In this document: positions 1 to 64,000 of the stretch, piece by piece | Position numbering within the stretch: the first letter of the stretch is position 1 | Layout of the letters: every line of letters begins with the position of its first letter | Origin: Bacteroidota bacterium | GTDB lineage: Bacteria; Bacteroidota; Bacteroidia; Bacteroidales; GCA-2711565 | NCBI GenBank assembly: GCA_018816945.1 | Contig: JAHIVC010000087.1 | Span: forward strand, 1 to 64,000 | Length of the DNA: 64,000 nucleotides | Direction: 5' to 3' | Made by a program: the position numbers and the translations under genes | The notes under the pieces: generated by a model | What the model saw: the letters and a program-made list of their open reading frames with translations, nothing else | What the model was told of the DNA's origin: nothing | Databases searched by the model: none

Positions 1-1
1 A

Positions 2-487
2 TCAATATTGGGTGTTGCTAAACTAGAAACATCCCAAAATATTATGGGTTCTTTTCATGAGAGTGAGGTTGATTATTCAAAAAGACTTTTTAAAATCAAT
101 ATTGAGTCTATCCCTAGTAACACACAAGCAGTGGTAACCTTGCATTTTAGTCTTAGCGAAGCTGAATATATCACCCTAAAAGAAAAGAACGAGTTGGATA
201 TAAAGTGCGTTTATTTAACAACTAATGAATTAGGTGCAAAGAAGATAGAAATATTTGGGTATTCATTAAAAAAGGCTCTTGACATATATAGACAGTCATT
301 TGGAAGTAATGCATTGATCGACATGGAGTTAAAAGTAAATGTTATGGAGAATAACTTATCAGATGAAGAAAGGACATCAATTACAAGATTATTCGAAGAT
401 GAAGGTAGTGAATTGGTATACAATACAACATGCAATTGTTCAGATAATATAAAATTGAAAAAACATAAACTATTAATCAACTATTAA
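2..487 (+). CDS. hypothetical protein, 5' partial
   Basis: The frame is already open at the window edge and stays open to a TAA, so the gene almost certainly starts upstream; the first possible start inside the window is a TTG at 8. The visible part (about 160 residues) has no transmembrane segment and no motif I recognise. It is rich in Glu, Asn and Lys, with alternating strands and helices and a TCNCS pair of cysteines near the C-terminus. A shorter antisense frame overlaps it but has lower coding quality. Function unknown; it may be the tail of a larger protein. Confidence 0.55.
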   Translation, partial: SILGVAKLETSQNIMGSFHESEVDYSKRLFKINIESIPSNTQAVVTLHFSLSEAEYITLKEKNELDIKCVYLTTNELGAKKIEIFGYSLKKALDIYRQSFGSNALIDMELKVNVMENNLSDEERTSITRLFEDEGSELVYNTTCNCSDNIKLKKHKLLINY

Positions 488-992
488 TTAATGATGCTAG
501 ATTACAACAAAAGATCCGCTAATGCAGACATGCCTGTTTGCCGCATGCAGGTCTGCATTGAGCTAATCTAAAATCTTGTGTCTTGTATCTTGCATCTGAT
601 CTCAAAAAACATTTATCTTTGCTTTAAACCAAAACAAAACATATGAAAACATCCGCCTATGGCGGAAAAAAATAAATAAAGACATATAAAAAATAGCGTT
701 AGCTATAATTCTTGTATCAGAAAACCGCTAAATTCATGATTACCTACAAGGTTAAGCAGAAGCGCTCACGCCAAGGCGTGGGCTTGCTTGTTTGTAGGTA
801 AGGGTGCTTAGCGGTACCTCTGATACGGATAGGCTGAGTTCCACGCTTTTTCCTTGTCCACTGTAGCTTTAGCGAAGGTGGATAAAATCTCCTCCTTGCC
901 TATGATACGAAGAGGATCTCCCCAAACAATGTGGAACATAGCAGCATCTGCCTATTGGCGGATGCATTGTGTAATCATTAATTTTTACAGCT
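488..992. other. hairpin-rich non-coding region
   Basis: No credible gene lies in this 505-nt stretch. It holds several inverted repeats: a perfect 9-bp pair AATGCAGAC/GTCTGCATT (521-529 and 551-559), a CCGCC-TAT-GGCGG mini-palindrome near 652-664, ATAGC/GCTAT near 692-705, the long nested palindrome 714-826 (listed separately), GTTCCAC/GTGGAAC (838-844 and 931-937), and GCATCtGCC/GGCgGATGC near 942-966. The density of pairing arms suggests dispersed palindromic repeats or a structured RNA. Confidence 0.5.
714..826. repeat. 113-nt nested long inverted repeat
   Basis: Four pairs of perfect arms nest around a common centre: GTATCAG/CTGATAC (714-720 and 820-826), ACCGCTAA/TTAGCGGT (724-731 and 808-815), TTACCTACAA/TTGTAGGTAA (740-749 and 792-801) and CACGCC/GGCGTG (767-772 and 775-780). 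The asymmetric loops between arms resemble a folded RNA or a single-strand-recognised DNA element more than a simple terminator. No reverse transcriptase or transposase gene adjoins it. Identity unknown. Confidence 0.6.
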
Positions 993-1403
993 ATGCAAAA
1001 ATCAAACACTAAAAATGCCGGAACGGTTTCTCAGGCCTGCTTCGGCAAACGCGTACTTTTAATCGATCCGGATGAGCTTAATCATCAGCTTCATTATTTC
1101 CAGCTAAAGAAATATAAAATAAAACTTCAATGTAGCAAAAGCCTGAGGCATGCACTCTGGCTGGTTCAGGAAAATTATTATGATTTAATACTTAGTGAGA
1201 TATTTTTTAATGGTCATTTGCATTACGAACATCTATTTACTCTACGACAAGAAAATCTGGTACCCATCATTGTTCAAAGTACACAGTCTGCAACAGGGCA
1301 TTCAGAAAATTGTATAATACGGGGAGCAACAGCTTACTTCAGAAAACCTTTGCAATGGGTACCATATCTGAAAACAATTGAAGCTTGCTTGATAGATGTA
1401 TAA
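993..1403 (+). CDS. degenerate response-regulator receiver-domain protein
   Basis: This 136-residue protein has the outline of a CheY-like receiver domain and no output domain. RVLLIDPDELN (about 20-30) matches the beta1/acidic-pocket strand, YYDLILSEIFF (about 62-72) occupies the phospho-acceptor strand, PIIVQST (about 90-96) matches beta4 with its Thr/Ser, and AYFRKPL (about 113-119) matches the conserved Lys-Pro. The usual phosphorylated Asp is replaced (LILSE rather than LLLDxxMP), so classical phosphorylation is doubtful. No kinase adjoins it. It may be a pseudo-receiver signalling by protein contact; the fold call is reasonable, the role is unknown. Confidence 0.6.
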   Translation: MQKSNTKNAGTVSQACFGKRVLLIDPDELNHQLHYFQLKKYKIKLQCSKSLRHALWLVQENYYDLILSEIFFNGHLHYEHLFTLRQENLVPIIVQSTQSATGHSENCIIRGATAYFRKPLQWVPYLKTIEACLIDV

Positions 1404-1428
1404 AAAGCCGTTCAATTAAAAATCAGGA

Positions 1429-1462
1429 GGGATGGCTTCCCGCCTTTCCGGGACGACATCCC
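1429..1462. repeat. dispersed 34-bp hairpin repeat, copy 1
   Basis: The outer arms GGGATG/CATCCC enclose CCC/GGG inner arms. The same element recurs at 5291-5324 and 13074-13108, always between genes. Confidence 0.7.
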
Positions 1463-1479
1463 GTTCTACGGTTATATGA

Positions 1480-1629
1480 ATGAATTATCATGCATTAATG
1501 ACAAAATATAGGCTTTATGAATGATAAATCATACACATAAAACTTGACAAAGATATAATAATGCGTATATTTGTATGAGTAATCATGCAGTAACAATAAA
1601 ATATAGGCTTTATGAATGATAAATCATAC
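1480..1629 (+). promoter_or_regulatory. hipBA promoter with four candidate operator palindromes
   Basis: A Bacteroidetes-type promoter is visible: TTG of TTGACA at 1544 and TATATTTG at 1566-1573, 19 bp apart. Around it lie four palindromic sites of the form ATGA-N-TCAT: 12 bp at 1480-1491 and 1575-1586, and 16 bp at 1517-1532 and 1612-1627. Each type recurs exactly 95 bp apart, and the last site overlaps the hipB start codon. HipB-type antitoxins bind such multiple operators to autorepress, so these are good candidate sites. Confidence 0.6.
1503..1629 (+). repeat. 32-bp perfect direct repeat spanning the hipB start
   Basis: Positions 1503-1534 recur unchanged at 1598-1629, with weaker similarity extending about 25 bp upstream of each copy. 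The first copy therefore contains a decoy start of hipB (ATG at 1517), which reads only a few codons before diverging. It looks like a local duplication of the operator/start region. Confidence 0.75.
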
Positions 1630-1965
1630 GTAGATTGGGTTTCTATGAGTGATAATGCTTTAAGTGAAACCATAGGTGCTTTTATAAAGCATCACCGTCT
1701 TAATCAAAATAAGACTCAAGATGAGATATCTACTGCTGCAGGCATTAGTCGTTCTACACTAAGTTTATTAGAACGGGGAGAAACAGTAACATTAAGTAGT
1801 TTTATTCAGGTGCTACGTGTATTGGATCTGCTATATATTATGAATGCTTTCGAAGTGAAAGAGCAAATAAGCCCCATAGAATATGCTAAGATGAAACAGA
1901 ACAAAAGGCAACGGGCAAGAAATCAAAGTGAAGAAAATAATTCAAACAACGATTCCCAATGGTAG
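1612..1965 (+). CDS. hipB: HipB-like XRE-family antitoxin
   Basis: A 117-residue cytoplasmic protein with a Cro/C1-type helix-turn-helix at about residues 18-75. Helices 2 and 3 are visible in TQDEISTAAGISRSTLSLLE, followed by a charged, disordered C-terminal tail rich in Asn, Gln and Glu. It overlaps the next gene by 7 bp (ATGGTAG carries the HipA start and the HipB stop), the usual arrangement of a hipBA operon. HipB proteins bind operators as dimers, repress the operon and neutralise the HipA kinase. Candidate operators flank and overlap its start. The ATG at 1612 lies inside an operator copy; a later in-frame ATG exists at 1645. Confidence 0.85.
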   Translation: MNDKSYVDWVSMSDNALSETIGAFIKHHRLNQNKTQDEISTAAGISRSTLSLLERGETVTLSSFIQVLRVLDLLYIMNAFEVKEQISPIEYAKMKQNKRQRARNQSEENNSNNDSQW

Positions 1966-3266
1966 ATTATGCTTATGTAAAAATATGGGGAGAACTTGTA
2001 GGTGTCGTACGCTGGGATCAATCAGAAAGGTTTGCGAGTTTTCAGTATGACACGAAGTTTCTCGCTGAAGGATATGACCTTTCACCACTTAAAATGCCAT
2101 TACGTTCAGGGAACCGCATTTACTCCTTCCCCGAATTACGTCCAGGCCGTATTGGTGAGCCTGACTCTTTTAGTGGGCTTCCGGGCTTACTTGCCGATGC
2201 ATTACCTGACAAATATGGTAATCAGCTCATCGACGTTTGGCTTGCACAAGAAGGTCGCCCTAAGGACAGCATGAACCCAGTAGAGAAACTATGTTTCATT
2301 GGCACCCGTGGAATGGGAGCATTGGAATTTGAACCTGCTCAACTAAAAGCTACTAAACAAGCCTTTACTATCGAAATAAAAAGCTTGGTAGATATGGCCC
2401 AAAAGATGTTATCCAAAAGAGAAGAATTTGAAACCAATCTTCAGGCAGATGAGCAAAAAGCCATGATGGAAATTTTAAAGATTGGAACCTCTGCAGGTGG
2501 AGCCAGGCCAAAAGCTGTTATTGCTTATAACCAAAAAACGGGAGAAGTTAAATCTGGTCAGGCAAAGGCTCCAAAAGGATTTGAGCATTGGTTAATAAAA
2601 TTAGATGGCGTAGGCGATGCTCAATTCGGAGAAAGCCAGGGCTGGGGTAGAGTAGAAATGGCTTATTATCTGATGGCCAAAGACTGTGGCATTGAAATGA
2701 CGGAATGTCAATTACTTGAGGAAAGAGATCGTGCACATTTTATGACCAAACGCTTTGACAGGGAAGGGAATGAAACAAAGCACCATGTACAAACACTTTG
2801 TGCGATACAACATTTTGATTTCAATAATATATATGGATATAGTTACGAACAACTCTTCCAAACCATGCGGATGTTGAAGTTGAGTTATCCTGAAGCTGAA
2901 CAAATGTTTAGAAGGATGGTATTTAATGTACTGGCTGTCAACTATGATGATCACACAAAAAACTTTGGGTTCATCCTTAAGAAAGGTGAAAATTGGAAAT
3001 TGGCTCCGGCATATGATGTTTGCTATTCATACGATCCTAAAAACAGATGGGTTAGTCAGCAAACATTAAGCATTAACGGGAAGCACAAAAACATCTTGAA
3101 GGACGATTTGATGAAAATTGCTCTAACAAATAAGTTAAGGAAAGCCGATAAAATCATTGAAGAAATACAAAATGTTGTAGTTAATTGGAGCGCTTATGCC
3201 AAAAAAACCAATGTGAGTAGCGAAAGACGTGACAATATTTCTAAAACCTTAAAACCATTGAAATAG
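1959..3266 (+). CDS. hipA: HipA-like serine/threonine kinase toxin
   Basis: 435 residues, close to the usual full HipA length of about 440. An N-terminal HipA subdomain (about 5-105) precedes the kinase core. The Gly-rich ATP loop is GTSAGGARPKA (176-186), the catalytic loop D-x-H-x-K-N is at 330-335, and the Mg-binding Asp sits in LAPAYD (about 348-353). All key residues are present, so the enzyme should be active. In Escherichia coli HipA phosphorylates glutamyl-tRNA synthetase and causes growth arrest; the target here cannot be inferred. It is co-transcribed with the antitoxin. Confidence 0.9.
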   Translation: MVDYAYVKIWGELVGVVRWDQSERFASFQYDTKFLAEGYDLSPLKMPLRSGNRIYSFPELRPGRIGEPDSFSGLPGLLADALPDKYGNQLIDVWLAQEGRPKDSMNPVEKLCFIGTRGMGALEFEPAQLKATKQAFTIEIKSLVDMAQKMLSKREEFETNLQADEQKAMMEILKIGTSAGGARPKAVIAYNQKTGEVKSGQAKAPKGFEHWLIKLDGVGDAQFGESQGWGRVEMAYYLMAKDCGIEMTECQLLEERDRAHFMTKRFDREGNETKHHVQTLCAIQHFDFNNIYGYSYEQLFQTMRMLKLSYPEAEQMFRRMVFNVLAVNYDDHTKNFGFILKKGENWKLAPAYDVCYSYDPKNRWVSQQTLSINGKHKNILKDDLMKIALTNKLRKADKIIEEIQNVVVNWSAYAKKTNVSSERRDNISKTLKPLK

Positions 3267-3332
3267 AAACTTAAAGATGATCCTCCAAGGGGTGGCACCC
3301 CACAACCCAAGAATACTATTCAAAATCAACCC

Positions 3333-4814
3333 ATGAAAAAACGATCATATAACCTTTCAAAATCAGCCTTCATCAAAGGACTTCAATGCCATAAATCCCT
3401 CTATCTAAAAAAGTACCATCCGGAGCTGGAAGATGAGATTTCAGAATCTCAGCAAGCTATATTTGATAAAGGAACAAATATCGGAATACTGGCTCAACAA
3501 CTCTTTCCGGGAGGAACCGATTTAGGAGGCTATATTCCACATAACTTCTTAGAAGTCTTCAAACAGACAGATCAACTGATACTGGGGGAAGCACCCATTT
3601 ACGAAGCGGGTTTTAGCTATGATAATCTGCTTTGTTTTATAGATATAATGGAAAAAAAGAATGGTAAATGGCATGCCTGTGAAGTAAAAGGTTCAACCTC
3701 TGTAAAAGAAACCTATTTATGGGATACTGCATTTCAATATCATGTAATGATTTCCTCAGGTATTGAGTTGGAAGATATATCGGTGGTGTATCTGAATAAC
3801 CAATATGTGAGAAATGGAGAGCTTGATTTACATGAATTATTTACTATTGAGTCCGTTAAAGACCAGATTCTCCCTCTCCTGCCCAAAGTAAAAGAATACA
3901 TTAAACAGATGAAAGGAATGCTTGAGGATGATACCAGCCCTTCTATTAGTATAGGTCCTCAATGCAGCAATCCTTACCCTTGCAGTTTTATGGGACATTG
4001 CTGGAAAGATGTTCCTGAATACAGCATTTTTAATATTTCACGCCTGTCAGAAGACAAAAAATTTGATTTATATGAAAAGGGCATCATCAAGCTCTCTGAT
4101 ATTCCTGATGATTATCCTCTGAGTTCCAATCAACAACTCCAGGTATTGGCTGAGAAGAATGGAGAATCAATCATTGACAAAACTGAAATAAACACCTTTC
4201 TTAACAAACTGAAATATCCTTTATATTTTCTGGATTTTGAGACATTTCAGCCTTCAGTTCCGATGTTTGATCAATCAAGACCATTTCAGCAAATATGCTT
4301 TCAGTATTCGCTTCACATTTTAGATAAACCAAACGGAAAACTAATTCATAAAGAATTTTTGGCAGAAGCCAAAGATGATCCACGCCTTTCGTTTATCAGG
4401 CAACTTATTCAAGACATTGGCAAAGAAGGTGATATAATAGTCTATAACAAAGGTTTTGAAACCGCACGACTAAATGAAATTGGCAGTGACTTCCCCGAAT
4501 ACCAAAACCAAACAAACGAAATTAATCAACGAGTGGTTGACCTGATGGATCCTTTTTCAAAGAAACATTATTACACCCCCGAAATGAAAGGTTCCTACTC
4601 AATTAAAAAGGTCTTACCAGCATTGGTTCCTGAATTGAGTTATAAAAATCTAAACATTAATGAAGGAGGATCTGCCAGTATCGCTTTTGAAAGTCTTTAC
4701 AACGAAACGGATGAACACAAAATCAAACAAACCCGGGATGATTTGCTTGCATATTGCAAACTGGATACTTTGGCCATGGTTGAAATATTAAAAGTATTAT
4801 ATGGGAATAGTTGA
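3333..4814 (+). CDS. DUF2779 protein: Cas4-like Fe-S nuclease plus DEDD exonuclease domain
   Basis: 493 residues with two nuclease-like modules. The N-terminal half resembles Cas4/RecB-family PD-(D/E)XK nucleases, with D104 and E117-V-K119. Cys19 plus Cys211, Cys217 and Cys223 are placed as in 4Fe-4S-containing members. The C-terminal half is the DUF2779 domain, an RNase H-like 3'-5' exonuclease fold, with D301-F-E303 and a late Asp in AYCKLDT. No signal peptide. It lies between a toxin-antitoxin pair and an ADP-ribosylglycohydrolase, so a role in DNA metabolism or defence is plausible but not shown. Its last 14 bp overlap the next gene, implying co-translation. Confidence 0.8.
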   Translation: MKKRSYNLSKSAFIKGLQCHKSLYLKKYHPELEDEISESQQAIFDKGTNIGILAQQLFPGGTDLGGYIPHNFLEVFKQTDQLILGEAPIYEAGFSYDNLLCFIDIMEKKNGKWHACEVKGSTSVKETYLWDTAFQYHVMISSGIELEDISVVYLNNQYVRNGELDLHELFTIESVKDQILPLLPKVKEYIKQMKGMLEDDTSPSISIGPQCSNPYPCSFMGHCWKDVPEYSIFNISRLSEDKKFDLYEKGIIKLSDIPDDYPLSSNQQLQVLAEKNGESIIDKTEINTFLNKLKYPLYFLDFETFQPSVPMFDQSRPFQQICFQYSLHILDKPNGKLIHKEFLAEAKDDPRLSFIRQLIQDIGKEGDIIVYNKGFETARLNEIGSDFPEYQNQTNEINQRVVDLMDPFSKKHYYTPEMKGSYSIKKVLPALVPELSYKNLNINEGGSASIAFESLYNETDEHKIKQTRDDLLAYCKLDTLAMVEILKVLYGNS

Positions 4815-5217
4815 AAAATATTCTGAATTTGAAAAGATATCTTTAAGAAGAACGGGATGTATGGGTACTTGCCCGGTTTATTTAGTTGAAATATATTCAA
4901 ATGGTAAGATAGAATATGAGGGTGAAAATTTTGTAAAGAAAACGGGTCATCATTCATGGTTGATTGATTCTCAGTCAATCAAAGCACTGAATAAAGCTAT
5001 TCATAAGTATAATTACTTTACTATTAAACCAAAAAAGATAGAATTTGAGGTTACATGCAATCCATCTTGTATAACATCAATACAGCTAAAGGATGGTAAA
5101 TATAGAGAGATAGAAAATTATTATGGTAATGATGAGTATCCAAAAATACTTCAACGTCTGGAAAAACGAATTGAAAATATTATTGGTATTGAAAATTATA
5201 TAGGTGCTAATCAATAA
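4801..5217 (+). CDS. DUF6438-domain protein
   Basis: 138 residues matching the DUF6438 pattern: ISLRRTGCMGTCPVYLVEI near the N-terminus, then a YSNGKIEYEG strand pair. Cys20/Cys24 and Cys86/Cys90 form two CxxxC pairs that could bind metal or form disulphides. Many family members are secreted lipoproteins, but this one lacks a signal peptide. It starts inside the 3' end of the nuclease gene (14-bp overlap), so the two are probably translated together. No biochemical function is established for the family. Confidence 0.75.
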   Translation: MGIVEKYSEFEKISLRRTGCMGTCPVYLVEIYSNGKIEYEGENFVKKTGHHSWLIDSQSIKALNKAIHKYNYFTIKPKKIEFEVTCNPSCITSIQLKDGKYREIENYYGNDEYPKILQRLEKRIENIIGIENYIGANQ

Positions 5218-5290
5218 TAATTGGTCAATTGAAAAAGGTAATGATGCCAAAAATAGTTGGTGATTTTTCAATTAACTATTATAGATCACT

Positions 5291-5324
5291 GGGATGGCTT
5301 CCCGCCTAACAGGGACGACATCCC
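5291..5324. repeat. dispersed 34-bp hairpin repeat, copy 2
   Basis: Same GGGATGGC...CATCCC hairpin as at 1429-1462, differing only in the loop. It lies in the 177-bp gap between the DUF6438 gene and the ADP-ribosylglycohydrolase gene. Confidence 0.7.
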
Positions 5325-5394
5325 TCTATTCTCCAAAGAATTTATTAATAGCAAAATGACCATTCAAAAATATAAATAAGATAAACAAAAGATA

Positions 5395-6192
5395 GTGAAA
5401 AATCCACATACAATAATCGGCGCAATTGCAGGAGATATAATCGGTTCAGTTTATGAATGGAATAATGTTAATAACATTGATTTCCCTATTTTCAATGCAA
5501 AATGTGATTTTACGGATGATTCTGTTTTAACTTTAGCAGTTGCTGATAGTATTCTAAATAAAAAAGATTTTGCTAAAACAATATGGGACTATGCCAGACA
5601 ATATCCCAATAGAGGTTATGGTGGTCATTTTGCCTCATGGATTCGAAACACTGATTTAAAACCCTATAATAGTTTCGGAAACGGATCTGCAATGCGAGTT
5701 AGCGCAGTTGGCTTTGCCTATGATCATTTATCTCAGGTATTAGAAGTAGCCAAACAATCAGCAGAAGTTACACATAATCATCCGGAAGGGATTAAAGGTG
5801 CTCAGGTAATCGCTTCCGCTATATTTTTAGCTAGAACCGGGCATACCAAAAAATTTATTAAGGATTACATTTCAAAAACCTTCAATTACAATTTAGAGGA
5901 TACCATTTCTAGCATCAGACCTTCTTATAAATTTGATGAAACATGCCAGGGATCAGTACCACAAGCTATAATTGCATTTTTGGAAAGTTCCGATTATGAA
6001 AATGCGATTCGATTAGCCATTTCCATTGGCGGAGACAGCGACACAATAGCCTGTATCACTGGAGGGATTGCTTCTGCATTTTATAAGAATATCCCTCAGA
6101 CGATTATTGATTTCGTAAATGCTAAATTACCTCAGGAGTTCCTGGAATTGATAACTAAATTTGATAAAAAATTTAATTTTAATATTCCTTAA
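5395..6192 (+). CDS. ADP-ribosylglycohydrolase (DraG/ARH family)
   Basis: 265 residues with the family's metal-site motifs: TDDS (40-43), NGSAMRV (97-102), THNHPEGIKGA (126-136) and GGDSDTIACITGGIA (212-226). These acidic residues bind two Mg or Mn ions and catalyse removal of ADP-ribose from proteins, nucleic acids or small molecules. The length is normal and no residue is missing. The start is GTG at 5395, chosen because the second residues already belong to the conserved IIGAIAGDIIGS strand. No ADP-ribosyltransferase is adjacent, so the substrate is unknown; such enzymes also appear in phage-defence and toxin-reversal contexts. Confidence 0.88.
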   Translation: MKNPHTIIGAIAGDIIGSVYEWNNVNNIDFPIFNAKCDFTDDSVLTLAVADSILNKKDFAKTIWDYARQYPNRGYGGHFASWIRNTDLKPYNSFGNGSAMRVSAVGFAYDHLSQVLEVAKQSAEVTHNHPEGIKGAQVIASAIFLARTGHTKKFIKDYISKTFNYNLEDTISSIRPSYKFDETCQGSVPQAIIAFLESSDYENAIRLAISIGGDSDTIACITGGIASAFYKNIPQTIIDFVNAKLPQEFLELITKFDKKFNFNIP

Positions 6193-7069
6193 TCAGCATA
6201 CCCTTTTAAGATACCCGATACTATTTATCATTTATCATAGCTATTGTACCCTCGCAGGTTAAGCGGTGTTCGTGCGCTCCTCACTTATGCAGGTCGGCTC
6301 CGGGCTGCGCCTTCGCCTGCTGTAAAAAAACAAGGCAAAATAAATCATTCCGCTCCGCTTAACCTCTATAAAACAACTCCAACCTGAACCTAAACAAACT
6401 CATAACTCACCTGTCCGCCGTGGCGGATAATTCATAATTGCGAAGCTTTGCTTCGCTCCATGGCCTTGTTTTTATTCAGCCCCTGCAAAGCGTTGCGGTG
6501 CTTCTCACTCGGTGCTACTCTTAGCCCCCAAACCCCAAAGTTGTTTCGCTTTGCTCAATATAAATAATTGGGGGCTAACCGCACCTTATCTTTTGTGCTC
6601 GCCTGCGTGTCGCAGCCCCAATTTCGTCATTCCGCATCTATTCCTTATAAATAATCACCCTGGGGTGTTTTAGAATGCTCCATTCCTTATTTAACGCTTG
6701 CAATGGGCTTCGCTTTTTGCCTTCATCATTTATAAAGGCATCTCAAGTTTAACCTCACTCATGTAATCCGGTAAAAACAATAATCCAAAACTTACAATTC
6801 AACTTATAACTCATAACTTATAATTCAATAACATTCGTTCGGTCAAAAACTTTCGTTGCTTCATAAAAGATCCCGCTTCAGCAGCTTCACTCCACATGTT
6901 CCGTTCAGCCGCTTCATTTTCCCATCCCCGATAAAAAGCTCCGCCCTCCCCTTCCAAGCGGGGGCTGCTCCGCTCGCAGCGGCTCGCGAGGGTAATAAGA
7001 GTCTGAAGTTTTTGTATCTTGGCTAAGAATATTCAATCAACAAATACATCATTCTTAACATCCTGTCTG
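6193..7069. other. GC-richer non-coding region with long inverted repeats
   Basis: Nearly 880 nt without a credible gene and visibly richer in G+C than its surroundings. Two large imperfect hairpins can be read: AGGTTAAGCGG/CCGCTTAACCT (6256-6266 and 6355-6365), and GGTGC plus TTAGCCCCCAA pairing with TTGGGGGCTAA plus GCACC (6511-6515, 6521-6531, 6568-6578, 6581-6585). A TCCGCC/GGCGGA mini-palindrome lies near 6415-6430, and G/C-rich palindromic runs fill 6940-6995. It resembles a cluster of dispersed repeats. TATCTTGG at 7015-7022 could be a weak -7 element for the next gene. Confidence 0.5.
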
Positions 7070-7840
7070 ATGCCCAACTACGACAATTATAATAGAGAAG
7101 AGAGAGCAATATGCGCCCATCTGTTCCGATTACTTCATGAAAATCTTGACTCGAAAGAAGAAAGTCCACTTGGTCAATTTATCAGCATTTTATCAAAAAA
7201 TAACTTATCATTTAAAAATGGTAACGGTTCATTTCAAAATTTACGGTATGATAATGTCACCATTTTTTGTGAGGTATCAATTATCCGCGATGCTTATCAA
7301 AATACCAGGCCAGATATTAATCCTTTTATGGATGATTTGACACAATTAATAATGAAGCAGGAGAACATCTCAGATTGCCGCCTTTATTCTCAACTTCCTA
7401 AGCCATTAAACGTTATAAGTTTGACACATCCTAAACAAATTAAACAAAAGGCAAAATCAGTCGGCATTCAGCTATCAGAAAGCGAGAACAAAGTTTATGG
7501 AATTATGCAAGCTATGTTTAATGCAAAACCTGATCTTGTCATAACTATTGATAATCTTTTATTGGTCTGTGAAGCCAAATTCACTGAACCTTTTGATGCA
7601 GAACAATTGCATAGAACAGATTGTATCGCTGAGGTTTGGGCTAACTTGCTATACAAAGACCTGGGGTTCAATGAGCCTCCAATTTATTCAGTATTCAAAC
7701 TAGGTGCAGCAGTCTTTAATCCACATATAAGTTGGAAGGATATTTCTGCAATAGCAGATAATACATACAGTACTTATGACAGAACAAGAATAGCAATTAA
7801 AAAAGGAGTAGAATTACTCAACCATAAATTTCTAAATTGA
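7070..7840 (+). CDS. PD-(D/E)XK nuclease-like protein
   Basis: 256 residues from the ATG at 7070; a TTG at 7019 is the only in-frame alternative, and an in-frame stop lies at 7004. The C-terminal half carries a restriction-endonuclease-like core: KPDLVI (171-175 counted from the TTG), a hydrophobic strand, then CEAKF (184-188), which gives D-x(12)-E-x-K. No signal peptide or membrane segment. It is isolated between GC-rich non-coding DNA and a convergent pseudogene. A role in restriction or abortive infection is inference from the fold and the accessory setting; I do not recognise the specific family. Confidence 0.6.
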   Translation: MPNYDNYNREERAICAHLFRLLHENLDSKEESPLGQFISILSKNNLSFKNGNGSFQNLRYDNVTIFCEVSIIRDAYQNTRPDINPFMDDLTQLIMKQENISDCRLYSQLPKPLNVISLTHPKQIKQKAKSVGIQLSESENKVYGIMQAMFNAKPDLVITIDNLLLVCEAKFTEPFDAEQLHRTDCIAEVWANLLYKDLGFNEPPIYSVFKLGAAVFNPHISWKDISAIADNTYSTYDRTRIAIKKGVELLNHKFLN

Positions 7841-8014
7841 TCATTTCATGTTTTTTCTTATATTTTCAACTCAGTACAATAAAACAGTATGAGTTTGTTT
7901 TTCTCCCCAAAACAAATAGCACAGGTTGATTTTTTTAAAATATTAATAGCACTAAAAAGTGAACAATACATACCACGCCTGTCCGCCGTATAGGAGGATG
8001 GGCGGATATAGTTA

Positions 8015-8387
8015 CTAAAGGAACATATGGGCAAATTGAAAAAATAATAACAAAAAACAATTTTTAAATGGCAAGAAATATTTATCTGATTTTTATCACA
8101 TCCAGCATCAAGTGACTTTTGTCGGTCGTCTGCAATAGCAAAAGCTATTTGGGCAATGATTGGCAAATCTGGACGAAACGTTTTTATTTTTTGGGTAGCT
8201 TCATATCCATTCATAATAGACATGTTGATATCCATTAAAACCAAATCAATATTGTTGTTGTCTTGGCATAACTTAATTGACTCTTCACCATTTTTAGCCC
8301 AGAGCGTATTAATTCCTGCTTGGTCAAGCACTAGCTTCAATGATTTATATTTTGTTCAAAATTCTCTTCAATTAAAACTGTTTTCAT
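8015..8387 (-). pseudogene. frameshifted response regulator
   Basis: The gene begins 6 bp after the histidine kinase stop with MKTVLIEENFEQN, then runs into a stop. Shifting one frame restores YKSLKLVLDQAG and a good receiver domain (LVLMDINMSIMNGYEAT with the phospho-acceptor Asp, LPIIAQIAFA, SLDAGCD). After the GCD a second shift is needed to continue KYFLPFKNC, matching the usual Lys-Pro loop in degraded form. Two independent lesions argue for a true pseudogene. It was probably the partner of the kinase upstream in the same operon. Confidence 0.7.
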
Positions 8388-8393
8388 GATGAG

Positions 8394-10667
8394 CTAATTT
8401 TTATTTTCATCTTTGGGCATTGTCTTAGGTTCAATAATATTATCGGCAATTCTATACCCTTCGTACGGAATCGTAAAATAAAAAACCGTTCCACCTGCTT
8501 TTCGTCCTTCTGATTCGAACCAAATATTACCTCCAAGAAGTTCAGTCAATTTTTTAGAAATTGCTAATCCAATTCCTGCGCCTCCGTATGTTTTGGTATA
8601 TGATTCATCCACCTGCCTGAAAATTTCAAAAATAATTCTTTGATCGTTTTTAGCGATGCCGATACCAGTGTCTTCAATATAAAATTTAAGCATAGGTTCA
8701 CCATTAACTATTTCGATGCTATAACCATAATGTATACTTCCTTCATGCGTAAATTTAAGTGCATTTTTTAGAATGTTTATTAGTATTTGTTTAAGTTTTG
8801 CAGGATCTGTAATAATAGCTAATTCTTTCTCATACGAAGGGAGCATTAGGTTCAGATCAAGATGGTTCTTATTTGTTTTTTCCTGTTCGTGTTTAATGAT
8901 CTCATGAATCTCTTTCAGAATAATATTCAAATTAATTTCTATTTTTTGAATTTTTATTACACCAGATTCAATTAAAGAAATATCGAAAATATCTTCAATT
9001 ATCTTTAATAAATGGTTTCCGCTATCATTAATTGTTTTACTAAACTTTACAATATCACTGATTGGCAAATCCTCATGAATAACACTTGAGAATCCTATGA
9101 TGGCATTGAGTGGGGTTCGTAACTCATGCGACATAGTGGCCAGAAATGCTGTTTTTAGACGGTCGGATTCGGTGGCTTTTTTAAGGGCTCTTACCAGTTT
9201 CTGTTCGGTTTTCTTTCGTTCAATTGATATACTAATCTGGTGAGAAATGATTTCCAATACTTCTTTATCTTTTTCGGAATATGCATTTGGATTGGAATAA
9301 CTCTGAACCACAAATGCACCTGTTACCTCCCCTTTTATTTTTAGCGGAACCCCTAACCATATTTCCGAATCAAAGCCTACAGATTCAATCTTTCCTTCTT
9401 CTTCTAATTTTTTAGCATTTGCGTCATTAAGCAGAAGTGACACTCCCTGTTTAATAACAATTCCCGTAAGTGTCTTCTCTGCAGGAAAATCGACAATATC
9501 ATCTTTTTCATCCTGATAGTACGGTATATGAATATAATCAGTTTTTTTATTGTAAAGTGCAATATAAAAGTTGTGAGTATCCATTAATCGCCCCAATTCT
9601 TTTTGAATAATTTGCATGATCTCCTTCAAACCAGTAGCAACTTGGTTGGCATTGGCAATATTAAGGATAACTTGCTGAATAAGCTCTGCGCGTTTTTGTT
9701 TTGTAATATCAATATTTGCCCCCCTATAACCAAGCAGATTTCCCTTGTCATCAAGTATAGGAACCCCACTTGTTAAAAAATGAAGATATTCACCGTTTTT
9801 AATTTTGTAAAGATTCGGAAAATCCCGAAACGGTATTTTTTGTTTAAACTTGTCAAATATGATATTCTTTAGTTTTTCTTTCTCTTCCGGACAAAATGAA
9901 TCATAAAAATATTTCTTGCCCACTACCTCTTCAAGCTTATAACCCATCATATTTTCAATTACGGAATTGGAATAAGTGATCAATCCATTCGTATCCATTT
10001 CCCATATCCCTTCTTTAGCATTTTCAGCAATCTGCTTAAAACGCTGCTCAGAATTTTCGAGAGCTAGCTCTCTCTTTTTAATCATTATGTTGGCTTGAGC
10101 CAAAACATATGATATTACCCAAAAGCTTAAAGGAACTAGAATTCCAAAGGAAATAAGCTGAAAAGGATTTGCATACACCTCAAGGAGTTCGGAATACACC
10201 TCTGGAGGCGGAATTACATTGAAGTATTCCAAAAAGAGCATAGCAACATAAGAAACATTTACTGTTGCAGAACTATAATAACAAAATCGAGGGAAATCCG
10301 ACAGACATAATGTTATTGCCACTATAGGAAAAAAGTAAAAAAAAGCATAAGGACTAAAAACCCCTCCCGAAAAATGAATAATACCCGTAATAATAATAAT
10401 ATCGGCCAGTATTTGGAAAAGTATTATAGAAACTAGTTTATTTAATTCTACGGCATCTCCCTTTTTTTTCACATAAAAATACCCAAGAGAATTATAAAAA
10501 ATAATAATAACACCCAGTAGAATGCATACATAGAGCTCGTACTTAATTCCCATAAGTAATCCAGTTGGCACTCCAATGGCAGCCAAAACTATAATTACAA
10601 TAAACCTAAAGCGATTGACCAGAATAGCTTTCTCAATAAAAAAAAATTTATTCAGATTTCCTTTCAT
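8394..10667 (-). CDS. membrane sensor histidine kinase (PAS-GAF-HisKA-HATPase)
   Basis: 757 residues. About five or six hydrophobic segments (residues 20-190) form an integral membrane sensor. A PAS domain (about 205-330, ending YRGANIDITKQKRAE), a GAF domain (about 335-485), a HisKA dimerisation domain with phospho-acceptor H514 (MSHELRTPL) and a HATPase_c domain follow. N-box N635, G1 DTGIGI and G2 GGAGIGLAIS are all intact. It should autophosphorylate, but its likely response regulator downstream is frameshifted, so the pathway may be broken or rewired to a distant regulator. The stimulus is unknown. Confidence 0.92.
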   Translation of the reverse strand: MKGNLNKFFFIEKAILVNRFRFIVIIVLAAIGVPTGLLMGIKYELYVCILLGVIIIFYNSLGYFYVKKKGDAVELNKLVSIILFQILADIIIITGIIHFSGGVFSPYAFFYFFPIVAITLCLSDFPRFCYYSSATVNVSYVAMLFLEYFNVIPPPEVYSELLEVYANPFQLISFGILVPLSFWVISYVLAQANIMIKKRELALENSEQRFKQIAENAKEGIWEMDTNGLITYSNSVIENMMGYKLEEVVGKKYFYDSFCPEEKEKLKNIIFDKFKQKIPFRDFPNLYKIKNGEYLHFLTSGVPILDDKGNLLGYRGANIDITKQKRAELIQQVILNIANANQVATGLKEIMQIIQKELGRLMDTHNFYIALYNKKTDYIHIPYYQDEKDDIVDFPAEKTLTGIVIKQGVSLLLNDANAKKLEEEGKIESVGFDSEIWLGVPLKIKGEVTGAFVVQSYSNPNAYSEKDKEVLEIISHQISISIERKKTEQKLVRALKKATESDRLKTAFLATMSHELRTPLNAIIGFSSVIHEDLPISDIVKFSKTINDSGNHLLKIIEDIFDISLIESGVIKIQKIEINLNIILKEIHEIIKHEQEKTNKNHLDLNLMLPSYEKELAIITDPAKLKQILINILKNALKFTHEGSIHYGYSIEIVNGEPMLKFYIEDTGIGIAKNDQRIIFEIFRQVDESYTKTYGGAGIGLAISKKLTELLGGNIWFESEGRKAGGTVFYFTIPYEGYRIADNIIEPKTMPKDENKN

Positions 10668-10851
10668 AACTATCTATTAATAATAGTTGACGAGTTTACT
10701 TTAATATGGACAAATAATTATTGATATAAAATGACCAATATATTACTATTTTAAGAGACGGACTGGGTACAGAGTTATTTATGGCTACTGTAAAAAAATA
10801 ACCCTCAACATATTACTACCTCAATAGTCAGTAATATACTGATAAACAGAA

Positions 10852-12702
10852 TTAATAAGATGAAAGAAAATTGAACAGGGAATTTTCAATTTCTATACCG
10901 AATTTTTTCCTTAATCGGTTTCTGGCAGATTCGACACTACGGATTTCCCTAGAAATGACAGAAGCTATATCTTTGTTAGAGAGCCCTAGTTTAATAAGCG
11001 CACATAATTTCAACTCATTTTTAGTGAGAGTAGGAAAGTCACTGCTGATGCTTTCATAAAATGATGGATGGACTTCTTCGAAGCATAAGCGGAATTCGTT
11101 CCAATTATTACCAGAGATAAAATGACGCAATTCGCCTACTATATTTTGGATCTGCTTTTGCTTTGACGATTCGTGTGATTTGAGGTTTAGAATAACACTC
11201 TGAAGCTCTTTAATGGTTTTTAAAATAAATTGGTTATAACGGGCAAGTTGCAAAGTTGTTGAAGTAAGTTGACGGTTTTTGTAATCAATTTCTTTGCTAA
11301 GCTCATCCTCATTTTTCAGCAAAATTTGTTTTTGTTGTTGAACTAATCTTGCATTCATTTCTGCATTTTTAGTCAGTATTTTTATTTCTCTTTTCCTGCT
11401 TCTTAAAAAAAGAATGAAAAAGCTCAAGGTAATTAATAAAATAGCTGAAATGAACATGAACCAAACAATCTTTTGTTTTATACTTCCTTTTTCATTAGAT
11501 AAATTTTGTTTGAGTAAATTGTTTTCCATTTCAACACTGTTTATACTGCTAATAGTGTTTAATATGCTATAGTTTAGCTGATTGTTGATATTCTGTATAG
11601 AGTCCTTGAGCACTTGATATATTAGTGAATAATTATAAGCAGATTTATAATCCTCACTCTTGCTAAAATACTCGTAAGCGGTTTTAATAATCGATAATTG
11701 GACAGAAGTATTCTTAATGCCTGGGTAAACTGCAAGGCCTTCGTTTAAATATTTCATACAACTATCTTTCATCCCTAATCGCCAGTAAATTTCTACTTTT
11801 GTTTCCGGTATGTAAACTGAACTAATTTTGTCTACTTGGTATTTTTCGGCGAGATTTATATAGGCCAGTGCTTCTTGTGGTTTCCCCAATTTTGAATTGA
11901 CCAAGGCAAGGTTTGTATAAATGGCCGTCAAATTATTGGAATTATCACTCTTGTCAATTTGATCCAATGCTAAAATGAAATAATCCAATGCAGCAGTTAA
12001 ATTTTCTTGTAAAACATATATGAAGGCCAGGTTATTATAATTATTGAATAGTTCTTTTTTCAGCCCAAGTTGCTGATTAATAACGATTGAAGCATTAATG
12101 TATTTTTTAGCTTCTGTGTAATCATCCTTTTGGATGTATAGTGATCCAATATAATGTAATGCGCAGGCAATGCCTTTCTGATTATCCTGGTTTTCTGATA
12201 TATTCAATGCTTCATTAAGATATTGCAAGGATGTAATCCAAATACCATTTTCACCATAAACCCTTCCAATGTTTAACTTAATACATGCAAACAGCAAATA
12301 ATCGTCGCGCTTCTCAATTATCTTTTCCTGAAAATAGGAATGAAGGAGAAAAAATAGTTTTAAAGCTTCAACATGTAATTCTTTTTTACGCAATGTTTGT
12401 CCAACTTCAATAAGCATATTACAACTGTCGAGTAGACTGAAACTGCTATTTTTTATTGAATAAATAGAATCAAGAAGCTTTTTGATTTCGGGGGCATTGG
12501 GATTTTTCGCTAATGATTTGTTGAATACTTCGTAAATTTCTGAAATAGAGGACATCTTTATGACTGAAAGCTTGTTGGAACTGATAAATGATTCTTCTGA
12601 ATGTTTGGTATAAAAAAGAGCTGAATCATTTTGTGAGAGTAATGCAATAGGAGCGAAAAATAGTATTAAACAAACAAACAAGCAATTTTTCCCTTTAATC
12701 AT
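10852..12702 (-). CDS. TPR-containing membrane-anchored HTH regulator
   Basis: 616 residues. A signal peptide (1-23, ending ALLSQ) exports a TPR array (about residues 95-365), one transmembrane helix follows (about 412-433, WFMFISAILLITLSFFILF), then a cytoplasmic coiled coil and a C-terminal LuxR-like HTH (about 555-610, LTKNELKLCALIKLGLSNK). This periplasmic-TPR/TM/HTH layout is common in Bacteroidetes one-component regulators that sense envelope or nutrient cues. It lies just upstream of the histidine kinase gene on the same strand, with a 184-bp gap. Target genes are unknown. Confidence 0.85.
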   Translation of the reverse strand: MIKGKNCLFVCLILFFAPIALLSQNDSALFYTKHSEESFISSNKLSVIKMSSISEIYEVFNKSLAKNPNAPEIKKLLDSIYSIKNSSFSLLDSCNMLIEVGQTLRKKELHVEALKLFFLLHSYFQEKIIEKRDDYLLFACIKLNIGRVYGENGIWITSLQYLNEALNISENQDNQKGIACALHYIGSLYIQKDDYTEAKKYINASIVINQQLGLKKELFNNYNNLAFIYVLQENLTAALDYFILALDQIDKSDNSNNLTAIYTNLALVNSKLGKPQEALAYINLAEKYQVDKISSVYIPETKVEIYWRLGMKDSCMKYLNEGLAVYPGIKNTSVQLSIIKTAYEYFSKSEDYKSAYNYSLIYQVLKDSIQNINNQLNYSILNTISSINSVEMENNLLKQNLSNEKGSIKQKIVWFMFISAILLITLSFFILFLRSRKREIKILTKNAEMNARLVQQQKQILLKNEDELSKEIDYKNRQLTSTTLQLARYNQFILKTIKELQSVILNLKSHESSKQKQIQNIVGELRHFISGNNWNEFRLCFEEVHPSFYESISSDFPTLTKNELKLCALIKLGLSNKDIASVISREIRSVESARNRLRKKFGIEIENSLFNFLSSY

Positions 12703-13430
12703 TTTTTAAATTATTAATATTAAACACAACCTTTATAATTAAATCCTTAGATTTAACTATTAAAATTAATGAATAATAATATTTTGTTCTGATGGCTGAA
12801 GATGATACTAAATAGCATCAAAAATTCATACCAAATTTGATATGTGGTGCAAATGTATATAAAAACAGCAAGCAACCTATCAGTAATATATAATTTTGAG
12901 GTATATATTACCAGCATCAATAAACTGCATTGCTTCAACCCTCTCCTGATGAATCGAATTCTAAGACCTAACCAAACTTAATACAGAAAATATTTTTAAA
13001 TTTTATGATTATAGAGCGACTCCCTCCGGGTCATATTGCTCAAATATATCTAACCTGCTTGACGCATGCCAAAGGGATGGCTTCCCTCCTTTTTCGGGAC
13101 GCCATCCCTTTTCTTTTAAGCTTACATCAGGGTTGTCATTAATAAAACCTTAAGCAAATTTATTTGCCATCCCCCTTGCAATATTTTTTATTATTTAGCC
13201 ATACCCTTGTGCCATCGCGCCGTAAACCATAAAAAACCTTGCAATTCAGCCCTCCCTCCTCATTTCTGATGCTTAAGGTTTGATTAATGGTTCATTCTGT
13301 TCATTTCCTCACAGAAGAACAAAGCAATAAATCGCAAAGCATTGCAAATTAACTACTTATATAAAGTTTTCCTTCAAATAAATTGCTTTAAGAACTTCTA
13401 AAACATAATTTTACTACAAATAAATATTCG
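12703..13430. other. non-coding divergent intergenic region
   Basis: The 728 nt between divergent genes show no convincing frame. The left 300 nt are very A+T-rich and probably contain the promoter of the regulator gene on the minus strand. The right part contains hairpin repeat copy 3 (13074-13108) and slightly more G+C-rich spacer. I see nothing else identifiable. Confidence 0.5.
13074..13108. repeat. dispersed hairpin repeat, copy 3
   Basis: GGGATGG...CCATCCC arms with CCC/GGG inner pairing, as in the copies at 1429 and 5291. Compensating changes (GCttCCCtcc opposite GGGACGcc) keep the stem paired, which argues for a selected structure. Confidence 0.7.
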
Positions 13431-13661
13431 ATGAAAACAGTGTTTGATTTCTCGGCCGGTTTTTTAAGCTCATACGGATTGTTCATTTCCGTAGATCAAC
13501 TCTGTTTCATTGACTCTGGTTTGATCGACCAGATTTTTAGTACAGTAATTGCATTAATTGGCGGAATTATTTCTACAATCGTCTTGAATATTCTTAGGGC
13601 AAAATTCCCGAAAATCTTCAGGCCGGTTTCATCAGGTAAAAAGGGAGATTCTCCTAATTAA
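13431..13661 (+). CDS. small single-pass membrane protein
   Basis: 76 residues with one clear hydrophobic helix (about 37-56, FSTVIALIGGIISTIVLNIL) and a basic C-terminal tail (KFPKIF...GKKGD). No domain is recognised. The size and shape recall small phage-holin-like or stress membrane peptides, but no phage gene adjoins. It lies 97 bp upstream of the DUF6266 gene in the same orientation and may be co-transcribed. Confidence 0.5.
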   Translation: MKTVFDFSAGFLSSYGLFISVDQLCFIDSGLIDQIFSTVIALIGGIISTIVLNILRAKFPKIFRPVSSGKKGDSPN

Positions 13662-13758
13662 GTCCGTATTAACTCCTAGTGCACGGGATCCAAATTCATT
13701 CAATCTATTGTACAAATTTTGAGTATTAAACAATTTATTAATTAAAAAACTTATTATC

Positions 13759-14406
13759 ATGGGAACAATTTCAAAAGGGATCCTTGGTGGATTTTCCGGC
13801 AAAGTTGGCACTGTCGTAGGTGCCAGCATCTTCGGAATTGACGTCATGCGGTCTTATCAAGCAAATGTTGGGAACCCTCGCACGGTAGGCCAGGTTTCTC
13901 AAAGAACTAAATTCAGTTTAATTGTACAGTTTCTTAGATTGCTATTGCCAATTATTAAGATTGGCTATGCTCTTAAGGCAATCGGACAAAGTGCTTTTAA
14001 TGCCTGTGTTTCTTACAATATCAAAAATTCGATTACAGGAACCTATCCGGATTATTCCATTGATTTTTCCAAAATAATGATTTCTCAGGGATCATTACTC
14101 AAGGTTCCGGCCCCAAGTATTGATGAGAATAATGCGTCATCTGTATCAATAGCCTTTTCTCAACACTGTTCGAGCACAGATACCGAATACAACGACCTTG
14201 CGTATGCACTGTTTTATAACGTTACAAAAGGTTCAGTTATGACTTCAATGGGAATTAGAAAACGCTCTGATTCGAATGTATATGTAGCTCCTGAAATGTG
14301 GGCAGTTGGTGATGAAGTACATGCCTGGATATTTTTCACTTCTCCTGATGGAAGTAAAGTATCCGATTCTGTGTATGCTGGTTCAGCGACCCTTAACACT
14401 CCATAA
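13759..14406 (+). CDS. DUF6266 family protein
   Basis: 215 residues matching the Bacteroidetes DUF6266 family, recognisable from the N-terminus MGTISKGILGGFSGKVGTVV with the following GxDVMRSY, and NPRTVGQVSQRTKF. The C-terminal part ends with a beta-rich WAVGDEVHAWIFF segment. The function of the family is not known. It has no signal peptide. A perfect-length fragment of a second copy (last 35 codons) lies at 49031-49138, together with its downstream spacer, so this gene was part of a duplicated unit. A strong terminator follows it. Confidence 0.75.
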   Translation: MGTISKGILGGFSGKVGTVVGASIFGIDVMRSYQANVGNPRTVGQVSQRTKFSLIVQFLRLLLPIIKIGYALKAIGQSAFNACVSYNIKNSITGTYPDYSIDFSKIMISQGSLLKVPAPSIDENNASSVSIAFSQHCSSTDTEYNDLAYALFYNVTKGSVMTSMGIRKRSDSNVYVAPEMWAVGDEVHAWIFFTSPDGSKVSDSVYAGSATLNTP

Positions 14407-14636
14407 TTAGAAGCCTCGCTTAACTGCGGGGCTTTTTCTTTTCCCTCCTAATTATTTCCCTAAGAATACAACCAATTTGCATCCAAAATACTCTAAGAAT
14501 TGAACAAATTATTACCTTAATTTGCTTTCATTTTCCCTCAATTATCCTTATCTTTATATAAATCTAATGGTAAAATTCCCGTTGGACTTACTATTGGACT
14601 TTCGTTTTTTAAATCTTGTAATCGCTTAATAAAGTG
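14298..14636 (+). repeat. 339-bp direct repeat, left copy (DUF6266 3' end plus spacer)
   Basis: From GTGGGCAGTTGGTGATG inside the DUF6266 gene to AATAAAGTG in the spacer, this segment matches 49030-49368 with the same length and orientation. The most conserved part is the spacer stretch about 14545-14612. The two copies are 34.7 kb apart and flank the large secreted-protein block. Confidence 0.8.
14411..14438 (+). terminator. rho-independent terminator after the DUF6266 gene
   Basis: GCCTCGC pairs with GCGGGGC (one G-T pair), with a 6-nt loop followed by TTTTTCTTTT, five bases after the stop codon. Confidence 0.8.
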
Positions 14637-14805
14637 ATCGTTACAGTATAAGGTTCGAGTACCGTCTGGATAAAATTTTTTCTCCTTTTTTTATTACTGG
14701 CAACATCAAAATTTATTAATGAAATAGAATGCGATCCAATCTTCTCGCAACTTATAAAATGGGTTTTAGCCATTTCAAGCCATTTGCCAAATATCAACAT
14801 TTTCA

Positions 14806-14898
14806 AAACAATCCTTCAACCGACAAATAATGATCACCTCTGTCATAAGAGATGCTCATAACTGTTTTATCTTTAAGCTGCTCCTATATCTTGCAATA
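14806..14898 (-). pseudogene. cysK 3'-end fragment (left direct repeat)
   Basis: On the minus strand this encodes the last residues of cysteine synthase, LKDKTVMSISYDRGDHYLS then VEGLF and a stop. It aligns with the 3' end of the cysK copy at 47734-47827 with roughly a dozen differences over 92 bp. Nothing of the rest of the gene is present here. The remaining gap to 15211 has no gene. Confidence 0.75.
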
Positions 14899-15210
14899 GG
14901 TAAAGTTGAAGAAAATATAGAAATCTTAAATGTATTGAATAAATATTTTAGTATTACCATTGTTCCGGTTGTTTAGTATCCTATCCATTTGTCGCTCATT
15001 CTTACCGTTCATCCTTATAATTGTCTCCTAAGCGAATAAAAACTTCTTATTGGCAACCTATCATTTACTTTTATTTTTCATTTGGCGAGCATTTCCCGCT
15101 ATTTTGATTTCTGTAACTGAAGTGGCGAAGCTATATATATTCTTATCTCACAAAACATTTAATTTGATAAGTTTTAGCTTGACAGTCCATTACTCAAAAT
15201 TCAAATTATT
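14899..15210. other. non-coding spacer at the left edge of the secreted-protein block
   Basis: The 312 nt between the cysK fragment and the first gene of the block contain no credible frame and no recognisable repeat. An A+T-rich stretch just before 15211 probably holds the promoter of the first gene; I cannot pick a clear TAnnTTTG element. Confidence 0.4.
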
Positions 15211-16398
15211 ATGAAGACATTTATTCTTATAGCCCTTTCCTTTTTCATGACAAATAATCTTCTTTCTCAGAACATCAATGAGGTTGCTAAGCAAGGAGAT
15301 CTTGATAACATCAAGGTTATCTTACAAAAAGATAAAAAACTTATTAATAGTGCAGACGAAACCGGATATACTCCGTTACATTGGGCATTAATTCGCCAAA
15401 ATTGGGATTTAGCAAAGTTTCTAATTAGTATGGGCGCTGATGTAAATACACGTGGAGCCGATGGGGGATCGCCGATGCATTGTGCTGCAAATCATGAAAA
15501 CACCGAAATCATTGAACTCCTAATTAAAGAAGGGGCTCAGAAAGATTTAAAAAACCTCTGGGGTAACACCCCGCTATGCTTGGCATCGCAAAGAGGATGT
15601 GCAAAAACAGTTCAGATTTTAATTTCAAATGGAGCCGATATTTCAGCAAAATCGAATGAGGGATGGACACCGATGCATTATGCATATAGATGCGGGCATA
15701 AAGAAGTGCAAAAGATACTTGTTCATGCTGGTGCTTCCGATACAATAAAAGACCAATTTGGAAAACTTCCTTCTGATTATCGATTCGAAAGACCTGTTCA
15801 GATTCCAGTTACTCCTGATAATTTAAAGGATTATGTTGGAATTTACAATGTTGGAGGAAATTCAACTGTTCGTGTTTTTATTTCAGATAACAAGCTAATG
15901 TTGGAAGAGTACGCTATTGATGAATTATATCCCATAGCACCCGACCAGTTTTATGATTACCGGGAACCCTGGAAAATTCGCTTTTTCAGAAATATAAATG
16001 GAAATGTGGATAAAATAGCCATCGATTTTCAGAGACAAACCATAGTTGGAAAGAAAGTGAAATTTAAGGATGAAATTGTTGAAAAACCGCGCCTTGGTAT
16101 TAAAGTCCGATCCATAAATGCTGAGGATATAAATTATGAAGCATTAAAGCTATTGTTCTACGAACAAAAAGCCAATGCCTATGCTCAAATAGTAACTTTT
16201 GTTCAGGAAAATTCGGTTTCGTTCGATGCAGGGTTAAGAGAGAATGATATTATTCTTGAGTTCAATAATGTGAAATTAAATGAACCAGGTGATCTGTTCA
16301 GGTTGCTTTATGATGTAAAGATAAACCCGGAAGTACCTGTTAAAATATTGAGGGATTTAAGGGTTGAATATCTTATACTTAAGTTCATTTTACAATAA
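15211..16398 (+). CDS. secreted ankyrin-repeat protein with C-terminal PDZ-like domain
   Basis: 395 residues. A signal peptide (1-19, ending LLSQ) is followed by about five ankyrin repeats (22-185; TGYTPLHWALIR, GADVNTRGADG, WGNTPLCLASQRG, EGWTPMHYAYRCG). Then comes a beta-rich module (about 205-290, starting LKDYVGIYNVGGNSTVRV) like that found after beta-lactamase domains. A PDZ-like segment closes the protein (about 335-395, ENSVSFDAGLRENDIILEF). It is a periplasmic or surface protein-interaction scaffold by inference. It opens the co-directional block; 11 bp separate it from the next gene. Confidence 0.75.
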   Translation: MKTFILIALSFFMTNNLLSQNINEVAKQGDLDNIKVILQKDKKLINSADETGYTPLHWALIRQNWDLAKFLISMGADVNTRGADGGSPMHCAANHENTEIIELLIKEGAQKDLKNLWGNTPLCLASQRGCAKTVQILISNGADISAKSNEGWTPMHYAYRCGHKEVQKILVHAGASDTIKDQFGKLPSDYRFERPVQIPVTPDNLKDYVGIYNVGGNSTVRVFISDNKLMLEEYAIDELYPIAPDQFYDYREPWKIRFFRNINGNVDKIAIDFQRQTIVGKKVKFKDEIVEKPRLGIKVRSINAEDINYEALKLLFYEQKANAYAQIVTFVQENSVSFDAGLRENDIILEFNNVKLNEPGDLFRLLYDVKINPEVPVKILRDLRVEYLILKFILQ

Positions 16399-16409
16399 AA
16401 GAATATACT

Positions 16410-18110
16410 ATGAAAACAAAAATGATGAGAACAAAAATGCTTTTAATATTCTTATTTATAGCTTTCTTATATAGAACTGATTTGGCTGCACAGGAAATCG
16501 AAATAATTTCAAAAGATCTACTAATCGAGGACACAAGACAACTTATTAAGAACATTGAAGTGAGTCATCCCGATCCATATTTGAATTTTGGAGGTAAGAT
16601 AGCTTTTCACCGAGAATTTCAGAAAATTCTTTCATTAACACCCAAAGAAGGGATGACACAAAACGAATTCTATAACTCATTAATGCCATTCGTTGCTAAA
16701 ATTGGTGATATGCATACAGGCTTAATTAATCCAGTAAAACCAATGCAGAATGGTCCTGGATTACCTTTGAAATTCAAGATTATTGATTGGGATCTAGTCG
16801 TTGTTGAAGTGCCCTCATCTGAATATAAAAACTTGCTTGGAAGCAAATTAGTTTCAATATATGATATTCCTTTCGAAAAATTGCTTGTACGACAAACTCA
16901 ACTTAGGGGAATTGAAAATAAACCCGGGGAGTTAGTTTTCCTTTCGATTAGTTTAAAAAGTTCAAACGGGATTAAAAACATAATACCAGAATGGTCAATA
17001 AATGAGAAAATACCGGTTGAATTCAAGTCAAAATCTGGTAATATAGTAAAACAGGATTTTCAGATTTCTGGCGATAATAAGGGAAACGCGATTTCTATTC
17101 CAACAAAAATTGTAAAGCCTTCAGTTGAAAAATCCGATGTGGTTTACAGTTTTATAGATAAAGAAGAAACCGCTTTACTAGTAATATCAAATATGGAAAG
17201 ATACCGCGAAGCAAGCGAATCCTGGTTTTCAAGTGGTATGGAAGGGGCTGCTGAATATTCTGGTATTGCATATCAACATTTTAATAATGTTGAACCACCT
17301 GCAAACAGGGAAGATCTTTTAAAAGGAATTCCATCTGCAACCGAAACATTTGTTTCGTTGATTCAAGATTTGAAAATGAATAAAACCAAAAACCTTATTG
17401 TTGATTTACGCGATAATACTGGTGGAAATTCAATGATGAAAGAAATGCTCGTTTATTTTCTTTTTGGTAAAGAGGGATTGCTTAGTATGAACACGGGATA
17501 TCAAATTATTAAATACTCAGATTTATATTTTCAAACCTATTCCTCCGATTCATTATCAATAATAAATAAACATAGAGATATATTGCTCACAGGAGACGAT
17601 TACGATTTTGGAAAAGAAAAAGATTTCTATAAAAACGATGTTGATCTGGAGCAGGTAGAGGAATTTTTACAAAGCTCGTCAACATTTTGGAGTGTATATA
17701 AATCAGAACAATATCATATACCAGCGGTGCAACTTGAGAATATCATTGTTTTATGCAATCCGTACACTACAAGCTCTGGGTTTAATTTGTTAACATCATT
17801 AACAGAAAAGGGAGCCAAATTGCTGGGTACAGCATCAGCACAACCCGGTAATAATTTTGGTGATATTTTGTTTTTCCAGCTTAACAATTCAGAAATAAAA
17901 GGCTATGTATCATTTAAACAAAATATTACATTCCCTGAAGATCCTGTAAAAGGCAAATGTTTTATGCCAGATTACCCATTGACATATGAAAAGTTCGCAT
18001 CATATAATTTTGATCCTGAAGCAGAGATAATCTATGCTCTTGAGATATTAAATGCAAGTTTTAGTAAGAGTAGTAAAACCAAAAACAATATCAATGAAAT
18101 CAAAAAGTAA
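16410..18110 (+). CDS. secreted S41-family (C-terminal-processing-like) peptidase
   Basis: 566 residues. A signal peptide ends at LAAQ (about 28). A tricorn-core-like N-terminal part (IGDMHTGL near 105-112) and a PDZ-like linker lead to the S41 catalytic domain. NLIVDLRDNTGGN is the conserved strand (about 329-341) and NPYTTSSGFNLLTSL holds the candidate nucleophile Ser455/456. The downstream FPEDPVKGKCFMPDYP is the usual terminal strand. S41 enzymes cleave unfolded or C-terminal peptides in the envelope. Its last 17 bp overlap the next gene, so translational coupling is likely. Confidence 0.82.
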   Translation: MKTKMMRTKMLLIFLFIAFLYRTDLAAQEIEIISKDLLIEDTRQLIKNIEVSHPDPYLNFGGKIAFHREFQKILSLTPKEGMTQNEFYNSLMPFVAKIGDMHTGLINPVKPMQNGPGLPLKFKIIDWDLVVVEVPSSEYKNLLGSKLVSIYDIPFEKLLVRQTQLRGIENKPGELVFLSISLKSSNGIKNIIPEWSINEKIPVEFKSKSGNIVKQDFQISGDNKGNAISIPTKIVKPSVEKSDVVYSFIDKEETALLVISNMERYREASESWFSSGMEGAAEYSGIAYQHFNNVEPPANREDLLKGIPSATETFVSLIQDLKMNKTKNLIVDLRDNTGGNSMMKEMLVYFLFGKEGLLSMNTGYQIIKYSDLYFQTYSSDSLSIINKHRDILLTGDDYDFGKEKDFYKNDVDLEQVEEFLQSSSTFWSVYKSEQYHIPAVQLENIIVLCNPYTTSSGFNLLTSLTEKGAKLLGTASAQPGNNFGDILFFQLNNSEIKGYVSFKQNITFPEDPVKGKCFMPDYPLTYEKFASYNFDPEAEIIYALEILNASFSKSSKTKNNINEIKK

Positions 18111-19014
18111 GAAAGCAGGACTGATATCTAGCATAATTATTTTTTATGCAATAAGTTTATTTGCACAGCCAATAGATTATTCTAAGTTAACCGGAAAATA
18201 CCTTGGTCAAAAAGAACCCGGATTAACACCAGAAATATTTGCACCAAACATAATTACAACAGAACTTACAGAGCATGGTACAGTAACATTCTCACCGGAT
18301 GGCAAGGAAGTCTTTTGGTCCGTAATTTATTCGGATCCATTTAGAAAGAAAATTATGACCATGAAACAAGAAGACAAAGGGTGGACAGTTCCCCAAATTG
18401 CATCCTTTTCATTGGGCGAAAATGAAGGTAATCCTATTTTTTCTCCTGATGGTAAGCGCGTTTTTTTTACTGGATGGAGATCTGCCGAAGGATATGCAGG
18501 TAGTAAGCATTTAATAATGTATGCAGAAAAGACTGAGGAAGGTTGGAGTGAACCTGGATTGCTTGACCCTATTATAAATTCGATAAGTAGATATTGGCAT
18601 ATTTCTGTTGCCAGGAATGGCAACTTCTATTTTTACTCAGATAAAGATGGTGGAGGTATCTTTTATTCGAAATATATGAATAAGGACTATACTTCGCCCG
18701 AAAAACTTAATCTAAGTTTTGAAGGTGGAACTCCTTTTATTGCTCCCGATGATAGCTATATCATATTCTCTGCTAAGCAAGATGAAGGTTTTGGTGAAAT
18801 TGATTTGTATATCAGTTTTCGAAAAAAAGGTAATACCTGGACTATTGGAAAAAACTTAGGTCCACTTATTAATTCTGATCAGGATGATATTTGGCCTATT
18901 GTTTCTCCCGATGGTAAGTTTTTATTTTTTACCAGTGCCAGAACCGGAAATATGGATATATTTTGGGTCTCAGCAAAAATTATAGATGAACTTAAACCAA
19001 AAGATTTAAAGTAA
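18094..19014 (+). CDS. secreted PD40 beta-propeller protein
   Basis: 306 residues from the ATG at 18094, which gives a proper signal peptide (ends ISLFAQ); an upstream in-frame ATG at 18052 would put it deep inside the S41 gene. The mature part starts with YSKLTGKYLGQKEPGLTPE and IFAPN. It holds PD40 blades (FSPDGKEVFW, FSPDGKRVFF, IAPDDSYIIF, VSPDGKFLFF) and the family tail FWVSAKIIDELKPKDLK. PD40 repeats build six-bladed propellers as in TolB and bind ligands or partners. Its 5' end is nearly identical in DNA to the gene at 20067, and its last 39 nt to the gene at 34423. Confidence 0.85.
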   Translation: MKSKSKKAGLISSIIIFYAISLFAQPIDYSKLTGKYLGQKEPGLTPEIFAPNIITTELTEHGTVTFSPDGKEVFWSVIYSDPFRKKIMTMKQEDKGWTVPQIASFSLGENEGNPIFSPDGKRVFFTGWRSAEGYAGSKHLIMYAEKTEEGWSEPGLLDPIINSISRYWHISVARNGNFYFYSDKDGGGIFYSKYMNKDYTSPEKLNLSFEGGTPFIAPDDSYIIFSAKQDEGFGEIDLYISFRKKGNTWTIGKNLGPLINSDQDDIWPIVSPDGKFLFFTSARTGNMDIFWVSAKIIDELKPKDLK

Positions 19015-19039
19015 TCATCAATTAGAGGATGAAAAAGAA

Positions 19040-20044
19040 ATGAAAAAACTAATTCTAATCAGTTGTCTGCTGGCAGTGGCTTTGACAACTATTGCGCAGC
19101 AAAGCAATTTTCCAAAATTAAGTGGCCCATATCTTGGACAAACTCCTCCCGGCATAACGCCCGAGATTTTCGCTCCAGGTATTATTTCAACAAATATTAC
19201 AGAGTGGACTCTCACATTTACACCGGATGGACTTGAGGCATATTACACAATACAAGGATTAAAAGGGTATAATCATCTGATCTGTGTTAAAGAGGTAAAT
19301 GGAGTTTGGCAACAGCCTGAGATTGCCTCTTTTTCCAATCCCGATCATAATGCCGATCCTTTTATAGCACCCGACGGTCAGAAATTGTTTTTTTGGTCGA
19401 ATGGCCCTGAAGATAAAACAAAAAAGCCCGGGAATAACAGCGATATCTGGTATGTCGAAAGAATTGGAAATAGTTGGGGAAAGCCCATACGTTTAGATTC
19501 AACGATTAACACAAAACACTGGCAGATTTTTCCAACGGTATCATTAAGCGGGAATCTGTATTTCAGCTGCAATTATCCCGACTCAAAAGGAGGCTTTGAT
19601 ATATATAAAAGCGAATTTATTAATGGCAGATACGATAAACCTGTGAATCTTAGCGATTCGATTAACACACCCTACCTTGAGCAGGAACCATATATTGCTG
19701 CCGATGAAAGCTATATAATTTTTGGTTCCGATCGTCATGCTCAGGGAACACAAGATTGGGATCTATATATCAGCTTTAGGAAGAGAGATGGAGAATGGAC
19801 TACAGCAATTAATATGGGTCCCACAATTAATACGAAAGCGATGGAACAGGCTGCAATTGTAACCAGCGATGGAAAGTATCTGTTTTTTAGCAGCAACAGG
19901 GTTCGGGAATACAAACCCAGTTCGAATGATTTTAACTACCAAACCATTATAAATGCATTAAATGGCTGTCAAAATGGGAACTCCGATGTCTATTGGGTCT
20001 CCTCAGAAATTATCGAAAAGCTAAAACCAAAAGAATTTAAGTAA
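19040..20044 (+). CDS. secreted PD40 beta-propeller protein
   Basis: 334 residues. The signal peptide MKKLILISCLLAVALTTIAQ is followed by FPKLSGPYLGQTPPG, ITPEIFAPGIIST and four readable blades (FTPDGLEAYYT, IAPDGQKLFF, IAADESYIIFGS, TSDGKYLFFSS), then the tail YWVSSEIIEKLKPKEFK. This is the archetype of the local family. The signal-peptide DNA is repeated almost unchanged in the genes at 20067, 30048 and 34423, far more similar than the blades, which suggests recombination through the 5' end. It sits 25 bp after the previous PD40 gene. Confidence 0.85.
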   Translation: MKKLILISCLLAVALTTIAQQSNFPKLSGPYLGQTPPGITPEIFAPGIISTNITEWTLTFTPDGLEAYYTIQGLKGYNHLICVKEVNGVWQQPEIASFSNPDHNADPFIAPDGQKLFFWSNGPEDKTKKPGNNSDIWYVERIGNSWGKPIRLDSTINTKHWQIFPTVSLSGNLYFSCNYPDSKGGFDIYKSEFINGRYDKPVNLSDSINTPYLEQEPYIAADESYIIFGSDRHAQGTQDWDLYISFRKRDGEWTTAINMGPTINTKAMEQAAIVTSDGKYLFFSSNRVREYKPSSNDFNYQTIINALNGCQNGNSDVYWVSSEIIEKLKPKEFK

Positions 20045-20066
20045 TTATCAATTAAAGAGAAAAAAA

Positions 20067-21005
20067 ATGAAAAAACTAATTCTAATCAGTTGTCTGCTGG
20101 GAATGACAATGACAACTAATGCTCAGCAAATAGATTATTCTAAGTTAACCGGAAAATACCTAGGGCAAAAAGAACCCGGATTAACGCCCGAACTTTTTGC
20201 GCTAGGCCTAGTTTCAGTTGGCAATGGTGTACATGGAAATATTGTATTTACTTCTGATTTTACCGAAGCAGCATGGCATCCTAATTATAAAGTAAATGGA
20301 AAAGCGCTCATTTACATTATGAAATATAAAAATGGACAGTGGCAGAACCCAGAAGAATTTTTTCCTAAAGATGGATATAACTACTCCGAACCATTCTACT
20401 CTTACGATGGGACCAAACTCTATTACCTTTCGGGTAATATTGGGTCTTCCGGGAATGCAGAAAATGAAAAAATCTGGTTTGTTGAACGTAAGGGTAATGG
20501 TTGGTCAGAGCCAAAGCTGTTAAGTGAGAATCTCCCTGCATTCCACTGGCAGTTCTCATTGGATAAAAATGGAAGCGTTTATTATGGTGGTGGAAGTCCG
20601 GATAAAAAAGGAGAAATTTACTATTCAGAATATAAGGATGGAGAATATGGAACCCCGGTGCGGCTTCCAGAAAGTATTAATTCTTCTTCAGCTGAATTTT
20701 CTCCAATCATCTCCCCGGATAATAGCTACATTATTTTTACCCGCATGTTGGAAAAGCAGAATGCACCCCCGCAGTCGAATCTCTTTATAAGTTTCAGAGA
20801 TAAAAACAATAACTGGTCGGAAGCTAAAAACTTAACAGATGTTATTGGACACCCTGAGAAAACCCCATTTGTTATGATGGGGGGAGCCAGAATTACACCT
20901 GATGGCAAATATCTGTTCTTTACATTTTTTAATGGAAAGGGGCACATGGCTTACTGGGTTTCTACAAAAATCATCGAAGATATAAAACCTGCAGAGTTAA
21001 AATAG
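20067..21005 (+). CDS. secreted PD40 beta-propeller protein
   Basis: 312 residues. It combines the signal peptide of the 19040 gene with the YSKLTGKYLGQKEPGLTPE block of the 18094 gene, then its own blades (FTSDFTEAAW, YSYDGTKLYY, ISPDNSYIIFT, ITPDGKYLFF) and the tail YWVSTKIIEDIKPAELK. The mosaic of neighbours' 5' segments is visible at DNA level. Exported, probably periplasmic or surface; ligand unknown. Spacing of 22 bp from the previous gene suggests one operon. Confidence 0.85.
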   Translation: MKKLILISCLLGMTMTTNAQQIDYSKLTGKYLGQKEPGLTPELFALGLVSVGNGVHGNIVFTSDFTEAAWHPNYKVNGKALIYIMKYKNGQWQNPEEFFPKDGYNYSEPFYSYDGTKLYYLSGNIGSSGNAENEKIWFVERKGNGWSEPKLLSENLPAFHWQFSLDKNGSVYYGGGSPDKKGEIYYSEYKDGEYGTPVRLPESINSSSAEFSPIISPDNSYIIFTRMLEKQNAPPQSNLFISFRDKNNNWSEAKNLTDVIGHPEKTPFVMMGGARITPDGKYLFFTFFNGKGHMAYWVSTKIIEDIKPAELK

Positions 21006-21031
21006 TTGTAAAAATAAAAAATCTAAAAAAG

Positions 21032-21979
21032 ATGAAAAAGCTAATGATTAATCTCATTATTCTGGTACCTCTTATTTTTATTAATGCCAAATGCATTTCG
21101 CCGCAAATTGGATTAAGCCAAAAATTTTCTGTGGTTGGAAAATATAGAGTTGGTATGGCATACGGTTTTGATGTAAATGGGAATTATGTTTATATGGGTA
21201 CTAATGATGGTCTGTTAATACTTGATATTAGTAATATCAAAAGCCCTGTATTTGCAGGAAAACTTGATTTAGGCTTTATTAGAGATGTTAAGTTGGTAGA
21301 TGGCGTTGTCTATTTATCTGGCGGTGGAAATGGGTTCTTTATTGTGGATGTTTCTAATGTAAAACAACCAAAACTTATTGGAAAATATCAAGATAATGGA
21401 GAAATATACGGTTTTGCTAAGTCAGGTCCATATGCATTTTTATGTGACAGAAAGGAGGGTGTGAAAGTTATTGATATAAGTGATCCCTTTAATCCTCGAA
21501 AAATAAGCCATTGGTCCAATGGCGGGCAATATTGGGAAATTGAAATCAGGGATAATTTAGCTTATGTGGCAGATATTAGAGATGGATTAGAAATCATTGA
21601 CATTACCAATCCAATGTCCTTGACGTTAATTAACACAGTTCCTGAAACTAAAGGAGCCTGTAGTATTCAAATAAACGATGAACAAATTTGTGTGGGTACT
21701 TTAAAAGGAATATTTGTTTTGGATATAAAGGACCCAAGAGTTCCAAGTCTGATTATGAGTACATTAACCAGCCAGGAGGTTAAAGAGGGATTCATATCAA
21801 AAGATTTATTGTTAGCAGGCACAGGTGGTGTTATTGCATTTGATATTACTAATCCAAAGGATCCATTACAGTTGGCAAAATGGACAATGAGTGGAACGCA
21901 TAAAGTAATATATGACGGGTCATATATTTATACGGCCCTCAATAGGTTTTATATTCTGAAATTAGATAAAAACCAATAA
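21032..21979 (+). CDS. secreted LVIVD-repeat beta-propeller protein
   Basis: 315 residues with a signal peptide (about 1-22) and repeated LVIVD units of the form DGLLILDISNIKSP, NGFFIVDVSNVKQP, EGVKVIDISDPFNP, DGLEIIDITNP and GIFVLDIKDP, about 40 residues apart. LVIVD repeats form a propeller found in bacterial and archaeal surface proteins. It lacks the PD40 motifs and tail, yet is followed 3 bp later by a fragment coding for a PD40 tail (21983-22096). The paralogue at 22103 is its nearest relative. Confidence 0.8.
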   Translation: MKKLMINLIILVPLIFINAKCISPQIGLSQKFSVVGKYRVGMAYGFDVNGNYVYMGTNDGLLILDISNIKSPVFAGKLDLGFIRDVKLVDGVVYLSGGGNGFFIVDVSNVKQPKLIGKYQDNGEIYGFAKSGPYAFLCDRKEGVKVIDISDPFNPRKISHWSNGGQYWEIEIRDNLAYVADIRDGLEIIDITNPMSLTLINTVPETKGACSIQINDEQICVGTLKGIFVLDIKDPRVPSLIMSTLTSQEVKEGFISKDLLLAGTGGVIAFDITNPKDPLQLAKWTMSGTHKVIYDGSYIYTALNRFYILKLDKNQ

Positions 21980-21982
21980 TAT

Positions 21983-22096
21983 ATGAATGTTGATTTTCAC
22001 CCCAATGAAAAATATCTTTTGTTTTACTCCAAAGGTCATATTTACTGAAATTCCACAAAAATTATTGAAGAACTAAAACAGAAAAACTTAAAATAT
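21983..22096 (+). pseudogene. PD40 C-terminal tail remnant 1
   Basis: Encodes FHPNEKYLLFYSKGHIY, a stop where Trp should be (TGA for TGG), then STKIIEELKQKNLK. This is the last blade and tail of the local PD40 family without any of the upstream blades. It directly follows the LVIVD gene and reads in frame toward the next LVIVD start. Confidence 0.8.
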
Positions 22097-22102
22097 AAAA
22101 AC

Positions 22103-23083
22103 ATGAAAAAGCACATTAATAATTCTATAATATTGGTATTGTCACTAAGCCTCATTATCCTTTCATCTTTCGAATTAATGGGACAACCAGCCTTAAAGAG
22201 GGTGGGGAGATACAATACTGGCATATCCTATGGATTATCTATAAAAGATCATTATGCATATGTTACTACTAACACATCCCTTATTATCCTAGATATCATA
22301 AAGCCTGAAAAGCCGGTTAAACTAAGTGAACTTAAAATAGGTACTCCGATTTTTGACGTACAGGTAATGAATGATTATGCTTTTCTGGCCGCCAGTTCTG
22401 AAGGGTTGATTATAGCGAATATCTCAAATTCTAATAATCCTAAAATCGTAAGTAGGTATAGCGTTAATGGAAAAATTGCTAAAATAGAAGCAGATAAAAA
22501 CCTTTGCTATACTTTAACCTATGAGAATGGATTTGAAATAATTGATGTAGGGAATCCGCTTGAACCTAAAAGCATTGGTAACTTTCAAATCAAAAATGCA
22601 CGAAATTTAAAAGTTCAAAATAATATTGCGTATATATCCGATCCTAAAAATGGGTTAACAATTTTAGATATATCCGATCCAACAGAAATCAAAAAAATTA
22701 GGGTAGTTGATAATACAAAGGGAGCAGCCGGAATAGGTATAAACAATGGATTATTGTACTTAGGTTCTTATGGAAATCTGGTTCGAATATTTAATGTATC
22801 TGATCCTCAATCCCCAATATTTATTACACAATATCAATATTCGAATGAAGTCTCAGGTTTAATTGTTTTTGAAAATTATCTGATAACAAAATTTCAAGGG
22901 ATCAAAATAGAGGATATTTCTGATATCTACAATCCTAGAGTTTATGCTCAATACCATATTCGGGGTATAAAGGGGGGAGTTCATGACATTATTGTACAAG
23001 ACAATTATGTATTTTTTGTTCTAAAAGGTATAACAATTCTAAAAATTATCGAAGATCTAAAACCAGAAATATTAAGAAAATAG
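22103..23083 (+). CDS. secreted LVIVD-repeat propeller with PD40-type tail
   Basis: 326 residues. A signal peptide (about 1-27, ending LMGQ) is followed by LVIVD units such as TSLIILDIIKPEKP, EGLIIANISNSNNP, NGFEIIDVGNPLEP and NGLTILDISDPTEI. The end of the protein is unusual: after ITIL it reads KIIEDLKPEILRK, the same tail that ends the PD40 proteins, whereas the sister gene at 21032 lacks it. It therefore looks like an LVIVD propeller joined in frame to the PD40 tail. The tail is short, so coincidence is possible but unlikely in this setting. Confidence 0.8.
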   Translation: MKKHINNSIILVLSLSLIILSSFELMGQPALKRVGRYNTGISYGLSIKDHYAYVTTNTSLIILDIIKPEKPVKLSELKIGTPIFDVQVMNDYAFLAASSEGLIIANISNSNNPKIVSRYSVNGKIAKIEADKNLCYTLTYENGFEIIDVGNPLEPKSIGNFQIKNARNLKVQNNIAYISDPKNGLTILDISDPTEIKKIRVVDNTKGAAGIGINNGLLYLGSYGNLVRIFNVSDPQSPIFITQYQYSNEVSGLIVFENYLITKFQGIKIEDISDIYNPRVYAQYHIRGIKGGVHDIIVQDNYVFFVLKGITILKIIEDLKPEILRK

Positions 23084-23096
23084 AAAGGAAACAGCT

Positions 23097-24491
23097 ATGA
23101 AAAAAACATTGTATTGTATCGCAGTTATATTAATCGGGCTATTTACCTCCACTGTTGCTATTTCGCAAACAGGAAATACACTAGTAGCAAAACCTATTTC
23201 AAAAAATATAATTCTTGTCCAAACCGAACGAGGAATGGATACCCAGCTTGCAATTAATTCCGATAAGGGTATTGTCGTATTCGGAACGCATTGGGGGCCT
23301 GCAATTGAAAAGGAATATAGGGCTGTAATTGAGAGGGAATTTGGAAATTCCAATTTCAAATATGTTGTAAATCCTAAGTCACGGATAATATCATGCGGTG
23401 GAAATGTTTTATACAAAGATGCCTTGATTGTTGCAGACGATGAAGTTTATAATGAGATGGTCTTAAACAAAACTAAACTCAATGATGAGATTCAGCGAGA
23501 AGTAAATCTTTTTAATGAAAAAGCTGAAAGATCAAGAAATATTCTTAAACAAGGAAATCTTAGCGTTGATGACCAGGCCATGCATTCCCACTGGATGAAT
23601 TACTGTCAGCGAATTGCCGATGATCTAAAAGCAGGGTATGATTTGGTATTACCTTCCTTTGTTTTTGAAAACAGGTTTACTATGAATCTGGGTAATATGA
23701 TTCTGCACATGGAGAATTTTGCCGGAGCCGGAACGATTATTAATATCCCTGAAGAAAAATTCCTAATGTTCAATGGGATGTTTGATCCGCTTCATATTAT
23801 AGGTCCACCACGGGGAAAAAAGCTGGAAATAGACCAATGGATTTCTATCCTGGAAAAATACCTTTCCGAATGCAGCAATTACGAACAGGTTGTTTTGGGT
23901 TACAAGGGCATTTGGCCATTAAAAAAAATTGAAGACAGGAAGAATTTCATGATACACCTCTGGAACGAAATTAAAAAAGCAACGGATGAAGGACTGGATT
24001 TCGAACAGGTAGAAGAAAGGCTTTCCATCGATTCTGAATTTAGCTACATTAAAAATTGGGACTTATATAGAGAAACCGGCGATGCATGGGTAAGGGAGGA
24101 CTTCGAAAAGATACTGTTTGCATTCTGGGTGCATCTGCATCCGGTAATTAGCACTCATATTGATAATTTCATCAAAGATAATGGACCGGAAAAAGGGTTA
24201 GAGGAATTAAAAGATATTCTAAAAAACAGAAGGAAGGATTATTATATAAGCCAGTCTGCCTTAAACACTCTTGGTTATCGCCTTTTAAACAAAGAAATGA
24301 ATGATCCCGCCATTGAAGTATTCACCATAAATGTTGATTTATATCCCGCCTCTGCCGATGTTTACGATAGCCTTGGAGAAGCCTATATGAAAAGCGGGCA
24401 AAAAGATCTTGCTATAAAGAACTACCAGAAATCCTTAGAACTGAACCCTCAAAATTCCAATGCTCTGGAGAAGCTAAGAGTTTTAAAATGA
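23097..24491 (+). CDS. secreted, probably inactive metallo-beta-lactamase-fold protein with TPR tail
   Basis: 464 residues. A signal peptide (about 1-24) is followed by an MBL-like domain: NIILVQTERGMDTQLAINSD, GIVVFGTHWGP, then KYVVNPKSRIIS where active enzymes carry the HxHxDH zinc motif, and CGGNVLYKDA matching the usual GGN strand. None of the zinc-binding histidines is present, and the later metal ligands are also replaced (FAGAGTIINIPEEKFLMF). A helical region and a TPR (about 410-464, YDSLGEAYMKSGQKDLAI) complete it. Probably a non-catalytic binding protein. Confidence 0.7.
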   Translation: MKKTLYCIAVILIGLFTSTVAISQTGNTLVAKPISKNIILVQTERGMDTQLAINSDKGIVVFGTHWGPAIEKEYRAVIEREFGNSNFKYVVNPKSRIISCGGNVLYKDALIVADDEVYNEMVLNKTKLNDEIQREVNLFNEKAERSRNILKQGNLSVDDQAMHSHWMNYCQRIADDLKAGYDLVLPSFVFENRFTMNLGNMILHMENFAGAGTIINIPEEKFLMFNGMFDPLHIIGPPRGKKLEIDQWISILEKYLSECSNYEQVVLGYKGIWPLKKIEDRKNFMIHLWNEIKKATDEGLDFEQVEERLSIDSEFSYIKNWDLYRETGDAWVREDFEKILFAFWVHLHPVISTHIDNFIKDNGPEKGLEELKDILKNRRKDYYISQSALNTLGYRLLNKEMNDPAIEVFTINVDLYPASADVYDSLGEAYMKSGQKDLAIKNYQKSLELNPQNSNALEKLRVLK

Positions 24492-24570
24492 ATAAGCTAA
24501 CCATATATTGGCCAATCATTTTATTTAACATTAATAGAATAGTAAAATGAACTAATTAAAGAAAAGTAAT

Positions 24571-26205
24571 ATGAAAAAAGTATCTTTGGTAACTTTTAGC
24601 CTATGCCTACTCGTTGCAGTTGTATATAGTCAGAATACAGAGGTTAGTATGAATCGCTTAACCAAGCAACAATGGGCCGAGGATCTCGATTTTGTTGTTG
24701 ACAAACTAAACGAGGTGCACCCTGGATTGTACAGAAGAATTTCGCCTGATTCATTATCCATCATAATTAGGAATGCAAAACTTGAAATTGAGAATTCCAG
24801 TTCGGATGTTGAATGTTACTTTGCCATAAGGGAAATTATAGCCGCATTACAGGATGGACACACCAACCTATCCATAAGGGGGAAAATTGATTTTATTAAG
24901 GGAAAAGTCCCCATTCAATTTGATTATTTTAATGATGGGTATCATGTGATAGGTGTTGAGAAAGGCAACAAGGAATTACTCGGATTAAAATTAATTGCTA
25001 TAAATGGAGTCCCTGTTGAAAATATTATCCACCGTTTTTTAGAGGTATCCTCGGGCGATAACCGAATCGGAAGGCTTGGGAAGTTAAGATCTTATTTGAC
25101 CTACCCCTTGATGCTTCAAGGTGCAGGTGTACAAATTACTGACGATGAAATTAACTACAAATTTATCACAAAAGATGGCAATCAGTTTAGTAAGACCATT
25201 GCTTGTAGCGATTATAATCCTGCCGATTTATATTCAGTTCAGGATTTATTGGGATCAGAAACTCCTTTGCACCTGAAAAATCAGCAAAAGAACTATTGGT
25301 TCGAGTACATAAAAAGCAATAAAGCAATGTATGTACAAATAAACAGAATTGAAAATCAAAGCACAAAAGATTTGTTTAGTAAATTCTCATATGAATTCTT
25401 TGATTATATTGATAAACATTCCGATGAGGTTGAAAACGTAATAATTGATCTAAGGTATAATGCCGGGGGTCAAGGAAGATTAGCAATCTCCTTTGCAAAA
25501 GAGATCATTAAACGAGGGAATATTGACACCAGAGGAAAATTGTTTGTTATATTAGGTCAAAAAACCTTTAGCGCTGCAATTGTTTTGGCAACAAGTCTCC
25601 TGGAGTACACAGATGCTATTTTTGTGGGTTCACAGAGTGCATGTCCTGCCAATTTATTCAGTGACAGCCAAAATGTTGGAAACCTTCCCAATAGTGAATT
25701 TGGTTTATCAGTTGCCTCCCGACAAATAGATAACGCGTGGATATCAAACCGCGAATATTTTAAAATTGATATTCCCGCAATAACTAATGGATTCGATTAT
25801 TTTTCCGGGCAGGATCCTGCATTAAATGCTATACAAAATAAGGGAGCGATACCCCTTGAAGATATTGCTGCATTAAAGGGTGCTGATAGTGCATATATTG
25901 AGTATAAAGTTCTGGTTCAGAAGTACTCAGACATACTTTGGTGGTCCTCATCGGTCAATTTGGAGTCAAATCTTAATGCAAAAGCCGATAAATTGGTAAA
26001 AGAAGGAAAAATAGATCAGGCCGAACAAGTAATGGTGCTTAATACTATGATATACCCGTCTTCGGGGAGCGTTTGGTATATGATTGCCCAAATTTATTAC
26101 TTAAACGGGAAGAAGGATCAGTGCATTAAGGCGCTCGAAAAATCATTGGAGCTAAATCCGAATAATCAGAATGCAATTGATGCTTTAAATCAACTAAAAA
26201 AGTGA
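24571..26205 (+). CDS. secreted S41-family peptidase with TPR tail
   Basis: 544 residues. A signal peptide (1-20) precedes a tricorn-core-like domain (LQDGHTNLSI near 92-101), a PDZ-like part (LIAINGVPVENIIH) and the S41 domain with NVIIDLRYNAGGQGR (about 290-304) and the nucleophile region GQKTFSAAIVLAT, Ser334. The C-terminus (about 490-544) is a TPR with KALEKSLELNPNNQNAI, very like the tails of the genes at 23097, 28544 and 42456. A PD40 tail remnant follows 25 bp later. Likely periplasmic. Confidence 0.85.
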   Translation: MKKVSLVTFSLCLLVAVVYSQNTEVSMNRLTKQQWAEDLDFVVDKLNEVHPGLYRRISPDSLSIIIRNAKLEIENSSSDVECYFAIREIIAALQDGHTNLSIRGKIDFIKGKVPIQFDYFNDGYHVIGVEKGNKELLGLKLIAINGVPVENIIHRFLEVSSGDNRIGRLGKLRSYLTYPLMLQGAGVQITDDEINYKFITKDGNQFSKTIACSDYNPADLYSVQDLLGSETPLHLKNQQKNYWFEYIKSNKAMYVQINRIENQSTKDLFSKFSYEFFDYIDKHSDEVENVIIDLRYNAGGQGRLAISFAKEIIKRGNIDTRGKLFVILGQKTFSAAIVLATSLLEYTDAIFVGSQSACPANLFSDSQNVGNLPNSEFGLSVASRQIDNAWISNREYFKIDIPAITNGFDYFSGQDPALNAIQNKGAIPLEDIAALKGADSAYIEYKVLVQKYSDILWWSSSVNLESNLNAKADKLVKEGKIDQAEQVMVLNTMIYPSSGSVWYMIAQIYYLNGKKDQCIKALEKSLELNPNNQNAIDALNQLKK

Positions 26206-26230
26206 ACAATCAATAATATTAATTCAGTAC

Positions 26231-26341
26231 TGTCCGGTGGTGTCACCCGATGGGAAATACCTTTTTTTTAGTTCCAAAGGTGATGTTTTCTGGGTTTCTG
26301 CCAAAATTATTGAAGATCTAAAACCAAAAGATTTAAAATAA
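26231..26341 (+). pseudogene. PD40 C-terminal tail remnant 2
   Basis: An intact frame reads CPVVSPDGKYLFFSSKG, then DVFWVSAKIIEDLKPKDLK and a stop, exactly the last blade and tail of the PD40 family. There is no start codon and no upstream blade. It starts 25 bp after the stop of the S41 gene. Confidence 0.85.
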
Positions 26342-26366
26342 TTGTCAAATTTTAAAAAGGATAAAG

Positions 26367-27587
26367 ATGAAAAAAGCACAAATTATAACAATTGCTTTTA
26401 TAGCGATTCTGTTTACGCAGAGTTGCCAAATGAATTCAAATAAATATGTAATTCTTGAGCAGAGCATCGATTCAATATTCGCTCAGGGAGATCTTGTGGG
26501 TTTTTCCGCGGGTATTATTCAAAGGGAGGACCTGATTTGGACAATGACACGCGGAAGGGCCGATTTAAAAAAGGATATTCCGGTCGATAACAACACCTTG
26601 TTTGTTCTTGCTTCGCTATCGAAAACGGTTACAGGCGCTGCGTTAATGACACTTTATGACGAGGGCTTGTTTTCTCTTGACGATGATATCAATTTGTACC
26701 TTCCTTTTAAGGTAAGAAATCCAAACTTTCCTGATATCCCTATTACAATACGAATGCTGCTCACCCACACCTCATCATTATTCGATAACAGTAAATATAT
26801 TTCCAGCCTCTATGCCTGTGGCGATCAAACACATATAACTTTCGAAGAGTATCTAGCGAATTGCTATACTCCGCAGGGAAGCCAATACGATTCTACAAAT
26901 TTTGCAAAGTACAAACCTGGTGAAAGTTGGGAGTACTGTAATTCAGGGTATGTATTTATTGCCTTTTTGGTTGAAACGATTTCAAAGCTTTCTTTTCCTG
27001 ATTATTGCTTCGCAAGTTTATTTACACCTCTCGAAATGAATGAATCGGGTTGGCTCTATAATAACCTGAACCTCGATAACATTGCATATAACTATATTTC
27101 TGAAGAGGAGGCAAGGAAGGAACAGGGACATCCAAGTATCGATCCTGAAACTATTAATGGGAAGAATGCTGTTTGCCATTATGCCTGGCCAGGATATGCC
27201 GATGGTGGATTAAACACCAGCCCAAAACAGTTTGCAAACTTTATGATTATGTTAATGAACAATGGTCATTTTAAAGGTAAGCAGATTTTGAAACCTGAAA
27301 CAGTAAACTTAATCTTGACTCCTCAAAACGTGCAAGGAATGGGTTCGTCTCCCCGCTACAAAAGACTTGATATGGGACTAACCTGGTGGCTCAGAGAAAC
27401 AGAGTCTGAATATTTCTTTTCACATTCCGGCGGTGGAACCGGAATTACAACTTTTGCCTTTTTCGATCCAAACAAAAAATATGGGGCAGTTTTCTTTATA
27501 ACAGGCGATTGGCACGATAAGGCCTATGATAGGCTAGTCCTGGACCTTTTCAGAAAGCATTTTCAAAGTGTAAAGCATAAAGCATAA
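26367..27587 (+). CDS. serine beta-lactamase-fold hydrolase, putative lipoprotein
   Basis: 406 residues. An N-terminal hydrophobic segment ends at TQSC, so Cys20 may be lipidated. The class-C/DD-peptidase motifs are present: S83-L-S-K86, YCN in WEYCNSGYVF (about 187-196), and HSGGGTG near 357-363 in place of KTG. These families hydrolyse beta-lactams, peptidoglycan stem peptides or small esters; the substrate here is unknown and antibiotic resistance should not be assumed. It follows PD40 tail remnant 2 by 25 bp. Confidence 0.82.
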   Translation: MKKAQIITIAFIAILFTQSCQMNSNKYVILEQSIDSIFAQGDLVGFSAGIIQREDLIWTMTRGRADLKKDIPVDNNTLFVLASLSKTVTGAALMTLYDEGLFSLDDDINLYLPFKVRNPNFPDIPITIRMLLTHTSSLFDNSKYISSLYACGDQTHITFEEYLANCYTPQGSQYDSTNFAKYKPGESWEYCNSGYVFIAFLVETISKLSFPDYCFASLFTPLEMNESGWLYNNLNLDNIAYNYISEEEARKEQGHPSIDPETINGKNAVCHYAWPGYADGGLNTSPKQFANFMIMLMNNGHFKGKQILKPETVNLILTPQNVQGMGSSPRYKRLDMGLTWWLRETESEYFFSHSGGGTGITTFAFFDPNKKYGAVFFITGDWHDKAYDRLVLDLFRKHFQSVKHKA

Positions 27588-27741
27588 CGCATTCTTGACC
27601 TTAACTACAATTCTGTTGCAATTTCGATTTACATTCTTCCATGTTTTTGGGAGGCTATTCTCCATTGATGATAAATACATAAATGACTAGGATTGAGATA
27701 ATTGAGTTAATTCAGATATACAAACTTAAAACTTTGATATT

Positions 27742-28365
27742 ATGATAATTTATGAATTAATTTCCGCGGTTTTACAAGTTCTTTTATTTGGGCTTATACC
27801 TTTTGTAGTATTCCTGATAACTAAAAGGAACATAAGAGGATTTCTGAAGTACATAGGAATACTTAAACCTGTAAGAAAGACTATCTTTTGGTCAGTGGTA
27901 GTATCTATTATTGTTTTGATTAACGGAATACTTATGCCTTTTCTGTTCCCTGAAATATTGGAACTAATGACCAAAAAGGGGACGGTAGCAGGAAACTTAA
28001 AACTAATGGGACTATCAGGTAATACACTGGCTATCCTTGCGATAACTGCATTAATAAAAACCTCATTATCGGAGGAAATACTTTTCAGGGGATTTATTGC
28101 CAAGCGTTTGATAGATTGGTTGGGATTTAATACTGGCAATATAATACAAGCTTTAATATTTGGACTAATGCATATCACTCTGATATTGCTCATAATTGAA
28201 CCTAACTATCCATTCCTGATATTTGTTTTTATCTTCTCAGGGTTAGCAGGATACATATTAGGATTTATAAAAGAAAGAGTTGGAAACGGGAGTATTATAC
28301 CTGGTTGGATTGCGCACGGATTGGCAAATCTTATTTCGTTCTATGTCATTGCTTTTCTACTATAA
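27742..28365 (+). CDS. CPBP-family intramembrane metalloprotease
   Basis: 207 residues, with about six hydrophobic segments. The catalytic signature of the CPBP/CAAX-protease (Abi) family is intact: E111-E112-I-L-F-R116-G and FGLMHI with H144, plus a third motif HGLANLI near the C-terminus. Bacterial members are linked to bacteriocin self-immunity, peptide processing or signalling. It is the only multi-pass gene in this part of the block, and it too is followed by a PD40 tail remnant 25 bp after its stop. Confidence 0.85.
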   Translation: MIIYELISAVLQVLLFGLIPFVVFLITKRNIRGFLKYIGILKPVRKTIFWSVVVSIIVLINGILMPFLFPEILELMTKKGTVAGNLKLMGLSGNTLAILAITALIKTSLSEEILFRGFIAKRLIDWLGFNTGNIIQALIFGLMHITLILLIIEPNYPFLIFVFIFSGLAGYILGFIKERVGNGSIIPGWIAHGLANLISFYVIAFLL

Positions 28366-28390
28366 ATAAGAACACAATTTATTAAATGGG

Positions 28391-28513
28391 GCATCCCATA
28401 CCCATTTCTCACCCGATGGGAAGGATTTCTTTCTTACACGATTTATTAGTGAAATCTCAGATATTTATTGGGTATCTGCAAAAATTATTGAAGAATTAAA
28501 ACCAAAAGAATAA
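28391..28513 (+). pseudogene. PD40 C-terminal tail remnant 3
   Basis: The frame reads ASHTHFSPDGKDFFLTRF, then ISEISDIYWVSAKIIEELKPKE and a stop: again just the last blade and tail. The offset from the preceding stop codon (25 bp) is the same as for remnant 2. Confidence 0.85.
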
Positions 28514-28543
28514 AAAATTTTAAAACTTAAAAAAAGGATAATT

Positions 28544-30004
28544 ATGAAATCAATTACAATATTAACAATCTTTAAAACAATTGCATTGATAATAGGAACA
28601 ATGCTTCATATGCTTTCAACTGTTGCACAAACCAGAAGTGAAAAATTAGATGAACTGTTTTGTTATTATAACGAAAATGGGATGTTTAATGGTGCGGTAA
28701 TGGCAGCAGAAAACGGAAAAATTGTTTATAACAAAGCTTTTGGTTTTTCAGATTTTGAGAACAAAACCCCTTTTGACAGCATAGCCGTTTTTGCAATAGG
28801 TTCAATTACAAAACCATTTACGGCAACAGCAATTATGATGTTAAAAGAGAAAGGGCTTCTTTCTTACGATGATAAACTGAGCAAATATTTTCCGGAATTT
28901 CCAGCTCAGGCATCAACCATCACCATTAGAAATCTCCTGACCCATACATCAGGAATTCCTGATTTCAGGGGGAACAAATTTAAAGTGTTTAAACAGCCAA
29001 TGATAACAAATAAAATGGCATTGGATACACTAATAAATAATTTCCACTTAGAGTTTCAGCCAGGTATAAAATACCGTTATAGCAATAGTAATTATTTGTT
29101 TCTGGCATTGATTATTGAGAAAATCTCAGGGATGTCTTACAAAAAATTCATCGATGATAAGATATTTAAACCTGCCGGAATGAACAAAACCTATATAGCA
29201 GATGAATATTCTGATGCTTCACCAAACAGAGTAAATGCATATGTTTATTACTGGGATAAGACGGATTATGATCTGCAGGACAGGGCCAGCGGACATGGAA
29301 ACATTTACTCAACCGTTTATGATCTTTTTCTTTTTGATCAGGCTTTATATTCAAACAAGTTGCTTAAGCAGGAAACATTAAATGAAGCCTATAACTTTTC
29401 ACTTTATCTGGATAGTAAAAATAGTTACAGATATGGTTTGGGCTGGAGAATTGAGGGTGAAACAGAAGGAAGAGGAATTGTTGCACACAGGGGAGCAATA
29501 GGAGCCTTTAGAGGCCTGTTATGGAGAGATATAAATAATAAAAACACACTTATTATACTCACCAATAACTGGTGGTTGAGCGAAATTCCTGAAATTTTAC
29601 AGGGTGCACAAAGCATAATGGAAGGCAAAGATTATAAACTGGCAAAAGTTTCAATTCAGGCTTTGTTTCTGGATAATTGGTATATGTATGGTTTCGATGC
29701 TGCTTTGAATAAAATGCGAAAGGTTGTTACCGAAGCCCCCGATCATTATAACTACTCTGAAGATTTGTTAAATAATTTGGCGTACTATTTTGTTTATAGC
29801 AGAAGTGAACCATCTTTTGCCAAAAGTATCCTGGAGTTTTCGCTTGAAGTTTATCCGGAGTCTGCTGTATTGTGGGACAGTTTAGGTGAAATGAATTCAA
29901 TCCTCAATAACATACAAACTGCCATTAGCTGTTATGAAAAATCGCTCGAATTAGATCCCGAAAATGCTAATGCACAAAAAATGTTGGATAAGCTGAGGAA
30001 ATAA
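28544..30004 (+). CDS. secreted serine beta-lactamase-fold hydrolase with TPR tail
   Basis: 486 residues. A signal peptide (about 1-29) is followed by the hydrolase domain with S87-I-T-K90, a YSN motif in YRYSNSNYLFLAL (about 178), LLTHTSGIPDF, and HRGAIGAFRG (about 315) as the third motif. The C-terminal 150 residues are helical and end in a TPR (SLGEMNSILNNIQTAISCYE, KSLELDPENANA). Its stop codon lies inside an out-of-frame PD40 tail fragment (29991-30023). Probably acts on peptidoglycan-like or ester substrates in the envelope. Confidence 0.85.
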   Translation: MKSITILTIFKTIALIIGTMLHMLSTVAQTRSEKLDELFCYYNENGMFNGAVMAAENGKIVYNKAFGFSDFENKTPFDSIAVFAIGSITKPFTATAIMMLKEKGLLSYDDKLSKYFPEFPAQASTITIRNLLTHTSGIPDFRGNKFKVFKQPMITNKMALDTLINNFHLEFQPGIKYRYSNSNYLFLALIIEKISGMSYKKFIDDKIFKPAGMNKTYIADEYSDASPNRVNAYVYYWDKTDYDLQDRASGHGNIYSTVYDLFLFDQALYSNKLLKQETLNEAYNFSLYLDSKNSYRYGLGWRIEGETEGRGIVAHRGAIGAFRGLLWRDINNKNTLIILTNNWWLSEIPEILQGAQSIMEGKDYKLAKVSIQALFLDNWYMYGFDAALNKMRKVVTEAPDHYNYSEDLLNNLAYYFVYSRSEPSFAKSILEFSLEVYPESAVLWDSLGEMNSILNNIQTAISCYEKSLELDPENANAQKMLDKLRK

Positions 30005-30023
30005 AACCAAAAGAACTGAAATA
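29991..30023 (+). pseudogene. PD40 tail remnant 4 overlapping a stop codon
   Basis: Read one frame away from the hydrolase gene, the DNA gives EEIKPKELK and a stop, matching the EELKPKELK end of PD40 proteins. The hydrolase frame ends KLRK-stop within the same bases, so the two coding ends were joined at a short overlap around CTGAGGAAA. Confidence 0.65.
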
Positions 30024-30047
30024 ATTATCATTTAAAAGGCGAAAGAA

Positions 30048-30944
30048 ATGAAAAAACTAATTCTAATCAGTTATCTGCTGACAATGGCAATGACAACTAT
30101 TGCGCAGCAAAGCGATTTTCCAAAATTAAGTGGCCCATATCTTGGGCAAACAGAATCTGGAGATGAAGCCAAACTGTTTTTGCCCGAAATATTCAAAAAT
30201 ATTCATAGTTCACCAGCCTTTTCACCTGACGGTAAGCAGGTGTTCTGGAGGTCGATGGATCAAAAGTCCCTGCTTTTTATGCAAGAAATTAATGGCGTAT
30301 GGACAGCACCTGATTTTGTTCCATTCAAATCAAAATTTTACCGGCAAGATGTTCCATTCTTTTCGCCCGATGGAAAGAGAATATATTTCATAACAACCAA
30401 ACCACAGCGCTGGTATCAATTATGGTCTGGTGAAGCTATTTGGTATGTTGAAAAAGAAAAAGATGGATGGTCTAATCCAAAACAAGTTAGTAAAGAAATT
30501 AATAAGATATATACTCACTGGCAATTTTCGGTTTCGGCAAATGGAAATATCTATTTGAATGGCAAGGACGGCGATAAATGGTTCATTTATATATCAGAAT
30601 TAAAAGAAGGAAAATATACAAAACCTGCTAAAATTGAAACTCCTTTATGTCTGGCTGAAGGGCAGTCATCTTACTTTTTCCCTTTTATTTCTCCCGATGA
30701 ATCCTTTCTAATTTTTAGCAGAAGAGTTGATGGCAATAATCCGGATCTGTTTATAAGTTATCGAAAAGAAGATGGAACATGGACTGAAGCTGTTAATCTT
30801 GGTGATAGAATAAATTCAAAAGGATTGGAGATATGTCCTGTGGTTACGCCGGATGGCAAATACCTTTTTTATATGAGGCGTGATTGTGTTATGTGGGTTT
30901 CCGCAAAAATAATTGAAGATTTAAAACCAAAAGAATTAAAATAA
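30048..30944 (+). CDS. secreted PD40 beta-propeller protein
   Basis: 298 residues with the shared signal peptide (MKKLILISYLLTMAMTTIAQ), FPKLSGPYLGQ, a shortened TESGDEAKLFLPEIF block, blades (FSPDGKQVFWRSM, FSPDGKRIYFI, ISPDESFLIFSR, VTPDGKYLFYMR) and the tail MWVSAKIIEDLKPKELK. Positions 30696-30910 are about 95% identical to 35077-35291 of the gene at 34423, while the middle regions differ much more. It follows tail remnant 4 by 24 bp. Confidence 0.85.
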   Translation: MKKLILISYLLTMAMTTIAQQSDFPKLSGPYLGQTESGDEAKLFLPEIFKNIHSSPAFSPDGKQVFWRSMDQKSLLFMQEINGVWTAPDFVPFKSKFYRQDVPFFSPDGKRIYFITTKPQRWYQLWSGEAIWYVEKEKDGWSNPKQVSKEINKIYTHWQFSVSANGNIYLNGKDGDKWFIYISELKEGKYTKPAKIETPLCLAEGQSSYFFPFISPDESFLIFSRRVDGNNPDLFISYRKEDGTWTEAVNLGDRINSKGLEICPVVTPDGKYLFYMRRDCVMWVSAKIIEDLKPKELK

Positions 30945-30967
30945 TCACAAATTAAAAATATAATTAA

Positions 30968-33379
30968 ATGATTAAAAACTATTTTGATATAACAGTAAGA
31001 AACATCCTCAAGAACAAACTTTTTTCGATCCTTTATATACTTGGATTAGCATTAGGGATGGCAACTACGATATTGATTTTGCTTTGGGTAAGTGACGAGT
31101 TGAGTTACGATAGGTACAATGCCAACCACAAAAATATTTTTAGGGTGATCAATCATTACAGCTCCAATGGAACAAAGAAAAGTCTTGCAATAACCACTGC
31201 TTCAATGGGAGAAACGATGTGTATGGAATATCCCGAAATTGAAAGTTCATGTAGATTGAAAAAAAGTAGTAATCAGAGCATTGAATATGATAATGTGATT
31301 ATTTCTGAAAGCGATATGGGATACGCAGATTCTACCTTTTTCGAGATGTTTACAGTTCCACTAATATATGGAAATGATAAAAACATACTAGATAAACCGT
31401 ACCAGGTTGCTTTAAGCGAATCGACAGCAACAAAACATTTTAGTTCGGAGAATCCTATTGGGAAAAGCATTGGTATCGGAGGTAGTTCATTTATAATATC
31501 AGGAGTTTACAGGGATATTCCAAACAATTCGCATTTTAAGTTTAATGCAATTATGTCGATGGAAACTTTAAGCAGGAGCAGGACTGTAAATTGGGATCAA
31601 CAAGAATATTACACCTTTATTACCGTAAAATCTGGTACTAATCTTCGTTTATTGCATTCAAAAATTCAAGGACTGATTGAAAAATATTATTGGCCCATAA
31701 AGCAACATAGTTACAAAGGAACTTTTGAAGAATACATCAATGAAGGTACATCTTTTGAATTGCAGCCAATTACGGATATACATCTTAAATCTGACCTGCT
31801 GTTTGAGATTAGCCCGAATAACGACATTATTTATATTTATATTTTTTCATTTATTGGGCTATTCATCTTGCTTATAGCATGTATCAATTTTATGAATATG
31901 TCAACTGCAAAATCTGAGACCAGATCAAAGGAGGTTGGTATCAGAAAGGTATCGGGAGCAGTAAAAAAACAAATTATTTTCCAGTATTTGTTTGAATCTT
32001 TTCTCATTGTATTTATTTCTTGTTTACTTGCCATCGTTTTGATTGAGATAGTGTTACCATATTTTAATCGTTTTTCGGGAAAAGAAATAAGTGTTGAATA
32101 TTTCAATTTATCAAATCTGATTTCACTGTGTTGTGTTGTTATAATAACAAGCATAATTGCCGGGAGCTATCCATCTTTTCATTTATCATCAATCAAACCT
32201 ATCCAGGCCCTAAAAGGGCGATTCAGACAAAGTAAGAGTGGGATGAATTTTAGAAACATTTTAGTGGTCATTCAGCTAATTACAACCATTGTTTTAATCA
32301 GTTGTAGTTTAATCCTATATCATCAATTAAACTTTATTCATAACAAAAAGCTTGGTTTCACGAAAGAAAACCTGATCTGTTTACATAATTCGGGTTTGTT
32401 GGGCGACCAGGCTCAATTATTTAAAAAAGAATTACTTAATCATCCGGAGTTTTTAACTGGAACCATCTCTTCTTTTTTGCCAGTTCAAACAGAAGAAATG
32501 CGAGCCGGAGTAATGCTGGATGGAGATGATAAAAATATGCATAATATGCCACATTGGACGGTTGATTTCGATTATATCAAAACTCTGGAATTAAATATTA
32601 CTGAAGGCCGTGCCTTTTCCCCTGATTTTGGGACAGACTCAACTGCTGTTATTTTTAATGAAGCAGCGATTAAACAATTTGGATGGGACGACCCTTTAAA
32701 TCATTTTATTAAATGCACTGTATTTCGGAATGGAGGATGGCAGCTGGAAAAATTAATGATTATAGGAGTTGTGCAGGATTTTCATTATGAATCTCTTCAA
32801 AAAGACATTGCACCAATGCTTATGTATATCAATAGCAGGAATGGAAACATTATGACATTTCGATATCAGTCTGACGACATTAAGAAGGTTACTGCATTAT
32901 TGGAATCTAAATGGAAAGAATTTTTGCCAAATCAACCTTTTAGCTACTCCTTTTTAGAGGATAGATTCGATAATATGTATTATGAGGAGCAACAAATAGG
33001 AAAGATAATGGTCGCTTCTACGATCTTAGCCATTATTATTGCATCATTGGGCTTATTCGGTTTATCCGCCTTTTTGGCTGAGAAAAGAATAAAGGAAATC
33101 GGGATCAGAAAGATAAATGGAGCAAGTAGCAAAAACATCTTTATTCTCTTTTCCACTAAAATTATAAAACTCACACTCATCTCTTTTGTGATTGCCATAC
33201 CCCTATGCTGGTATTTCATGGATAATTGGTTGAATAATTTTGCCTATCGAACCAATATTCAATGGTCAATATTCTTATTATCAGGATTAATTGCTTTTGT
33301 CATAGCTATTTTGACCGTGTCTTATCAAGGATATAGAGCTTCTGTTCGTAACCCGATTGACACATTGAAATATGAATAA
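30968..33379 (+). CDS. FtsX-like ABC transporter permease (MacB type)
   Basis: 803 residues: an N-terminal transmembrane helix (about 18-40), a large periplasmic MacB-PCD domain, three helices (about 285-400), a second periplasmic domain, and three C-terminal helices. The duplicated FtsX signature is visible as EVGIRKVSGAVKKQIIFQYL and EIGIRKINGASSKNIFILFS. It ends with the usual NPIDTLKYE. Such permeases work with a separate ATPase as mechanotransmitters for export or signalling; no ATPase gene is in the window. 23 bp after the PD40 gene. Confidence 0.9.
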   Translation: MIKNYFDITVRNILKNKLFSILYILGLALGMATTILILLWVSDELSYDRYNANHKNIFRVINHYSSNGTKKSLAITTASMGETMCMEYPEIESSCRLKKSSNQSIEYDNVIISESDMGYADSTFFEMFTVPLIYGNDKNILDKPYQVALSESTATKHFSSENPIGKSIGIGGSSFIISGVYRDIPNNSHFKFNAIMSMETLSRSRTVNWDQQEYYTFITVKSGTNLRLLHSKIQGLIEKYYWPIKQHSYKGTFEEYINEGTSFELQPITDIHLKSDLLFEISPNNDIIYIYIFSFIGLFILLIACINFMNMSTAKSETRSKEVGIRKVSGAVKKQIIFQYLFESFLIVFISCLLAIVLIEIVLPYFNRFSGKEISVEYFNLSNLISLCCVVIITSIIAGSYPSFHLSSIKPIQALKGRFRQSKSGMNFRNILVVIQLITTIVLISCSLILYHQLNFIHNKKLGFTKENLICLHNSGLLGDQAQLFKKELLNHPEFLTGTISSFLPVQTEEMRAGVMLDGDDKNMHNMPHWTVDFDYIKTLELNITEGRAFSPDFGTDSTAVIFNEAAIKQFGWDDPLNHFIKCTVFRNGGWQLEKLMIIGVVQDFHYESLQKDIAPMLMYINSRNGNIMTFRYQSDDIKKVTALLESKWKEFLPNQPFSYSFLEDRFDNMYYEEQQIGKIMVASTILAIIIASLGLFGLSAFLAEKRIKEIGIRKINGASSKNIFILFSTKIIKLTLISFVIAIPLCWYFMDNWLNNFAYRTNIQWSIFLLSGLIAFVIAILTVSYQGYRASVRNPIDTLKYE

Positions 33380-33505
33380 TCTAAATGTTATGCTCTTATA
33401 ATAGAGTTTGATACGGATCAGGGTGTACAAAAAAATTAGGTTTTAGAGTTTATAAAGAACTAAAACTTGCTGGAATTATTTAATTATAAAATCAAATTTT
33501 TTAAG

Positions 33506-34426
33506 ATGAGAAAAATAGTACTAGTCTTTGTGTTCATGTTATTTCTAGGCACACCTTTATTTTGCCAAACAAGTCAAAAAAATTTCCCAGTTTTGAAAGG
33601 GCAATATCTTGGACAAGAACCTCCCGGTATAACGCCAGAAATATTTGCGCCGGGAATTATTTCTACGGATCAGTTTGAATTTGGAGGTACTTTTTCTCCG
33701 GATGGTACTGAATTTTTCTTTACCCGAAGGTCGGATTATGATGGGTCGGACAATAGAATTTACTATACCCGTAAAGTTAATGGCAGTTGGACAAAACCTG
33801 CACTTGCAACATTTGCTACCGAAAATTTTGAATTTCTGCCTGTGATAACTCCAGATGGGGACAAACTGTTTTTTTATTCAGAACGACCAAGACCGGACAC
33901 AAAAGGATTTAATGGTGACTTATGGTATTGCTTAAGAGAAGATCAAGAGTGGAGTGAAGCAAAATTCTTCGAAAGTCCTATTAACAAGAAATATACAATG
34001 ATGCTTACTTCAACAAAGGATGGCACGTTATATTTTTCTGGAAATTATGATGGTAAAAGAGGCGGATTCAAGTCGATAAATAGCGATGGAAGGTATCAGA
34101 ATTTTGAATATCTGCCTCAGGAGATTAATACAATACGACCGGCTCATCCCTTTATTGCTCCCGATGAAAGCTACTTAATATTCGATGCCCAGGTAAAAGG
34201 AATGGGTAAACCCGAACTTTTCATCTGTTTCAGAAAACCGGATGGTTCTTGGTCGCAACCACAAAATATGGGGCCGGAAATCAATGCAACACAAACTGAA
34301 TTTGCAGCCAACGTTTCACCTGATGGTAAGTATTTGTTCTTTCACCGCAGAGTAAATAAAAATGGTGAAATATACTGGGTTTCCTCAAAAATTATTGAAG
34401 AACTAAAACCAAAAGAATTAAAATGA
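33506..34426 (+). CDS. secreted PD40 beta-propeller protein
   Basis: 306 residues from the ATG at 33506, which begins a good signal peptide (MRKIVLVFVFMLFLG, cut near LFCQ); the in-frame ATG at 33467 would add an implausible hydrophilic extension. The mature protein has FPVLKGQYLGQEPPG, ITPEIFAPGIIST, blades (FSPDGTEFFFTRR, ITPDGDKLFFYS, IAPDESYLIFDA, VSPDGKYLFFHRR) and the tail YWVSSKIIEELKPKELK. The stop codon overlaps the next start (ATGA), so the two are translationally coupled. Confidence 0.85.
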   Translation: MRKIVLVFVFMLFLGTPLFCQTSQKNFPVLKGQYLGQEPPGITPEIFAPGIISTDQFEFGGTFSPDGTEFFFTRRSDYDGSDNRIYYTRKVNGSWTKPALATFATENFEFLPVITPDGDKLFFYSERPRPDTKGFNGDLWYCLREDQEWSEAKFFESPINKKYTMMLTSTKDGTLYFSGNYDGKRGGFKSINSDGRYQNFEYLPQEINTIRPAHPFIAPDESYLIFDAQVKGMGKPELFICFRKPDGSWSQPQNMGPEINATQTEFAANVSPDGKYLFFHRRVNKNGEIYWVSSKIIEELKPKELK

Positions 34427-35325
34427 AAAAACTCATTCTAATCAGTTGCATACTGGCAGTGGCAATAACAACTAATGCACAGCAAAGCGATTTTCCAAAA
34501 TTAAGTGGCCCATATCTGGGACAAGCACCCCCATCCGATACTCCTAAAAAATTCCTCCCTGATTTATTCAGGAACATACACTCTTCACCAGTTTTCTCTC
34601 CTGATGGGAAGCAAGTATTCTGGAGAGATATGGATTATCAACCGCTTCAATTTATGGAGGAGGTAGATGGTATTTGGACAAAACCGCGGTCTGTTTCATT
34701 CAAAACTTCATTTTATAAACAGGATGCACCATTTATTACACCTGATGGCAACAAACTATTTTTTATCTCAACCAAACCTCAAAAATGGTATCAATTAAGA
34801 AGGTCAGACGAAGCTATTTGGTATATTGAGAAAAAAAGTGATGGCTGGTCTTCCCCTGTATTGGCAAGTGATTTCTACACCCATTGGGCATTTTCTGTTT
34901 CTAGCAGTGGGAATCTGTTTTTTGGAGGCAGCGAAGACAAAGAGCATGATATATGGTTCATATACAAGGCAGAATATAAAAACGCAGAATATTCAAAACC
35001 TGTAAAGCTAAGCAGGTCTATAATCTTAATCGATGATCCTGTGGTATATGGGCAGGTCTCGCCCTTTATCGCTCCTGATGAATCCTTTCTAATTTTTAGC
35101 AGAAAAGTTGATGGCAATAATCAGGATCTGTTTATAAGTTATCGAAAAGAAGATGGATCATGGACTGAAGCTGTTAATCTAGGTGATAGAATAAATTCAA
35201 AAGGATTGGAGATATGTCCTGTGGTTACGCCGGATGGCAAATACCTTTTTTATATGAGGCGCGATTGTGTGATGTGGGCCTCAGCAAAAATTATAGATGA
35301 ACTTAAACCAAAAGATTTAAAATAA
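34423..35325 (+). CDS. secreted PD40 beta-propeller protein (mosaic)
   Basis: 300 residues with the shared signal peptide, FPKLSGPYLGQAPPS, blades (FSPDGKQVFWRDM, ITPDGNKLFFIS, IAPDESFLIFSR, VTPDGKYLFYMR) and the tail MWASAKIIDELKPKDLK. The gene is a mosaic: its last-but-one 215 bp match the 30048 gene, and its final 39 bp match the end of the 18094 gene exactly. The start overlaps the preceding stop by 4 bp. Confidence 0.85.
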   Translation: MKKLILISCILAVAITTNAQQSDFPKLSGPYLGQAPPSDTPKKFLPDLFRNIHSSPVFSPDGKQVFWRDMDYQPLQFMEEVDGIWTKPRSVSFKTSFYKQDAPFITPDGNKLFFISTKPQKWYQLRRSDEAIWYIEKKSDGWSSPVLASDFYTHWAFSVSSSGNLFFGGSEDKEHDIWFIYKAEYKNAEYSKPVKLSRSIILIDDPVVYGQVSPFIAPDESFLIFSRKVDGNNQDLFISYRKEDGSWTEAVNLGDRINSKGLEICPVVTPDGKYLFYMRRDCVMWASAKIIDELKPKDLK

Positions 35326-35349
35326 TAATCAATTTTTGAGAACGAAAAA

Positions 35350-37197
35350 ATGAAAAAAATCATTCAAATTAGTTGCTTATCGATTGTTTTGATAATTAAT
35401 GTTGTAAGCACGCAAGGACAGGAAATATTCGACGCTATAAAAAATAATGACTTGAAAAAAATAATGGGATTAACTGTAAAAGATGATTCTGTGTTAAATT
35501 TTAAAGATAATGCAGGTAATACGCCTCTCCATTATGCAGCTATTGATGGTTCAATCGCAATTATAGAATTATTGTTATCAAACGGAGCAAATATAGATGC
35601 AGTTAATAAGCAGCTAAACACACCCCTTTACGAGGCAATAAACAATAAACATGATGAAGTATCAAAATTATTAATTAACAGGGGAGCTGATATCCATAGA
35701 CAAAATGTAATTGGAAATTCGCCTCTTCATATTGCTGTACAAAAAAATCGAAAATCTATTGCTGAATTACTAATTGAAAGAGGCGCTGATATTGAATGTA
35801 AGCAAATAGCTCAAATGACACCCCTTAATTTAGTAACTCTTATGACCAATGATTATGAAATGGTCAGATTACTTATAGAAAAAGGAGCAGATGTGAATGC
35901 AAAAAATAGAAATGGGAATACTTCACTTGTAAACGCAGCAGAAAATGGTTCTCTGGATGTAATTGATTTGTTGCTCGATAATAATGCAGATTTCGATACT
36001 GCAAATAATGGGACATTTCAAATATTACAGTATTCAGCTTATTGCGGAGCAGGACGTTTGTTCAAATTTGCAGTCGGAAAAGCAGGAAAGGATATGTTTT
36101 CTGAAGAGGCAAATTGCAAAGTCCTGATGCGTGCTGCTCTAAGCGGAGGCTCTCTCGAAATTGTACAATTTCTACTTGATAAAGGAATACCTCTGACGCT
36201 TGATCCTAATTTAAGTGGCTGGACTCCTCTTCATAATGCCGTAGCAAATAATAAAGCTGAAATGGTGGAATTTTTAGTAAAGAATGGTGCCGATATAAAC
36301 GAAAGAACCAAGTCGGGCAAGTCGGCCTATAACATTGCAGAAGAAAATGGAAATAAGGGGGTTCAGGATTTAATAATTGAATTGGGTGGAAGTGCAGAAT
36401 CACAAAAATTCCCGGTTTTAACTGGCCCTTATTTAGGACAAAATCTTCCGAAGAATGAACCCGTGCGTTTTGCCCCTGATATATTTGTACCAAACCATTC
36501 TACAATTACTGTATCTCCCGATGGAACGGAACTTTATTGGAACTCAGGGCCTACTTTTGGAGATGGACCAATTATGATGACAAGGATAGAAAATGGGAAG
36601 TGGATAAAACCTATAGAAGCGCCATTTAGTGGCAAAATAAATTCGAAATTTGATGATTGTCCTTTTGTGAGCCCCAATAATAAAAGATTATATTTCTTAT
36701 CTACCAGGCCAATCGGAGCAAGAACAGACAATAAAGAAAACATATGGTATGTTGAAAGAATCCCTTCCGGCTGGTCTGAACCAAAACCTATAAGTGAAGA
36801 GATTAATGCAATGAAACTTCATTGGCAAATTTCGGTAGCAAATAATGGGACTCTTTATTTTGCAAGCAAAATAGATGAAGGTGACAGTCACAGGATATTT
36901 TATTCCCGTTATGAAAATGGGGTACATGTAAAACCGGAGGACTTAGGTCTTGAAGGCATGAGTCCGTATATATCACCCGACGAATCATATATTATTTTTT
37001 CCAGATTAATTTCCAGACGACCTGTTCCCTTTATCTGTTACAAATCAAAGGAGGGCAAATGGGCTGAACCAATTAGCATTCAGGAATACATAGGTTATGG
37101 AATTTGTTGTATTGTTTCCCCAGATGGTAAATACATTTTTAAAGATGGTTACTGGGCTGATGCATCGTTCATTGAAAATCTAAAACCAAAAGAATGA
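35350..37197 (+). CDS. secreted ankyrin-repeat plus PD40 propeller fusion
   Basis: 615 residues. A signal peptide (about 1-24) is followed by about nine ankyrin repeats (25-345; AGNTPLHYAAIDGS, IGNSPLHIAVQKN, NGNTSLVNAAENGS, SGWTPLHNAVANN). At about residue 350 the PD40 module begins with FPVLTGPYLGQNLPKNEPVR, FAPDIF, blades including VSPDGTELYW and ISPDESYIIFSR, and an eroded tail YWADASFIENLKPKE. It joins the two protein types that occur separately elsewhere in the block, suggesting both arms work in one surface complex. It overlaps the next gene by 4 bp. Confidence 0.85.
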   Translation: MKKIIQISCLSIVLIINVVSTQGQEIFDAIKNNDLKKIMGLTVKDDSVLNFKDNAGNTPLHYAAIDGSIAIIELLLSNGANIDAVNKQLNTPLYEAINNKHDEVSKLLINRGADIHRQNVIGNSPLHIAVQKNRKSIAELLIERGADIECKQIAQMTPLNLVTLMTNDYEMVRLLIEKGADVNAKNRNGNTSLVNAAENGSLDVIDLLLDNNADFDTANNGTFQILQYSAYCGAGRLFKFAVGKAGKDMFSEEANCKVLMRAALSGGSLEIVQFLLDKGIPLTLDPNLSGWTPLHNAVANNKAEMVEFLVKNGADINERTKSGKSAYNIAEENGNKGVQDLIIELGGSAESQKFPVLTGPYLGQNLPKNEPVRFAPDIFVPNHSTITVSPDGTELYWNSGPTFGDGPIMMTRIENGKWIKPIEAPFSGKINSKFDDCPFVSPNNKRLYFLSTRPIGARTDNKENIWYVERIPSGWSEPKPISEEINAMKLHWQISVANNGTLYFASKIDEGDSHRIFYSRYENGVHVKPEDLGLEGMSPYISPDESYIIFSRLISRRPVPFICYKSKEGKWAEPISIQEYIGYGICCIVSPDGKYIFKDGYWADASFIENLKPKE

Positions 37198-38027
37198 GAA
37201 CATACAGGCTTTTCTTTACTATAGTATTTCTAATTATTCATTTCCAGCACTTAAAGGCTGGTGATACTTTATTTGTGAATCCATATGAAATTTACATCTC
37301 ATCCAGAACAATTGTTAAACCTTCAAAAGATGAAGTTGAATGGGGAGTTCAATTGTTAAAGACCTTAGATTTAGAAGGATTAAGTAATTATGAAAAAGCA
37401 AGTTTAATTGAAAATTACATTGCTCAGAATTTTAAGTACAGGATAAAGAGTCCTCGTTCAATTCAAAGCATTATTGATAAAAAAGGAGGAAACTGCGTTT
37501 CGCATACCATTATGGGGCTTTTCCTTTTGCGACTGGCCGGCATTCCGGCAAAAATGTGCCACGAGTTTCATATTAAGAACTACTTTATCATCGATCAATG
37601 GAGAGCAAACTCTGCCAAAGCAGGGCATTTTGGCGCAGGCCATAATTCGCATTATTGGCTTATGTTTTTCGATGGAAATAAATGGCAACCCTACGATTCG
37701 GCACTTGATATTTGTGGGTTCGACGAATTCTTTTCCACCAGGACAAAAACCTCGCAATGGCCTTATCTGCTTTCTTTCAATCCGCGGAGGATGACCGGAG
37801 CACCGTTTATTATAATGCAGGAAACCGGGAATGGAATGATGGACATGAAGAATATTACCAAAGAAGTTTGGAGTTATAAATTTGAATGGAATAACAAAAA
37901 GCTTAGCAGAAACGAATGGATAGCATTTATCAATTTGTTCGAAGGGAAAAATACAAAGGATTTTATATATCCAATTAGCTTAGAATCAAAGAAAAGCATT
38001 AACCAATTGTCAAAAAAATGGTTTTAA
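37194..38027 (+). CDS. secreted transglutaminase-like protein
   Basis: 277 residues with a signal peptide (about 1-22) and a transglutaminase/cysteine-protease core. The catalytic triad is readable: Cys101 in KGGNCVSHTIMGLF, His153 in AGHNSHYWLMFF, and Asp168 in WQPYDSALD. Related domains act as peptidases, amidases or cross-linkers on envelope substrates. Translationally coupled to the ankyrin-PD40 gene (ATGA overlap), so the propeller could present substrates to it; that is inference. Confidence 0.78.
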   Translation: MRTYRLFFTIVFLIIHFQHLKAGDTLFVNPYEIYISSRTIVKPSKDEVEWGVQLLKTLDLEGLSNYEKASLIENYIAQNFKYRIKSPRSIQSIIDKKGGNCVSHTIMGLFLLRLAGIPAKMCHEFHIKNYFIIDQWRANSAKAGHFGAGHNSHYWLMFFDGNKWQPYDSALDICGFDEFFSTRTKTSQWPYLLSFNPRRMTGAPFIIMQETGNGMMDMKNITKEVWSYKFEWNNKKLSRNEWIAFINLFEGKNTKDFIYPISLESKKSINQLSKKWF

Positions 38028-38050
38028 ATAATTAAAAAATCGCCTCAATT

Positions 38051-41000
38051 ATGAAAAGAAAACTACTCGCTGTTATAACTACAATAGTTATTTCGTTCTT
38101 TTTGTTAGCATTTAATATTAGCAGAATGAACAATGATCTAAATAGTATTCAACTGAAAAAACCACAATCAGAAACCACTGTTTTTAAAGACATAAGGGTT
38201 TTTGATGGTGAGAAATTGATAAACCCTTGTACTGTAATTATTAAAGACTCAAAAATTATTGAAGTTGGGCAAAATATCAAAATACCCCGTAATGCAACTA
38301 TTTACCAGGGAGATGAGCATACATTAATGCCGGGACTTATTGATGCGCATGTGCATATAGTATCACTAAGAGATTTAAAACAAGAGGCGGTATTTGGAGT
38401 TACTACTGTCCTTGATATGATGACCACCGTAGAATTTATGCAACAAGCAAGGGCTCGTGTAAAAAGTGATTGCAATACCGATATGGCCGACTTCTTTTCT
38501 TCCGGACAACCAGCTACTTATCCCGGAGGGCATGGTACCGAATGGGGAACCGAAATACCAACCATTTCAAGAATCGAAGATGTAAACCCATTTATGGATT
38601 CATCAATTTCGGCAGGAGTAGATTACATTAAAATTATGTCGGGATTGGGAAAAAAGGTTATTAGCAAGGATATTGTTGCCACTGTTGCAAATGAAGCTGG
38701 TAAAAGGGGACTATTAACCGTGGTGCATATCGAAACCTATAGCAAAGCTTTTGAAGCAATATCTGCCGGGGTAAATGGTTTGGGCCATTGTTTTGCCGAT
38801 ACTTTACCCGATGATATTCTTATTAACTTAATGAAAGAAAAAAAGGTCTTTGTTATTCCAACTCTTTCGGTTATGAATAGCTTGCCTGATGCAAAGAAGA
38901 TAGTTATTCTTAAAGACCAAAGATTGTCTAATTTAATTGTCCCCGAAATATTGGTTGGGTTAAAAAATGATCGTCCTTACAGGGGATACAAACAATTAAA
39001 ATATAAAAATGCAGAGGAATCAGTTAGGATTCTGCACAATGCCGGAATACCAATTTTGGCCGGAACCGACTCCTACAATCCGGGTACCGTTCACGGTGCA
39101 AGTATGCATGGCGAATTGGAGTTGTTGACTTACGCAGGTCTTTCTCCGTTAGATGCATTAATTTCAGCCACTTCTCTGACTGCCAAAACCTTTGGTTTAA
39201 AAGACAGAGGCCGAATTGCAAAAGGTATGCGGGCAGATCTGCTGCTTGTAAAGGGAGATCCAACTAAAAATATTACTGATACAAGAAACATTGAAGATGT
39301 ATGGATTAATGGTAAAAAGGTGGATAGAGTTCCCTGGATTAATAAAATTGAAAAGCAACAAAAGGAGTGGAATGAAACGGGTGAAGTTCCTGGCCCCATT
39401 GGATCAGAACCAGGTCTTATATGTAATTTTGAGTCGGGTGATTTAATTACTGAGTTTGGTATCTTTTTCTTTGCAATAAGCGATAAGTTTTTTGGTGGAT
39501 CATCCCAATCATTAATCAAATATTCCAATCAAGGCGCTAATAATTCCTCAGGTTCTTTAATGATCTCTGGTAAAGTCGATTGTTCAAAACCAAAGGCATG
39601 GTCTGGTGCAGCATTTTTCCCTTCGGCAATGGAGTTTACAATTGCAAATCTTTCGGGTTGGAATGCCGTTTCATTTGATGCTAAAGGAGATACAGATAGC
39701 ATAATGGTCATGTTTATGCTTTCCGACCAACGATTTCCGGTAAGCAAAAACTTCAAGCTAACAAATGAGTGGAAAAAATTCACCATTCCATTTAACGAAT
39801 TGGGAAGTGAAAGTGGCAAGAATATAGTAGGAATGATATTTGGGAGTAATTCTTGTTCAAATGAATTTACTATTCGCATTGATAATTTGAAGCTTACAAA
39901 TCTAATCCTAACAGAAAAACTTGATTCATCAAAAACTGGGACTGATATTAAATTAGCAAATCAGTACCTGGGGCAAACACCACCAGATGTTGATCCTAAA
40001 GTTTTTGCTCCCGGCATTGTTTCTACTCCCGAATTTCTGGAAATAGGTTGTACCTGGTCGCCCGATGGAAAAGAGTTTTACTTTGTCCGCCAAACACAGA
40101 CCGGTGGTCTCATGCTTTGTTCCCGTTGGGAAAATGGTAAATGGACGGATCCGGAAGTACCAGAAGTTTTTAAAAAACATCCGGGTTTCGAGCCATTTAT
40201 ATCTGCTGATGGGAAGAAATTCTTTTATACTCGATTCGCATTGCCTCCCGAAATGGCAAAAAATCCTGAAAAATATACGGATCAGCAAAAGCAGGAAAGT
40301 ATGGCAAATATCTGGGTTATGAATAAAAACGGATTGGATTTTGGTGATCCCGAATTCTGTGCACCGGGGATGTTCAGTTCAACCTCAAAGAATGGCAATT
40401 TATATACAACTATTATTACCGGCGAAAAGCCGGGGATATATAGATATAATTACGAAAACGAGAAATACTCTGAAAAAGAATTTCTTGGAGGAGGAGTTAA
40501 CTCGCCTGTAATGGGGGCACATCCGTGTATTGCCCCTGATGAGAGTTTTATTGTTTTCGACTCAAAACGAAAGGATGATCCTGAGGATACCGACCTGTAT
40601 GTTTGCTTTAAACTCGAAAATGGTGGTTGGAGTGAAGCCTATTGGTTGGGCGATAAAGTCAATACCAAATGGAACGATATCTGCCCATCACTTTCACCCG
40701 ATGGGAAATATTTGTTCTATATGTCGAAGGCTGATATATACTGGGTTTCAACGGAGGTGCTTAATGAACTACGAAATAATGAAAACTCAAATCAATCAGC
40801 AACAATAAATAATTACAAAATTGTATCAAACTCCAATAGTATTATCATTCCCTTTGAGTATTACCGTAACAAATTTAGGTTTAAGGCCAAAATAAACGGG
40901 AAGAACTGCAATATGATGCTTGATAATGGATCTTTATGGGATGAACTCCTGTTTTTTGGAAGTCCTGATGTTGATTCTTTAGATTTAAAGTTCACAGGCG

Positions 41001-41653
41001 AAACCTCAATTGGTTTTAGTAAAGCCGATATAGCAGAGAATGTTACCATAGAATTTAAGGATATTGTATTTAATAACCAAACGGCTATCGTAACAAGGTA
41101 CGATCCAAAGTTTCCAAATCCGTGGGAGGGAACCGAAGGACAAGTAAGTGCAGCTTTTTTTAAAAACTTTATAGTTAAAATTGATTTTAAGAAAAGGTTA
41201 TTAGAATTAATTCCTCCGGAAAAATTCAATTATTCAGGTAACGGACTGGTTTTGGAAATGAAACATGGGCCATTCAATTCTCGTTTGGTTTCAGCAACAG
41301 TTGATCTTGATAATGGAAATAGTGTTCAACTCGATTTGCTGGTCGATTTGGGCGGACTTTATCCAGTTTATCTTCCGCTCGGAAGAGATGAGAAAATAAC
41401 AAAACCTGAAAAAGCAAAAGAATTTACTCTTGGTGCAGGATTGCAAGTTCAGAAAGGGTATCTTGGAAATATAAAAAGCATTCATCTGGGTGAAATATCA
41501 CTAAATAATATTGAAGCGGCTTTTATTCCGGTTACGGAAGAAGCAAATGTTTATGGTAATACAATGATTGGCTTGCCTTTGCTTCAAAAGTTCACAGTAA
41601 TTTTCGATTATTTCAATAACAGGTTAATTCTTGAAACATCTAATAAGCATTAA
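38051..41653 (+). CDS. four-module secreted protein: amidohydrolase, CBM-like, PD40, aspartyl-protease-like
   Basis: 1200 residues. After a signal anchor (1-22) comes a metal-dependent amidohydrolase (about 43-430) with GLIDAHVHIV (H100, H102), VVHIET, GHCFAD and GTDSYNPG. Residues about 448-630 form a CIA30/CBM-like beta-sandwich (SLIKYSNQG, AVSFDAKGD). The PD40 module spans about 637-905 (YLGQTPPDVDPKVFAPGI, SPDGKEFYF, SPDGKYLFYMS, YWVSTEVLNEL). The last part (about 915-1200) is retropepsin-like, but MMLDNGS and LLVDLGG replace the active DTGS/DTGA motifs, so protease activity is doubtful. A 3-bp... no gap of note: the next gene starts directly after its stop. Confidence 0.82.
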   Translation: MKRKLLAVITTIVISFFLLAFNISRMNNDLNSIQLKKPQSETTVFKDIRVFDGEKLINPCTVIIKDSKIIEVGQNIKIPRNATIYQGDEHTLMPGLIDAHVHIVSLRDLKQEAVFGVTTVLDMMTTVEFMQQARARVKSDCNTDMADFFSSGQPATYPGGHGTEWGTEIPTISRIEDVNPFMDSSISAGVDYIKIMSGLGKKVISKDIVATVANEAGKRGLLTVVHIETYSKAFEAISAGVNGLGHCFADTLPDDILINLMKEKKVFVIPTLSVMNSLPDAKKIVILKDQRLSNLIVPEILVGLKNDRPYRGYKQLKYKNAEESVRILHNAGIPILAGTDSYNPGTVHGASMHGELELLTYAGLSPLDALISATSLTAKTFGLKDRGRIAKGMRADLLLVKGDPTKNITDTRNIEDVWINGKKVDRVPWINKIEKQQKEWNETGEVPGPIGSEPGLICNFESGDLITEFGIFFFAISDKFFGGSSQSLIKYSNQGANNSSGSLMISGKVDCSKPKAWSGAAFFPSAMEFTIANLSGWNAVSFDAKGDTDSIMVMFMLSDQRFPVSKNFKLTNEWKKFTIPFNELGSESGKNIVGMIFGSNSCSNEFTIRIDNLKLTNLILTEKLDSSKTGTDIKLANQYLGQTPPDVDPKVFAPGIVSTPEFLEIGCTWSPDGKEFYFVRQTQTGGLMLCSRWENGKWTDPEVPEVFKKHPGFEPFISADGKKFFYTRFALPPEMAKNPEKYTDQQKQESMANIWVMNKNGLDFGDPEFCAPGMFSSTSKNGNLYTTIITGEKPGIYRYNYENEKYSEKEFLGGGVNSPVMGAHPCIAPDESFIVFDSKRKDDPEDTDLYVCFKLENGGWSEAYWLGDKVNTKWNDICPSLSPDGKYLFYMSKADIYWVSTEVLNELRNNENSNQSATINNYKIVSNSNSIIIPFEYYRNKFRFKAKINGKNCNMMLDNGSLWDELLFFGSPDVDSLDLKFTGETSIGFSKADIAENVTIEFKDIVFNNQTAIVTRYDPKFPNPWEGTEGQVSAAFFKNFIVKIDFKKRLLELIPPEKFNYSGNGLVLEMKHGPFNSRLVSATVDLDNGNSVQLDLLVDLGGLYPVYLPLGRDEKITKPEKAKEFTLGAGLQVQKGYLGNIKSIHLGEISLNNIEAAFIPVTEEANVYGNTMIGLPLLQKFTVIFDYFNNRLILETSNKH

Positions 41654-42400
41654 ATGAAAACCTTTTTAAAATTATTATTGTCACTTGCCCTATCAGGAGG
41701 GATGTTAAGTTCAATCACTGTTTTTCCTCAAGATTTATCTACAATTGATTCAATTAGATATCTGGAGAAAAGATACGGAAATTTAACAATAGAGGGGAAA
41801 GCACCTTTAATATTTGCTTTTCATTATATGGGGTCAACACCCAGCGGGTTTTATAAGATATTTAGCGATATTGATTTTCCGGTTAAAGTAGTTTATGTTG
41901 CCGGTGAATATGAGTTTGAAAATGGTTACTCTTTTTACCCTGTTGAGTATTATGATGAAATGAACGAAAAGGAAAAAGCATTGTGCCAGGCAAAAACCGT
42001 TGAAAAGATAAATAGGTTCATTACTGAATATAAAAAGCGGGTAAACAACAATTCACCATCTATTGTAATTGGTGTATCTCAAGGCGGAGATTTATCATAT
42101 CTGTTGGCTTTAAACTATTCCGATCAATTTGTATTATCTGTTCCTATTGCAGCAAGCATTCAGAAAGAAGCAATTAAAGCTGTTGATTTCAACAATAATA
42201 ACCAACATATCTTTCCATTTCATGGCACAATAGATAAAATTGTTCCAATTAGCGAAGCAAGGGAAACCTGCGAATTCATTAAGACTCTCGGGTTTAATGT
42301 AAACCTGATTGAGTTTGAAAATAAGGGGCATGAGGTTTCAATAGAAATGAAAGAAAAGTACAAATCCTTAATAAAAGAATGCATCTTATTAAGTAATTAA
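41654..42400 (+). CDS. secreted alpha/beta hydrolase (esterase-like)
   Basis: 248 residues with a signal peptide (about 1-26). The alpha/beta-hydrolase triad is visible: nucleophile Ser142 in GVSQGGDLSYLLAL, an Asp in FHGTIDKIVP (about 198), and His in NKGHEVSIEM (about 229). The HYMGS segment (about 57) can supply the oxyanion hole. It resembles phospholipase/carboxylesterase-type enzymes; the substrate is unknown. It begins immediately after the stop of the 1200-residue gene. Confidence 0.78.
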   Translation: MKTFLKLLLSLALSGGMLSSITVFPQDLSTIDSIRYLEKRYGNLTIEGKAPLIFAFHYMGSTPSGFYKIFSDIDFPVKVVYVAGEYEFENGYSFYPVEYYDEMNEKEKALCQAKTVEKINRFITEYKKRVNNNSPSIVIGVSQGGDLSYLLALNYSDQFVLSVPIAASIQKEAIKAVDFNNNNQHIFPFHGTIDKIVPISEARETCEFIKTLGFNVNLIEFENKGHEVSIEMKEKYKSLIKECILLSN

Positions 42401-42455
42401 ATGATTGTAAATTAAGCATATCTCTATATCTGAAAAACATAAATGGAATAAAACG

Positions 42456-43988
42456 ATGAAAGCACGAATAAGATTTCTAATTATCGCTGCAATTCTGTCT
42501 ACAATTAACTTTAATCATGCAGTAGGCCAGGAGAGTTTATATAACCTCCAAAAAGGAAACTATGATGTAGGATTTCAACTTTTTGAGCATGATGATTTAA
42601 GCAGAACAATTATTGAGATTTCTGATTCCGATAGTTTGCTGTACAATCCAAGGCCAGTAAGAACTTATGTATGGTACCCATCAAAGGAAAACCATCAACA
42701 AAAAATGACCGTAAGTGATTTTATTGAATTGGCAAAGGATGATTTTTGTAATGTAAAAACCAGCAAAATTAATTGTTCCGAGCCTATTCCTCTACTCAAA
42801 GGTTTTAGTAAATACAAACTCGATAGTATAAAATTTCAAAATACTTTATCCGTTCGCAATGCTGGCTTCTTAAACCAAAAGCTTCCTGTAATTGTTGTTG
42901 GACAAGGACTCTATTACGAGTCTCCTTCTACACATTTTATTCTGTGTGAGTATCTTGCCAGCCATGGTTATGTTGTTGTGAGCTGTCCATTAAAAGGAAC
43001 TCAATACCGTTTGGTTAATCTTAATGTTACTGATTTGGAAACATTGGTGAGAGACCTTGAGTTTTCGTTATCAGTAGCATTGGAACTGCCATTTGCACTT
43101 AAAAACAAAATTGGAGTTATCGGCTACGATATGGGAGGTATGGCAGGAATGATTCTGGCAATGCGAAATCCTCAGATAGATGCATTTATCAGCCTTGATG
43201 CAGGTATTTTATATCCGCATTATTCGGGCTTACCGAATAGTCATCCAAATTATAGCATATCAAACCTTAACATTCCCTGGCTTCATATTACTCAATCGCG
43301 CTTTTGTCCGGGAGGATTTGAAAAGGCACATCCTTCGAATGCAATGAAGCAGAAGGCTTTTGGCGATAATTACCTGTTATTGTTGAATACAACTAATCAT
43401 GGAGCTTTTACTTCGTATGCAACGCTTGGAGTAGAAAATTCTGTTACCGGATATTGGGAAAATGATTTTATGGATCTTAAACCTGTATATGAAAAAGTCT
43501 GCACCTATTCTCTAGAATTTTTAAATGCTTATTTAAACAATGATAAAAACTCAAAGAAAAGTTTATCAGAAAAATTAGGCAATATGGGCAATAACGGAAC
43601 CTTTGAAAGGATTGAAAACAGAAATATTACATTATCTAAAATTGATTTTATCAATTTAATTATTGAGGATGGTGCACAGGCAGGCATCTCTGCATTTAAC
43701 AGTATCGACAAAGAAATTCAGGACAAAATATTTACTGATGAAAACGAACTAAATTGGTTAGGGTATCATTTCCTGTATTGGTGGGATAGACAGTCTGAAG
43801 CAGTTATTGTTTTTGAATTTATCACAGAGCTATTTCCCAATTCGGCAAATGCCTATGATAGTTTGGCCGAGGCCTGGCTTATATCTGGTGATAAAGATAA
43901 GGCATTACAGTACTATAAAAAATCGCTTGGGTTAAATCCTGACAATGAAAACGCTAAGCAAATGATTGATAAATTAATTAATAACTAA
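42456..43988 (+). CDS. secreted alpha/beta hydrolase-like protein with TPR tail
   Basis: 510 residues. A signal peptide (about 1-24) precedes a dienelactone/PAF-acetylhydrolase-like fold (PVIVVGQGLYYESPSTHF, then LASHGYVVVSCPLKGTQY). The nucleophile elbow reads GYDMGG (223-228), with Asp225 in place of the usual Ser, so ordinary esterase chemistry is not expected. A late TTNHGAFT could hold the His. The C-terminus (about 440-510) is a TPR, YDSLAEAWLISGDKDKALQY, shared with three other genes in the block. Either a changed mechanism or a binding-only protein. Confidence 0.72.
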   Translation: MKARIRFLIIAAILSTINFNHAVGQESLYNLQKGNYDVGFQLFEHDDLSRTIIEISDSDSLLYNPRPVRTYVWYPSKENHQQKMTVSDFIELAKDDFCNVKTSKINCSEPIPLLKGFSKYKLDSIKFQNTLSVRNAGFLNQKLPVIVVGQGLYYESPSTHFILCEYLASHGYVVVSCPLKGTQYRLVNLNVTDLETLVRDLEFSLSVALELPFALKNKIGVIGYDMGGMAGMILAMRNPQIDAFISLDAGILYPHYSGLPNSHPNYSISNLNIPWLHITQSRFCPGGFEKAHPSNAMKQKAFGDNYLLLLNTTNHGAFTSYATLGVENSVTGYWENDFMDLKPVYEKVCTYSLEFLNAYLNNDKNSKKSLSEKLGNMGNNGTFERIENRNITLSKIDFINLIIEDGAQAGISAFNSIDKEIQDKIFTDENELNWLGYHFLYWWDRQSEAVIVFEFITELFPNSANAYDSLAEAWLISGDKDKALQYYKKSLGLNPDNENAKQMIDKLINN

Positions 43989-43993
43989 CTGAA

Positions 43994-45850
43994 ATGAAAA
44001 AACTATTTACAATTCTGACAATTCTGACATTATCGACTTTTCAATTAATGTCTCAAGAAACAATCCCACTTACTGCTGAAAACTGGACGGTTTACGATGG
44101 ACAGTTTATTGATTTTGAAGGGAAAAAAGCTTTTATGGGAACTGCATTGCTCAATAATTACGAATTTGAAAACGGTACCATTGAGTGGGATATGTACACA
44201 ACCGGAAAACGTGGATATCCCGGAATCTTTTTTAGGATGAACGGGCAGCAGGATTACGGAAATTTTTACATCCGCCCACACAAAACCAATGGTTACCATT
44301 ACGATGCCTTACAATACACTCCGGCTTATCACGGAATATCGTGCTGGCAGCTTTATCACGGCGAGGGTTACACAAAAGAGGCTACTATCCCTTCAAACCA
44401 ATGGATTCATTACAAGTTAGTTGTAAAAGATGATCAGGCCAGGGTTTTTATTGGAGATATGGAAAACGTAGCTCTTACTATTCATAATTTGGAGCATGGT
44501 ATTTCCAAGGGTTCCATTGTACTAAACGGACAAACAGATGGCTCGGCTTACTTTGCCAATTTTAGTGTAACTGATGCAGTGAACTACTTGTTTGGCAAAA
44601 AAACAGAAAAGCCTGTTCTGCCCGGAACAATTGCTAGTTGGGATGTTTCAGAATCTATTACTAACAATTTGGTTGATAACGAGAACTACCCCGGGGAAAA
44701 CTACCTCAATGGATTGAACTGGAAATCAATCAATGCTGAAAAATCTGGGATGATAAACCTAACCAAACATATTATCAGTAATCCCTTTCAACCCGCCTGG
44801 GTTTATGCAAAAACTAGCTTGCATTCCGATTCTGATAAATCTATTTGGTATTCATTCGGTTACAGCGATCATATCACCATTTTCCTTAATGGTCAGGAAA
44901 TCTATCAAGGTAACAATGCGTTTACTAGCCGCGATCCCTCTTATGCTGGTCTTTTAGGTTACTTCGATAAGGTGAAACTTAATCTGAAAAAAGGAGAAAA
45001 CGATTTGCTTTTACTTATTGGCGAACAGATGGGCGGTTGGGGATTTTCCTTTCGCAATGCAGAGCAGGAATTTGTTTCTAAAAAACTTACCAAAAACTGG
45101 GAAATAATTAATCAACTTAATTATCCCGAATCTGTTGCCTGGGATAAAGAGAATAAAGTGCTTTATGTTTCCAACTATGTACAAGGTCCTGAAGAATACC
45201 TATCGAAAATCTCAATTGACGGTAAAATTATTGAAAAGGAATGGGTTAAGGGATTACGTCGCCCCACTGCCTTACTTTTAACGGGCGATAGTTTACTGGT
45301 TGTTGAGCGAAGGGGAATTGCGGTTGTTGATATCAAGTCGGCATCAATTCGTAGAAGAATACCCGTTGAGGGTGCTCGCTTCCTAAACGACATAGCCATA
45401 TCGGATAATGGCAAAACCATTTTTATTGGCGATAGCGAAGCAAGTCGAATATATAAACTCGAGAAATCAAAAGTATCAGTTTGGATTGAGGGTGCAGTCG
45501 CTCCAAAGCCCAACGCAATGGCCATTGTTGGCCAGAAACTCATTGTAGGGTGCATGGGCAATAATAGCCTGATGTCAATTGACATACTATCAGGTAAAGC
45601 AACAACTCTGCACGAATTCTTTCCCGGAACCATCATTGATGGAATTCAGGTACTTAAAGATGGCTCTTTACTGGTTGGTGGTTTTAATGGAATATTGTAC
45701 CTAATAGATAAAAGCGGGAAGATAAATGAGCTACTGAATTTATCAGGTAAAGGAGTCAATTTTTCCGATTTTTATTTTATCAGTGATAAAAATCTTATCG
45801 TAATACCGGGTTTGTACAGCAACAGTTTAGTGTCATACTTTTTTAAATAA
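43994..45850 (+). CDS. secreted LamG-like plus SMP-30/NHL-like propeller protein
   Basis: 618 residues. After a signal peptide (about 1-21) comes a concanavalin/DUF1080-like sandwich (about 25-200, GTIEWDMYTTGKRGYPGIFF), a galactose-binding-like domain (about 215-355, SIWYSFGYSDHITIFLNGQE), and a six-bladed SMP-30/NHL-like propeller (about 370-618, YPESVAWDKENKVLYVSN, FLNDIAISDNGKTIFIGD). It lacks the PD40 tail. Such layouts bind or act on carbohydrates at the surface. It is the last secreted protein before the two-component pair, 5 bp after the TPR hydrolase gene. Confidence 0.75.
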   Translation: MKKLFTILTILTLSTFQLMSQETIPLTAENWTVYDGQFIDFEGKKAFMGTALLNNYEFENGTIEWDMYTTGKRGYPGIFFRMNGQQDYGNFYIRPHKTNGYHYDALQYTPAYHGISCWQLYHGEGYTKEATIPSNQWIHYKLVVKDDQARVFIGDMENVALTIHNLEHGISKGSIVLNGQTDGSAYFANFSVTDAVNYLFGKKTEKPVLPGTIASWDVSESITNNLVDNENYPGENYLNGLNWKSINAEKSGMINLTKHIISNPFQPAWVYAKTSLHSDSDKSIWYSFGYSDHITIFLNGQEIYQGNNAFTSRDPSYAGLLGYFDKVKLNLKKGENDLLLLIGEQMGGWGFSFRNAEQEFVSKKLTKNWEIINQLNYPESVAWDKENKVLYVSNYVQGPEEYLSKISIDGKIIEKEWVKGLRRPTALLLTGDSLLVVERRGIAVVDIKSASIRRRIPVEGARFLNDIAISDNGKTIFIGDSEASRIYKLEKSKVSVWIEGAVAPKPNAMAIVGQKLIVGCMGNNSLMSIDILSGKATTLHEFFPGTIIDGIQVLKDGSLLVGGFNGILYLIDKSGKINELLNLSGKGVNFSDFYFISDKNLIVIPGLYSNSLVSYFFK

Positions 45851-45926
45851 AACATTATAAAAAAGGTTTAAAAATTTTTATTTTTTAGATAAATATTTAA
45901 AAATCCTTTATCTTACAATACCAAAC

Positions 45927-47012
45927 ATGAACATGGCACCAAAAATCGTAAACCCCATATTCAAAGGAAAATACTGGCAATATCAGCTACTTGGATGGTT
46001 CATTTATCTAATGAACGAGATTTCAAGTGCTTGGAATCGCATAAGCATTTCCTATGTATTTTCGCTCCGGTTTTTTACAACTTTTGCCGTATTATACGCT
46101 CTCCTAGAATTAGTACATCTTTTTTACAGAAGAATTTACAAAAGCAAATATAACCCGGCAATATATTTGATCATTGCAGTCTTCACTTCTTTTATCTGTA
46201 GTTTATTCTGGAGAGAGATAAGGACAATTCTTGATATAATAGTTTTCAAAACTGAAAGTACATGGTGGTTTTACCCAAGAGATCTTAATTATCTGTCAGG
46301 AGTCATTTCAGGGACCTGGGTACCTTTTGTCTGGAGTATTCTTTATTTCGGGATAAAATACTGGCAAGATTTTGTTGCTGAGAAACAAAGGGCCAATGAT
46401 GCGGTGGTTATGGCGCAAAATGCCCAGTTACAAATGCTCAGGTATCAATTAAACCCCCACTTTCTTTTTAATTCCTTGAATTCAATTCAGGCATTGGTGC
46501 ATGAAAACCCCGATCAGGCAGATTCCATGGTCTCCGAATTATCAGAGTTTTTAAGATTCACCCTTAAATACAATGATAAAATTATGATTTCGGTGAAAGA
46601 AGAAGTTGATATCACACATAAATACCTTACGATCGAAAAAATAAGATTTGAAGAACGTCTTGATTTTATGGTTCATACTGATGAAAAAGCACAGAAAGTC
46701 GAAATCCCTTGTTTTATTACACAACCCCTTGTCGAGAATTCAATAAAGCATGGCCTGTTCAATAACCCGGATGGTATTAAACTGAAATTTAATGTTTTTA
46801 TCGAACATTCAAAACTTATCCTTGAAGTTGCCAATTCAGGAAAGCTTGAACAGGGCTGGCGCATGGGTGTGGGCCTGCAAAACGTTTTTGACCGTCTTGA
46901 AAATTGTTATCCCGGGAGGTTTTCCTTTATTTTGGATGAATTGGATGGTTTTGTAATAGCCAGGATATTAATAACTTTAAAGAATGAAAAGATTAGCATC
47001 TCTAATAATTGA
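45927..47012 (+). CDS. LytS/YehU-type membrane histidine kinase
   Basis: 361 residues with four hydrophobic segments (about 20-145) and a His_kinase domain of the LytS/YehU type. The phospho-acceptor H178 lies in YQLNPHFLFNSLNSIQ, and the ATP-binding N-box is in TQPLVENSIKHG (about 268-279). A short GVGLQNV glycine box follows. It overlaps the regulator gene by 29 bp. It follows the secreted-protein run in the same orientation with only a 76-bp gap, so regulation of the block is plausible but not shown. Confidence 0.88.
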   Translation: MNMAPKIVNPIFKGKYWQYQLLGWFIYLMNEISSAWNRISISYVFSLRFFTTFAVLYALLELVHLFYRRIYKSKYNPAIYLIIAVFTSFICSLFWREIRTILDIIVFKTESTWWFYPRDLNYLSGVISGTWVPFVWSILYFGIKYWQDFVAEKQRANDAVVMAQNAQLQMLRYQLNPHFLFNSLNSIQALVHENPDQADSMVSELSEFLRFTLKYNDKIMISVKEEVDITHKYLTIEKIRFEERLDFMVHTDEKAQKVEIPCFITQPLVENSIKHGLFNNPDGIKLKFNVFIEHSKLILEVANSGKLEQGWRMGVGLQNVFDRLENCYPGRFSFILDELDGFVIARILITLKNEKISISNN

Positions 47013-47712
47013 TGATGAACGTCTGGCAAGAGTTAGCCTTCGGAAAAAACTTGCCATTTTTCAGCAGATTGAAGTCGTTGGTGAAGCATCAAGTATAGCT
47101 TCGGCCATCAAAGCTATTAATGAACTTAAGCCTGATTTGTTATTTCTTGATATCCAGCTTTCAGATGGCAGTGGATTCGATTTGCTGGAAAAAATAGAGT
47201 TTTCAGGTAAAGTAGTTTTCGTCACTGCCTATGATGAATATGCCCTCAGAGCCTTCGAAGTTAACGCTGTCGATTACTTACTTAAGCCGGTATCAAATAC
47301 AAGGTTAAAAAGCCTTATTTCAAAAATCTCATCTCCGGAAAAAAGTGAGGGACTCCATTCATACCAGAGATTCCTATACAGCGATCGCATAATGATTGAG
47401 CAAAAAGGCTACCTTCATTTTTTATTGATCAAAGACATTGTGATGATCACTTCTGCCAAGGATTATTCAATTATCACCACATTTGATCATAAGAAATTCA
47501 TTGTTTTAAGTTCTATGAATGATTGGGAAATAAAGTTGCCAGATGATCATTTCTATAGAGCACACAGATCAAACATCATTAATCTGAACTTTATCGAAAA
47601 AACAATTCGAGTAGGTTCTACTGCCGAAATTTATATGACAAATTTGCCGGAACCGATAAAAGTTAGCAGAAATTATTATAAAATATTAAGAGAAAAATAT
47701 TTCTACAAGTAA
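46984..47712 (+). CDS. LytTR-family response regulator
   Basis: 242 residues. The receiver domain (about 4-115) has the acidic pair D10-D11, phospho-acceptor D56 in LLFLDIQLSDGSG, VTAYDEYALRAFEV and the KP of YLLKPVS. The C-terminal LytTR DNA-binding domain (about 140-240) has the typical FYRAHRSNIINLNFI. LytTR regulators bind pairs of about 9-bp direct repeats upstream of target promoters. The start inside the kinase gene is supported by the immediate IIDDE strand. Confidence 0.9.
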   Translation: MKRLASLIIDDERLARVSLRKKLAIFQQIEVVGEASSIASAIKAINELKPDLLFLDIQLSDGSGFDLLEKIEFSGKVVFVTAYDEYALRAFEVNAVDYLLKPVSNTRLKSLISKISSPEKSEGLHSYQRFLYSDRIMIEQKGYLHFLLIKDIVMITSAKDYSIITTFDHKKFIVLSSMNDWEIKLPDDHFYRAHRSNIINLNFIEKTIRVGSTAEIYMTNLPEPIKVSRNYYKILREKYFYK

Positions 47713-47727
47713 ATAAATATGATTTGG

Positions 47728-48635
47728 TTAGATAAACAATCCTTCAACCGACAAATAACGATCACCTCTGTCATAAGATAAGGTCAAAACTGTTTTATCT
47801 TTAAGCAGCTCCGATTTTTTTGCAATAGCAGCTAATGATGCTCCGGTAGAAATTCCAACTAACAATCCTTCCAATTTAGCCGCGTTTCTGCAAAATTCAA
47901 ACGCTTCTTCTTTGCTAATTGAAATCGTACCATCTATCATCGATAAATCCAGATTCTTAGGAACAAAACCGGCGCCAATACCTTGTATGGCATGTGGTCC
48001 GGGCTTTCCTCCTCCAATAACGTCCGATCCTACGGGTTCAACAGCCATGATTTTAATTGTGGCATTTCTTTTTTCAGCGCTTTAGATATTCCTGTAATAT
48101 GTCCACCTTTACCTACACCTGATATTAGGTAATCGATACCGCCGTCGAAATCTTTCAAGATTTCCACTGCAGTCTTTTCATAGTGTACCTTTGGGTTTGT
48201 AATATTTTCAAATTGCATTGGCATCCAGAATGGCTGACTTTTTGAAAGTTCATTTGCTTTTTTTATAGCCCCTTTCATCCCTTCTGCTCTTGGAGTTAAC
48301 ACCAGTTTTGCACCATAGGCTTTTAAAATATTCCGCCTTTCAATTGACATTGAATCAGGCATAACCAATATCAAATTATAGCCTTTTACTGCTGCTACCA
48401 TTGCTAATCCTATTCCTGTGTTTCCTGAAGTTGGTTCAATAATTGTGATCGACTCATTCAATAAACCGTTCTCTTCTGCATCTTCAATCATAGCCAGTGC
48501 AATTCTATCTTTAATGCTTCCACCCGGATTCAGATGTTCCAGTTTTATCCATACATTTAGTTCAGGATCGAACATTTTATTAATCCTGATAATCGGTGTA
48601 TTTCCTATCGCTTTTAATACATTTTGGGTTTTCAT
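47728..48635 (-). pseudogene. cysK: cysteine synthase (cysK) with a single-base frameshift
   Basis: The 5' frame encodes a normal O-acetylserine (thiol)lyase up to [17 protein letters not shown], the PLP-lysine motif GGSIKDR and [13 protein letters not shown]. It then hits a stop after SWLLNP. One frame over, the protein continues [20 protein letters not shown] to the natural end [17 protein letters not shown]. Adding one A in the AAAA run (near 48040) restores about 305 residues. The PLP phosphate loop reads GVGKGG instead of GVGTGG, a second suspicious change. It could be a sequencing error at the A-run, but the neighbouring truncated cysE supports decay. Confidence 0.78.
47734..47827 (-). 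repeat. cysK 3'-end direct repeat, right copy
   Basis: This is the 3' end of cysK, matching 14806-14898 in the same orientation. The right edge of the 33-kb co-directional block lies 22 bp before it. Confidence 0.75.
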
Positions 48636-48637
48636 TT

Positions 48638-49054
48638 TTAAATACTATAATTTAGGTTTGATTTAATATTTTTTTGAATTCTGTTTTTCTGCCTGATTTG
48701 AATCTTGTGGCTATGGGTCACTACTGAATGAGGCTCAACACTTTCGATCAGCCAAACATTTCCGCCTATTATTGCATTTTCGCCCACTATTGTATTTCCA
48801 CCCAAAATAGTGGCACCGACATAAATGATTACATGATCCTTGATAGTTGGATGTCGTTTGATAGAGTTTTCATTTTTTTGAATACTTAAAGCACCTATCG
48901 TGACACCCTGATAAATCTTTACATTACTCCCAATTTCAGCAGTTTCGCCAATCACAATCCCTGTTCCATGGTCGATGCATAAGGATGAACCAATCGTTGT
49001 GATAACGGTCTGAGTGTAACTCCTCAATAGTGGGCAGTTGGTGATGTTGTGCAC
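48638..49054 (-). pseudogene. cysE: serine O-acetyltransferase (cysE/epsC), 5'-truncated
   Basis: From [20 protein letters not shown] onward the protein is a typical left-handed beta-helix acetyltransferase with hexapeptide repeats ([45 protein letters not shown]). The first 15-18 residues of the open frame come from unrelated DNA of the inverted DUF6266 fragment, and the N-terminal helical domain (about 130 or more residues) is missing. It would supply O-acetylserine to cysK next door; without the N-terminal half it is probably non-functional. Confidence 0.78.
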
Positions 49055-49138
49055 GCCTGGGTATTTTTCACTTCTCCTGACGGAAGTAAAGTAACCGATT
49101 CTTTCTACGTTGGTATAACAACCCTCACAGCGCCTTAA
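49031..49138 (+). pseudogene. DUF6266 3' fragment
   Basis: The frame reads [18 protein letters not shown], then [17 protein letters not shown] and a stop, matching the last 35 residues of the DUF6266 protein at 13759. It begins abruptly at the same junction where cysE is cut, so a single deletion or rearrangement joined the two. Confidence 0.8.
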
Positions 49139-49143
49139 TATTA

Positions 49144-49170
49144 AAGCCCTGCAAATTATAGGGCTTTTTC
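49144..49170 (+). terminator. terminator of the DUF6266 fragment
   Basis: AAGCCCT pairs with AGGGCTT around a GCAAATTAT loop, followed by TTTTCTTTT; the sister of the terminator at 14411. Confidence 0.75.
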
Positions 49171-49406
49171 TTTTATCCCTCCATTATTAGTCTTAGAATA
49201 CCTACCTTTCGCAACAAAAATATTTAACGAATTAGTCAAATTATTACCTCCATTTGCTGTCTTTTTCCCTCAATTATTCTTATCTTTATATAAATCTAAT
49301 GGTAAAATTCCCGTTGGACTTACTATTGGACTTTCGTTTTTTACATTTTGTAACTGCTTAATAAAGTGCGTATTGCGTCTTAGGTTCGAATCCTTCTGCG
49401 ATCACT

Positions 49407-49441
49407 AAAACCCTGTAATTTTTATAATTGCAGGGTTTTTT
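49407..49441. terminator. bidirectional terminator hairpin
   Basis: AAAACCCTG (49407-49415) pairs with CAGGGTTTT (49431-49439), with an A-run before and a T-run after. The 390 nt between the DUF6266 fragment and the next gene contain this, the repeat spacer, and no gene. Confidence 0.7.
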
Positions 49442-49528
49442 AATGCACGAATATTATTCCCAAAATGTTTTTTTGAGATCAATATTGTTTATTTGTTTAA
49501 ATTTATGAATAACTAAATTTATTTTTCG

Positions 49529-51304
49529 ATGAGATCTCTTATTCTATTTCCCTTTATTCTAATGCTAATGCTCAACTCTTATGGGCAATCCGATATCATC
49601 ATAAGCAGCTCGGTCAGGAACGACACTTCTCGAGTTATGAGCTCTCAGTCAAATCCTTCAATTATGATTACGAACCGATCTGTTATTAATCAAAGAAATG
49701 AGGATGGACAGGCAATTTCTACCAAGAATATTGAACAGTTAAAACAAGGCCAGAATCCTCCTGCCCAATTAGTTGCAAGTTTTGATGGCCTGGGCTATGG
49801 ATTTACGGGTCCACAAGGGGAAGCCCGATACAGAAACCCATCAGATAATTCACTGGCAGTCGGACCGAATCATATTGTACAGACTGTCAATTCGCGAATG
49901 GCTATCTTCACTAAAAAGGGAGAAAAACATGAAGAAAGTGGCAAAGTTCTTTATGGCCCGGTCGAAACAAGAAATGTTTTCCGTGGTTTTGGAGGTCCTT
50001 GTGAGCAGATAAATAATGGAGACGCGGTTGTCCGCTACGATCAGCTTGCCGACAGGTGGCTTATTGTAATGCCGATTTTCACAAAATTACCTCCACGAGA
50101 ATACGAGCCGGAACCGGGAAAAAATGGAGAACCTGCAACATTAAATTTGCCTGGAAAATCAGATCAGCCAGGAAATGCTGAACCACTTTTTATTCCTGAT
50201 AAAACTACAATTTTAGAATTGGCCCAAGCCGATTCATTGCGAAGAATCCAAGGAAGACAGGTAATCCCTGAGGGAGGGTCATACTGCATGTGTTATGCTG
50301 TGAGTACAGGTCCCGACCCTTTTGGTTCCTACTATCGCTACGAGTTCGTCAGACCACTTTTCCCTGATTATCCCAGACCTGCAATCTGGCCTGATGGTTA
50401 CTATGTTCCTACAAGTACCGGTGATCATGTGATTCAAAAGCATGCGAGCATCGTTGAACGACAGGAAATGCTAAAAGGGAATCCTGCAAAAGAAATTAGT
50501 TTTATCATCGACAATGTCAACTTCCTTAATAATGCTGATATGGACGGTTTGCAACTTCCTCCTGAAGGAGCCGCGAATATAATGCTGGCTACGGGTGGAT
50601 CTCAGTTAAACAATATCTTCACCGACGATGGTATTTATGTCTGGAAAATAAAACCGGATTGGGTAAATCCTAAAAAAAGCATACTCGAAGGACCAACCAA
50701 AATTGAAGTAGCAGAATATCACTATCAGGGCGACGGGCAGCTGAAAAATTCGGTACCACAACCCGAAACCAATCAAAGACTCGATACTCAGGGAGATAAA
50801 CTGATGTCAAGAGTGATCTATCGCCGAATTGGAGATCAGCAATCGATCGTTGCCGTGCACTCGGTTAAATCATCAAAAAGTGGCGGTGTCAGATGGTATG
50901 AATTCAGACTGGATGATCAGCAAAACATATCTTTGTTTCAGCAAGGAACCTATGCACCTGACAGCCTTTATCGCTGGCTTCCCAGCCCTGCGATGGACAA
51001 GTTTGGGAATATTGGTATCGGTTATTCAATTTCAGGAGAAGAACTCTTTCCCGGACAACGTTTTACCGGAAGGTTAGCCTGTGATCCGCTTGGGATCATG
51101 ACCCTTAAAGAGACTGTGCTGGTAAACGGAGAAGCTTCGCAAACCAATACCCTGAGATGGGAAGATTATACACAAACCGCGATAGATCCCTCCGATGATT
51201 TCACAATCTGGTATGTGGGTGATTACCTGAAAAAAGGTGCAAATGCATACTCAACAAAGATAGGGGCATTCAGGTTGCAACAAATTGACAACTCCGGAAA
51301 ATAA
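49529..51304 (+). CDS. secreted propeller-like protein of unknown function
   Basis: 591 residues with a signal peptide (about 1-20, ending NSYGQ). The mature protein has a beta-propeller look: DNSLAVGPNHIVQTVNSRM, DAVVRYDQLADRWLIVMP, PAIWPDGYYVPTS, SPAMDKFGNIGIGYSIS and WEDYTQTAIDPSDDFTIWYV. These motifs occur in secreted bacterial proteins annotated only as hypothetical, with sialidase-like propeller folds. It has no PD40 motif or tail. It stands alone between the cysE/DUF6266 scar and a convergent LuxR gene. Function unknown. Confidence 0.65.
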   Translation: MRSLILFPFILMLMLNSYGQSDIIISSSVRNDTSRVMSSQSNPSIMITNRSVINQRNEDGQAISTKNIEQLKQGQNPPAQLVASFDGLGYGFTGPQGEARYRNPSDNSLAVGPNHIVQTVNSRMAIFTKKGEKHEESGKVLYGPVETRNVFRGFGGPCEQINNGDAVVRYDQLADRWLIVMPIFTKLPPREYEPEPGKNGEPATLNLPGKSDQPGNAEPLFIPDKTTILELAQADSLRRIQGRQVIPEGGSYCMCYAVSTGPDPFGSYYRYEFVRPLFPDYPRPAIWPDGYYVPTSTGDHVIQKHASIVERQEMLKGNPAKEISFIIDNVNFLNNADMDGLQLPPEGAANIMLATGGSQLNNIFTDDGIYVWKIKPDWVNPKKSILEGPTKIEVAEYHYQGDGQLKNSVPQPETNQRLDTQGDKLMSRVIYRRIGDQQSIVAVHSVKSSKSGGVRWYEFRLDDQQNISLFQQGTYAPDSLYRWLPSPAMDKFGNIGIGYSISGEELFPGQRFTGRLACDPLGIMTLKETVLVNGEASQTNTLRWEDYTQTAIDPSDDFTIWYVGDYLKKGANAYSTKIGAFRLQQIDNSGK

Positions 51305-51446
51305 GATTTTTACCGATGTTAATAGGATTTATTGAATACGCTCCTTTGCCTGAATCAGTGATTGATTAGCGAGAAACCCTTTTGAAGAAAAAGTAAAACA
51401 TAGATTAGAAGCATGGAAGAATAATAAAATATGTCTACAGAAAAGA

Positions 51447-52379
51447 TTAAAAATTTCCCAAGACCCTATTAATTAGTTGGCTACGACTCTGTACACCAAC
51501 TTTCCTAAAAATGGAATAAATGTGGTTTTTTACAGTATGTGAAGAAATTAAGAGTTCTTGTTCAATCTCTTTATTGCTTTTTCCTTTAATTATCAACTCA
51601 AATACTTGCTTCTCTCTGATAGAAATATTGAATTGTTCCGAAATATGGTCAATAGATAATGAGTTATTTATAGAAGTAGGATAACTACCATAAAACCTTT
51701 TAATAAAGGGCTTCATACCATATAAAACGATGAGGTTTACAGATAGACTTATCACTGAAAGCATTAAAACCGTAGTTTTTGAGCGAATAATATAAATTAC
51801 GATCATACCTGATAACAACACCATAAATACCCATCCAAAAGTGCTAAGCACCTCTCGCTTTTTCAATATATTTATATTTTTTGATTCAAAAACCAATAGG
51901 GCAGTTAATAAAATCCCAAAACTCAATAAAGTATATTTAAATGCGGGAATAGTGTACTTATAGATAATTACTGTATCGTGCATGATATAAGCAACTATTC
52001 CATTGATAAAAGCGATAATAAATCCGATCGCAAGAACTATAAATGTCAAAGAGAAAAATCGACTATTCTTCATGGATAATAAATTCAGTATTAACTGAAG
52101 GTAGAACCAGATTGATCCAGAAAGGGTAAAAAAGGATAGCCATCCAATTAAAATCCAGATAAGAATAAGATTACCCGGAATGATTTGTGTAGATAGATTG
52201 ATAGACAGGTAAAGTGCTGTAAAATCAACCAGAAGGTATATGTTGAATAGGATTATAAATGTTAAAAAGGATTTTAAGAAAGAAATATGTTGATCGTTTA
52301 ATATCCTTTTACAATTAAGAATTGAAGCAACTCCTATTCCTAGCGAAATGATGTATAAAAATATTGCAATATGCGCCAT
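51447..52379 (-). CDS. membrane-bound LuxR-type regulator
   Basis: 310 residues: about seven or eight transmembrane segments (residues 1-215) followed by a LuxR/GerE HTH (about 250-305, IREKQVFELIIKGKSNKEIE, then SSHTVKNHIYSIFRKVGV). The membrane part is probably the sensor. The gene is divergent from the ankyrin-PD40 gene at 52566, with a 186-bp shared upstream region containing a TTCCTA/TAGGAA palindrome, so it is the natural candidate regulator of that gene. Confidence 0.82.
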   Translation of the reverse strand: MAHIAIFLYIISLGIGVASILNCKRILNDQHISFLKSFLTFIILFNIYLLVDFTALYLSINLSTQIIPGNLILIWILIGWLSFFTLSGSIWFYLQLILNLLSMKNSRFFSLTFIVLAIGFIIAFINGIVAYIMHDTVIIYKYTIPAFKYTLLSFGILLTALLVFESKNINILKKREVLSTFGWVFMVLLSGMIVIYIIRSKTTVLMLSVISLSVNLIVLYGMKPFIKRFYGSYPTSINNSLSIDHISEQFNISIREKQVFELIIKGKSNKEIEQELLISSHTVKNHIYSIFRKVGVQSRSQLINRVLGNF

Positions 52380-52480
52380 CTATCAATTTTTCTATAGCTA
52401 ATATACTGCTTTTGTGATTATCAATCCATAGTTATTCTATTGGTATATAAAACGCTAAGTTCGATAGGATTGATACAAAC

Positions 52481-52500
52481 TTCCTATACGAATTTAGGAA
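52481..52500. promoter_or_regulatory. candidate LuxR-type operator
   Basis: A perfect inverted repeat TTCCTA-N8-TAGGAA, 20 bp long, between the divergent LuxR and ankyrin-PD40 genes. A third TTCCTA half-site lies at 52505-52510. A TAATTTTG element near 52540 could be the -7 box of the ankyrin-PD40 gene. Confidence 0.45.
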
Positions 52501-52565
52501 CTTTTTCCTATTGCTAGAGTCTGTTTTGTCGGTTAATTTTGAGCATAAACTAAATTTTAAAAAGT

Positions 52566-54137
52566 ATGAAAAAAAGAAAATTTATTTCTCTCATTATGGT
52601 TTTTATCCTTTCAATTAGTTTAATTGAGGCTCAGGAAATCCATCAGGCTGCAGCAAAAGGTGATATTAGCAAAGTGAGATCATTTTTGATGGTTGATCCA
52701 ACACTGATTCATTCCCTTGATAATTTTAAACGGACATCGCTTCATTGGGCTTGTAGAATTGATAATATTGAGCTTGTAAAGCTACTTGTCGATAAAGGTA
52801 GCGACTTGAATCTAATGGATATGAATGGTATTGCTCCTTTGCAGAGTCTTGCGAGCAGAGGTCTTGTTAAAGCCGCAGAGTTGCTAATAGAAAAAGGAGC
52901 CGATTTAAATATTCAGGATAAATTCGGATTAGCCACACCGTTACATATGGCATCAATTTCAGGACATTATCAGATGCTTGTTTTACTGATAGAAAAAGGG
53001 GCCGATGCATACATCGTCGATAAGAATGAAAATACGGTTCTTCATTCCGCTGTTAATGGAAATCAGATGAAAATTGCTGAATACTTGATTGCAAAGTATC
53101 CGGAACTTCTAAATTCTTTGGATTTTGATGGTAATTCGTGTTTACATATTGCTGTAAAAAGTGAAATGAAGGAGATGGTTGAACTTCTGGTGAGTAAGGG
53201 AGCAAATCTTAATACTCAAAATACTATTGGAGAAACCGCATATAATATAGCACAGGATAAAAAATTTACAGAAATAGCAAGTTTTTTAGTTGCAAAAGGA
53301 GCAGACAAACAACCTCAGATGTTTCTGGTGATGAAGGGTAACTACCTTGGGCAGAGGAAACCGGGAAAACAACCTGAAATCTTTTTGAAGGGGATTATCT
53401 CTACCAGTGAAGGTATTCATGGAACTGTGGCTTTTTCTCCTGATAATAATGAGGTTTCGTGGACCAGTGATGGGTCGAAGGGATTACAAATAATGAAAGT
53501 AAAAGATGGACAATGGACAAAACCTCGTATTCTTCCTTTTATTGAGGGCTATGCTGTTGATGCACCATTTTACTCTTTTGATGGGAAAAGACTTTACTTT
53601 CTGGCAGGTAAAACTGATAATCAGGGAATGTCAGGCAGAATGGGTTTTTGGTATTTCACGAAAACAGAAAAAGGGTGGGACAATCCGCAACCCCTCGATT
53701 CAATTGCCAATTCTGTACCGATGCATTTCCAGGGTTCAATGGATATAAATGGCACTGTTTATTTTAGTGGTTTATACATGTCGAAATATGAAAATGGGAA
53801 ATACTTAACTCCTGTTAAACTCCCTTATCCAATCAATATCGAAAAGAGTTCAGCAATTGGTCCTTGTATTAGCCCTAAAGGCGATTTTATTATATTTAAC
53901 CGCAGTACTCCACCCCCCAATTATACAAGTGGAGTGTATATTTCATTTAAAAATAAAGATGACAGTTGGAGTGAACCCATAAACCTAAGTGAAAAGTTAA
54001 ATTTGGATGGCTCTATGTTTAGATTATCGCCTGATGGCAAGTTTCTTTTCTTTCAAAGTACACGTTCAGGAGGCGCTAAATACAGAAGCATCTATTGGGT
54101 CGATGCATCGATTATTGATGAATTGAGACCCAATTAG
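52566..54137 (+). CDS. secreted ankyrin-repeat plus PD40 propeller fusion
   Basis: 523 residues. A signal peptide (about 1-22, ending LIEAQ) is followed by about seven ankyrin repeats (25-255; FKRTSLHWACRIDN, LATPLHMASISGH, DGNSCLHIAVKSE). The PD40 module starts at about 258 (LVMKGNYLGQRKPGKQPEIF), has blades FSPDNNEVSW, YSFDGKRLYF, ISPKGDFIIF and LSPDGKFLFF, and ends IYWVDASIIDELRPN. It is the same architecture as the gene at 35350 but lies outside the cysK-flanked block, with its own divergent regulator. Confidence 0.85.
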   Translation: MKKRKFISLIMVFILSISLIEAQEIHQAAAKGDISKVRSFLMVDPTLIHSLDNFKRTSLHWACRIDNIELVKLLVDKGSDLNLMDMNGIAPLQSLASRGLVKAAELLIEKGADLNIQDKFGLATPLHMASISGHYQMLVLLIEKGADAYIVDKNENTVLHSAVNGNQMKIAEYLIAKYPELLNSLDFDGNSCLHIAVKSEMKEMVELLVSKGANLNTQNTIGETAYNIAQDKKFTEIASFLVAKGADKQPQMFLVMKGNYLGQRKPGKQPEIFLKGIISTSEGIHGTVAFSPDNNEVSWTSDGSKGLQIMKVKDGQWTKPRILPFIEGYAVDAPFYSFDGKRLYFLAGKTDNQGMSGRMGFWYFTKTEKGWDNPQPLDSIANSVPMHFQGSMDINGTVYFSGLYMSKYENGKYLTPVKLPYPINIEKSSAIGPCISPKGDFIIFNRSTPPPNYTSGVYISFKNKDDSWSEPINLSEKLNLDGSMFRLSPDGKFLFFQSTRSGGAKYRSIYWVDASIIDELRPN

Positions 54138-54156
54138 CAATATAACCAGGTCATAT

Positions 54157-54182
54157 AAAGGGAGTCTGCCTGCTCCCTTTTC
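54157..54182 (+). terminator. terminator after the ankyrin-PD40 gene
   Basis: GGGAG (54160-54164) pairs with CTCCC (54173-54177) around an 8-nt loop, followed by TTTTC. Confidence 0.7.
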
Positions 54183-54256
54183 GTTAGTTTTCCTAAACTG
54201 TGCAGAGGTTAATTTCTAAATAATCCAGGGGTGACACCCCAAATCATATAAACAAC

Positions 54257-54285
54257 AAAACCCAGCCTTGTGAGTTGGGTTTTTT
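54257..54285. terminator. bidirectional terminator hairpin
   Basis: AAAACCCA (54257-54264) pairs with TGGGTTTT (54276-54283), with an A-run before and T-run after. Confidence 0.7.
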
Positions 54286-54579
54286 GTTTTCATCCTACGC
54301 ACGGACTACCAGACTATGGCTGGCAGTACTATGCTAAGAAAAATATTCGGATGGTGGTGCAACAGCCGCCCAACGTGGGGTTTACATCTCGTTAATCTTG
54401 CACAATTAAATTATTGAAAATAGTATATTTATTCTACTTTTTGATACTCTGTATAGTTTTTCATAAAATATTTAATAGCTTCTGTATATTTTATATTAAT
54501 TTATGTATACTACATTAAATATTATATAGCTTATATAGTTTGTTTTTATTTTTTTACTATATTTGCTAAAAACATAGAT
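54286..54579. other. non-coding spacer with a GC-richer fragment
   Basis: Together with the terminators this fills a 442-nt gap. Positions about 54290-54395 are distinctly richer in G+C and contain a short frame ending GFTSR-stop (with LPDYGWQYYAKKN before it), perhaps the tail of a lost gene; I cannot name it. The rest, up to the start at 54580, is extremely A+T-rich and probably holds the promoter of the next operon. Confidence 0.4.
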
Positions 54580-54801
54580 ATGAAAACAAAGAGAGAGAGA
54601 TTCGAAACAGTTGCTGCTAAAAGGGTACAACGAGTCATTGAGGATCTGGAACTTCTTGCAAAATGTGCAAATAAGAATAATTATGAATATAACAGAAATG
54701 ATGTACAAAAAATGATGTCAGTCATTAAAATTCAGGTCAGAAAAGTTGATGAATTATATAGCCAGAGCCTTAGTTCAAAAAAACATGAATTTAAATTCTA
54801 G
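54580..54801 (+). CDS. small helical protein, first gene of the GHKL operon
   Basis: 73 residues, highly charged and predicted largely helical (RFETVAAKRVQRVIEDLELL, then DVQKMMSVIKIQVRKVDELY). No membrane segment and no known domain seen. It lies 21 bp upstream of the sigma/HARE-like gene and in the same orientation. It could be a regulator or an adaptor of the operon; this is a guess from position. Confidence 0.55.
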   Translation: MKTKRERFETVAAKRVQRVIEDLELLAKCANKNNYEYNRNDVQKMMSVIKIQVRKVDELYSQSLSSKKHEFKF

Positions 54802-54822
54802 ATAATACTCTAATTAAAAAAT

Positions 54823-56460
54823 ATGAGTAAAAGTGAATTAGATACTAAATTTAACGCTGGATATTATAATCTGTCTATACGTGCAAAGAATATCTTAAAA
54901 GATATTAAGTTAGGCACTTTTGAAGATTTCTATGAGCATTTTGTCCATGGATATAGTGTAGTAAACTTTCACAAAATTAGAAACTGTGGATCAAAAACCC
55001 AATTTGAATTAAGGAATTTTTATAATGAATTGGAAGAGTGCTATATAAAATCTGGCTTGCTTAGGGAAGAAGATACTACTGAAGAATATCTAGAAGAAAA
55101 AGTAGTTTTTAGCCTCAAAAAAAGACTAATTTTTAAAAAAAAGCTTCAATTGATTAGCATTAGGGCAATTAACATTCTTACACAATTAAAAGCTGCAAAT
55201 ATTTCAGGGTTTTATGACAATATTATCAGAAAAAAAAATAAAAATTTTATTCAAAATGTTAAAAACTGCGGTCAAAAAACACTTAACGAAATAAAAGAGT
55301 TTGAGTTAACAATCCTTGAACTTATTCACGACAAATCAATTAATAACGAAAGTGATGGAATATTAAGCGATTTGAAGGTATGGCTGTTTGAAAATGAAAA
55401 CTTTAGAGATGTTGAACTCAATATTATCCACAACTATTTAATGTTAGATCAAGGGGGGACAGCCAAGACTTATCAGGCTATTGGGACTGATCATGGACTA
55501 ACAAGAGAGAGAGTGCGACAAATAACAGAAAAAATACCTTTGAAAATTAAAAAAATCATTAATACCCTAAAGCAAAATTATAATTATGAAATATATTCTT
55601 ACTTTCAAGGGGATTGTTTAGAAGTTACTGAAAAGTTTGTTAAACAATTAAATACTTCTCAGGATACAAATTTCTCTAAAGCTTTTATCATTTTTGTGTT
55701 AAGCAGCATAGATCACCCTCAATATTCATTTGTAAATACTGAAAAGAAATTTAGGGACTATAACGGATTCTTTATTAGAAAGGATATTCCCTTTAATTCG
55801 GAGGAATGTTATAAATATCTTAAGGGGATTCATTCCAGAAGAAGGAAAAAGGATTTAGAAGTCCCTCTGAGAGATTTAATAGAATTTTGCAAGATTGGAG
55901 AGTTACTCGAGGAGGAAGGTACCTTAAATGAAGAACTTAATGAGATGGAAAATAGGATCATAAAAGTTTTTGGATTTATTGCAACAATTTTGAGTTCGGA
56001 GGAGAATGAGATATCCATAAATACTGAATCAATTATTTTTAAAAAGAATACCTATTACCTCATACATGAGCATATTGTTAAAATCCTAAACGAATTTAAC
56101 AAACCAATGCATTATGAAGATATATATAATGAGTGCATTAAAAGGGGAATTACTGCTACCTCACCATTGAGTGTTCATGCAACTTTAACTAGGAATACTG
56201 AAGTGTTCGGACTTAAAGGTCAAGGAAAATATGGTTTGCTTGAATGGGGAGGTTATTTTGGGAAAATTGGCGATGTCGCAGAAAGAAAAATTCGTGAATA
56301 TAATAAACCAATAGACCGAAAAGAATTAGAAGAGTTCTTGAGCAGAGAATTATACATATCTCAAAGTTCGATCAGTGTTGTACTGTTTAATTATGAACTA
56401 GAGAATCGTTTTGTCAAGCTTAAAAACGACAAAATAACATTAAGAGAATGGGATAAATAG
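54823..56460 (+). CDS. alpha-CTD-like, sigma region 4-like and HARE-HTH protein
   Basis: 545 residues without signal peptide. Two helix-hairpin-helix units resemble the RNA polymerase alpha C-terminal domain (about 16-70, LSIRAKNILKDIKLGTFEDF with IRNCGSKTQFEL; about 111-163, ISIRAINILTQLKAANISGF with VKNCGQKTLNEI). A sigma-70 region 4-like helix-turn-helix follows (about 203-245, GLTRERVRQITEKI). A HARE-HTH winged helix lies at about 412-475 (KPMHYEDIYNECIKRGITAT), and another winged-helix-like segment closes the protein. It should bind DNA and perhaps RNA polymerase. Six bp separate it from the next gene. Confidence 0.72.
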   Translation: MSKSELDTKFNAGYYNLSIRAKNILKDIKLGTFEDFYEHFVHGYSVVNFHKIRNCGSKTQFELRNFYNELEECYIKSGLLREEDTTEEYLEEKVVFSLKKRLIFKKKLQLISIRAINILTQLKAANISGFYDNIIRKKNKNFIQNVKNCGQKTLNEIKEFELTILELIHDKSINNESDGILSDLKVWLFENENFRDVELNIIHNYLMLDQGGTAKTYQAIGTDHGLTRERVRQITEKIPLKIKKIINTLKQNYNYEIYSYFQGDCLEVTEKFVKQLNTSQDTNFSKAFIIFVLSSIDHPQYSFVNTEKKFRDYNGFFIRKDIPFNSEECYKYLKGIHSRRRKKDLEVPLRDLIEFCKIGELLEEEGTLNEELNEMENRIIKVFGFIATILSSEENEISINTESIIFKKNTYYLIHEHIVKILNEFNKPMHYEDIYNECIKRGITATSPLSVHATLTRNTEVFGLKGQGKYGLLEWGGYFGKIGDVAERKIREYNKPIDRKELEEFLSRELYISQSSISVVLFNYELENRFVKLKNDKITLREWDK

Positions 56461-56466
56461 AAATAT

Positions 56467-57129
56467 ATGGACAAGTTAGTTAGATTAAAATTAGCATCTG
56501 AAATTCAGATTGAGCAACTCAAAAAGTTATCAACTGAGAATTTAATAATTTGGATCATAGGCAAAAGTGAAATTGATAAAATAAAATTGACAATAGAAGA
56601 GATAACAATAGAATGTTGGTTGATTAATCCCCAAAAGCACTCAATGAGATGTTATGAGCAGTTCCCTGACACAGGTGTTGTAACAAAAAGAGTTTACGAA
56701 ATGAAGGGCAAGAAAGGAATGTTAAATGGAACTATACGAAGTGGATTTTTCTTGACTGAGATATCTAAGTCTAAATTTGCTGATATTGACTCGTTAGTTA
56801 ATTTTGGAGTAATATTAAATTCTAAATCGAAGTTTTCAGCTGATAGATCACTAAGTTCAATTGATGAAGCACCTTATAAAAGGCTTAGAAGAACACCAGC
56901 GTATTTAAAATTTGAAAAAAATAGAATCAGTGAACTTGTCGAAACAGATTATCTATATTTCTATGGCATCACTTGGCATACTAAGCCATCTATTGTTCAA
57001 AATAAAATTAAAAATATTGACTCCATTGTGGATAGATTTGCCAAAAAGGACATCATATTAAAAAATATACACATTTTTCTGAATGATAAATTTGGTTACG
57101 TTAAGGAAAAACTATTAAAGACAAACTAA
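56467..57129 (+). CDS. winged-helix-like protein of the GHKL operon
   Basis: 220 residues. The middle (about 40-100) reads like a winged helix: LTIEEITIECWLINPQKHS, EQFPDTGVVTKRVYEMKGK, then GTIRSGFFLTE as the wing, a pattern I associate with DNA-binding modules near restriction-type enzymes. The C-terminal 100 residues are helical with a YLYFYGITWHT segment. I do not recognise a named family. It is sandwiched between the sigma/HARE-like gene and the GHKL ATPase gene with 6-bp and 1-bp gaps, so it is surely part of the same functional unit. Confidence 0.6.
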   Translation: MDKLVRLKLASEIQIEQLKKLSTENLIIWIIGKSEIDKIKLTIEEITIECWLINPQKHSMRCYEQFPDTGVVTKRVYEMKGKKGMLNGTIRSGFFLTEISKSKFADIDSLVNFGVILNSKSKFSADRSLSSIDEAPYKRLRRTPAYLKFEKNRISELVETDYLYFYGITWHTKPSIVQNKIKNIDSIVDRFAKKDIILKNIHIFLNDKFGYVKEKLLKTN

Positions 57130-57130
57130 A

Positions 57131-58900
57131 ATGGTTATAGAAGTTAAAGAATCAGAAGTTCCTGTCAATTTCGGGAAATTATTAGAAACTCAATTGAAAA
57201 AATGGCAGGGTGGTGGACATCATCCAAGAGGAATCGCGGAATATATTTCAAACTCATCTGATTCATATGGAAGATTGAAACAATTTTCAAATCAAAAGAT
57301 AGAGGTTGAGATCTATTCTAGAACAGGTAAGGCAATTGATAAACTTATTGTTCGAGACTATGCTGAAGGGATGTCTTTTGATGATTTAGAGAATAAATTC
57401 TTTAAATATTTTGAAAGTTTTAGTGGCAGAGAAAAAGGAGAAAAGGTAACAGGGAGATTTGGAACAGGAGGTAAGGCTTATGCTATTATGAATTTTAGAG
57501 ATTGTTGGATAAATTCTATTAAAGATGGAAAAGAATGTAGGGCTTGGTTTAAATGGAATTATCAAAATAAGACTATTGTTCGAGGATATAATAAGGGTGG
57601 TTATAGAGATAGAGAAACTTATGAGAATAATGGGACAACTGTTTTTCTTGAAAGCAGTTTGAAGGTTAGTCTTCCATTAGATGAATTTATTCAACATCTT
57701 GAGAAGTTAGAACGAAATAGACACATTTTAAAAAGCCACCAAGTAAGTTTTAAAATAATAAGGAAAAAAACTACTGATTCGGTCATTCTTAGATATGATG
57801 AGCCTGATTCAGACACTGCTGTAGACAAATGGACTTTCAAGCTACCACCCAATTTGATAAATGGAACTGATTTTGATAATTATCTCCACATAAGATTCTT
57901 CGAAAAACCCATTGGTGAAAATGCATTTATTGATTTAACAGATGGAATTTCTAGCGTTGCAGACTTAGTAGCTTCAAACTATGATTCCCGACCTTTCTCA
58001 AAGTATATTAATGGCACTCTAGTTATAACAAAATTAATTGATTCAGTTGCAATAAAGGAGAATAGAAGAGGCTTAGAAGAAGGTGATGATCTTACAATAG
58101 AAATCGAAAGCTTTCTTAAAGAGAAAATTAATGAAGTAATTAATTGTATTGAAGATCATCAAAAAGAGAAAGACAAACTCAAAAGAATTAATGCGGTTAA
58201 TGAGAAACTAAACGAACTGAGTAAGTTTCTTAATAAGCAAGATTTAAAATTCAGAGTCGAACTAAAAGAAATGAAGAGAAGGTTTAATCATGAAGATGAA
58301 ACTTCTAGTGAAAATAATACAAATCAAACTTGGGAGGGTGATAGCCAATCTGTTTTTAGAAAACCAACAGAAAGTGATGCAGAAGAATTATTAGTCAAAG
58401 GAACATGGGTTCAACCAAGAGATGATGAAAGCTCTGTTGATCCTAAGCATTATGATAATGCTGAATTTTTACCAAGTGATGATGGTAAGGATTTAGCAGT
58501 AAAAGTTGGATCAAAATCTAAGGTTCCTGCTAAAAAAATCAGAGAGAAGAAAGGTCTTCAGGTTTTAATGTCAAATGACTTAAAGAATCCTGATAGTCCT
58601 ACATTTACAGAATTTGATGACCCAGTCAGTGATAGAGACATGTACTCAATTGGAGTCATTTGGATAAATGCTGTTCATCCAATTATTGTAAAGTATGGTG
58701 ATGGTAAGGAAAATGAAGTTGTAAGAAATGAAAATATTGCAAATTTTGTTTTATTAATTGTATCACAATATTACGCCCAAAAAGAAGCTGAAACTCAACC
58801 TGAAGATGAACGGGATGATATTTTAATACTTTTTAGAAAGCATTTTTTTAAACTGCAATTAGAAATTAGAGTTGACCGAGAGATTAATTATTTTGATTGA
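57131..58900 (+). CDS. GHKL (MORC/Hsp90-like) ATPase
   Basis: 589 residues. The Bergerat ATP-binding fold is readable: motif N1 around E37-x3-N41-x2-D44 (GIAEYISNSSDSYG), N2 DYAEGMS (76-82), N3 GRFGTGGKAYA (108-118), and the late Thr in NGTTVFL. This resembles MORC, Hsp90 and MutL ATPases more than histidine kinases, as no dimerisation His is seen. A coiled coil (about 325-395), a charged linker and a C-terminal helical domain follow. ATP-driven dimer clamping on DNA or on the partner proteins is a reasonable inference. It is the last gene of the operon. Confidence 0.75.
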   Translation: MVIEVKESEVPVNFGKLLETQLKKWQGGGHHPRGIAEYISNSSDSYGRLKQFSNQKIEVEIYSRTGKAIDKLIVRDYAEGMSFDDLENKFFKYFESFSGREKGEKVTGRFGTGGKAYAIMNFRDCWINSIKDGKECRAWFKWNYQNKTIVRGYNKGGYRDRETYENNGTTVFLESSLKVSLPLDEFIQHLEKLERNRHILKSHQVSFKIIRKKTTDSVILRYDEPDSDTAVDKWTFKLPPNLINGTDFDNYLHIRFFEKPIGENAFIDLTDGISSVADLVASNYDSRPFSKYINGTLVITKLIDSVAIKENRRGLEEGDDLTIEIESFLKEKINEVINCIEDHQKEKDKLKRINAVNEKLNELSKFLNKQDLKFRVELKEMKRRFNHEDETSSENNTNQTWEGDSQSVFRKPTESDAEELLVKGTWVQPRDDESSVDPKHYDNAEFLPSDDGKDLAVKVGSKSKVPAKKIREKKGLQVLMSNDLKNPDSPTFTEFDDPVSDRDMYSIGVIWINAVHPIIVKYGDGKENEVVRNENIANFVLLIVSQYYAQKEAETQPEDERDDILILFRKHFFKLQLEIRVDREINYFD

Positions 58901-59049
58901 TCAGAATTGTGATTATTTTAAATCATATCACTCGCTAGCGGACATTCATTCCGTGATACATTGTTACCCTGTTAGGTTGAGGTTTTATACTCAACCGAAA
59001 TATTTAATACAGGCCGTGCCTGTAGGTCACAAATCTAATACGTTTTCCA

Positions 59050-59215
59050 ACGAAAGTTAAGAAAAATAAATCAACTAACGATTCCGGCCCTGCATAATTT
59101 CTGTTACTCGAATATAGGCAATCTTCAGAATTAATAACAAGACCCATTCGCATCGGATTATAATGAATATAATTAATCTTTTGCGCAATCCATTTTCTTT
59201 GCGAATATCTTAAAA
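59050..59215 (-). pseudogene. REP-associated tyrosine transposase (RAYT, Y1_Tnp) 3' remnant
   Basis: The minus strand encodes KINYIHYNPMRMGLVINSED, then LYSSNRNYAG, the highly conserved end of IS200-like REP-associated transposases. The HUH catalytic domain and the tyrosine are absent, so this is only a tail. The frame runs on past the normal end before stopping. Confidence 0.75.
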
Positions 59216-59231
59216 CAAAAAGGAAAAAATT

Positions 59232-59262
59232 TTTGACCGGAATCAAAATTCGGTTAATTTTG
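59232..59262 (+). promoter_or_regulatory. promoter of tRNA-Gly
   Basis: TTTG at 59232-59235 and TAATTTTG at 59255-59262, 19 bp apart, fit the Bacteroidetes promoter; transcription would begin at about the mature tRNA 5' end. Confidence 0.65.
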
Positions 59263-59269
59263 CAAATAT

Positions 59270-59342
59270 GCGGCAGTAGCTCAGTTGGTAGAGCATCAGC
59301 TTCCCAAGCTGAGGGTCGTGGGTTCGAGCCCCATTTGCCGCT
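59270..59342 (+). tRNA. tRNA-Gly (anticodon CCC)
   Basis: A full cloverleaf can be drawn: acceptor GCGGCAG/TTGCCGC with one G-T pair, D-arm AGCTCAGTTGGTAGAGC, anticodon stem TCAGC/GCTGA enclosing TTCCCAA, and T-arm GTGGGTTCGAGCCCCAT. The anticodon is CCC. No CCA is encoded, as is common in this phylum. Confidence 0.95.
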
Positions 59343-59526
59343 CTCAAACGTGTGTTATTCATTGAGTAATTTTTATTCATCTATCAATTATAAACATTCA
59401 AATGTATTTGCTAACTTCGAAATGACCAAATATCATGCTGAATTTTGAATGTAAAATAGTAATATAGCATTAATTATAAATAATTTAAGATAAATTTGTT
59501 TTATGATCATCACTAAACCCAATCTC

Positions 59527-60021
59527 ATGGAAAATTCATATACGATCCTTATTCCCGAGGATACAATCATTGAAGGATTTATTAAAACCAAGAAATCCTT
59601 TAAAATAAAGAGTAATTTTCATGGAACCTTGCTTTCGCTTGAGAAAATCACCATTGATGAAACATCAAAGGTAATTGGTGATATCGTTTGTTCTGAATTG
59701 GTTATCAGTGGTGGCTTTGAAGGTAATATCTATTGCACCGGAAAACTGACTGTAATTGGTAAATCAACCATCAAGGGGCATGTATTTACAAAATTATTTC
59801 AGAATGAATCAGATTGCGATTTGAATTGCTTTATTCAAATCCCTAACAATGCAGTGATAAATAGCATTCAGGATATTTTGATGAATATCGATGCTGCAAC
59901 AAAACTCTCTACCGATAGCAATCTAAAAAAGATAATTACGCTATTTCAGGAGAATGTTTTTACTGCAGGGAAAAAACAAAATCAAAACCCGGCAATCGTT
60001 CCAATAGTTGAGTCTGCTTAA
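59527..60021 (+). CDS. bactofilin-like polymer-forming protein
   Basis: 164 residues from the ATG at 59527. A bactofilin beta-helix core is visible (about 10-105): TIIEGFIKTKKSFKIKSNFH, GDIVCSELVISGGFEGNIYC, GKLTVIGKSTIKGHVFT. A longer helical C-terminal tail follows. Bactofilins form non-polar filaments that organise envelope processes. An ATG at 59503 is possible, but a TAAATTTG box at 59491-59498 would place transcription start at about 59505, favouring 59527. Confidence 0.75.
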   Translation: MENSYTILIPEDTIIEGFIKTKKSFKIKSNFHGTLLSLEKITIDETSKVIGDIVCSELVISGGFEGNIYCTGKLTVIGKSTIKGHVFTKLFQNESDCDLNCFIQIPNNAVINSIQDILMNIDAATKLSTDSNLKKIITLFQENVFTAGKKQNQNPAIVPIVESA

Positions 60022-60345
60022 GTTGATTCAGTTTCCAAACACTTACAAAACTTTTACAATAATAACTCACTCAAGTTTCGCGTGTAATTTTCTGAACTTT
60101 TATATCTGATAGTCAATAAAATATAATTTAATTTTAACCTTTGTGTCACTTTGTGTCTTCTTTGAGGTTCTTAGTGGCATAGCTAATAAGTTGCTACGCA
60201 GAGCTGCACAAAGAAGTCACAGAGATACACAAAGAGAATTTTTGAATAGGAATGGAGTATGTAATTAGCTGTATATCAATAACAATTATGCTTAATAAAA
60301 AAATTATCTGATTTTCACTAAATAGGTTTAACCACGAAACTTAAG
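60022..60345. other. intergenic region with a 96-bp inverted-repeat element
   Basis: No gene is seen. Positions 60139-60164 and 60209-60234 form a 26-bp imperfect inverted repeat built from TTTGTGTC/CTTCTTTG and CAAAGAAG/ACACAAAG. The same type of TTTGTGTC-rich element is common between Bacteroidetes genes. The rest is A+T-rich spacer between convergent genes. Confidence 0.5.
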
Positions 60346-62730
60346 TTACTCATACTTCAGCGATTCTGACGGGTTTGCCCTTGCAGCTTTAATTGTTATT
60401 ATACCTACCGTTATGATTGCAATAAACAGGGCCAAAATTGCCCCTGAAGCAAACATCCACAAAGCAATTTCAGTGCGATAAACAAATTTATCGAGCCATT
60501 TATCCATGGCATAATATGAAAGCGGAAAAGCTAAAACTGCTGCAATTAATACCCATTTTGATAAATTATAGATAAACATTTTAACGATACTTCCCTCCGA
60601 AGCCCCCATCACCTTTCGTATTCCAATTTCTCTAATTTTTTGTTGAATAGTGTAAGAGGTTAATGCGAATAAGCCAAGCATGGAAATAATAATGGATAAA
60701 ATAGCGGCATAAGTGATTAGCTGATTTACTTTTTCTTCCTTCTCATACAAATTACTGTAATATTGATCGATAAACTGGTAGCTAAAAGTATAATTTGGAT
60801 CCAGCTTTTGAAATAGTTGTTCAATTTCCTGAATGGTTTTTGATAAGTCCTTGCTTTGCAATTTAATCGAAATATAATTAAACCCTGAGTTGTTTAAGGC
60901 ATATCCAAAAGGTTCAATCGCATTGTGAAGTGAGAGATAATTAAAATCCCTGAAAACACCAATTACCTGCATCGTATCGAATGTAACCACTAATTTTTGG
61001 TCGATGGGGTGTTCAAGTCCCAGTTTTTTAACAGTAGTTTCATTGATGAGCAACTTATCATAATCCGTTTTCATTTCGTCCGAAAAATCGCGGCCCTCAA
61101 TAATTTCCATTCCATAGGTGTTTAAAAAGCCGGTCTGAATCCTCCCAATATTAAAAACAATGGAGGACGATGCATCCTCACCCAGTTTAAAAAGTGCCTC
61201 TACATTTTGATTTCTGCCCGGAACATACTGCGATGCAGCTACCGATAAAACATTCGGATTTGCCTGTAAATCAGCTTTTATTGACTTATATGAATTGTGA
61301 ATGGTATTGGTAAGTTTATTCACAACCATTACCTGATCTTTATTAAATCCTAAATCTTTGTTTTTTAAAAAGTTTACCTGAGTATACAACAGGGCCAAAT
61401 TAACCAACAAAAAGATTGCTATCGCAAACTGAAACACCACCAAAACCTTTCGTAATAAACTATTTTTATGGGTGGACGATTTACCGCCTTTTAATGCTTT
61501 TATTGGCAAAAATCCGGATAAATAGAAAGCCGGGTATGCCCCCGACAGCACTCCCAAGGATAATACCCCGGATATCATCAGCACAAAAACCATCGGATCG
61601 CTCCAATAAGGAATAATGATCGGGCTATCCATCAATTGCCTGAATGGGTTGATCATTAATTCAGACAATCCAAGGGCAAGTAAAAATGCAATAAAAGAGA
61701 CGATCATGGATTCTCCAATAAACTGTCGGAATAAATGGCTCTTATACGCGCCCATTACTTTACGTAATCCAATTTCTTTCGCCCGGGTTTCTGAATTTGC
61801 AGTAACAAGGTTTACAAAATTTACAATGGCTATGAGGACAATAAAAATACAGAGTGCTGAAAAAATATAAACATTATTAATATCACCACCATCTTCCATT
61901 TCCATACTGGTATGTGATTTAAGATGGATATCGCCCAAGGGTTGCAAAACGGTTTTTATTGTGAGACCAAGCGATTTAAAGCGCTCATTTGCAGCTTCTT
62001 TAATCAATTCGTTTAACTTTGCTTCAACCTTTACTTTATCCACTTTTTCATTACAGGTCAAATAAGTAAAAAAACTGAACCCATTCCGTTTGGCAATATC
62101 ATTTTTTTCATTACTCACGGTAACGAATGATCCAAGCATATCAAAATAAAAATGAGAACTCACCGGTACTTTTTCTACAATTCCGGTAATCTTGTAGTTT
62201 TCATCCCAAAAACGAATCGATTGGTTAAAGGCATCTGCCTCCCCAAAAAGTCTCTTGGCATATTCATTTGTTATAACTATTGAATTGGGCTGTGTTAAGG
62301 CAGTACTTGGATTACCTGCAATAAAATGAAGCGTAAATATATCAAAGAAACTTGAATCGACCCACATCAATTCGTTATCGGAAAATTTTTGGTCATTATA
62401 CTCAACTTCAGGATTGCGATTGGCATAAATCCGGCTTATTGCCCCAACTTCAGGAATCCGATCTTTGATCATTGGGGCCACGGTTCCCAATGTTACCGGC
62501 CCTTCAACACTCGAGCCATTTGGGAGGGTAATATTCGAATACAATCGATAGATCTCTCCATAATTTGTATTGTATCGATCATAGCTTAATTCAAAATAAA
62601 CATAGGAAGCTATTAAAAAGGTAGCCGCCAAACCAATAGCTAAGCCAAATACATTAGTTAATGAATGTAGTTTATGCCTGAACATATTTCGCAATGCAAT
62701 TTTAAAAAAATTCTGAATCATGATATACAT
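60346..62730 (-). CDS. FtsX-like ABC transporter permease (MacB type)
   Basis: 794 residues with the same plan as the protein at 30968: one N-terminal helix (FGLAIGLAATFLIASYVY), a periplasmic MacB-PCD domain, three central helices, a second periplasmic domain and three C-terminal helices. The two FtsX motifs read EIGLRKVMGAYKSHLFRQFI and EIGIRKVMGASEGSIVKMFI, and the protein ends NPSESLKYE. It needs a separate ATPase, which is not in the window. It is an alternate-strand singleton, so not in an operon with its neighbours. Start could also be M4. Confidence 0.9.
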   Translation of the reverse strand: MYIMIQNFFKIALRNMFRHKLHSLTNVFGLAIGLAATFLIASYVYFELSYDRYNTNYGEIYRLYSNITLPNGSSVEGPVTLGTVAPMIKDRIPEVGAISRIYANRNPEVEYNDQKFSDNELMWVDSSFFDIFTLHFIAGNPSTALTQPNSIVITNEYAKRLFGEADAFNQSIRFWDENYKITGIVEKVPVSSHFYFDMLGSFVTVSNEKNDIAKRNGFSFFTYLTCNEKVDKVKVEAKLNELIKEAANERFKSLGLTIKTVLQPLGDIHLKSHTSMEMEDGGDINNVYIFSALCIFIVLIAIVNFVNLVTANSETRAKEIGLRKVMGAYKSHLFRQFIGESMIVSFIAFLLALGLSELMINPFRQLMDSPIIIPYWSDPMVFVLMISGVLSLGVLSGAYPAFYLSGFLPIKALKGGKSSTHKNSLLRKVLVVFQFAIAIFLLVNLALLYTQVNFLKNKDLGFNKDQVMVVNKLTNTIHNSYKSIKADLQANPNVLSVAASQYVPGRNQNVEALFKLGEDASSSIVFNIGRIQTGFLNTYGMEIIEGRDFSDEMKTDYDKLLINETTVKKLGLEHPIDQKLVVTFDTMQVIGVFRDFNYLSLHNAIEPFGYALNNSGFNYISIKLQSKDLSKTIQEIEQLFQKLDPNYTFSYQFIDQYYSNLYEKEEKVNQLITYAAILSIIISMLGLFALTSYTIQQKIREIGIRKVMGASEGSIVKMFIYNLSKWVLIAAVLAFPLSYYAMDKWLDKFVYRTEIALWMFASGAILALFIAIITVGIITIKAARANPSESLKYE

Positions 62731-62867
62731 TTTAACGGTCCATTCGTTAGACGCTCACAGATTTAAAATGTTACTCACTAAAATTTAAACGATGTTTTTA
62801 ATTTTGAATCTTGATTGAATCTATTTAACTTTACCCGATATGAAGCTAATGACCTAACATTTAATTC

Positions 62868-63365
62868 ATGCCGAAAAAAGAAAACTTTTACGAAAATCAA
62901 AAAGTCAGGCAATGGTGGATTTGGCTGATCGTTGTCACAATAAACATGCTTTTCATTTTTGGATTCATTCAGCAAATCATTTTAGGACAGCCACTTGGCG
63001 ACAAACCAATCGACAATACGATTCTGATCCTGCTCACCATTTTGGTGTTTTTTTTCTTTTTATTACTTTCGACTTGTTCCTTAAAAACAAGAATAACCAA
63101 GAAATGGATTTACATAAAATACTTTCCTTTTCATTGGGTGTATAAATCGTATAAACGGGAGAAGATAACTAAAATAGAAATCATAAAATATGACCCGATA
63201 CGTGAATTTGGCGGCTGGGGAATTCGTACCGGTTTCTTTCGAAAGAGAATGGTGTATAATATATCGGGCAAACAAGGAATTTTAGTCGAGTTTGAAAATG
63301 GGAAGAAAATCATTATAGGTACCAGAAAAGCAGAAGAAATTTCTAAAATCCTTAAAAAACCATGA
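62868..63365 (+). CDS. DUF6141-like two-helix membrane protein
   Basis: 165 residues with two transmembrane helices (about 17-38, WWIWLIVVTINMLFIFGFIQ; about 51-68) and a cytoplasmic beta-rich, PH-like domain (KRMVYNISGKQGILVEFENG, then KIIIGTRKAEEISKIL) typical of DUF6141 proteins. It is divergent from the permease gene (137-bp gap) and overlaps the following gene by 4 bp (ATGA), so the two form an operon. Function unknown. Confidence 0.7.
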   Translation: MPKKENFYENQKVRQWWIWLIVVTINMLFIFGFIQQIILGQPLGDKPIDNTILILLTILVFFFFLLLSTCSLKTRITKKWIYIKYFPFHWVYKSYKREKITKIEIIKYDPIREFGGWGIRTGFFRKRMVYNISGKQGILVEFENGKKIIIGTRKAEEISKILKKP

Positions 63366-64000
63366 CCCAAATCGACAAATTCAATCTTACCGAAAAGTTC
63401 ATTTTATTAGCAATGCACCCTGATAAAGCACGCTATAAAATTAGCGATCAGGCCCTAAACGCAGGTTTAATCGGAGCTATTCTTCTTGATTTGACAAAAG
63501 AGGATAAATTATTGATCAAAAATAAAATGCTTCAAGCAAAATCGAGTTATTCAAAGATGTCAGCAACCCATAATCAAATTCTATCCATCATTCAACAATC
63601 TGAAAAAGAAAGGAACATTAAAATATGGATCCAAAAGCTTTCAATGAAATCAGGAACCTACAGAAAGAAAATTTTAGAAGGATTAAGAGATAAAGGATTG
63701 ATTAAAATTGAGTATAAAAAATTTCTTTTTATCCCATACCTCAATGCCTATCTTATTAAAAAAAACGAACGGATAAACTTAATCAATCAAATTAGGGAAA
63801 TCCTCATCTATTCAAAAAAACCGGATACTGAAATGGCCTCCTTATTGGGAATGGTAGAGGCATGCAAAATGTATCCAATTATTGCCAGGGATCGGACTGA
63901 GAGAAAAGATTTTCAAAAAAAATTAAAGGAAATCATTAAATCGGACTTAATTGCTTCGGGGGTTGATCAGGTAATAAAAGAAATGCAGGCTGCTATCACC
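63362..64000 (+). CDS. GPP34-family protein (GOLPH3-like), 3' partial
   Basis: The frame is open from the ATG at 63362 to the window end (213 residues so far). The start FNLTEKFILLAMHPDKARY, then ALNAGLIGAILLDLTKED, fits the GPP34 (GOLPH3/VPS74-like) family, an all-helical lipid-binding fold. In eukaryotes it binds PI4P on the Golgi; bacterial members are uncharacterised. It is coupled by ATGA overlap to the DUF6141-like membrane protein, which suggests a membrane-associated role. Confidence 0.75.
   Translation, partial: MTQIDKFNLTEKFILLAMHPDKARYKISDQALNAGLIGAILLDLTKEDKLLIKNKMLQAKSSYSKMSATHNQILSIIQQSEKERNIKIWIQKLSMKSGTYRKKILEGLRDKGLIKIEYKKFLFIPYLNAYLIKKNERINLINQIREILIYSKKPDTEMASLLGMVEACKMYPIIARDRTERKDFQKKLKEIIKSDLIASGVDQVIKEMQAAIT

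Follow-up and report, generated by a model that had tools for sequence, protein, structure and literature searches.

Terminal reassortment has been described for type III effectors (Stavrinides et al., 2006, as covered in PMC5675462). The orphan cdiA-CT fragments of CDI/Rhs loci are start-less, begin near a conserved motif and stand in arrays, and recombination at that motif has been proposed (PMC3150448). In Vibrio cholerae, homologous recombination that uses no specific site, and whose breakpoints vary, displaces T6SS effector genes and leaves remnants downstream (PMC5361080). Here we compare with these systems the PD40 gene arrays of an uncultured bacterium; a search of the literature turned up nothing on PD40 arrays, and thus no earlier report of such shuffling in them.

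The genome (G000) is metagenome-derived, belongs to the Bacteroidetes and comprises 4.14 Mb on 108 contigs (99.5% complete). The window is the whole stretch of DNA that was analyzed, 64,000 nucleotides in length (C87:1-64000). Among the relatives compared were G001, presumably HGW-Bacteroidetes-17, of the same genus, and JAHISP010000059 (G060), represented by contigs C8 and C18, whose adjacency we infer from overlapping matches to gene f (see below).

The window contains a tandem array of predicted exported (signal-peptide) PD40 beta-propeller genes with nearly interchangeable ends, and from approximately 15 to 42 kb its genes all lie on one strand (+, as do all window features below). Seven PD40 genes or fusions are present: a (18094-19014), b (19040-20044), c (20067-21005) and d (30048-30944), all complete, e (33506-34426, with its body at 33558-34420), f (34423-35325) and an ankyrin-PD40 fusion (35350-37197). 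A 1200-aa amidohydrolase-like/PD40 fusion (38051-41653) follows, with its PD40 module at 39965-40749. Family membership of gene a is well supported (PF07676, 77.8 bits vs. a Pfam cut-off of 20.9, E = 4.8e-22). The 3' end common to the PD40 genes, here called the tail, is the end of the last blade, WVSAKIIEELKPK; it closes gene a as FWVSAKIIDELKPKDLK (tail E = 1.2e-20) and is likewise present at the end of gene c. After it come a short spacer with a ribosome-binding site and then the 5' leader of the next gene, meaning the signal peptide up to YLGQ, which in the form MKKLILISCLLAVA is common to genes b, c, d and f. Similar proteins ending in VSDSVYAGSxTL adjoin two of the arrays, one beside the window array (13759-14406) and the other beside the array on contig C11 (L035:4650-5375).

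Between PD40 genes c and d stand seven non-PD40 genes: an LVIVD gene (21032-21979, E = 1.6e-29), a second LVIVD gene, LVIVD2 (22103-23083), a gene with a TPR end (23097-24491, TPR_2, E = 2.9e-8) that resembles L034:6344-7777 (L034 is C11:55000-74900), an S41 peptidase with a C-terminal TPR (24571-26205), a beta-lactamase-fold serine hydrolase (26367-27587, PF00144, E = 1.5e-44), a CPBP (Rce1-like) gene (27742-28365, PF02517, E = 2.4e-14) and a beta-lactamase-fold hydrolase with TPR (28544-30004, PF00144, E = 1e-62). A preliminary description of this DNA had reported PD40 tails without a gene body behind the LVIVD, S41 and CPBP genes, and both halves of that observation hold: Pfam confirms the three preceding genes as non-PD40, the S41 gene carrying TPR as well, and the coordinates of the tails are correct and their profile matches significant. 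The first (21983-22096) reads MNVDFHPNEKYLLFYSKGHIY and then NSTKIIEELKQKNLKY, separated by an in-frame TGA at a position that should encode W, and is thus decayed. The second (26231-26341) reads CPVVSPDGKYLFFSSKGDVFWVSAKIIEDLKPKDLK up to its stop, in an open frame of 47 aa with no start codon, and the third (28391-28513) reads ASHTHFSPDGKDFFLTRFISEISDIYWVSAKIIEELKPKE up to its stop, also in an open frame of 47 aa. A profile built from 17 in-gene tails, with E values calculated for the whole genome, matches them at 22001-22084 (E = 2e-5), 26237-26332 (E = 8.9e-18) and 28409-28510 (E = 3.7e-15), which rules out chance resemblance for all three.

A fourth, shorter piece had been noted at the stop of the hydrolase gene that begins at 28544; it is present, at a mere 23 bp (~30001-30023). 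It comprises only the last codons, TAAAACCAAAAGAACTGAAATAA (ending in KPKELK and a stop), joined to the 3'-terminal codons of the hydrolase-TPR gene and overlapping its stop, in a region (29995-30151) that is 86% identical to 18985-19143. The list of orphans was incomplete, in that LVIVD2 has acquired the tail peptide KIIEDLKPEILRK as an in-frame C-terminus (from ~23039), a fifth case in the window. Two of the orphans do begin 25 bp after the preceding stop codon, as first reported, and no meaning attaches to the shared distance, since the two spacers agree at just 10 of 25 positions and it is therefore a coincidence.

Genome-wide, orphan sites number about 14 and follow 14 different non-PD40 genes; the PD40 arrays that contain them are spread over five contigs. 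Outside the window they follow seven non-PD40 genes on C11 (some as 61-bp tandem copies), and C43, C86 and C99 contribute a single site apiece. Lengths overall range from 23 to 123 bp; many array genes have no orphan tail at all. When the PD40 family was cut into eight equal segments and these were searched in 314 kb of array regions, the out-of-gene fragments numbered 1, 1, 2, 0, 0, 0 and 1 for the first seven segments and 14 for the tail; of the eight, the tail is also the one most readily detected. Matches to the tail pattern are confined to PD40 arrays, save two weak ones on C101 and one control match, and a dispersed mobile repeat was rejected on that distribution. Carriage by plasmids was discarded as well, with just three distant plasmid matches at ~30% identity. 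At E = 1e-6 the tail is found in 16 of 247 genomes of the order, and at that level orphans occur only in G000 and G004. The arrays also include true pseudogenes, in the form of PD40 genes split by a frameshift or stop (L034:18126-18338 with 18342-19016, and C43:2627-3271).

Comparison with relatives provided examples of exchange at gene ends. On C101, in another array of the same genome, and on C165 of G001, PD40 genes differ upstream of the tail, and from TATTTACTGGGTATC onward they share an identical TATTTACTGGGTATCAACAAAAATCATTGAAGAATTAAAACCAAATGAA, followed by downstream genes that are 92% identical. The aligned sequences show a clean swap of PD40 bodies at the tail, with the gene number unchanged at that point. 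Replacement of bodies near the last blade had been predicted in the preliminary description; a body swap was found here, at a site other than the window locus.

In the window, the body of gene e is 91.4% identical to its counterpart in G060, where it has a different leader and different neighbors. The match ends on the right with the tail itself (34420). On the left, identity drops within the signal peptide, and the upstream neighbor is FtsX-like in the window and S41 in G060. Gene f has a 91% identical counterpart in G060, where the match resumes 2261 bp later, and the extra DNA at the e/f junction (34413-34426) is made up of an S41-TPR gene with an orphan tail behind it and a PD40 gene (PD40w), so that the presence or absence of two genes falls exactly at the tail of gene e. 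A further PD40 body in G060, PD40v, is free-standing in the place taken by the ankyrin-PD40 fusion. With the PD40 module of the 1200-aa fusion it shares 85.7% identity, exactly from YLGQ to YWVS (39965-40749), and it has a different leader and different sequence past the tail.

In total, eight block ends fall in a leader, spacer or tail, although not all are independent and such zones make up about one-fifth of a gene unit. One exception lies within a gene body: L029:3349-4359 (C101) and L181:2206-3237 (G001) are 97-100% identical in the second half and ~65% in the first, in what is apparently a mid-body gene conversion. This gene had been considered as a third body cassette and was dropped after full alignment revealed the mid-body change. 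Gene ends are thus favored as breakpoints, yet are not the only sites. The claim that breakpoints lie at the SPDGK codons does not stand, as they are spread from ~20 bp upstream of SPDGK down to the final three codons. Single genes on C17 (L033:9978-11927) and C101 (L029:6869-7243) are present in G000 and absent from G001 (L181); the flanking matches overlap by 12-16 bp at the insertion points, and these sites are not at tails.

What happens to the stubs afterwards can be followed at an orphan behind a SnoaL-like gene, which contains stops in G001 and of which only the upstream part is left in G000; old stubs therefore decay. Of the proposal that whole genes replaced PD40 bodies, the part that can be upheld is that bodies in these arrays are exchanged at the conserved 3' end and the 5' leader. 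For the LVIVD, S41 and CPBP genes it does not carry over in the same way. No relative compared holds the segment from LVIVD to the hydrolase, and for the three orphans there insertion beside a tail fits equally well as replacement.

Within the array, ends and bodies were also compared by synonymous agreement. Leaders of the window PD40 genes agree at 0.67, vs. 0.37 expected from non-homologous positions of the same region, and bodies at 0.46 against a background of 0.43, i.e., they are saturated. Tails agree at 0.62, vs. 0.65 expected from the region's own codon bias; a null based on whole-gene codon usage had made the tail test appear positive. With no excess, homogenization of the tails cannot be claimed. 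The same ends are found on unrelated bodies, as the in-frame tail on LVIVD2 illustrates on the 3' side. On the 5' side, a hydrolase-TPR-peptidase-like fusion on C11 (L034:7798-10506) bears the PD40 leader MKKLILISCLLATT in frame, and this leader has 86% DNA identity to that of gene c (20052-20135).

Taken together, the comparisons show that bodies have been exchanged, lost or gained between relatives, with breakpoints mostly in the shared ends. We propose, with a probability of roughly 0.75, end-anchored exchange between the shared ends of tandem PD40 paralogues by general recombination, which leaves stubs as neutral scars that then decay. The repeated tail-spacer-leader junctions would act as substrates, and the repeated ends would recombine by a general route, either RecA-type homologous or short-homology recombination; it is an inference that takes us from homology at the junctions to RecA. 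Partners in exchange would include other loci of the genome as well as incoming DNA, so that arrays could swap, remove or add bodies. Behind an upstream crossover partner from outside the PD40 family, the tail would persist as a start-less stub. Several stubs have since degraded through stops and truncation, and a few have turned into in-frame extensions such as that of LVIVD2.

Ordinary decay, in which frameshift and deletion reduced full PD40 genes to the orphans and bodies were never exchanged, has some support in the broken PD40 genes of the arrays (C43:2753 with a TAA, L034:18126-19016) and in the stop in the first window orphan. It would, however, leave pieces from every segment of the gene, whereas the survey returned 14 tail fragments against 0-2 for each other segment, even if detection of the tail is somewhat easier. 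The frames of two window orphans are fully open and relatives display clean exchanges at the tail, and we consider decay unlikely as the source of the orphans. Insertion, a sub-case of end-anchored exchange in which a foreign gene with its tail is added beside a PD40 tail by tail-to-tail recombination and no body is lost, has a probability a little below even. It is favored by genes with tails that stand between intact PD40 genes, and by G060, where PD40e and PD40w flank an S41-TPR gene that has a tail of its own, the left of the two tail copies matching PD40e and the right one being different. Against insertion, the difference between C101 and G001 is a change of body, not of gene number, and the direction of the change in G060 can be read either as a gain in the one genome or as a loss in the other.

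Tandem tails bear on two further explanations. On C11, copies follow one another with an exact 61-bp period (L034 5508/5569/5630, 10541/10602 and 13456/13517/13578), and the same exact period recurs in Ca. Aminicenantes (L175 8448/8509; L167 11799/11860); in both phyla a CCAAC..GTTGG inverted repeat lies between the copies. Ca. Aminicenantes UBA6072 encodes the metallo-beta-lactamase-like/PD40 fusion of C11 at 69% protein identity and has the 61-bp tandem tail behind it as well; other genes of UBA6072 also carry the MKKLIL leader. These repeats, together with the gene-plus-tail order, the single orientation and the many unrelated genes, might be taken for a site-specific cassette array of the integron type that recombines at the tail. 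This is highly improbable, however, as crossover points differ by up to ~110 bp, the attC core pair (R'' RYYYAAC and R' GTTRRRY) is found within the required distance at just one of 13 orphan sites, bottom-strand DNA folds no better than shuffled sequence (z = -0.8, -1.6, -0.2 and -0.4), and no integrase reaches the TIGR02249 cut-off (best 182 vs. 265 bits). Seven tyrosine recombinases are encoded in the genome, none of them on the window contig, within an array or above that cut-off. One, of 383 aa (L080:883-2034, C17:42110), scores 182 bits against the integron-integrase model and lies near a contig end, ~32 kb from the PD40 array of C17.

Non-coding tail copies of C11 and Aminicenantes match at 83-89%, vs. 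70% for the adjoining gene body, which is poorly explained by simple neutral scars; repeated recombination among the 61-bp copies, or constraint, could be the cause. Together with the retention of the next gene's spacer and ribosome-binding site behind orphans, it speaks for a tail that serves the following gene, through translation coupling or mRNA stability, and is kept by selection. Against this, orphans vary from 23 to 123 bp, several are truncated or contain stops, orthologous orphans decay and many array genes do without one, which makes such a role rather unlikely. It is very unlikely, in our estimate, that selection for recombination maintains the tail-spacer-leader junction as a DNA element and that PD40 arrays are gene-capture platforms common to Bacteroidetes and Aminicenantes, with the 61-bp inverted-repeat tail unit marking where new exported proteins dock. 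That one array type, including its non-coding tandem tail, is present in both phyla nevertheless suggests that arrays also move between phyla.

General recombination that leaves scars is sufficient, given that crossover points vary, one breakpoint is mid-body, integron-type sites and an integrase above the cut-off are lacking and old orphans decay. A dedicated recombinase is unnecessary for exchange in these arrays, and the same evidence argues against the cassette-swapping locus first envisaged in the preliminary description. The short tails look like scars, not genes, and call for caution from annotators. Orphan 3' ends could also serve as markers for finding such arrays and for counting events, if large beta-propeller gene arrays of environmental Bacteroidetes do diversify, as we propose, through end-anchored exchange of bodies.

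Each of the described systems resembles the PD40 arrays in part. As in V. cholerae T6SS loci, bodies appear to be replaced with variable breakpoints and remnants downstream, although those remnants are whole immunity genes that are probably useful (PMC5361080) and PD40 arrays retain gene ends only. Like the cdiA-CT orphans, PD40 orphans are start-less fragments in arrays that begin near a conserved motif; CDI orphans, in contrast, function as toxin/immunity modules and supply a reservoir of specificity (PMC3150448), while PD40 tails have fewer than 45 codons and decay. The PD40 3' stubs seem to be without use. With integron cassette arrays the PD40 arrays share one orientation, a repeat after each gene and heterogeneous genes; they differ in that attC structure is lacking, an integrase is absent from the array and crossover points vary. 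For type III effectors, orphan termini have reportedly been observed too. In terminal reassortment, as described in PMC5675462, gene ends with an export signal are joined to unrelated bodies, as in PD40 arrays. The features found in the arrays are a shared end on unrelated bodies, orphan ends without a body and breakpoints at ends. PD40 arrays differ in that their shared ends belong to beta-propeller genes, that it is the 3' end which remains as a stub, and that secretion-system effectors play no part. This is a familiar kind of gene shuffling, here in another gene family, the PD40 arrays.
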